26,089 bases of DNA from IMG/VR virus record IMGVR_UViG_3300025322_000534, positions 1 to 26,089 of that record, one strand, 5' to 3'. The position numbers were made by a program, and so were the translations under genes. Position 1 is the stretch's first letter. Each line of letters starts with the position of its first letter. The notes beneath the pieces were generated by a model. That model had not been told where the DNA came from and made no database searches. It saw only the letters and a list, made by a program, of their open reading frames with translations. Source of the stretch: a virus. Shown in pieces: positions 1 through 26,089 of this stretch.

Positions 1-2717
1 CGGAACTCTTCCATGTTGATCTTCTTCTCTCCCTTGAAGTTACGATCTAAGACTCTTTGGATGATCTCTCTCTCAACTTGTTTGAGTGGAAGGGCTGTAG
101 ATTTACTAAGATTGAAGAGATATTCATAGCCGGCGGTTGTCTTTCCCCTAACATCAATGTTCTCTAAGAACTTAGAGGTTATCTTGTAGGTAGGACTCAC
201 CATTAGTTCAGAAGAAGCATCGTTGACTCTAAGCTTAACTCCCTTGCTATCAATGTAGTTCTCGAAGGCTTTATCAGTAACTATTACTGTTTTCTTCGTG
301 ACTTGGCTTCTCTTAGGGCTTCTACTAACAGCCTTTTTAGGTTTTTCTTTGGCTTTTGCTTTTTCATTAGCACTCCTTATATTTTGTCTGATAATACTTG
401 TGTCTGTGCCAGCGCGAGAGTCTATCTCGTCTAAGATCGCATCGTAGAGGGCTTGCTTCTTAGGTTGACTGTTTGGGGGATAGACTATGTTATCTGGATC
501 TTTGAGTCCATCCATTACACTATTGAATAGATCGGTACTTCTTAGTTCTTCTGGCACGAATGAAGGGAAGGTAGAGGAGATTGATCCGGAGAACTCACCA
601 TCTTCATCAAAGAGTCTTTGACCTGGCTCTGCTACTTCCACTTCCATCATGGTTTCATACCAAGCGTTACCCATAGCTTCTTTGTCTTTAGCTTTGGTAG
701 TTGAGTAAGTGTCTTGTAGTTCTTTAGTTGATTTCTCGATGGTAGGAAGCTTGGTGGCAATTTTTACCTCTGGAGTGGTGATCTTAGTCGGAACCTTAAC
801 ACCTTGGGATGAGTATTGGTTATATGTCTCTGCAAACTTGTCAAATACTTCCGTAGCTTTATTTGCTTGATTTTCCCCTACATTGTCCAAGTAAACATAG
901 GTTAGGATTTGACCAGATCCCTTTGGAGCTTCTCTTTTTAGTATCTTTAGTCCTGATGATTCGGCCGATTGGATAAGTTTTTGAGAAACAGGCTTTTCAT
1001 AGACAATGGCCCAAGAAGGATCAATTCCTATGTAATCCTTGGTGAAAGCAGAGTGAAAACCACTGCTTGCACTCCCCTCTCCATTGGTGGCATCAACAGC
1101 ATTGGCTACCGGCACTTCAATCTCTGCTCCACTCACTGATAATAATCTAGTTGTGGGAGTATCGACCAATCCACCCCCTGCAACATTCTTGGTCTTAGCG
1201 GTTGGTTTCTCTACTTGTTTGGTCTCTACCTTGGTAGTTGTTTCGGGTTGCTTTACTTCTGGTTCGGTTAGATCTATCTTTGTGAATTTAGGAGCTTCCT
1301 CTTCTATAACTACATTGTTTCCTGCTACCTTGGCCTCAAGAGCCTGTTGAATTAGGATTTTACCTTCCTCAGTGTCTTGAATTGGAGAGTTTACAACCTT
1401 ATCTAATACTTCTTGTGGCGTGTATTCTCCAGGATCTATGGTAACGCTTGCGATACCACCTGATCCAAACCCTCCCACGAATGACTCTAATAAGTTATCC
1501 CATAAGTTTCGATTTTCATCATAGTTTGTAGCAATAACATTCGCCCATAGTTCCTGTAAAATTTCCGTAGATCCCTCTAATGTTCCATTCTTGGTAAACT
1601 TAACTGCAAAATCCTTTGCCTTTTTAAGAATATCTTTACTAATAGACTTGCTTATTTGTTCTATTGATTCTTTAGCAATCTTCTTTTTATCAAATAGTTT
1701 CGAGGGGAAGATCTGTTCTAAAATAGCATTTACAAGGCCAACAGTAACACCATACTTTGTAGCATCTTCATTAGATTTACCTGCCTCTAGCGCCTCTTTA
1801 TATGGAGATCCTGCTTCCATAGAGAAAGCTACAACAGCACCTCCTGGTAATCCTGCTACAAATGTTGCTCCAATAGTGGCTATTAAGAATGGTGCTGATC
1901 CGGCAACTAATCTAGCAACCTTTTTAGCACTCCACTTAGCTCCCTCTTCCTCTCTCCATTCTGGATTAGAAGCTAGAACCTTTTCTGCTTCCTTTTGTAT
2001 TTTTTGTCCAGCCTTAGTAACACTTATTAGTTGGTTAAAATTACCAATCATTTCTATGGTTGCACCAAAGCCAGAGACCATCCCGACCGTACTCTCCTTG
2101 ATAGATTCAATGATGCTTCCAAAGACTCCAGGCTCTTTATATCCAGGTTTAATATCTCTAGACTTTGAGATAACTTCTTCCTGTATATTTTTACGCCTTT
2201 CTGACATAGCCTCGGGGGAGTAAAAGTCTGAAATTTTCTTCTTAGTTCCTTCTGATATGGATGCCGAAGTAGTTTCTTTAGTTCCCAAATCAAAACTTCC
2301 TATATCCTCTTGTTTATTCTGAGTTGGTGGGGAAACACTTACTGTATTACCGCTTGGAAGTTTAGTTTTAACTACCTTAGGTGTTGTTACTTTTGCCGAA
2401 GTTGTTTGTTGAGTTCCAAAGTCAAAGTCTAATCCCAAATCTATCCCCGGCTGTGTTTGTTTTTGGACCGAGACAGGATTAGAGACTTTTGCCTTAACAT
2501 CACTCTTAGTAATAGATTCACCAACCTTTTTGAAGAATGATCCAACTACATTAGTCTTGGGACTTGAGACTACTTGTGTCTTTGCTTTTGAAGGAAAGAA
2601 GGTGCTAGTTAAATTATTAGTATTCCTAGATGTGTTAGAAGTAGCAGAAGTACCACCAGAGTTACTTGTTCTGTTATTTGTTGTTTTGCTTGGGTAAAAG
2701 GTATCTACTAGGGACAT
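1..2717 (-). CDS. Very large virion/polyvalent-type protein, N-terminal 905 codons (partial)
   Basis: An uninterrupted frame runs from an ATG at 2717 off the left edge of the window, giving at least 905 residues. The ATG overlaps the stop of the upstream gene by one base (TAATG), so translation is probably coupled. The first ~180 residues are Ser/Thr/Asn-rich and low in complexity. Around residues 262-330 comes a hydrophobic, Gly/Ala-rich segment (AGSAPFLIATIGATFVAG) followed by EAGSPYKEALEAG, a layout known from phage ejection and polyvalent proteins that enter membranes. The last ~50 visible residues contain a pattern like LKQVEREIIQRVLD-(x)n-INMEEF, which I associate with large phage polyvalent proteins. 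A Lys-rich linker (KAKAKEKPKKAVSRSPKR) lies near residues 790-810. The family was not confirmed; an internal virion or DNA-ejection role is inference. The C-terminus and any enzymatic domain lie outside the window. Confidence 0.8.
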   Translation of the reverse strand, partial: MSLVDTFYPSKTTNNRTSNSGGTSATSNTSRNTNNLTSTFFPSKAKTQVVSSPKTNVVGSFFKKVGESITKSDVKAKVSNPVSVQKQTQPGIDLGLDFDFGTQQTTSAKVTTPKVVKTKLPSGNTVSVSPPTQNKQEDIGSFDLGTKETTSASISEGTKKKISDFYSPEAMSERRKNIQEEVISKSRDIKPGYKEPGVFGSIIESIKESTVGMVSGFGATIEMIGNFNQLISVTKAGQKIQKEAEKVLASNPEWREEEGAKWSAKKVARLVAGSAPFLIATIGATFVAGLPGGAVVAFSMEAGSPYKEALEAGKSNEDATKYGVTVGLVNAILEQIFPSKLFDKKKIAKESIEQISKSISKDILKKAKDFAVKFTKNGTLEGSTEILQELWANVIATNYDENRNLWDNLLESFVGGFGSGGIASVTIDPGEYTPQEVLDKVVNSPIQDTEEGKILIQQALEAKVAGNNVVIEEEAPKFTKIDLTEPEVKQPETTTKVETKQVEKPTAKTKNVAGGGLVDTPTTRLLSVSGAEIEVPVANAVDATNGEGSASSGFHSAFTKDYIGIDPSWAIVYEKPVSQKLIQSAESSGLKILKREAPKGSGQILTYVYLDNVGENQANKATEVFDKFAETYNQYSSQGVKVPTKITTPEVKIATKLPTIEKSTKELQDTYSTTKAKDKEAMGNAWYETMMEVEVAEPGQRLFDEDGEFSGSISSTFPSFVPEELRSTDLFNSVMDGLKDPDNIVYPPNSQPKKQALYDAILDEIDSRAGTDTSIIRQNIRSANEKAKAKEKPKKAVSRSPKRSQVTKKTVIVTDKAFENYIDSKGVKLRVNDASSELMVSPTYKITSKFLENIDVRGKTTAGYEYLFNLSKSTALPLKQVEREIIQRVLDRNFKGEKKINMEEF

Positions 2718-3976
2718 TATTCCCCCCTAGCGGTCAGATAAAGATCGTTTATCTCTGCCGGATCTTCTCCTGGAGTTGTCATTCCTGCCGAGGCATATGC
2801 TCGATAAATTTCATCCAGAGATAACAGTCTGGCGTATTTAACTACTAATTGTGGAAAGATTCCTCTCCAGTTCCCACTTTCATCTGAATATGCTTGTGTT
2901 TTTGGAACATCCTCGACAAAAGATTTCTGATAATCTTTAGTTGCCATACCACCAGCTCCACCCTGGGCGTTTCCAATTGTTCCTAGACTCTTTTGGCTGA
3001 TTACATTCCCGGTCTTGGGATCAATAACACTTACTGTTACTTCACCGGAATCGTTAGTTGAGGTGATAACCTGAGTTTCTTGATTCTTCTTCTTCTGAGC
3101 GTTGATAGCTGAGTAGATCATATCGCTTGATATACCAGTCATTTGTGTTAGTTGAGCGATCGTATCTCCGCCGACATTATCAAGAGCGCCGGCCGAGAGT
3201 AATGTGTTAAACCTATCAAGCGAATCTTTGGCCATCTGAGAGTTAATATCGAATTGTTTGGTTTGAAGGTTGAGTTGCATCTCTACATCTGCGCGTTTGA
3301 CTGCGATCTCATCTCTTTCATTCTTAGTACGATCGGCGTGTAATTGTTCTAGTTTGGCGACTCTACCAACTCTGGTAGCTTCTGAGAGATAGGGATTGTC
3401 GTTAATCTTTCCCTTGGCTTCGGTAAAGGCCTTTTCTTTCTCTGCAAGACCCTGTTCTAGCTCTGTGATTCCTGAACTCTCAAAAAGACTCTTGTATATT
3501 TCTGGTAAATTGAATGATGTGTTTGTAGGAGCCATTCCTGACAAACCAGAAGTACCTGTAGTTCCTGCTGTTCCTGCGTTATTTGAAGCTGTTGCGGTCC
3601 CTTGTTGATTTGCTTGCTGTTGAATGTAGGCCCAATTATCGGGATTAGTTTGTTGTACTACCTCTTTACTAACTGCTTGACCTGCTCCCTGTTGATTACT
3701 TGCGGGATGAATTACTCCAGGAGCGCTGAGAGTTCCATTCCAATACTGTCTTCCTGCATACCATCCACCAGTTTGGAATCCACCAGCCGGAGGGTTTATC
3801 CCTAGTTGTGTAGGATTGTATGTGTTAGCTGTTGGTTGAGGAGTTCCACCACCACCAGAGTTTCCTCCACCAAATTGATCAAGGCGATATTTTCCACCAA
3901 TACTAGAAACAGTATCAGGGTTGTGTCCTATTGCTCTTATTTCCTCGCCTGTGTACATTCCATTTGCATCTGGCAT
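2717..3976 (-). CDS. Coiled-coil virion protein with Gly/Pro-rich N-terminus, unknown function
   Basis: A 419-residue protein. Residues 1-145 are rich in Gly, Pro, Gln, Asn and Thr and probably disordered. Residues ~160-260 form a charged helical region (EQGLAEKEKAFTEAKGK, RVGRVAKLEQLHADRTKNER) likely to be coiled coil. A Gly-rich, beta-type stretch and a short helical C-terminus follow. It starts two bases after the stop of the putative adaptor gene and its stop overlaps the next ATG, so it sits in a tight unit with the adaptor and the giant ejection-type protein. Helical Gln/Ala-rich proteins at this place in short-tailed phages are often internal virion proteins. That assignment is by position and composition only; I recognise no named family. 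Confidence 0.75.
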   Translation of the reverse strand: MPDANGMYTGEEIRAIGHNPDTVSSIGGKYRLDQFGGGNSGGGGTPQPTANTYNPTQLGINPPAGGFQTGGWYAGRQYWNGTLSAPGVIHPASNQQGAGQAVSKEVVQQTNPDNWAYIQQQANQQGTATASNNAGTAGTTGTSGLSGMAPTNTSFNLPEIYKSLFESSGITELEQGLAEKEKAFTEAKGKINDNPYLSEATRVGRVAKLEQLHADRTKNERDEIAVKRADVEMQLNLQTKQFDINSQMAKDSLDRFNTLLSAGALDNVGGDTIAQLTQMTGISSDMIYSAINAQKKKNQETQVITSTNDSGEVTVSVIDPKTGNVISQKSLGTIGNAQGGAGGMATKDYQKSFVEDVPKTQAYSDESGNWRGIFPQLVVKYARLLSLDEIYRAYASAGMTTPGEDPAEINDLYLTARGE

Positions 3977-3978
3977 AT

Positions 3979-4704
3979 TTAACCTATACTTCTAGTGTTG
4001 GTAAAGTTTCCGGTAACTTGTGTGGCTTCAGAATCGTTGTAGAAGTCTGGTACATCAAAAAATGGTAGATTCTTCTCATACTTAGACTGTTCTTTCTTTA
4101 GGTTGGCCCAAGCGATCGCGACAATCTGTTTAGCTTCGTCAGAGTACATCCCACCCTTACCTTCATCGGTCCCTTTCTTCTTAAGAATAGCAGAAGCTTC
4201 TAGTGCTAGTGCCTCGTTACATTCCGGGAGAGATCCTGTAAATATTGTTTCGTCAGTATCTTCGGTAAGCTCTGTTACATTCTTCTGACCCCAGGCACAG
4301 ATTGTAAGTCCGGCTGAAGAGGGGGTGGGAGAGATAAAGAATCGTAGCCATTGGACAGCCCACTTTTTGTCGGTAGAATCGGGATAATCCAGTTTCCATT
4401 TGAGAAAGTCTGAGTAAACAAGGGGATTTCCATCGGGAGACTCGCCATATTGATCTCCATCGACTTCTAATCTCCATAGAGAATCGGGAGTCCAGACACT
4501 AGGAGCATCGTAGTATTGCTGATTAAGTTGAGTTGTGGAAGTCTTGGCATCTTCTAGTGCCGGCCATCTGAACATTCGTGAGAGTTTTATGTAGGCTCGG
4601 TTGATCGCTAGGTCGATTGTGGCCGGAGGATATAGTGAACTATTAGTTGAAACACTAAGATCTGATTGAACAGCACTGCGGATTTCTGATAATTGATCAA
4701 ACAT
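3979..4704 (-). CDS. Putative head-tail adaptor (neck/gatekeeper-like) protein
   Basis: A 241-residue protein. The N-terminus (INRAYIKLSRMFRWPALEDA) followed by a YYDAPSVWTPDSLWRLEVDG strand region and a PTPSSAGLTICAWG strand is the arrangement seen in phage neck proteins of the P22 gp4 / T7 gp11 adaptor type: an N-terminal helical part that lays out a long helix, then a beta insert, then helices (ECNEALALEASAILKKKG). Length is typical of such adaptors. No good Shine-Dalgarno site precedes the ATG; the 84-base gap upstream contains a repeated 20-base motif. Two bases separate its stop from the next gene. The adaptor call is moderately supported and rests on pattern, not on a database match. 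Confidence 0.55.
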   Translation of the reverse strand: MFDQLSEIRSAVQSDLSVSTNSSLYPPATIDLAINRAYIKLSRMFRWPALEDAKTSTTQLNQQYYDAPSVWTPDSLWRLEVDGDQYGESPDGNPLVYSDFLKWKLDYPDSTDKKWAVQWLRFFISPTPSSAGLTICAWGQKNVTELTEDTDETIFTGSLPECNEALALEASAILKKKGTDEGKGGMYSDEAKQIVAIAWANLKKEQSKYEKNLPFFDVPDFYNDSEATQVTGNFTNTRSIG

Positions 4705-4720
4705 AATTAAAGTTTGACAG

Positions 4721-4740
4721 ATAAAACTATCTTATGGCAA
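4721..4740 (-). repeat. Intergenic 20-base repeat, copy A
   Basis: The plus-strand sequence ataaaactatcttatggcaa is identical to the copy at 12261-12280. It lies in the 84-base gap before the putative adaptor gene. Read on the transcribed strand it starts TTGCCA and contains AGATA-(4)-TATCT, a weak inverted repeat when the next base pairs are included. Function unknown; a promoter, processing site or protein-binding site are all possible. Confidence 0.7.
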
Positions 4741-4788
4741 TAGTATAGTTAGTACCACTTTCTCTCATTATGATATTGATTGATGTCC

Positions 4789-6039
4789 CTATGTAAGCGC
4801 GAGATTGTTCTTGTATATGAAGACTAGGAAGTCAAAGTTCCATAGACTGTTAGATATACCCTCAATCATGCCATAGACGATGACTTTTGTCGTCGTGATT
4901 TTGTAGTTTGCCGAGTATAGGATAGTGGCTCCCGCGCCGTAGAATGGACAGTACTCATAATTTCCAGCAGGTGATCCGATATAGACCCTTACAAAGACCT
5001 CGACGAATGGGTAGTAGCCGAGATTGTGGACATATTCTCCCGTGACTCCCACATCATCATTGACTCCATCAAGAACAATGTTTATCGACTGTTTGGAAAA
5101 GTACTTGAGAGTCCCCTTTGACGAATCAAAAATGAGATCGTATGGTTGATCAGTCGTCAAAACATTCTTCCCAGGTTTGGCAACACGAAGACCCATGAAT
5201 GGCGCAACAGGAGAAGGTGAGGGAGACAAAGAAGATGAGGGAGACCTGGAAGCAGAAGCCGATGGAGAGAGCGACGGCGAAGCGGACGGGGAAGGTGACA
5301 AAGAAGGAGATCTACTGAATGACGAAGAAGGGGAGAGAGATAGGGAAAGGGATGGCGAGGCGCTCTCACTTCCTGAAAGAGAAGGTGATCTGGAAGGGGA
5401 AGGGGATGGAGAGACTGATGGTGATCTTGACTCGCTTGCTGCTGCATAGACAATCGTCAAAAGAGGAGCACTTCCAGCAGAACCGAAGTAATACTTGTAG
5501 TCATAGTAGTACTCTGGAGTTGTGCCGTCATCATAGAGATAGATCCCGATCGTGTTTCCAGAAGACCATCCTCCTCGATTGACTATCTCTTGAATGATGT
5601 CTTTGAGATCTGGTGTGTCTCTGGTTGTGCCACTTGAGGGAGTGAATGTGGCGTCCCAGTCTACAACTGCCGTTGTCTGTGTTCTGGTTCGGCAGGTAGA
5701 GAGTGGACTTGCAACAAAGTCTCCTGTGTTGTCCTCATCAACTCCGATCAACCTGTAGTGAATGGTAGTTGGGTTGAATGGAGAAGAGTTGTCTGTGAAG
5801 GTGATCTTTGCCGAAGTGATTGTGGCTCCCTGTGGGATTGTGATCGACTTGAAAAGGAGACTTAGGTTCCTGACTCCGCCATACCACTCTGATCCACTTT
5901 GCCACTCATCAAATACTCCGATCTGACCACCATCTCCATAGGTGAATGATTCGGCAAGCCAGGTAGGAGACCAGTGAGAATTGTACTTGTCGCTGATTGT
6001 CTCTGTGTTGGCGCCTATCCTTTTTGTGAATGTTGCCAT
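4789..6039 (-). CDS. Virion surface protein: DNRLRE-like N-domain, Ser/Pro linker, paralogous C-domain
   Basis: A 416-residue protein in three parts. Residues ~1-198 form a beta-rich module (LLFKSITIPQGATITSAKIT, later LKDIIQEIVNRGGW, ending LLTIVYAA) that resembles DNRLRE/CBM96-type carbohydrate-binding domains of surface proteins. Residues 202-277 are a Ser/Pro linker with Ser at nearly every second place. Residues 282-416 carry a domain shared with the next two upstream genes, marked by VAKPGKNVLTTDQPYDLIF and VHNLGYYPFVEVFV. The start directly follows the stop of the 6041-6454 gene. A tail-associated or head-decorating surface protein that binds glycans is the best reading; the exact virion position is unknown. 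The linker is encoded by a strongly purine/pyrimidine-biased tract. Confidence 0.8.
   Translation of the reverse strand: MATFTKRIGANTETISDKYNSHWSPTWLAESFTYGDGGQIGVFDEWQSGSEWYGGVRNLSLLFKSITIPQGATITSAKITFTDNSSPFNPTTIHYRLIGVDEDNTGDFVASPLSTCRTRTQTTAVVDWDATFTPSSGTTRDTPDLKDIIQEIVNRGGWSSGNTIGIYLYDDGTTPEYYYDYKYYFGSAGSAPLLTIVYAAASESRSPSVSPSPSPSRSPSLSGSESASPSLSLSLSPSSSFSRSPSLSPSPSASPSLSPSASASRSPSSSLSPSPSPVAPFMGLRVAKPGKNVLTTDQPYDLIFDSSKGTLKYFSKQSINIVLDGVNDDVGVTGEYVHNLGYYPFVEVFVRVYIGSPAGNYEYCPFYGAGATILYSANYKITTTKVIVYGMIEGISNSLWNFDFLVFIYKNNLALT
5209..5436 (-). repeat. Ser/Pro linker-coding low-complexity tract
   Basis: Codes for residues 202-277 of the 4789-6039 protein, a run of SPS, SRS, SLS units with Ser in alternate positions. 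The plus strand is mostly G and A here. The same kind of tract occurs in three other structural genes of the window. Confidence 0.9.
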
Positions 6040-6040
6040 A

Positions 6041-6454
6041 TTATGCCTCTATCTTCTCAAGTACGAAGTATCTGATCGAAACATCAACAGTAGTCCCCTT
6101 TGCGTTGCTAAAGTTGAAGGTGAGGTTGGTAGCATCAGACTGGACATAGTTGAATGTTACATCACCCGTGAATCCGAGTTTCACTCCAAAAAGCTCGACA
6201 TCATATCCGTTTGGAGCAAACACTTGGGCGACTCCGCTTCTTTTGGCGAAGGCTGCAACTACTGGGATGAAGGGAAGGTTGTGAGCCTGATCGAATGACT
6301 GATTGTTGGTTGAGGCTGCAAGGGTCACACTCTTTGTCCCTTCGGCGATGATCTTGAAGGTGTTGTACGAGCTGTGGAAGATGAAGTCGTTTGGATCGGT
6401 GGCCGTTTCGACATTCTTCCCCTGCTTGGCGATTTTGACTACTTGTTGTGTCAT
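6041..6454 (-). CDS. Small virion protein, HNL(G/P)-domain paralogue 2
   Basis: A 137-residue all-beta-looking protein without signal peptide or membrane segment. It shares with its two neighbours a small domain: an N-terminal KQGKNVETATDPNDFIFHSS, a central AHNLPFIPVVAAFA, and a C-terminal DATNLTFNFSNA followed by a strand-rich end. Its ATG overlaps the stop of the upstream paralogue as ATGA, and one base separates its stop from the next gene, so the three are co-translated. The domain alone here makes up the whole protein, while in the downstream gene it is joined to a Ser/Pro linker and a carbohydrate-binding-like domain. Position among fibre and tail genes points to a virion surface component; function not recognised. 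Confidence 0.75.
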   Translation of the reverse strand: MTQQVVKIAKQGKNVETATDPNDFIFHSSYNTFKIIAEGTKSVTLAASTNNQSFDQAHNLPFIPVVAAFAKRSGVAQVFAPNGYDVELFGVKLGFTGDVTFNYVQSDATNLTFNFSNAKGTTVDVSIRYFVLEKIEA

Positions 6455-6810
6455 GTTATGTTGTCATAAAAGATATGGTATATGAAGTTTTTTGCGACTC
6501 CTGTTGCGTTTCGTAGTACAAGGTTTGTGGCGTTGACCTCGAACCAGTAGCCAGTTGAATCAATCGGAGTGCTGAACAACTTTCTCCACACTCCAGCCGA
6601 TACTTCTGCAAACACAAGGCAGAAGGGGACATACCCTAGATTGTGAGGAATGTCGGTCGTGCTTGTAACACTTGCTGCATTGACCTCTTTCTCTTTGATC
6701 AAGATATACTCCGTAGGATCATCGCTGTCTACATAGAGTGAAAAGTGGTTGGGGTCGGTGTCTGTCTCGGCATTGTAGCCAGGAAGCGCACACTTGAAAC
6801 ACATTCCCAT
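6451..6810 (-). CDS. Small virion protein, HNL(G/P)-domain paralogue 1
   Basis: A 119-residue protein and the most divergent of the three paralogues. Matching landmarks are ALPGYNAETDTDPNHFSLYV at the N-terminus, IPHNLGYVPFCLVFAE in the middle and VNATNLVLRNATG near the end. It begins one base after the stop of the 6812-7315 gene; a second ATG two codons later is an alternative start. Its stop overlaps the next ATG (ATGA). No named family is recognised. The invariant HNLGY-x-PF core suggests a compact beta fold kept under selection. Confidence 0.72.
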   Translation of the reverse strand: MGMCFKCALPGYNAETDTDPNHFSLYVDSDDPTEYILIKEKEVNAASVTSTTDIPHNLGYVPFCLVFAEVSAGVWRKLFSTPIDSTGYWFEVNATNLVLRNATGVAKNFIYHIFYDNIT

Positions 6811-6811
6811 T

Positions 6812-7315
6812 TTAGTTGTTCCCGATCAAGATTGAGGGAAGTCCATCATCGGCGTAGAAGAGCATCCTCTTTGTTTCGCCATCGATCACGATGTCCCCGT
6901 CTCCGACACGGACTGCCCCAGATATAAGCGAGCCAGCTTGAACTTCTCCAGCAAAAACAGCAGATCCATCTTCTGCTATGAGTGCAAAAGTGATGAGGCC
7001 ATTCTTGCTCTTGGCGGTGATTCCTTCTGGAGTGTGGACAACTTCACCACTCACCCCTGGAACATACTTTCCGATCCTGAATCCACCCGAATCAACAAGT
7101 TGGAACTCTCCAAGAACCTTCTTTGACTTGGTGTTGAGCATGGTTGAGAGTAACTCTACTGCGACTCTTTTGCTTGGGACTGTATTATTCTTGATTTCAT
7201 TTGGAGAAGAGACTCCACCACTTCCTGAGTTAGACACTCCATAAGCAGGAGCTTCTTGTCCTGGGAATGGAGATTCTTGGATCTCTTCTGGGTAGAATAT
7301 CTTTTCATTGCTCAT
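6812..7315 (-). CDS. Tail fibre/tip-like protein with phage tail C-terminal repeats
   Basis: I place the start at the ATG at 7315 (MSNEKIFYPEE), giving 167 residues. It has a GGAAAGG/AGGA site just upstream. A longer in-frame version beginning at 7474 would read through the homing endonuclease gene in another frame and is not credible. Residues 1-45 are a Pro/Gly/Ser-rich linker. The remainder (GGFRIGKYVPG, HTPEGITAKSKNGLITFAL, SAVFAGEVQAGSLISG, DIVIDGETKRMLFY, PSILIGN) follows the repeating beta pattern seen in C-terminal parts of phage tail-tip and fibre proteins. A structural role at the tail end is likely; receptor binding is inference. The first 11 bases overlap the endonuclease gene. 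Confidence 0.7.
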   Translation of the reverse strand: MSNEKIFYPEEIQESPFPGQEAPAYGVSNSGSGGVSSPNEIKNNTVPSKRVAVELLSTMLNTKSKKVLGEFQLVDSGGFRIGKYVPGVSGEVVHTPEGITAKSKNGLITFALIAEDGSAVFAGEVQAGSLISGAVRVGDGDIVIDGETKRMLFYADDGLPSILIGNN

Positions 7316-7715
7316 TCCTAATCCTTTCCATATCATATTTTTTATGACATGGTACGCATAATCTAACCCAGTCACTAATATCTCTTTTATATAGTTTAGA
7401 CTTATTAGCCCAATGTATCTTACATCTAAATAAGCCAGTCTCTCCACAGTCATCACATTTATCTGGTTTCCCAAATTCTCTTGAAATCCATGCGTGTATT
7501 CCTACATAGCTTATGTTGTCAGCTTTCCAGTTTGGATTTTTTATTCCCAGAAATCTTTTTCCAAAAAAATAGTTTTTATTTCCCTTTTGTGCTTTTCCTA
7601 TTTTTATCCTTGTTTCTTTTGACATTTTTCTACCAATCATCCAAGGAGCTCCAATCTTTTTGTGGGACTCACTCATTTTTTTCTTGGTTTCTTCTGATAT
7701 TTTATGTTTTGTCAT
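7305..7715 (-). CDS. HNH homing endonuclease with two NUMOD3 motifs
   Basis: A 136-residue free-standing homing endonuclease. Two NUMOD3-type DNA-binding motifs lie at the N-terminus (ISEETKKKMSESHKK at ~6-20 and MSKETRIKIGKAQKG at ~31-45). An HNH/zinc region follows with C87-x2-C90, the IHWANKS segment carrying H101, and C120-x2-C123-H124. This matches small phage HNH enzymes that nick or cut a target site and spread their own gene. The ATG overlaps the stop of the beta-propeller-like tail gene by one base and its end overlaps the next gene by 11 bases, so it was inserted neatly between two structural genes. It probably plays no part in virion assembly. Whether it is active cannot be judged; the key residues are present. 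Confidence 0.88.
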   Translation of the reverse strand: MTKHKISEETKKKMSESHKKIGAPWMIGRKMSKETRIKIGKAQKGNKNYFFGKRFLGIKNPNWKADNISYVGIHAWISREFGKPDKCDDCGETGLFRCKIHWANKSKLYKRDISDWVRLCVPCHKKYDMERIRNEQ

Positions 7716-9304
7716 TATGAAAAATATAATCTGAGCCGATGAATTTCGGGGCTTGTGTTACCTGTGGGGGTAATGACGATCCTCGGCTCGAATATATCTC
7801 CCTTCTCTGCGATATTGAATATAGCTTTGGTTTCGTCTCTTGCTTGGAATGTTGCAGAGCCACTCTCCATGTAGGCTGTTTTCCAACCACCATTCTTATC
7901 TAGTTTGTATTGGAACGCGATTGAAGATCCGTCAGGTAATGGTTCACAATAGATCTCGGCGAACTTCCATTCTGTTATATCTGAGGTCATCTTGTCAGAC
8001 TTTGCTTTGAGTTCTAGACCCTCATAGGTTGCGACTGCCTTGGTTGTAGAACTACTAGCCTTAACTCCAAAGTCTGATCCATCTCGATAACTTACCAAGA
8101 CTGTACCATCAACTGAAGCAACTGCTCCGATCTCATCAACCTCTAGATTGTAGTCTAGGTTTAGAGTGAATGGATAGTTCTTGTTGGTACGACCATAACT
8201 ATAGACTCCGTTAAAACCAGATGTAGCGTTAAATACACCCCAAAGAGCCATGTTTCCTACCGATTGCTTGTCAATCCAACTTAAGGCTGTCTGTTCCCAT
8301 TCAAAGAAGTTTACCTGGTCAATCAGGTTACAAACTCCGCCGGGATTACATTTCCCACCTCCTGGGAACTTTCTAACCGGAACTGAATCTGACATATTGG
8401 CGTAGAAGATCTCTCCCTCATCTCCGACTTGGGAAAGTGGGATTTCTGAGTCGATAGAAGCGTTAACACTCTTATTAGGATCTGAGGATCTTGAAGTCCC
8501 TATGATTGTGCGACCATCTCTTTCAACTAAAGTCTTAGCATGGTTTCCTGGGATTAGGTTTAGAGCTTCGTTAGTGAATGACTGATCATACCCCACCATA
8601 GCGAGCCATGATCTATTAGCGATCATTAGAGCGCCTCCGGCCTGCTTCATAGTATGCCAATCTGCATAGTTTAGGTTAATTTTAGGCCAAGCATCTCCTT
8701 CGTCAACATCGTTCCAGTCTGATCTACCTGGTAACTCTTTTCGGTGAAGTGAGGTCCCTGTAACCCAATATAAGAATGTTTGATTAGTATCACTGTACCA
8801 CTCCTCAGCTCCGGTGATCTTTCCGCCTGGGTCATCATAAACTTTACTTACAAACCCATCTGCATCTCTGCGATAAATTGATCCGGTATTTCCAAACTGA
8901 TAGGTATAGCCATCGGTTGATTTAACAAACCATAATACTAGATCATCATAAACAGTTGTAGAACCGGCCGAAGGCGAAGGGCTTGGTGATGGAGAATTAC
9001 TAGGAGTTACACTAGGAGACCTTGATCCAGAGGCAGATGGACTTGGACTAGCAGATGGACTTGGCGTAGGACTTGAAGATAAAGAAGGTGATGGGGATGG
9101 GGTGCTACTTGTACTTGATGAGGGAGAGATACTAGCGCTCGAAGAACTTTGACCTATCCCCTCATCAACTAAGGCTTTCCCGGCACTGAGGGTATCGTTG
9201 ATCTTCCTAACATCTAGGTTAGTCCCAAACTTGAAAGCTCCCCGGATTCCCTTATCGTGATAATCAGATAGTCCGGTGAATGAAGAGATTTCAAATAATG
9301 ACAT
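7715..9304 (-). CDS. Large tail protein, beta-propeller-like, with Ser/Pro insert
   Basis: A 529-residue protein. A short conserved-looking head (MSLFEISSFTGLSDYHDKG, then FKFGTNLDVRK) is followed by a Ser/Pro linker at residues 53-112 and then ~415 residues of strand-rich sequence with repeated motifs such as DLVLWFVKSTDGYTYQFGN, GGALMIANRSWLAMVGYD, and MALWGVFNATSGFNGVYSYG, compatible with a beta-propeller. The end (PRIVITPTGNTSPEIHRLRL) is a beta-sandwich type strand set. A good AAAGGA site stands five bases before the ATG at 9304. Such proteins in short-tailed phages can be nozzle or hub proteins; here that is inference. One CNPGGVCN pair could form a disulfide or metal site. Confidence 0.72.
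   Translation of the reverse strand: MSLFEISSFTGLSDYHDKGIRGAFKFGTNLDVRKINDTLSAGKALVDEGIGQSSSSASISPSSSTSSTPSPSPSLSSSPTPSPSASPSPSASGSRSPSVTPSNSPSPSPSPSAGSTTVYDDLVLWFVKSTDGYTYQFGNTGSIYRRDADGFVSKVYDDPGGKITGAEEWYSDTNQTFLYWVTGTSLHRKELPGRSDWNDVDEGDAWPKINLNYADWHTMKQAGGALMIANRSWLAMVGYDQSFTNEALNLIPGNHAKTLVERDGRTIIGTSRSSDPNKSVNASIDSEIPLSQVGDEGEIFYANMSDSVPVRKFPGGGKCNPGGVCNLIDQVNFFEWEQTALSWIDKQSVGNMALWGVFNATSGFNGVYSYGRTNKNYPFTLNLDYNLEVDEIGAVASVDGTVLVSYRDGSDFGVKASSSTTKAVATYEGLELKAKSDKMTSDITEWKFAEIYCEPLPDGSSIAFQYKLDKNGGWKTAYMESGSATFQARDETKAIFNIAEKGDIFEPRIVITPTGNTSPEIHRLRLYFS
8969..9148 (-). repeat. Ser/Pro linker-coding low-complexity tract
   Basis: Codes for residues 53-112 of the 7715-9304 protein (SPSPS, SASPS, SGSRSPS units with Thr in places). 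It separates the short N-terminal head from the strand-rich body, so it looks like a hinge added into an otherwise conserved protein. Confidence 0.85.
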
Positions 9305-9322
9305 ATAGTTCCTTTATATCAG

Positions 9323-9342
9323 ATAATTCTATCTTAACTCCA
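9323..9342 (-). repeat. Degenerate copy of the intergenic 20-base repeat, copy B
   Basis: Matches the exact repeat of 4721-4740 at 14 of 20 positions, sharing the core ctatctta. It covers the stop codon of the LamG protein gene and lies just upstream of the Shine-Dalgarno site of the next gene, the same placement as the other copies. On the transcribed strand AGATA-GAAT-TATCT is a perfect five-base inverted repeat. Confidence 0.45.
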
Positions 9343-11544
9343 ATCTTTATATTTATCACTCCAGGTTGTCTCTTGATCAGAGTATTTATCAGACCATGTA
9401 GTTCCCTTCTGTGAGAACTTATCACTCCAAGAAGTTCCCTGTGCTTCATACTTATTTTCCCATTCCGCCGGTGAGGGCGAGGCTGAGATAGAAGAACTTG
9501 GCGATAATGAGATTGACCTGGATTCTGAGAGAGAAGGTGATAGAGAGATAGAGAGTGAGGGTGATCGCGATTCGGAAACTGAAGGAGAAAGTGAAGGCGA
9601 GAGTGATTCCGAGACAGATGGGGATCGAGATTCGGACAAAGAAGGTGATCTGGATTCAGAAACACTCTCTGAAACTGACTCAGATCGAGATTCTGATACG
9701 GAGGGAGACCTAGACTCAGATAGGGACTCACTAACAGAGGGAGAAAGCGACTCTGAAGAAGAAGGTGAAGGACTTAGAGAGATTGATCGGGATTCAGAGA
9801 CCGATGGAGATCTGGATTCAGATGGGGATGGTGATAGGGATATAGAGAGTGAGGGTGAAACTGAGGGGGAGAGAGAAGCGGAGACAGAAGGTGAAACTGA
9901 GGGGGAGAGAGAAGCTGAAGAGGATGGAGAGGGAGATAGGGATATGGATCCACTTACAGAAGGACTTAATGAAATTGATAATGAAATTGACGAAGATGGC
10001 GATGGAGAGAGAGATGGAGATCTTGACTCAGATACTGACGGAGAATTTGATTCCGAAGAGCTAGGAGATGGTGAGAGTGAGGGCGAGAGAGATACAGAAA
10101 CGGAAGGGGAGGAAGATTCAGATCCGGTAGCTGAGATAGATCTTGACTCAGATAAACTAGCACTAGAACTTGGTGAGGGGGATAGTGATTCGGAAATACT
10201 CTCAGAAACGGAAGGTGATCTGGAGGGAGATCTTGATTCCGAGACAGAAGGTGAACTGCTAGGAGATGGAGATAGCGATACTGACCGGGATTCGGAAATT
10301 GAAGGGGATAGGGAAACTGATACTGAAGGTGATAGAGAAGACGAGGAACTAGGACTAGGAGATAGAGATGGGGAAAGAGAGAGAGATAAACTAGCTGAAG
10401 AGCTAGGAGAAGGTGAGAGAGAGGGAGAGAGAGATACTGAAACGGAAGGCGATGGAGATCCTACGGTACTCCAAAATGTACTAGGACTATTCTGGTTGTT
10501 ATATTCAGTTACTAACCAATCAGTAGTTAATACAGACAACCTAAACCTAAACTCATCAATCATCCCCGACATAAAATTGGCATTAGTCGGTCCTGTGTAA
10601 CTTAAACAACCAATACGAACTGTATTGGAGGCGTTGTAGGTAGGAGCTATTTTAGCGGCACTATTTTCCTGTACTCCAGAATGGAAGACTTTACCAGTTG
10701 TACCATCATAAGTTCCTGCTACGAAATGCCAAGCATCATCTTGAATATCAGTAGTCCCCGCAACATGTACTCCTCCTTCCGCCCAATGGGATAAGTTTAC
10801 TGCTTGTCCAGTAGCGCGGTCATCAAAAACAATCCCTTGGTTTTCTGGTCCTACTTCATACCAAAAACTTGTAAATATAGTTCTAGTTCCAGTAGCGTTA
10901 ATGTTTGTCCAGGCTTGTAAGCTGTAATTTGTTACAGGTCTAAAGTCTGCGTGATTAGTAATTACAATCTTAGAAGAAGAACCATTAAACCCAGCACCTT
11001 GTCCAACCTTCCCATTTCCAGCACTATAGGTAATAGAGGTATCTGTCCCATCGTGATTACTAGCGGTGCTATCGTGTGAGTCTGAGTGTAGGTGATAAAC
11101 TGCTTTATAATCTGACCAGACTGCCTGCGCCCCATAAGTATCCGTATCTGCATAGGCAGTTGCACTAGCGTTTCCTGCCCACAGATAGAGTGAAGTGTCG
11201 GTAGCTGTAGCCAAAGTAGGAACCTTAGCCCATACTTCAGCAAGACTACTAGCAGGAGTAATTGAAACAATCTCAAAAGGTATCTCAGTTGTTCCAGCAC
11301 TATCTGTAGTTATTCTCAAATCTGCTCCAGTTGAGAGCATCGCAGAGTAAACTGAGGCGGGTATATTCCCATCTTTAATCAGTACAGGGAAGTTGGTTAA
11401 GTCAGAGGCTCCTGATACTTTGGTGTTGTCTGATTTTATCTGGGCGGATACTGTCCATTCGTATGAAAAACCATTTAATAATAATTCATCATTACTCTCT
11501 TGTAGTAAAGAACTATTGTTTTCTTGTAGTATAAAGTTGGTCAT
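9334..11544 (-). CDS. Virion surface lectin-like protein: DUF2341, LamG, (Ser-X)n stalk, W-repeats
   Basis: A 736-residue protein. Residues ~27-140 match a DUF2341 pattern (NFPVLIKDGNIPASVY, EIPFEIVSI, EVWAKVPTLA, SLYLWAGNASA). Residues ~145-350 form a LamG/concanavalin-like lectin domain (AVYHLHSDSHDSTASNHDG, AGFNGSSSKIVI, WHFVAGTYDG, MIDEFRFR). Residues 363-692 are a low-complexity stalk with Ser at almost every second position. The C-terminus (695-736) holds four units of an 11-residue repeat starting WENKY or WSDK(Y/F). No signal peptide is seen, as expected for a virion protein. A 26-base gap without an obvious Shine-Dalgarno site precedes it. Best reading: an extended fibre or decoration that displays a glycan-binding head on a Ser-rich rod. 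The C-terminal repeats could anchor it or oligomerise it. Confidence 0.85.
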   Translation of the reverse strand: MTNFILQENNSSLLQESNDELLLNGFSYEWTVSAQIKSDNTKVSGASDLTNFPVLIKDGNIPASVYSAMLSTGADLRITTDSAGTTEIPFEIVSITPASSLAEVWAKVPTLATATDTSLYLWAGNASATAYADTDTYGAQAVWSDYKAVYHLHSDSHDSTASNHDGTDTSITYSAGNGKVGQGAGFNGSSSKIVITNHADFRPVTNYSLQAWTNINATGTRTIFTSFWYEVGPENQGIVFDDRATGQAVNLSHWAEGGVHVAGTTDIQDDAWHFVAGTYDGTTGKVFHSGVQENSAAKIAPTYNASNTVRIGCLSYTGPTNANFMSGMIDEFRFRLSVLTTDWLVTEYNNQNSPSTFWSTVGSPSPSVSVSLSPSLSPSPSSSASLSLSLSPSLSPSPSSSSSLSPSVSVSLSPSISESRSVSLSPSPSSSPSVSESRSPSRSPSVSESISESLSPSPSSSASLSESRSISATGSESSSPSVSVSLSPSLSPSPSSSESNSPSVSESRSPSLSPSPSSSISLSISLSPSVSGSISLSPSPSSSASLSPSVSPSVSASLSPSVSPSLSISLSPSPSESRSPSVSESRSISLSPSPSSSESLSPSVSESLSESRSPSVSESRSESVSESVSESRSPSLSESRSPSVSESLSPSLSPSVSESRSPSLSISLSPSLSESRSISLSPSSSISASPSPAEWENKYEAQGTSWSDKFSQKGTTWSDKYSDQETTWSDKYKDWS
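9337..9462 (-). repeat. Four 11-residue Trp repeats (WSDK type)
   Basis: The last 42 codons read WENKYEAQGTS, WSDKFSQKGTT, WSDKYSDQETT and the truncated WSDKYKDWS. The period is 11 residues with W at 1, K at 4, aromatic at 5 and Thr/Ser at 10-11. The coding DNA is diverged between units, so this is an old repeat kept at protein level. Confidence 0.85.
9469..10458 (-). repeat. Alternating (Ser-X)n stalk-coding tract with purine-rich plus strand
   Basis: About 990 bases code for residues 363-692 of the LamG protein. Ser occupies nearly every second position, with X mainly Pro, Leu, Val, Glu, Arg, Ile or Ala. Nearly the whole plus strand is G/A-rich and the transcript U/C-rich. Synonymous Ser codons are mixed, but exact 26-base direct repeats remain at 9854-9879 and 9890-9915, showing local duplication. 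Confidence 0.9.
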
Positions 11545-11570
11545 ACATAGTTATATTTCATCTATTAGAG

Positions 11571-12185
11571 TTATCTGTAACAAATAACATTACAGGTTAA
11601 AGTTCCTGCTGTTGGAGTTCCTGTTTTACTCCAGGTAATTGTGAAGCCGTCTGAGTCATAAGACTTTAACACTCCTAATTGGTCCCAGGTAGAGGCGTCA
11701 GAATAAGCCACTATGTATCCTGCCAATGTTCTATAAACATTATTTGCTGAAACATAATACCCCTTAACCGTTCTAGCACTATCTGCCAACATAATGCTCA
11801 TATATGTTGTAGCAGTTACATTCATTATTACCTGCATACTGGTTGGTTGAAATCCCACTCCTGTATAAGAAACATCACCAGCAACACCAGCGGCATCTCT
11901 GGTAATGGCAATTACTTTAGACAAAAGGCGGGTAGTTACTCCCCCAGAACCGACGGCATTTAATTGAGTAGCTGTCGCTGTCAGAGCTACATCTTCATTT
12001 ATTTTAGGAGATGTTAAAGTTTTATTGGTGAGGGTTTTAGTTGTAGCCGATAGCAGGGTGTCTATATTAGCCAATGTCACTTTCTGCGTTACAGGTGTTC
12101 CTGCTGGGTCATCCACTATTGCCAGGAGGTCTGTACCTATGGGAGTAGTGTTTTCTGTGAGAGCGGTTATTTTTGCATCTGCCAT
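11571..12185 (-). CDS. Tail fibre-like protein
   Basis: A 204-residue protein. The N-terminus ITALTENTTPIGTDLLAIVD followed by PAGTPVTQKVTLANI is a pattern frequent at the start of phage fibre and tail-appendage proteins, and TKTLTNKTLTSPKINEDV is the linking segment commonly next to it. Residues ~85-204 form a beta-rich C-terminal domain (GVGFQPTSMQVIMNVTAT, MSIMLADSA, GFTITWSKTGTPTAG) that may be the receptor-facing part. A strong AAGGAG site lies five bases before the ATG. It is the first gene after the sugar module and opens the block of surface proteins. A receptor-binding role is likely but not proved; there is no enzymatic motif. Confidence 0.8.
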   Translation of the reverse strand: MADAKITALTENTTPIGTDLLAIVDDPAGTPVTQKVTLANIDTLLSATTKTLTNKTLTSPKINEDVALTATATQLNAVGSGGVTTRLLSKVIAITRDAAGVAGDVSYTGVGFQPTSMQVIMNVTATTYMSIMLADSARTVKGYYVSANNVYRTLAGYIVAYSDASTWDQLGVLKSYDSDGFTITWSKTGTPTAGTLTCNVICYR

Positions 12186-12250
12186 ATTTTCTCCTTATTT
12201 AATTTAATGAGTTGGTAAATTATAATTTTCATAGTTATAGATCCCTCTTA

Positions 12251-12280
12251 AGCATAGAGAATAAAACTATCTTATGGCAA
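12251..12280 (-). promoter_or_regulatory. Possible promoter over intergenic repeat copy C, upstream of the fibre gene
   Basis: In the 103-base gap after the large glycosyltransferase gene, the transcribed strand shows TTGCCA (12275-12280) and TATGCT (12251-12256) 18 bases apart, a fair sigma-70 type pair. Bases 12261-12280 are an exact copy of the 20-base motif at 4721-4740. The -10 part is not conserved at the other copies, so the promoter call is weak; the repeat itself is certain. Confidence 0.4.
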
Positions 12281-12288
12281 CCTGGTTA

Positions 12289-13980
12289 CTAACTTAACTT
12301 TAGGAAATCAAAGTCGCTTTTTTCCCAACCGGGTATCTCATAAATGTTTCCCTCGGTCCAACCCTCTGTAAACTTCTTGTTGACGAATTGGTCCGGACTC
12401 CATCTTGTCGCGGTGAGATTTCCACCATGACGAATATCGAGATTAGGATATTTAGAAGAATAACTCTCGCAAGTATTGTCATCAACTCTCTCTGGCCTTA
12501 GGTGAGTTCCAGGTTCGAATCCCATACTGCGAACCCACTTATTGAAATCGTGATCTCCATGAGCCTTGATTCTTTCTTTAACCATCTCTACTCTCTTTTT
12601 ATAGTGTTTGACTGCTAGTTCTCTATTGACACAAATACCAGAGACTTGCTTACAATCATTGGTCTTAACAGTGTTACCGGTCTCGGAGTTTACCTTGACC
12701 ATATTCACATTGTAGTACCAGACATCATCCTTGGGAGGAGTGAAGTCGAAGTGAGATGGATGATATACCACATCATGTTCACAAAAGAACACATACTTAG
12801 TCTCAAGGGCTTCTAGAGCCGATAGAATCTGCTTGAACATAGTGAAATACCCTCGTTTGTCCCCACTTACAACATTTTTGTCCCCAAATGACATGGGTTT
12901 TAGGGATGATGACACTATGGGTAGTCCTATGCTCTTCAATTGACTTTGTACGCGGTGAGCGATACTTAATTTTAATTGGTTATCTGTATAGAAGATAATC
13001 CCTTTATCTGATTTATTCATTTGTCCTCCTAGTTTATTAAGATCTTTCTCTGTCCATCCGGGAATGGGCCAGAACTTTTCTATCATCCAACTTAATGGCT
13101 TTTTAGCTCCCGGCCACTTATTATTTAACCATAGGTCTTGAGAATACTGTTTGGCGTGATCAACCTGCTTATTAGATTGCGGATAAGGGAATGAGAAGTC
13201 TCCACCCTGAGTTCTAAACATATGTGCATACCAGGTGTTTTTACTACACACCATCTTCCCACCAGATAGCCAACTCTTGCAAGCTAACTCGGTTCCCATC
13301 TGTCCCCATGATCCATGTTCCTCATCCATCCCACCCAACTCTTCGTATCGTTTCTTTTCTAGGAACCAACAGGCTCCAATACAACTCATCGTATCTATGA
13401 TCTGACCGGTATTCTCTGGTCTATTCTTAAGTTCTCCCCAATAATTAAAGTGAAGAGTCGAGTCAAACCTCCAACCGATTGTCTTCCTGGACCATCGAGG
13501 TTCCCAGATAATGATTCTCTCAAACTCTGTACTATCACATCCTGACTTTCCCTTTCCTTCTCCCGGCTTCTGACATTCTTTGGGAGTTGGTCCCTGATAC
13601 CATTCATTACCACACTTCTTGCACTTCCAGTTGAATACATGAAGGTTATATTGCATTGGTACAACAGTATAATCTGGCTTACAGTCTGCCATTAACTTAA
13701 CATCAAATCCTTCGTCAACGATACAGTGAGCATCGAGCTTCATTATGTACTTACCTCTAGCGAGTCTAGAAGCTTCGTTTATTGCTTGTCTTTGTCCTAC
13801 TGACTCTTTATGGTAAACAATAATGACATCTTTATTGTCAACTAATTCTGGTTTTGACCATGCTCCATCCAGGATCACAATTATCTCTGTATCTGCCCTT
13901 CTTTTATTCAATACATCTTCTACTGTCTTTCTGAGAAACTCTTCGTTCCTTGCGGTGATTAGTACCGATACATCTGTCAT
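12289..13980 (-). CDS. Two-domain glycosyltransferase: GT2-type domain with zinc-ribbon insert plus second GT-A-like domain
   Basis: A 563-residue protein. Residues 1-~260 are a family-2 type GT-A domain (VSVLITARNEEFLRKTVEDV; donor/metal region KLDAHC at 81-86). Cysteines at 120, 123, 136 and 148 (CKKC...C...C) form a likely zinc ribbon inserted in this domain. Residues ~326-563 form a second domain (GIIFYTDNQL, PMSFGDKNVVSGDKRGYFTM, VFFCEHDVVYHPSHFDF, IYEIPGWEKSDFDFLKL) clearly related to the whole 15434-16171 protein. The first domain is related to the 17824-18543 protein. So this gene fuses the two glycosyltransferase types present separately in the cassette. The ATG overlaps the stop of the dehydrogenase gene as ATGA. 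No membrane segments, so cytoplasmic action is expected. Sugar donor and acceptor are unknown. Confidence 0.85.
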   Translation of the reverse strand: MTDVSVLITARNEEFLRKTVEDVLNKRRADTEIIVILDGAWSKPELVDNKDVIIVYHKESVGQRQAINEASRLARGKYIMKLDAHCIVDEGFDVKLMADCKPDYTVVPMQYNLHVFNWKCKKCGNEWYQGPTPKECQKPGEGKGKSGCDSTEFERIIIWEPRWSRKTIGWRFDSTLHFNYWGELKNRPENTGQIIDTMSCIGACWFLEKKRYEELGGMDEEHGSWGQMGTELACKSWLSGGKMVCSKNTWYAHMFRTQGGDFSFPYPQSNKQVDHAKQYSQDLWLNNKWPGAKKPLSWMIEKFWPIPGWTEKDLNKLGGQMNKSDKGIIFYTDNQLKLSIAHRVQSQLKSIGLPIVSSSLKPMSFGDKNVVSGDKRGYFTMFKQILSALEALETKYVFFCEHDVVYHPSHFDFTPPKDDVWYYNVNMVKVNSETGNTVKTNDCKQVSGICVNRELAVKHYKKRVEMVKERIKAHGDHDFNKWVRSMGFEPGTHLRPERVDDNTCESYSSKYPNLDIRHGGNLTATRWSPDQFVNKKFTEGWTEGNIYEIPGWEKSDFDFLKLS

Positions 13981-14948
13981 TTGTCCAACCCCCTATTCCC
14001 ACTAAATCCTATACCTTCAAAGCCTGTCCTAATTATAAACTTCTGCCAGATCGGATTCTTTGGTATTAGCTGTTCTTTGTTATCGTAACCTTTACGCCAC
14101 TTGTTAGCGTTCTTCTCTATTTGATGTTCCACGATTGGGAGAGCCTTTCTCATCTGTCTCATCCGATATGCAAGGGCGTTCATATCTTTTGGTAAACATT
14201 TCCCGGACCATCCACGATTGTTGGGATATACAAATGAATGGGTACGACCTAGCCTTGGATCTAACACTAAACCCTCCCTGATGCGGTTAAACGAGGATTT
14301 GAAGGTATTTGCTATATCATATACATCATTCCAGTAATCAACCCTCTGCATTATCCACAGGTTCTCACAATACTTAATGATTTCCGCTTCCATAGCAGTA
14401 CAAAGGTGAATTGGAGCGTTAGCGTGAAGAACTAAGGAAAAGAAGCCGGCAATCGCGTTACAAGTCTCTTCATCTCCACCTATAATCTGGAAAGCATCTC
14501 TTCGGGGTTCGAGTAATGGGTGTCCGAGTGTCTCTCCGACATATTCCGGACTCATCGCGATCTTAACTTGATAGTAATTGGCTAGTCTATCGGTGGTCCC
14601 GATCTCTACAGTGCTTTTAATTAGGAAGTAATCCACATTTTTTCGGTACTTTTCAACCGACTTTTCCACAATTGAGACATCACACTGACCAGTTTCGGGG
14701 TTCATTGGGGTAGGAACTCCGATAATCGCTAAATCATAGTGGGGAAGGTGTTCTAATCCTATCAAATTAGTGTTAAGGACTATTGTTTCACCATCCTGTT
14801 TCCTGACAATCCCATCACTACCGACATAATGAGCGTTCTTGAAGTATTTACCCATGTATTGACCAACCCATCCGTAACCTATGAGGAGAACTTTGGGTTC
14901 TTTGTTGACTACATCACTACTTGACTCTGGTTTACCTAAGTTTTTCAT
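13977..14948 (-). CDS. UDP-glucose/GDP-mannose dehydrogenase family protein, short form
   Basis: A 323-residue protein. The N-terminal Rossmann motif is G24-Y-G-W-V-G29. The family landmarks follow: IIGVPTPMNPETGQCD, FLIKSTVEIGTTDRL, MSPEYVGE, and a central helix with EAEIIKYCENLW. The catalytic cysteine is about residue 251 in GWSGKCLPKD, matching the family GG-x-C-x-PKD signature. Family members oxidise a nucleotide sugar to the uronic acid with NAD and are usually ~390-450 residues; this one ends shortly after the cysteine motif and seems to lack the C-terminal nucleotide-sugar-binding domain. It may therefore be a reduced enzyme or use another substrate. Its start overlaps the upstream gene by 17 bases and its end overlaps the glycosyltransferase ATG, so supply of an activated sugar to that enzyme is a reasonable inference. 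Confidence 0.88.
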   Translation of the reverse strand: MKNLGKPESSSDVVNKEPKVLLIGYGWVGQYMGKYFKNAHYVGSDGIVRKQDGETIVLNTNLIGLEHLPHYDLAIIGVPTPMNPETGQCDVSIVEKSVEKYRKNVDYFLIKSTVEIGTTDRLANYYQVKIAMSPEYVGETLGHPLLEPRRDAFQIIGGDEETCNAIAGFFSLVLHANAPIHLCTAMEAEIIKYCENLWIMQRVDYWNDVYDIANTFKSSFNRIREGLVLDPRLGRTHSFVYPNNRGWSGKCLPKDMNALAYRMRQMRKALPIVEHQIEKNANKWRKGYDNKEQLIPKNPIWQKFIIRTGFEGIGFSGNRGLDK

Positions 14949-15441
14949 AATACTCCTCTACATCAATTTTGTTTGATAATACTGTTGTGTATGGTTTGAA
15001 TTTCTTGTAGTCGTAACGATAGCGATAATGGTCCCAGATTCGATCGTATCGGTAGAACTTGTTGATCTCAGGCTCTGAATCGTGAATTATCACGATGTCA
15101 GCGCTATATTTGAACTTGATAGCAAACTTGTGTCTATGTCGGGCAGGTCTTCCATCAATTAAGACTACACCCCACCTTAGTTTATCCATCCCTGTATTGA
15201 TTGATTCTTCTCGCGTATGTAGGAAAATGTCGTGAGTTTCACTTCGGTAGTCTTCAAAATTGGTAATCCACTTAGGATCGGTATCGACACTCATTAGATA
15301 ACGCCCTTGGTCTTTACATAACCAATGTAGTATGGGGGTACTGTTCCATCCCATTCCAAGCTCTAGGACCGGTTTAGTAGGCACTCTTTCGATTGCTTTT
15401 ACGAGTATGGGGAGGTGGCTACCATGTAGATCGTTATTCAT
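14932..15441 (-). CDS. Putative SAM-dependent methyltransferase-like protein
   Basis: A 169-residue protein with a Rossmann-type order: PVLELGMGWNSTPILHWL (motif I-like, residues ~24-41), YLMSVDTDPKW (acidic end of strand 2), WGVVLIDGRPARHRHKFAIK (strand 4 with Asp-Gly) and ADIVIIHDSEPE (strand 5). This is the order of class I methyltransferases, though motif I is not the classical GxGxG. The LIDG-x-PARHR element recalls polysaccharide O-methyltransferase relatives; that link is tentative. It overlaps the upstream GT-like gene by 8 bases and the dehydrogenase gene by 17 bases. Methylation of a sugar built by the neighbours is an inference from the context. Confidence 0.65.
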   Translation of the reverse strand: MNNDLHGSHLPILVKAIERVPTKPVLELGMGWNSTPILHWLCKDQGRYLMSVDTDPKWITNFEDYRSETHDIFLHTREESINTGMDKLRWGVVLIDGRPARHRHKFAIKFKYSADIVIIHDSEPEINKFYRYDRIWDHYRYRYDYKKFKPYTTVLSNKIDVEEYYEKLR

Positions 15442-16171
15442 AATATAGTTTTAGCATATCAGATGCTTTTCCCCAAATTGGTATGTCGTACATTTTAATA
15501 TCACCTAAGCGCTTGTGCTTCCCATGATTCATTTCATAGCCATAAGCCTTAGGGTGAGTGAAGACTATTGAAGGAGTAGCAGAGAAGAACTCTTCCACTT
15601 CCCTGACTGTAACCCCTAGCATCTTTTCATATCTGCCAATATCTCCCCAGATAGAAGAGATCCTTTCGTCTGTCCATCCAACTTTATGTAATTCTTCTCG
15701 GCGCTTGAACCTCTCTTCCAAAGCTTCGATTAAGGTGGTTCTTCGAGCGATCAGTTGGTTGATAACTCGTCTATTGGTGCGAAATGAGTACATTGGGGGT
15801 TTGGTCCATGTGAATAGACTCAGCTTTTCCATATCATAGGCGAAGTCGGTGAGTTTTGGCACGAAAGTATTGAAATGTTCCAGGGAATAGAAGATGTCAT
15901 CTTCGGCCATGGCCACAAACTCGCTTTTAGCGACCTTACAGCCCTCTAAGATCTGGTGGTATATGTTGAAATGTGACCTTCCTATATCTCCAATGCATAC
16001 ATTTTGACCGAAATCTATTGGTTTGTGACTAACTGAGATAAGTGGATGGTCCCCGATCGCTTTTAGTAACTGTTCTTTAGTGTTTTTGACAAATTCCGGA
16101 GCTTCCGTTTCTAAATGGTTGCAAGTGTAGTAAATAACCGATATGTCTAGAGGTTCTTTTGATAGCCACAT
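15434..16171 (-). CDS. GT-A-like glycosyltransferase, single-domain relative of the fused enzyme
   Basis: A 245-residue protein that starts DISVIYYTCNHLETEAPEFV and carries KPIDFGQNVCIGDIGRSHFN and an acidic centre FVAMAEDDIFYSLEHF (AEDD at 89-92), the likely metal/donor site of a GT-A fold. The C-terminal half contains a helical part (RRTTLIEALEERFKRREEL) and ends IKMYDIPIWGKASDMLKL. Start, acid motif and end all align with residues 326-563 of the 12289-13980 protein, which supports common descent. The ATG is coupled by TAATG to a 26-residue membrane peptide just upstream. No membrane span in the protein itself. Substrate unknown; glycosyltransferase is inferred from the paralogy and the acidic motif. 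Confidence 0.72.
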   Translation of the reverse strand: MWLSKEPLDISVIYYTCNHLETEAPEFVKNTKEQLLKAIGDHPLISVSHKPIDFGQNVCIGDIGRSHFNIYHQILEGCKVAKSEFVAMAEDDIFYSLEHFNTFVPKLTDFAYDMEKLSLFTWTKPPMYSFRTNRRVINQLIARRTTLIEALEERFKRREELHKVGWTDERISSIWGDIGRYEKMLGVTVREVEEFFSATPSIVFTHPKAYGYEMNHGKHKRLGDIKMYDIPIWGKASDMLKLYYE

Positions 16172-16251
16172 TATAAGTACCTATAAAGTAATATCCATCC
16201 CATGACGAATATCATAATAATAAACCACTTGGCTGTTTGATCTTCTTTCAT
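16171..16251 (-). CDS. 26-residue single-pass membrane peptide
   Basis: A very short gene that fills the gap between the HNH-AP2 endonuclease and the GT-like gene. It begins MKEDQTAK, continues with a hydrophobic span WFIIMIFVMGWILLY and ends RYL, so it is almost entirely one transmembrane helix. Its ATG forms ATGA with the endonuclease stop and its stop forms TAATG with the GT-like start, so both ends are translationally coupled. A GGAG site lies 10 bases before the ATG. The exact fit between neighbours and the hydrophobic composition make it a credible gene. Role unknown: it might recruit the soluble glycosyltransferases to the membrane, or act alone on the membrane. Confidence 0.7.
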   Translation of the reverse strand: MKEDQTAKWFIIMIFVMGWILLYRYL

Positions 16252-16694
16252 GGTGCATATTCTCCGAAGTATTTTATTTCTGCTATTTTTCTAGCCATGT
16301 TTGCTTCTTCTACACTAATAAAATTACCAAGGGATATTTGTTTCCTATTAACTCCAATATACGCCCTATATTTATTCCTGTCTTTTCTATAACTAACACC
16401 AGATTTGCCAGTTGTACTATTTTTGCTTGTTTTAGCGTTAAGAACATTCTCCCTTATGGTACAAATCCTTAGATTTGATCTGCGATTATCTAGCTTGTCA
16501 TGGTTAATATGATCGACAACCATTCCCTTGGGATTATCCATAATGAACCTATGAAGGTAAAATCTTTCTCCCCTATCAGTATTTATGACATACCCAAGAG
16601 TTTTATTGATAGACCACCTATGAGTTGACACTCTATCTAGATCTTTGTTATCTATGGTGGTAAAACCACCTATTACTAATGGTATGTTTTTCAT
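16248..16694 (-). CDS. HNH homing endonuclease with AP2 domain
   Basis: With the ATG at 16694 (MKNIPLVIGG) the protein has 148 residues; an upstream ATG at 16715 adds seven. I prefer 16694 because it makes an ATGA overlap with the methyltransferase stop. The HNH core is VVDHINHDKLDNRRSNLRIC at about 59-78, with the invariant DH, N and RRxNLR pattern. The segment SGVSYRKDRNKYRAYIGVNR to the end is an AP2-type DNA-binding domain. This is a common phage homing endonuclease type. It interrupts the sugar cassette: removing the stretch between the two ATGA sites would leave a normal ATGA junction between the methyltransferase and the membrane peptide. Probably a selfish insertion with no part in glycan chemistry. 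Confidence 0.88.
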   Translation of the reverse strand: MKNIPLVIGGFTTIDNKDLDRVSTHRWSINKTLGYVINTDRGERFYLHRFIMDNPKGMVVDHINHDKLDNRRSNLRICTIRENVLNAKTSKNSTTGKSGVSYRKDRNKYRAYIGVNRKQISLGNFISVEEANMARKIAEIKYFGEYAP

Positions 16695-17230
16695 TTCTTT
16701 ACCCACCATGCGCACGGAGCTTTGTCGTCTGGATGACCATCTTCATACCTAGGTATTATATTGAGATCTATATTGTGTATTTTTGTGTAAATATCTACAG
16801 CCGGTATCACTCCACCGGCATGGTGTTTATAATAATCGTGAAGAGAGACAATCCCTCCATTCCTAACCTTTGGGGACCATAGAAGAATGTCTAACATCAC
16901 CGAATCGAAGGTGTGATCTCCGTCAATAAACACGAAGTCTAGACATCCATCTTCAAAATCTACACTAGCTTCTAGACTTGTCTGGACTAATAAGTCAACA
17001 CCATATTTTTCTAGTCTCTTATCTGCTTTTTCATATGCTTTATCTTGATATTCGTTGCTTCTCCAATTCCCGGCGTACTCTTTCCAAGGATCTATTCCAT
17101 ATAGGCGTAATCCCGGGATAGTCTGGCATAGGATCTCTGAGTACCTTCCGTCTGCTACTCCTATCTCAGCACCTACCTTGAATCCTAACCCTGCAAAGTG
17201 TTTGGCTAGGTCTATTCTATTTTCTATCAT
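16691..17230 (-). CDS. Class I SAM-dependent methyltransferase (Methyltransf_24 type), paralogue 2
   Basis: A 179-residue protein. Motif I is VGAEIGVADGRYSEIL (~19-34), strand 2 ends YGIDPWKEY, strand 4 is LDFVFIDGDHTFDSVMLDI and strand 5 is GGIVSLHDYYKHHAGGV. The FIDGDH motif is typical of Methyltransf_24/CmcI-like enzymes found in glycan and natural-product pathways; the His/Asp residues often help bind a metal. Its relation to the next upstream gene is plain along the whole length (AEIGVADG versus VEIGTEKG, IDGDH versus IDGNH), so a tandem duplication is likely. One base separates the two genes. Target may be a sugar hydroxyl, by context. Confidence 0.85.
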   Translation of the reverse strand: MIENRIDLAKHFAGLGFKVGAEIGVADGRYSEILCQTIPGLRLYGIDPWKEYAGNWRSNEYQDKAYEKADKRLEKYGVDLLVQTSLEASVDFEDGCLDFVFIDGDHTFDSVMLDILLWSPKVRNGGIVSLHDYYKHHAGGVIPAVDIYTKIHNIDLNIIPRYEDGHPDDKAPCAWWVKK

Positions 17231-17231
17231 G

Positions 17232-17837
17232 TTACTCCTTTATAAAGTACCAGGATCTTATGCGATCCATTTTTTTATTAAGATCGTCTGACTTATAGTC
17301 TGATTTTTTGTCAAGGATAAATAGCGGTTGCTCCAACCTGTAAGACTGAAAGTATGCTTCTAGAGCGTATGGGATATGGGTGAATGATTGACTCTTGGTT
17401 TTGATATAGTCATGGCCAGAGATGATTCCACCAGGCTTGACCTTCCTTGTCCAGAGGGTTAGATCTATTACTACATGATCAAGGCGATGATTGCCGTCTA
17501 TATATACGAAGTCGATCGAGTTGTCGGCGAATCCCCACGATGCTTTCTCGGAAGTTGTTTTTATTATCTCGTACTTAAATCCCTTCAATCTATCCATCGC
17601 TTCTCTGTAGTTGTCTTCGTGGTTATCTTGAGTAGTGCCAATCTTATATCCTTCGTTGTCATCATAATACTTATATGGATCTATACAATATAGTTTCAGT
17701 GATGGGTTAGATCTTAGAAGAACCTCTGCAAACTTACCCTTCTCAGTACCGATCTCCACTCCCCTAGTGAATCCGAGATCCTTAAACTTGACCGCTAGAT
17801 CATTTCTACCATAGTCTGGTACTCTAATTACTTTCAT
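17232..17837 (-). CDS. Class I SAM-dependent methyltransferase (Methyltransf_24 type), paralogue 1
   Basis: A 201-residue protein with motif I GVEIGTEKGKFAEVLL (~26-41), LYCIDPYKYY at strand 2, IDFVYIDGNHRLDHVVIDL at strand 4 and GGIISGHDYIKTKSQSF at strand 5. These motifs match the Methyltransf_24 group. The C-terminus (LFILDKKSDYKSDDLNKKMD) is more charged than in the neighbour. Its first 14 bases overlap the end of the glycosyltransferase gene. A tandem pair of methyltransferases behind a glycosyltransferase suggests two methylations of one glycan or of two positions; this is inference. Confidence 0.85.
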   Translation of the reverse strand: MKVIRVPDYGRNDLAVKFKDLGFTRGVEIGTEKGKFAEVLLRSNPSLKLYCIDPYKYYDDNEGYKIGTTQDNHEDNYREAMDRLKGFKYEIIKTTSEKASWGFADNSIDFVYIDGNHRLDHVVIDLTLWTRKVKPGGIISGHDYIKTKSQSFTHIPYALEAYFQSYRLEQPLFILDKKSDYKSDDLNKKMDRIRSWYFIKE

Positions 17838-18543
17838 ATAACTCTCTTATAGCCTGTCTTGTTATTTGTTTGTCATCACTTAATGAGTAACCTCTTCCTT
17901 CTGTCTTGTGCCAGTGAGCGTACCAGGTAGATATGTTACAAACCACCCTACCACCATCCTTCCTACACTTACCACATATCTCTTGAGCTTCTTGCCAGAA
18001 TGATCCGTAGGTCTTGTCATCCAATAGTTTTAGCTTGTGAAAGTAGTCTTTGTTCATAACCCAACACGATCCCTGGAATGTTTCCAGATCTGTTATCGTC
18101 TCGGTGAATCTTCTTTCGGTGGGGATTCCCTGTAGGTTCTCGTTAAGGACCATCTCATCAATCGGGTACTTGTTATCTGTTCTCTTCTCTATCTCCCAAG
18201 TACTAACATCCAGGGCGTATCTTCTAGGAATTACAATCCAGTTCTTCTCTATATTCTCAAGGATCTTAGTGTCGAATCCATCATTAAACATACAATGAGC
18301 ATCGGTTTTCATTATGTATTCGCCACTTGCCAAGGCTACACCCGCGTTGATTGCTCCCCTCATCCCTCTAGGTTCTGAGAAGTGAATGTAGTGAACTCTC
18401 TTGTCTTCTATGATCTCCGGCCAATATCCCTCCAATACAGAAATGACCTCTATTTTACCTTTTGATTTCTGGAGAATGTCTTTAATTGTCTGATTTAAGT
18501 ATTGTTCGTTTCTTGAGGGTATCACAACTGATAACAGTGGCAT
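17824..18543 (-). CDS. Family-2 type glycosyltransferase
   Basis: A 239-residue GT-A protein. The N-terminus LLSVVIPSRNEQYLNQTIKD is the standard GT2 nucleotide-binding start, GMRGAINAGVALASGEYIMK precedes the DAHC motif at 81-84 (DxD-like donor/metal site), and a later FQGSCWVMNKDYF plus SFWQEAQEICGKCRKDGGRV form the acceptor side. It lacks membrane segments. Related to residues 1-260 of the 12289-13980 enzyme (shared YIMK-x-DAHC and GFD-x-K). It opens the sugar cassette after the structural genes. No strong Shine-Dalgarno site is visible; a TTGACT/TAGTAT pair lies immediately upstream. Donor and acceptor unknown. Confidence 0.88.
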   Translation of the reverse strand: MPLLSVVIPSRNEQYLNQTIKDILQKSKGKIEVISVLEGYWPEIIEDKRVHYIHFSEPRGMRGAINAGVALASGEYIMKTDAHCMFNDGFDTKILENIEKNWIVIPRRYALDVSTWEIEKRTDNKYPIDEMVLNENLQGIPTERRFTETITDLETFQGSCWVMNKDYFHKLKLLDDKTYGSFWQEAQEICGKCRKDGGRVVCNISTWYAHWHKTEGRGYSLSDDKQITRQAIRELYESN

Positions 18544-18549
18544 ATACCC

Positions 18550-18578
18550 ATACTAACAATATCTTAGATGATAGTCAA
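18550..18578 (-). promoter_or_regulatory. Weak sigma-70 type promoter candidate before the sugar cassette
   Basis: On the transcribed strand, TTGACT (18573-18578) and TAGTAT (18550-18555) are 17 bases apart in the 35-base gap ahead of the glycosyltransferase. Transcription would then begin about at the start codon, giving a leaderless message, so this could be chance. Confidence 0.3.
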
Positions 18579-18902
18579 CTACTTTTCGATGACAATAACT
18601 GTAGCGCCTGATTCTCGGCCTACTACCTGGATTCGGGAGAACTTAGCTCCGTCAGTTTGGTATGGAACTTGAAGGTTTATAGCTTGTCCGGCAATAATCA
18701 CTTCATCGAAGTTACTTGATTTAGCATAGTCTTCGTCTGAAGTAGCCCAATGGAGATATACATCTTTGGCAATAGCATAAACTCTAACTAAGCGAGTTTC
18801 GGAGTTAAGGGTAATGAGGGTAGAAGATGATAGGGCCTTAACTGTTCTTGCGAGAGCAGTTGCCACTGGTTCGATGACTAGGTTTTCTTTTGGGTATCTC
18901 AT
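18579..18902 (-). CDS. Small beta-rich virion protein, unknown function
   Basis: A 107-residue protein (ATALARTVKALSSSTLITLN, VRVYAIAKDVYLHWATSDED, AINLQVPYQTDGAKFSRIQV, ATVIVIEK). The alternation of hydrophobic strands and the absence of membrane or signal segments suggest a compact beta sandwich. An AAGGAG site five bases before the ATG makes the start clear. It follows the capsid gene and the Ser-rich protein and precedes the sugar cassette, so a decoration or joining protein of the head is plausible. No family is recognised. Confidence 0.75.
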   Translation of the reverse strand: MRYPKENLVIEPVATALARTVKALSSSTLITLNSETRLVRVYAIAKDVYLHWATSDEDYAKSSNFDEVIIAGQAINLQVPYQTDGAKFSRIQVVGRESGATVIVIEK

Positions 18903-18918
18903 ATTATCTCCTTAATAA

Positions 18919-19893
18919 TTAAACTTCAGGGAAGCTAGGTGATGCTGAGGGAGTAGAACTCGGACTTCTAGAAGCTGAAGAACTTGGAGAAGAGCTGAGT
19001 GAAGCTGAGACACTATCTGAAAGAGAGGCTGAAAGAGAGGCCGAGACACTCGGACTAACTGAAGCTGAGAGTGAAGGACTTGCGCTCGGAGAGGGAGATA
19101 GACTCGCTGATAAGCTTGCAGATAGACTCGCAGAGGAACTCGGAGAAGCTGATAAGCTCGGAGACTTGCTGATAGAAGAAGAGGGGGATGGAGAGAGCGA
19201 AGCTGAGAGCGAAGCTGAGAGCGAAGCTGAGAGCGAAGCTGATGAGGATGGAGATTCTGAGAGCGAAGCTGAGACACTCGGAGACAAGGAAGGAGATAGC
19301 GAAGCCGAAAGACTCGGAGAAGCACTCCCTGAGTAAGAGGGTGAGAGTGAAGCTGATAAGCTCGGAGAAGCGGATGGAGATGGACTGAGTGAGGAAGAGA
19401 GACTTGGAGAAACACTTGCAGATAGACTCGCTGATACTGAGGGTGATCGACTTTCGGATAATGATGGAGAAAGACTCGCAGATAAGGAAGGTGTAGCACT
19501 AACTGAGAGTGAAGCGGATGACGAGACTGCTGATCCATTGATTAGTGACCAGACTGCTGTGTCGGCATCACCGGTATTAACATAAACATTCATTCCATCG
19601 TCATCTAATAGATAGAAGACTGATCCCTGTTTGAATCCTTCATATCCGGAAGGAAGGTAGTAACCTTCGGCTTCTAGAATAGGATCTGAGGATAGGGTTG
19701 GGGAGTTGGGTTCTTGGGCGGTTGAGATGTGGGTTGTGTAATAACGAAGTACACGATTATATTGATATGGTGCAATAGCAGTTAAGAAGGAAGCTTCTGC
19801 TGTGGTCCTTTTACCTGAGTCAATCGCTAATATACGATCAATCTTGTTTTGTATTGATTGTGAAAGTTGTGATTTTAACTCAAATGTTGCCAT
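18919..19893 (-). CDS. Head-proximal protein with Ser-rich C-terminal tail
   Basis: A 324-residue protein. Residues 1-120 are a globular part with helices ([20 protein letters not shown]) and strands ([29 protein letters not shown]). From about residue 124 to 320 the sequence is a Ser-rich alternation of SAS, SLS, SPS and SES units, ending SPSFPEV. Unlike the other three linker proteins, here the low-complexity segment is a free C-terminal tail. A GGAAG site lies nine bases ahead of the ATG. It comes straight after the major capsid gene, so it may be a fibrous head decoration. The globular part matches no family I can name. Confidence 0.78.
18930..19524 (-). repeat. Ser-rich tail-coding tract with exact 12-base tandem repeat
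   Basis: Codes for residues ~124-320 of the 18919-19893 protein. Four perfect copies of a 12-base unit (plus strand gagcgaagctga, coding SASL) stand at 19195-19242, with a fifth copy at 19261-19272. Such in-frame repeats can change copy number by slippage without shifting the frame. Confidence 0.88.
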
Positions 19894-19912
19894 ATGTTTA
19901 TTCTTCCGTTAT

Positions 19913-19946
19913 CCTCCTGTCTCGATCCGAAGAAGGAGACAGGAGG
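19913..19946 (-). other. Stable hairpin after the major capsid gene
   Basis: cctcctgtctc (19913-19923) and gagacaggagg (19936-19946) are perfectly complementary: 11 base pairs with a 12-base loop. It lies between the capsid stop and the next start. In the transcript no U-run follows, so it is not a standard intrinsic terminator. It may protect the 3' end of the capsid message or slow read-through. The right arm in the transcript contains AGGAGG, 19 bases from the next ATG, too far to be its main ribosome site. Confidence 0.7.
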
Positions 19947-19965
19947 TTTCAATTGCTACTAATTT

Positions 19966-21072
19966 TTAAGCAAAGGTTGCAAACAACTCGGCGGCGAAGT
20001 GTCGGCGAGAGTCAGCTACTTTAGCTCCATAAACAAAGAGGTCTTTGTAAGCTTTACCGAAGTTCGCTGTGAGATCTTCGATACCTACTTCCAAGAGCTT
20101 CTCTGCGAAGGTACACCAGTTGGGGTGACCTGCAAGAATGTGATAGCCATCGGTGTTGTCACCGGTTAGGCGGTTACTCTTGAATACCTTGAACCCTTGA
20201 AGCATTGTGATAAATCCTTTCTTCACAAGTTCTTGATAGGCTTCTGGTACATGAAGAGCGACTCCTGAAGATTGGACCAATGTGGTCTCAAATTCGGGAG
20301 GAACGATCAACCAACGATCACTGTCTGGAACTGCGGATAGTCCGTAGCTCTCAGCGAGATCAAGCTTCTGTTTAAGAAGAGCCACTTTATTCAAAAGATT
20401 TGAAGTGGTGATCTCAATAGCAGTTGAAGCTCCGATTGTATAGGTTGACGATCCGGAGATTGCTCCACCTGTGTAGGCGGAATCAATATCGTCTTTGTCA
20501 TCTTCAATCGTGATGGATGTTGCACTCGTATAGGTTTTAATTCTATACCAGGTGTCGTGACCATCAGCTTTGAATCCAAGTCCTTCCATCGCTTCGGTGA
20601 AGGTAGTACCCGATCCAGTTACTACACCTGTGGTGGCGGCAACTGCTACAGTACCGGTAGTATAGTCGGTTCCGACTCTGTTTCCGGCCCACACATCACC
20701 ATAAAGACCAAGGACATATTCATCCATGTTCTTATTGCGTTCATCGGCTTTTTGGGCCATGACTGTGGAATTTGGACTCTTAATATATGAAAGCCATTTA
20801 CTGAGGGTTTTCTCTCTCCAATAGAATGACTTGTACTGATCAATGATCAGCTGAGTGTTATTCTCAGTGATGTCATCTACTGTGAGGTTTGCACCTGAGT
20901 AGGTTTTCTCTGAAATGCGGTCGAAGTTGAGTATATTCAACTTTGAACCGACATCGTTAATAGCACCTTCGTAATCGCGGTTAACAATTACATCGGTGAG
21001 ACTGCGCTCGTACATTTCCAACAGAAGTTTCTGTGAAAATCCTTCAGCGACTTTTGTGGCGTAAGCTGCCAT
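19966..21072 (-). CDS. Major capsid protein, HK97-fold type, with inserted beta domain
   Basis: A 368-residue protein in the position after scaffold expected of the coat gene. The N-terminus (FSQKLLLEMYERSLTDVIVN), the INDVGSKLNILNF strand, TQLIIDQYKSFYWREKTLS, and the end ESYGLSAVPDSDRWLIVPPEF ... FKVFKSNRLTGDN ... LFVYGAKVADSRRHFAAELF are consistent with an HK97-fold coat protein of the P22-coat-like kind. Between ~137 and 215 lies a Gly/Thr-rich insert (TTGVVTGSGTTFTEAMEGLG, DTWYRIKTYTSATSITIEDD) typical of small beta modules found in phage surface proteins; it likely projects from the capsid. GGGGA stands five bases before the ATG. A promoter candidate lies upstream and a hairpin downstream, consistent with separate high-level expression. 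Confidence 0.88.
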   Translation of the reverse strand: MAAYATKVAEGFSQKLLLEMYERSLTDVIVNRDYEGAINDVGSKLNILNFDRISEKTYSGANLTVDDITENNTQLIIDQYKSFYWREKTLSKWLSYIKSPNSTVMAQKADERNKNMDEYVLGLYGDVWAGNRVGTDYTTGTVAVAATTGVVTGSGTTFTEAMEGLGFKADGHDTWYRIKTYTSATSITIEDDKDDIDSAYTGGAISGSSTYTIGASTAIEITTSNLLNKVALLKQKLDLAESYGLSAVPDSDRWLIVPPEFETTLVQSSGVALHVPEAYQELVKKGFITMLQGFKVFKSNRLTGDNTDGYHILAGHPNWCTFAEKLLEVGIEDLTANFGKAYKDLFVYGAKVADSRRHFAAELFATFA

Positions 21073-21106
21073 ATGGTCCCCTTTCGGTAACTTAATAATT
21101 ACTTTA

Positions 21107-21120
21107 CCATTCCCGAATGG
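21107..21120 (-). other. Hairpin in the leader of the capsid message
   Basis: ccattc (21107-21112) and gaatgg (21115-21120) form a six-base inverted repeat with a two-base centre (likely five pairs and a four-base loop). It lies between the proposed promoter and the capsid ribosome site. A 5' hairpin of this kind often stabilises an abundant message. Confidence 0.5.
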
Positions 21121-21140
21121 GGTTAGGAAGCTTAGTTCTA

Positions 21141-21170
21141 ACTATATATAACAGTTCTATCCTAAGTCAA
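21141..21170 (-). promoter_or_regulatory. Sigma-70 type promoter for the major capsid gene
   Basis: On the transcribed strand TTGACT lies at 21165-21170, and the T/A run TATATATAGT at 21141-21150 offers a -10 box at 16 (TATATA) or 18 (TATAGT) bases spacing. It lies in the largest gap of the head module (103 bases), between scaffold and capsid genes, and would give a leader of about 60 bases. Confidence 0.62.
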
Positions 21171-21175
21171 GCACT

Positions 21176-22057
21176 CTATTCTAAGATTGTAGGATCTATC
21201 TTGTGGGCCTTTAGTAACCTAACATATTCGTTGTAGTTACTCTTACGAAGTTGTCCTGCCTGTTCTGCCGATAGTTTGTCACTTTTTGGTTTGTCTCTCT
21301 TGACTCCCGCTGATCCTTCAGGAAACATCCTTCCCTTGGAAGTACCGCGATCGAGTCCATCTTTCTCTACATCATATAGAAAAGCTTTGACTAGATCATC
21401 AGGATCCACCCCCCTTCTAGTTGGCTTGGTTGCGAAGAGTTTGAACTCATCGAGTCTACCTTCTAGTTCTGGATTGTTGATTAGGATCTCGGGGTTATCG
21501 GCATACTTGTCGATCTCACCTTGCCACAACTCTAGATCTTTGAACTTCTCACTTACCTTAGTAACTGCATCCAGTCTGCGAGTGTTGGTGAAGTTATCCC
21601 TAGCCATCCTCTTACTAAAGTCATCAAGATCGTCAAAATCAGGGAACTCTTTCCTCATCTCATCATCAGTAGGAGCAGGGAGTGCTGAAGCTTCTGCTAT
21701 AGCATCCTGGACCTGCTTGTTTCGTTGATAGAGGATCTGAGCTTCGCGAGTGGAAGCGTTTAACTTTTTCTTGAGGGTTTCTTCATCGAGGGCTTTCTTT
21801 TTAACAGTTTCTCTCTCTTGATCAGAGTCATCTCGATCATCTTTAGCAGGTACATCGAGTTCTTTATCTGGATTAGACTCATCTTCCTCACTGTCTTCTC
21901 GATCTTCTTCCTCTCCCTCCTCATTAACAGGAGCGTTAGGGCTATCCTCAAACTCTGCTTCTTTTCCTTCAAGTTCTTTGAGAGCTTGTTGAGCGTTAGC
22001 TTCAAGTTCTTCTTTAGTTGGTTTGACATGGTTCTCCTCCATTTTTTTCTTTGGCAT
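21176..22057 (-). CDS. Scaffold-like assembly protein
   Basis: A 293-residue, highly charged protein. Residues ~35-80 are extremely acidic (EGEEEDREDSEEDESNPDKE) and residues 85-150 are helical and Lys/Glu-rich (KKKALDEETLKKKLNASTRE). The C-terminus is basic then helical (KRDKPKSDKLSAEQAGQLRK, YVRLLKAHKIDP), like the coat-binding helix-turn of scaffold proteins. Gene order portal, small protein, this, capsid is the usual place of scaffold. A textbook AGGAGG site six bases before the ATG at 22057 fixes the start. No protease motif is visible, so capsid maturation, if proteolytic, depends on another gene. Sequence identity of scaffolds is low, so the call rests on place and composition. Confidence 0.75.
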   Translation of the reverse strand: MPKKKMEENHVKPTKEELEANAQQALKELEGKEAEFEDSPNAPVNEEGEEEDREDSEEDESNPDKELDVPAKDDRDDSDQERETVKKKALDEETLKKKLNASTREAQILYQRNKQVQDAIAEASALPAPTDDEMRKEFPDFDDLDDFSKRMARDNFTNTRRLDAVTKVSEKFKDLELWQGEIDKYADNPEILINNPELEGRLDEFKLFATKPTRRGVDPDDLVKAFLYDVEKDGLDRGTSKGRMFPEGSAGVKRDKPKSDKLSAEQAGQLRKSNYNEYVRLLKAHKIDPTILE

Positions 22058-22088
22058 ACCGGTCCTCCTAAAAGGGTTAGGTTAATAA

Positions 22089-22406
22089 TTATTTGTTTTT
22101 TGTTTTAATAGCTCCTAGTTGATTCTCTATAGCTTGTCTTGCTCTCTCCGGGGATGTCAGAAGGGATTCGAGTAACATATAGTTATTGAGTCTAGCTTTG
22201 AGAAAGATGTCTTGTTTTGAGTTGTTTGAGGTAGTAACGATCTTCTTCTCTACTGCATCACGCATCGAAGCTACATATTCTCTAACCTTGGGAATGTTGA
22301 GTTGGTTCTGAGTGAGTGAGTCTTCCCATTGTCTGAGAGTCTCTTTCTCTTCTTCTAGTAATTGGTCGTACTTGAGGTTAAATCGTTCTAGTATTTGATC
22401 TATCAT
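22089..22406 (-). CDS. Small helical head-module protein, unknown function
   Basis: A 105-residue, almost wholly helical protein (FNLKYDQLLEEEKETLRQWE, VREYVASMRDAVEKKI, ARLNNYMLLESLLTSPERAR). Its ATG overlaps the portal stop as ATGA. Small helical proteins between portal and scaffold are frequent in phages. I see no catalytic or DNA-binding motif. An assembly helper or a portal-associated protein is possible. Confidence 0.75.
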   Translation of the reverse strand: MIDQILERFNLKYDQLLEEEKETLRQWEDSLTQNQLNIPKVREYVASMRDAVEKKIVTTSNNSKQDIFLKARLNNYMLLESLLTSPERARQAIENQLGAIKTKNK

Positions 22407-24166
22407 CTTGACATAGCATTAGGCGCTGTCATCTGTCTTGGACCTTGAGGTCCTGGTTGACCTTGGGGCTGAACAGGGTTTGGCATAGGGCCGTTCTGCA
22501 TACCTCCTTGATTGGTTAATAATTCTTCTCTCTTAGTTGCTTCTAACTCCATGACTGCGTTAATCTCTTCGGGAGTTAAGGCTCCGGAGTATTCTAGTAG
22601 TTTTCTCTGATATACATCCATGAGCTTAGTATTGCCTGGTATGAGGGTAACAGTTGCGTTTAACTTTTGCAAGATGTCAGAGTCTTGGCTGTCTTTCTCA
22701 TCCTGGCTCCAAATCCTTGTTTGATAACCCGCTTCACTCATCCAGTCGCTATATTGAATCTCCCTCTCAAAGATGTCTTCGGTGTTTCTACCCTTCTTAT
22801 AGACTTTAACGGCATCAAGTTTAGGACCATTCGCTTCTACAAGTTTCAAGAATAATTCTCCTCTGTCTTTCCAGGCTTGGGTGTAGAACTTACTCATTCC
22901 CTTGATTCTTTCCTTTGCCTCACCGAGCGCTAGCTGTACTTCACCTAGAGTAACTTGTCTTTCAGTTTGTGCGCCCTGTTGAGTTGCAGTAGCGCCGGTG
23001 GCCTTCTCCATAGTATTGATGAGGAATTGCATCTCATCCATACTCTCTGACAAGTCGGGGATCTCTATCTTTTGTAATACTTCAGAAGGTTTACCTGGGA
23101 CCGGATACCATCCCCAGGGTTGAGGATTGAAGGTGCTAGGCATAAACTCTTCGCTCTTAGTTGAATCGTAGTAGTGCATCCCAAAGTTGCGTAGGGTTCT
23201 GTTCTCAACGAGTTGTGAGAACCATGAGTTAAGGATCTTGTTGGGAGTACGAACCATATCAGCGAGTCCATCAGACCAGAAGTCTTGTCTCTCAATATCA
23301 TCGGCCCATGTAACATAGGGGAAATGCGTCTTGAACCAGTGGTCCTTAGTCTTACCCATTACTTCTTCGAGGGGTTTGCTCATTAGGATTACTTGGTTGT
23401 CTGCTTCTACCTTGAGATATAGCTCTTCTTCTCCATCTTTTTCTGAATCATAGACGAAGTGCAGTGTTAGTTCTACGATCGTCTCACCAAGGGTCGGATC
23501 TGAGACATCCACAACTCCCATAGCTTCCATTTTCTTATCCTTCTCTCGCGACATCTGTTCATTATTAGCAACCTTGATTAGACCATCATTCGTCATGTAG
23601 AATGCTTCGAGGTCCTTGATTGCCTTTTGATCATAGTCTTTGTTGAGTTTTAATTCTGACATGGGTACATAGATGTGAGTGTGAATGAGGAAGCGTGAGG
23701 TGTGTAGATCGGTAGGATCTGTATATCGTGAGACGAGAATATCTTGGGGGTCTTGAACAGTCATCTTCACCTTGCCATCGACTACTTGCCATTGATCGAA
23801 GGACCGGCCATATAAGAATACTTGCTTCTTATCCACAATGTCTTGGAGTTCCATCCTATTATCTAGTGCCGTAACCTTCCAGTATTCGTTCTGGAATACC
23901 TCTTTCTGCTTATCATTATCTAGGTTCTCGAAGTAGATAACAGGCATATCATCCACATCTTTGAGGAGTGTACGAATTGTCTGCTTCATTATAGGGAGGT
24001 TGACTGACTGTCTTTGAGTCAATCTATTGAATCTTACCTTATCGCGATATAGGGTGTAATTCTCAAACCAATCTGGTTCCCGGCGTGATCGATAGTTGAA
24101 ACCATCTTCTTTGTTATTGAGTAATGAAACCAACTCAGGACTAAGAGCATCTAGTATTTCTTCCAT
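22403..24166 (-). CDS. Portal protein
   Basis: A 587-residue protein. The N-terminal RREPDWFENYTLYRDKVRFN, followed by VNLPIMKQTIRTLLKDVDDM and QVFLYGRSFDQWQVVDGKVK, then IERQDFWSDGLADMVRTPNK, and MDEMQFLINTMEKATGATAT plus the long helix (QVTLGEVQLALGEAKERIKG) are characteristic of portal proteins of podovirus/P22-like size. The end is Pro/Gln/Gly-rich (MQNGPMPNPVQPQGQPGPQG). It forms the dodecameric gate through which the terminase pumps DNA. Gene place right after terminase agrees. An AGGAG site three bases upstream of the ATG marks the start. Residues 1-30 are probably flexible. Confidence 0.88.
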   Translation of the reverse strand: MEEILDALSPELVSLLNNKEDGFNYRSRREPDWFENYTLYRDKVRFNRLTQRQSVNLPIMKQTIRTLLKDVDDMPVIYFENLDNDKQKEVFQNEYWKVTALDNRMELQDIVDKKQVFLYGRSFDQWQVVDGKVKMTVQDPQDILVSRYTDPTDLHTSRFLIHTHIYVPMSELKLNKDYDQKAIKDLEAFYMTNDGLIKVANNEQMSREKDKKMEAMGVVDVSDPTLGETIVELTLHFVYDSEKDGEEELYLKVEADNQVILMSKPLEEVMGKTKDHWFKTHFPYVTWADDIERQDFWSDGLADMVRTPNKILNSWFSQLVENRTLRNFGMHYYDSTKSEEFMPSTFNPQPWGWYPVPGKPSEVLQKIEIPDLSESMDEMQFLINTMEKATGATATQQGAQTERQVTLGEVQLALGEAKERIKGMSKFYTQAWKDRGELFLKLVEANGPKLDAVKVYKKGRNTEDIFEREIQYSDWMSEAGYQTRIWSQDEKDSQDSDILQKLNATVTLIPGNTKLMDVYQRKLLEYSGALTPEEINAVMELEATKREELLTNQGGMQNGPMPNPVQPQGQPGPQGPRQMTAPNAMSR

Positions 24167-24184
24167 ATTCTCCTATTTTTGCAC

Positions 24185-24204
24185 ATAAAATTATCTTAAC
24201 GCAA
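24185..24204 (-). repeat. Intergenic 20-base repeat, copy D (17 of 20 bases)
   Basis: Plus-strand ataaaattatcttaacgcaa differs from the exact copies at 4721 and 12261 by three bases. It starts next to the terminase stop codon and lies in the 39-base gap before the portal Shine-Dalgarno site. Confidence 0.65.
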
Positions 24205-24205
24205 G

Positions 24206-25393
24206 TCATCCAGGCATCTCTTCCCAGAATGGTTTAACCCCACCAAAGTCAGTAGGTGCTACCCATTTGGCACTCCTGCCACTTGCTAGGGCGTATCTTA
24301 TCGCATCCATACAGTGATTGAATAGTTCTGATGGTACATTGATGATCTTCCCATCGCGATCTGTCTCCCACATATAGTTCCGGTATTCTTTGATGAGGTT
24401 GAGAGATCGCTTGGTAACTGAGATGCGTTGGTCCTGAATGAATTGAATACCATTGACTACACTATCCTTACCTTTCACCGCCGGGATGATATTGATTCCA
24501 TAACTATTGATCTCGTCTATACTCTTTGGTTCGGCCGAGTCTGCGATAACTAATGCCTTCTCTTTGTTATTCATAAAGTCAGCGATCGCTTTATTGCTAA
24601 GTCCACGCTGATATAGCATCTCATCAAGGATATAACCATTATTATACTGATAGATCGCAACAATCGCGGTAGGATCATTGGTGTAACCAAAGTCTAATCC
24701 ATACCTATATAGTTTGGCTTCGTGAGGGAATGAGGGCTTCTGGTCTAGGATCTGCCAATCGGTGTATATTCTACCTTCCACATCTCCTAGTTGTCCTAGT
24801 CCATACACTGTCCACCACATCTTATTACCTTTCCTGGCTTCGATTGAGTCAACAATTGACTGTTCAAGGGCCTCATTGTCCATGTAGTTAAGAGTTAAGA
24901 AGTCGTGATCGCGGGTGATTGCTGTGTCTGTGTAAAACCAAAACTCCTGGACCGGGTTCCAGTCTAACCATACAACCTTCTTAGTTCTAACCTCTAACTG
25001 ATCGAATGAGTCTTTGGTGATGTTATTAGCTTCGTTTATAAATAAGACATCACGCCTGGCTCCCTTAACCTTCTCTGGTTGGTCCACCGAGAAGAACTCT
25101 ATCTTGGATTTATTCTTGAACTCATAGGTTGAATCGGTCTTATTCCATTCGTTATCCCTAAAATACTGTCTATCTTCCATAATGTTGAGGAAGTCTCGCA
25201 TCGCTCCTCTCTTCAAATGGGGATATGATTCTGATACTACTGAAATTAGTTCGTTGGGATGAGTCTGAGCATAGTCAATCAAGATCATTAGGATCGAGAT
25301 TGTCTTACTAGCGGAAGTGCCGCCTGATACTGCTCTAATTCTCTTGGTCAGCTTTAGGAGTTTCTCCGTTGCTGTTGTTCGACTGAACGCCAT
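24206..25393 (-). CDS. terL: Terminase large subunit
   Basis: A 395-residue packaging motor ATPase and nuclease of the Terminase_3/PBSX-like kind. Walker A variant GGTSASKT at 24-31; Walker B with catalytic Glu in DVLFINEANN at 115-124; a coupling motif region VVWLDWNPVQEFWFY. The nuclease half has LDFGYTNDPTA (D234), LVIADSAEPKSIDE (D285) and CMDAIRYAL (D363), the three acidic residues expected of the RNase H-like nuclease. Start at 25393 is fixed by Walker A being only 23 residues in and by GGGGGAG six bases upstream. It overlaps the small subunit gene by 59 bases. It works with the portal at the procapsid vertex. Length is somewhat on the short side for the family. Confidence 0.95.
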   Translation of the reverse strand: MAFSRTTATEKLLKLTKRIRAVSGGTSASKTISILMILIDYAQTHPNELISVVSESYPHLKRGAMRDFLNIMEDRQYFRDNEWNKTDSTYEFKNKSKIEFFSVDQPEKVKGARRDVLFINEANNITKDSFDQLEVRTKKVVWLDWNPVQEFWFYTDTAITRDHDFLTLNYMDNEALEQSIVDSIEARKGNKMWWTVYGLGQLGDVEGRIYTDWQILDQKPSFPHEAKLYRYGLDFGYTNDPTAIVAIYQYNNGYILDEMLYQRGLSNKAIADFMNNKEKALVIADSAEPKSIDEINSYGINIIPAVKGKDSVVNGIQFIQDQRISVTKRSLNLIKEYRNYMWETDRDGKIINVPSELFNHCMDAIRYALASGRSAKWVAPTDFGGVKPFWEEMPG

Positions 25394-25739
25394 TGGTGGC
25401 TCCCCCTAGTAATGGTATGGGTTCTCCTCCGCTTGTAATATCTGTCTCTGTCTTATCTCTCCAACTCATATTCTTCAATGCGAATATAACGCCGGTAGGA
25501 GTTGTGCTGTATAGAAGTCTTTTCTCATATATAGATTCAACCTTCTCACGCGCCCTTTTTACTATGTCAAAAAACTGCTCCTTGTTATCATAGTTATAGA
25601 GGGTTTGTCTGCTGATTCCTAATTCATATGCTAACCCTGCTAATGTTGGTTGGTCCTCGTTAGTAAAGTAGGCTTCTATATCATTACTTAATTCTTCTGC
25701 TGATTGATAGGCTAGTGGTCTTCCGCCTGCGTGTTTCAT
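25335..25739 (-). CDS. terS: Terminase small subunit
   Basis: A 134-residue DNA-recognition subunit. The start GGRPLAYQSAEELSNDIEAYF and helix-turn-helix PTLAGLAYELGISRQTLYNY at about 31-50 are the classic pattern, followed by VKRAREKVESIYEKRLLYS and GVIFALKNMSWRDKTETD. These fit gp3/Terminase_2-type small subunits that bind the packaging site and load the motor. Its ATG makes ATGA with the upstream stop. The tail is Gly/Asn-rich and its last 59 bases also code for the large subunit start. Confidence 0.9.
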   Translation of the reverse strand: MKHAGGRPLAYQSAEELSNDIEAYFTNEDQPTLAGLAYELGISRQTLYNYDNKEQFFDIVKRAREKVESIYEKRLLYSTTPTGVIFALKNMSWRDKTETDITSGGEPIPLLGGATNGVQSNNSNGETPKADQEN

Positions 25740-26014
25740 ATTAGGTCCATTCTTTGATCATAGACTGATACTACTAAATATGCTTCTTCTTCTGACTCTC
25801 TGTCTTTGATCGGTAAGAGAGTAAAGATCATAGTTCCGTAACGCAAATAGAGCGCCCGGTTTCTATACTTGGCACTCTTAGCTTCTAGTAGGTCTTTTGG
25901 GAGCTTTTCCTCTACAGCCTGATATAAATACCAAGATGCTTTGGAGATTGATAACTGACATTCCCTAAGTCTTGCTCTTGCGTGTTGTGAGAAGACCGCG
26001 TATCTGTCAATCAT
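25736..26014 (-). CDS. Small protein before terminase, possible DUF4258-like fold, unknown function
   Basis: A 92-residue protein (FSQHARARLRECQLSISKAS, YLRYGTMIFTLLPIKDRESE, AYLVVSVYDQRM). The HAR-x-RL-x-x-C pattern followed by strands recalls the small DUF4258/BrnT-like folds related to RNase toxins, but here there is no antitoxin and the resemblance is weak. ATGA overlap with the small terminase gene places it as the first gene of the packaging unit. GGAG lies four bases before its ATG. I would not assign an enzymatic role. Confidence 0.7.
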   Translation of the reverse strand: MIDRYAVFSQHARARLRECQLSISKASWYLYQAVEEKLPKDLLEAKSAKYRNRALYLRYGTMIFTLLPIKDRESEEEAYLVVSVYDQRMDLI

Positions 26015-26051
26015 AATGCTCCGTTTCCTTCAAGAAGTTTGGAGTGTATTC

Positions 26052-26081
26052 AGTATAACAGATGGTTTAGTCTGAAGACAA
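26052..26081 (-). promoter_or_regulatory. Sigma-70 type promoter candidate before the packaging genes
   Basis: TTGTCT (26076-26081) and TATACT (26052-26057) lie 18 bases apart on the transcribed strand, ahead of the first gene of the row. The -10 box is close to consensus. It would drive the terminase-portal-scaffold unit. The region further upstream is outside the window, so an upstream promoter could also feed this unit. Confidence 0.5.
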
Positions 26082-26089
26082 CTCTCCCA

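What the first reader, a model, noticed from the sequence alone, without database searches (positions are those of the whole stretch)
4789..6810. Three adjacent genes share one unknown small domain
The 6451-6810 and 6041-6454 proteins and the C-terminal third of the 4789-6039 protein align on (K-x-GKNV-x-T/)DP-x-DF-x-F near the start and HNL(G)-x-x-PF in the middle. In the third gene the domain follows a carbohydrate-binding-like domain and Ser/Pro linker. This is stepwise duplication then fusion. The domain is not one I can name.
Basis: seen in the sequence. Interest (0 to 1): 0.5.

Follow-up and report, generated by a model that had tools for sequence, protein, structure and literature searches.

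The report
Phage tail tip from three paralogs
Three neighbouring phage genes encode three different versions of one small domain that most likely clasp together, one copy each, as the receptor-binding tip on a three-stranded tail spike, and the same set of three recurs in many distantly related phages.

Summary
In detail: the three genes share one domain (0 of 2000 shuffles reach any of the three pairwise scores) that no Pfam, PHROG or PDB sequence profile credibly names. It is not a recent stepwise duplication. In 30 of 31 contigs examined the domain occurs exactly three times in a row; the 31st is cut by its contig end. The three positions form three old clades with fixed order. Natural fusions join 1+2, 2+3 or all three. 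The gene directly upstream ends in a beta "stalk" motif in 29 of 29 arrays looked at. AlphaFold of a natural three-domain chain gives pLDDT 88, pTM 0.87; its best VIA match is the T5 receptor-binding protein pb5 (Z 9.2). The single domain resembles trimeric H-type-lectin-like tips. In cultured Brevundimonas and Rhizobium phages the fibre/J protein stops short of the stalk's last strand, and each of the three following genes begins with that strand. Best reading: a 1:1:1 heterotrimer capping a threefold stalk as receptor-binding tip. Symmetry, stoichiometry and receptor binding are inferred, not shown. New variant of a known kind.

The parts
6451..6810 (-). copy 1 of the domain (119 aa, stand-alone gene)
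   Evidence: pos1 clade
6041..6454 (-). copy 2 (137 aa, stand-alone gene; overlaps copy 1 by 4 nt); AlphaFold pLDDT 89.8
   Evidence: pos2 clade
4789..6039 (-). gene carrying copy 3 (416 aa)
4807..5196 (-). copy 3 domain (residues 282-411)
   Evidence: pos3 clade
5200..5448 (-). Ser/Pro-rich linker of gene 3 (residues about 198-280)
   Evidence: read from the translation; the PHROG 15511 match covers this low-complexity stretch
5449..6039 (-). N-terminal decoration domain of gene 3; CBM96-like only through an orthologue
6812..7315 (-). stalk gene directly upstream of copy 1, C-terminus ...KRMLFYADDGLPSILIGNN; start at MSNEK inferred from orthologues (the longest ORF begins 7474)
7715..9304 (-). 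possible beta-propeller nozzle-type tail protein near the stalk (with its own Ser/Pro linker)
   Evidence: profile of 13 orthologues matches designed propellers, E 7.7e-7, no matched stretch passing on its own
3979..4704 (-). SU10-type adaptor protein (Pfam PF24175, E 2.3e-8), downstream of the triplet

Best explanation
The three genes encode three paralogous subunits of one receptor-binding tip. Each is an H-type-lectin-like beta-sandwich, a fold that in other tail spikes and lectins forms homotrimers. Here the trimer is made of one copy each of proteins 1, 2 and 3, so it has pseudo-threefold symmetry. It sits on the C-terminal end of a trimeric central stalk: the needle-like protein 6812-7315 in this SU10-adaptor phage, the Tal/J-type fibre in siphoviruses. 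Each subunit docks on one stalk chain. The result is an asymmetric receptor-binding face on a symmetric stalk, the job done by the single chain pb5 in T5. Extra carbohydrate-binding-like domains, some on Ser/Pro linkers, are optional decorations. Shown by computation: shared fold (predicted), exactly three copies, old orthology, fixed order, fusions, stalk gene upstream, N-terminal strand complementation. Inferred: heterotrimer, 1:1:1 ratio, trimeric state of the stalk, position on the stalk, receptor binding.
For: Exactly three copies: 28 of 29 contigs plus L046 (whole 1.2-Mb genome) and L052; the exception L021 is cut at its contig end. Whole-record scan: 23 of 24 records have 3 matches, the 24th (L021) has 2 with the second at its edge. 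Position clades: pos1 26 of 28 rows (100/99), pos2 25 of 27 (100/99), pos3 25 of 27 (86/85). Fusions: all three in one ORF in L032, L046, L052; 1+2 in L008, L016, L025, L033; 2+3 in L011. Stalk-motif gene directly upstream in 29 of 29 arrays looked at (28 of 29 fit a strict pattern); L041 fuses copy 1 to a second such stalk. AlphaFold of L046: pLDDT 88.2, pTM 0.87; VIA: T5 pb5 Z 9.2 over 226 residues, LptDE-binding RBP of phage Oekolampad Z 5.8 over 199, next row 3.7. Single domain: pseudaminidase Z 7.9, phi297 tailspike 7.1, discoidin II 6.8, AP22 tailspike 6.8, Helix agglutinin 6.5, R1 pyocin fibre 6.3. Siphovirus context tape measure-Dit-Tal-like-95 aa-triplet. Cultured phages: in the four records with the domain exactly three ORFs match, right after the fibre/J gene; that gene ends ...RLVISDG or ...KRILIAD, while the copies begin xDRxxLG / TNRVVLG / VNRVLLD. 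The N-terminal 7-mer is the best stalk-strand match of its protein in 11 of 12 copies and second best in the 12th.
Against: No coordinates were available, so pseudo-threefold geometry was not measured; pTM alone does not give it. Foldseek itself found no significant PDB match (best E 2.8e-3, to an unrelated protein); pb5 appears only in the VIA second look, and VIA's note says best Z of 7-8 are typical for models without a clear match. The three-domain alignment (21 rows) was chosen so that MAFFT placed each row on its expected domain. PMC9586334 places pb5's pseudo-threefold region at its pb4 end, which is missing from the solved structure that VIA matched. The single-domain list also holds unrelated folds at like Z, such as a human GOLD domain at 6.3. 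L041 carries copy 1 on a stalk that, if homotrimeric, would give three copies of copy 1. MaInes copy 3 scores low on the strand motif (1.2) and the Rhizobium J ends already score 7.5. The cultured-phage copies are distant: 12-31 bits with the main profile, Rhizobium N1_10 copy 1 only E 0.19, and for MaInes copies 1 and 3 the alignment score is reached by 16 of 1000 shuffles. L013 and L016 copies do not sort by position. Strzyga, said to be of MaInes' genus, has no copy in the 42 kb fetched. No host or receptor is known for the window's phage.
Confidence: 0.7

Rival explanations
1. Three homotrimers stacked in series along the spike: copy 1 next to the stalk, then copy 2, then copy 3 at the far end, each a homotrimeric ring.
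For: The fold resembles ones that homotrimerise elsewhere (oligomeric state recalled). Gene and fusion order 1-2-3 is fixed. L041 attaches a stalk to copy 1.
Against: A stack has no reason to be always three: 30 of 31 contigs have exactly three, and none that is complete has one, two or four. In the Brevundimonas and Rhizobium phages all three copies, not only the first, begin with the stalk's missing last strand. pTM 0.87 for a single three-domain chain fits a compact unit.
Confidence: 0.13
2. Three separate, alternative receptor-binding proteins or decorations (for host range or different virion sites) kept side by side by duplication.
For: Paralogues in one contig share about 25% identity and carry different optional domains.
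Against: Three are kept in every complete array, genes touch (copy 1/copy 2 boundary -4 to +2 nt in the 23 unfused arrays, read), and fusions lock them 1:1. Alternatives would be expected to vary in number.
Confidence: 0.06
3. A structural cap or chaperone of the spike or neck, not the receptor binder; the real receptor binding is done by the linked lectin-like domains.
For: Some copies carry carbohydrate-binding-like domains; the adaptor gene lies next to the triplet; most BFVD structure hits shown are proteins without a named function.
Against: 19 of 30 complete arrays carry no decoration (read); the triplet is at the fibre-tip position in siphovirus-type and cultured phages; the two best solved matches are receptor-binding proteins.
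Confidence: 0.11

Closest known systems
Phage T5 receptor-binding protein pb5 on the pb4 trimer (PDB 8A8C)
   Same: A single, non-trimeric tip after a threefold central fibre; best VIA match of the three-domain chain; pb5's pb4-facing region is reported to show pseudo threefold symmetry in its predicted structure (PMC9586334, passages read).
   Different: pb5 is one chain of 640 residues; here usually three genes, about 100-150 aa per domain. No sequence relation found. The pb5 region with pseudo symmetry is not in the matched structure.
Oekolampad LptD-binding RBP (PDB 9RPT) and the 'hand-like' proteins of PMC12309495
   Same: Small beta-rich proteins encoded after the tail spike; the hand-like protein of phage JLBYU60 is modelled there as a monomer touching all three spike chains (passages read). 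9RPT is the second VIA match. phiL7 P23, third gene after 'tail protein III' (J-like by my reading), is a BFVD match.
   Different: Single gene, single chain, shorter; our proteins gave no PHROG 425 match.
H-type lectin-like trimer domains (discoidin II, Helix pomatia agglutinin, phi297/AP22 tailspike C-termini, pyocin fibre tips)
   Same: Similar sandwich by VIA, Z 5.1-7.1 for these.
   Different: Those form homotrimers of one gene product (recalled); here three diverged paralogues. No H-type lectin match in Pfam.
C1q A/B/C heads (recalled analogy, no call)
   Same: Three adjacent paralogous genes whose products form one heterotrimeric head on a stalk.
   Different: Unrelated fold and organism; analogy only.

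Membership tests
pb5-type terminal receptor-binding protein | encoded directly after the central fibre/tip gene | tested here: met
   stalk-motif gene directly upstream in 29 of 29 arrays looked at, and a fibre/J/tail assembly gene in 4 cultured phages
pb5-type terminal receptor-binding protein | one polypeptide | tested here: not met
   three genes in the window and most contigs; one chain only in L032, L046, L052
pb5-type terminal receptor-binding protein | fold | tested here: inconclusive
   VIA Z 9.2, 226 aligned, rmsd 4.2; no significant Foldseek match
pb5-type terminal receptor-binding protein | sequence homology | tested here: not met
   0 PDB sequences at E up to 10
pb5-type terminal receptor-binding protein | binds a host surface receptor | not testable with these tools
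   needs binding assay
H-type lectin | Pfam-level sequence match | tested here: not met
   no H-type lectin family among the matches
H-type lectin | beta-sandwich fold | tested here: inconclusive
   Z 6.2-6.8 to discoidin II and Helix agglutinin, below the Z 8 guide
H-type lectin | sugar binding | not testable with these tools
   needs glycan assay
'hand-like' / PHROG 425 tail-spike cap | PHROG match | tested here: not met
   no PHROG 425 match
CBM96 (N-terminal domain of gene 3) | Pfam gathering score | tested here: not met
   best 17.9 bits against cut-off 26, in 1 of 10 domains, not the window's
SU10-like short-tailed phage (the window) | SU10 adaptor | tested here: met
   PF24175 35.1 bits against cut-off 27
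SU10-like short-tailed phage (the window) | beta-propeller nozzle protein | tested here: inconclusive
   profile of 13 orthologues matches designed propellers at best E 7.7e-7, no stretch on its own

The most novel reading that the evidence does not exclude
A phage host-recognition tip that is an obligate heterotrimer of three paralogues, one per chain of a symmetric stalk, so that an asymmetric receptor-binding face is built from three small genes. The set is fixed at exactly three across phages with SU10-type and with siphovirus-type tail genes, and the triplication may have arisen more than once, since the Brevundimonas/Rhizobium copies do not fall into the three main clades (long branches, unresolved).
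Probability: 0.5. Interest if true: 0.82.

Novelty: new variant of a known kind. Interest (0 to 1): 0.68.

Why it matters
Tail spikes are threefold symmetric but many receptors are single proteins. How a symmetric stalk presents an asymmetric binder is known for few phages (T5 pb5). If three paralogues do this job, the symmetry-breaking step can be read in gene sequences: three old subunits, their fusions, and a strand that in some phages stands at the end of the stalk gene and in others at the start of all three tip genes. It also gives a testable receptor-binding assignment to 'hypothetical' genes after J in cultured Rhizobium and Brevundimonas phages, including one small gene with no CDS in the MaInes record, and in many environmental phages.

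Tried and rejected
Recent local duplication: rejected by position clades. Known domain: no credible Pfam, PHROG or PDB sequence match; stray weak hits were Ig_TgrO1 on copy 2 (E 0.019, below cut-off), PHROG 31964 on copy 2 (0.3) and 1865 on copy 1 (0.098), PHROG 25586 in 1 of 20 pos1 members (0.0088) and five PHROGs in one member each of A8 (best 0.025); none for the domain proteins, nor PDB in 20 and 92. Relatives of the window's own copies in cultured phages: none for copies 2 and 3, two weak Delftia records for copy 1; L016's first two copies none; no near DNA relative. The Delftia gene did not match the profile. Foldseek PDB hits to botulinum haemagglutinin, vicilins and antibodies: not significant, dismissed. 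Strzyga, said by PMC10070969 to share MaInes' genus (passage read): its fetched 42 kb holds no copy, and its tip attachment protein does not end in the stalk motif. Profile of the stalk against PDB: nothing credible. No tRNA in the window.

Literature for a heterotrimeric or paralogous phage tip, as far as the held library goes: searches listed nothing on point. T1's 'heterotrimers' are capsid decoration proteins (PMC11945409, passages); JBD30's pseudo-threefold axes are capsid axes and its tip is three trimers of one receptor-binding protein (PMC11445458, passages). Of the other papers listed by those searches only PMC9509320 was opened (passages). One search (H-type lectin, phage, tail): listing only, nothing on point. 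A J Virol 2023 paper on pb5 was not held.

Rows dropped before counts: tree leaves out L014 (near-copy of L013); tree leaves out L013, L014, L016, L030 (divergent or near-copies) and trims the N-terminal extension of the nine cultured copies. One search did not look at L014 and L030, which have the stalk homologue upstream. The AlphaFold alignment A8 used 21 rows, chosen from 85 domain copies and 8 fusion proteins. Of the three-copy contigs, L014 and L052 were not scanned whole (about 12 kb each held). Of seven Rhizobium records, three were fetched. For RHEph10 copy 2 I took the upstream TTG start seen in its sister phages; the record's own start (gp020) lies later and lacks the strand.

Full report
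What was claimed and what is there. The three ORFs are real and on the minus strand. Their shared domain is far beyond chance: scores 96, 72 and 91, with none of 2000 shuffles reaching any of them. No Pfam or PHROG family credibly names it, and profiles of it find no PDB sequence at E up to 10.

The rule of three. Searching IMG/VR with the copies gave 28 further contigs. A profile iterated over their ORFs and the window finds exactly three copies in 28 of 29; L021 ends inside the array. Scanning 24 whole records gives three matches in 23 and two in L021's record, the second at the contig edge; the loci L005, L030 and L043 are whole contigs in themselves. A bacterial MAG contig (L046, 'bacterium ADurb.Bin212') and one more virus contig (L052) also have exactly three, each in one ORF. 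That is 30 of 31. Near-copies exist among these (L013/L014, L030/L031), so independent cases are fewer. The contigs were found by searching with triplet members, so unlike single-copy relatives could have been missed.

Old, ordered, and fused in many ways. A maximum-likelihood tree groups copies by position, not by phage: pos1 26 of 28 rows, pos2 25 of 27, pos3 25 of 27. The six rows of the divergent contigs L013 and L016 fall outside these clades, on the pos3 side of the drawing with weak support (80/52), so their orthology is unresolved. A second tree without them, with L046, L052 and cultured phages, keeps the three main clades. So the triplication predates nearly all these phages. Fusions: 1+2 in L008, L016, L025, L033; 2+3 in L011; 1+2+3 in L032, L046, L052. 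L032 and L052 are sisters in all three positions; L046 pairs with L033 in copy 2 (100/94) but with L032/L052 in copy 1 (82/67), so whether the full fusion arose once or twice is open. Extra domains hang on copy 3 (window, L005, L006, L008, L017, L020, L025, L041), copy 1 (L027, L041), copy 2 (L045), or are inserted before the last strand of copy 2 (L024): 11 of 30 complete arrays.

The stalk. The gene directly upstream of copy 1 (-37 to +10 nt) ends, by eye, with a motif of the kind IxIDGxxxRIVxxDGTxxRIVIGN in 29 of 29 arrays looked at; for L016 it is a 76-aa gene below my first length cut. The final strand fits a strict 7-mer pattern in 28 of 29; L046 ends PQIVITI instead. In the window group the order is propeller-like protein (weak), stalk, triplet, SU10-type adaptor. 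In SU10 the nozzle has a seven-bladed propeller, and a tail needle, reconstructed with imposed threefold symmetry, plugs its channel (PMC9509320, passages read), so the window's stalk may be a needle; this is inference. In L046 the order is tape measure, Dit, Tal-like, 95-aa stalk, triple; L033 has similar genes. The same module thus sits next to two kinds of tail machinery.

Fold. The natural single chain of L046 is predicted at pLDDT 88.2 and pTM 0.87, with a similar strand order in each third. VIA places it on T5 pb5 bound to FhuA (Z 9.2, 226 residues, rmsd 4.2) and on the Oekolampad RBP bound to LptDE (Z 5.8, 199 residues); the third row is 3.7. Foldseek alone gives nothing significant in the PDB. 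In BFVD 7 matches have E up to 0.001, among them phiL7 P23, the third gene after 'tail protein III'. Window copy 2 alone (pLDDT 89.8, pTM 0.73) resembles a pseudaminidase domain, C-terminal tailspike domains, pyocin fibre tips and H-type lectins, best rows Z 6.2-7.9; these form homotrimers in their own proteins (recalled), but unrelated sandwiches such as a GOLD domain reach 6.3 too. I had no coordinates, so pseudo-threefold symmetry of our model is an inference.

The strand that moved. A weak tblastn hit of L046 (E 0.6) led to the cultured siphophage Brevundimonas vB_BpoS-MaInes (siphovirus by microscopy, PMC10070969, passages read). Its tail fibre ORF ends ...RLVISDG. Three family members follow: an ORF at L056 3068-3499 with no CDS in the listed record, then 3502-3990 and 3992-4444. 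They score 23.2, 20.8 and 30.8 bits against 1.9 and -1.5 for the next two genes; pairwise, copies 1/2 and 2/3 beat all 1000 shuffles, copies 1/3 do not (16 of 1000). One of these led to Rhizobium phages, where the J-type protein ends ...KRILIAD and three small genes follow. Scanning all ORFs of the seven cultured-phage stretches, exactly three match in each of MaInes, RHph_N1_10, RHph_Y2_11 and RHEph10, and none in phiL7, Delftia RG-2014 or Strzyga. Every one of the 12 copies begins at residue 2 with a strand such as TNRVVLG, VNRVLLD or PDRVVLG, what the other phages have at the end of the stalk gene. By a 7-mer score made from the 28 usable stalk ends it is the best window of its protein in 11 of 12 and second in one; 0.07% of 1444 background windows reach 5. 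Of 79 main-group copies, whose stalks already hold the strand, one scores 5 or more (L009_3). Limits: the four records are two lineages, Rhizobium copy 1 was partly found through this segment, copies 3 score only 1.2 and 4.4, and the Rhizobium J end itself scores 7.5. If each of three different proteins completes the same strand position on a trimeric stalk, they sit side by side, one per chain. This is the main argument for a heterotrimer over a stack.

Mechanism. Most likely the three subunits assemble 1:1:1 into the receptor-binding tip of the central spike, breaking its symmetry. Equal output fits the gene layout: in the 23 arrays with unfused copies 1 and 2, the two genes overlap by 4 nt in 15 and lie within -1 to +2 nt in the other 8 (read, with the start of L001 copy 2 taken at 7995). 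Receptor, host and stoichiometry are unknown.

Known or new. Single-chain caps on threefold spikes are known (T5 pb5) or proposed ('hand-like' proteins, PMC12309495, passages read). pb5's pb4-facing region is reported to have predicted pseudo threefold symmetry (PMC9586334, passages read), and the tail-proximal part of the Oekolampad RBP is reported to be poorly ordered, as in pb5 (PMC12685063, passages read). A tip made of three paralogous genes was not found in the held library by searches. I file it as a new variant of a known kind.

Noticed in passing
window 9334-11544, 18919-19893, 7715-9304, 4789-6039: Four genes carry long Ser/Pro-rich repeats (SPSxSPS), one behind a Laminin_G_3 domain; in L001 one such ORF is 1045 aa.
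   Followed up: no
window 12289-18543: A block of glycosyltransferase-, methyltransferase- and sugar-dehydrogenase-like genes between capsid and tail genes (names from reading, not from a family search); parts recur in L001 and L029-L032.
   Followed up: no
window 7305-7715 and 16248-16715: Two HNH-endonuclease-like ORFs (name from reading); the first lies between the propeller-like gene and the stalk gene and overlaps the stalk start. Relatives of the second occur in L005, L007, L024.
   Followed up: no
window 19966-21072: The major capsid protein (PHROG 267) has a stretch, residues about 135-218, that matches tail and tail-fibre PHROGs, perhaps an inserted domain.
   Followed up: no
L056 3068-3499 (ON529866, 43715-44143): Brevundimonas phage MaInes has no CDS listed for the first of its three tip genes, which starts inside the end of the tail fibre ORF.
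   Followed up: yes
L058 4673-5158 and L056 4441-4833: The gene after the triplet looks alike in Rhizobium and Brevundimonas phages by eye (not a family member by profile); possibly a conserved partner.
   Followed up: no
L024 6324-7196: Copy 2 carries about 155 residues inserted just before its last strand, so the domain tolerates a large loop insertion.
   Followed up: no
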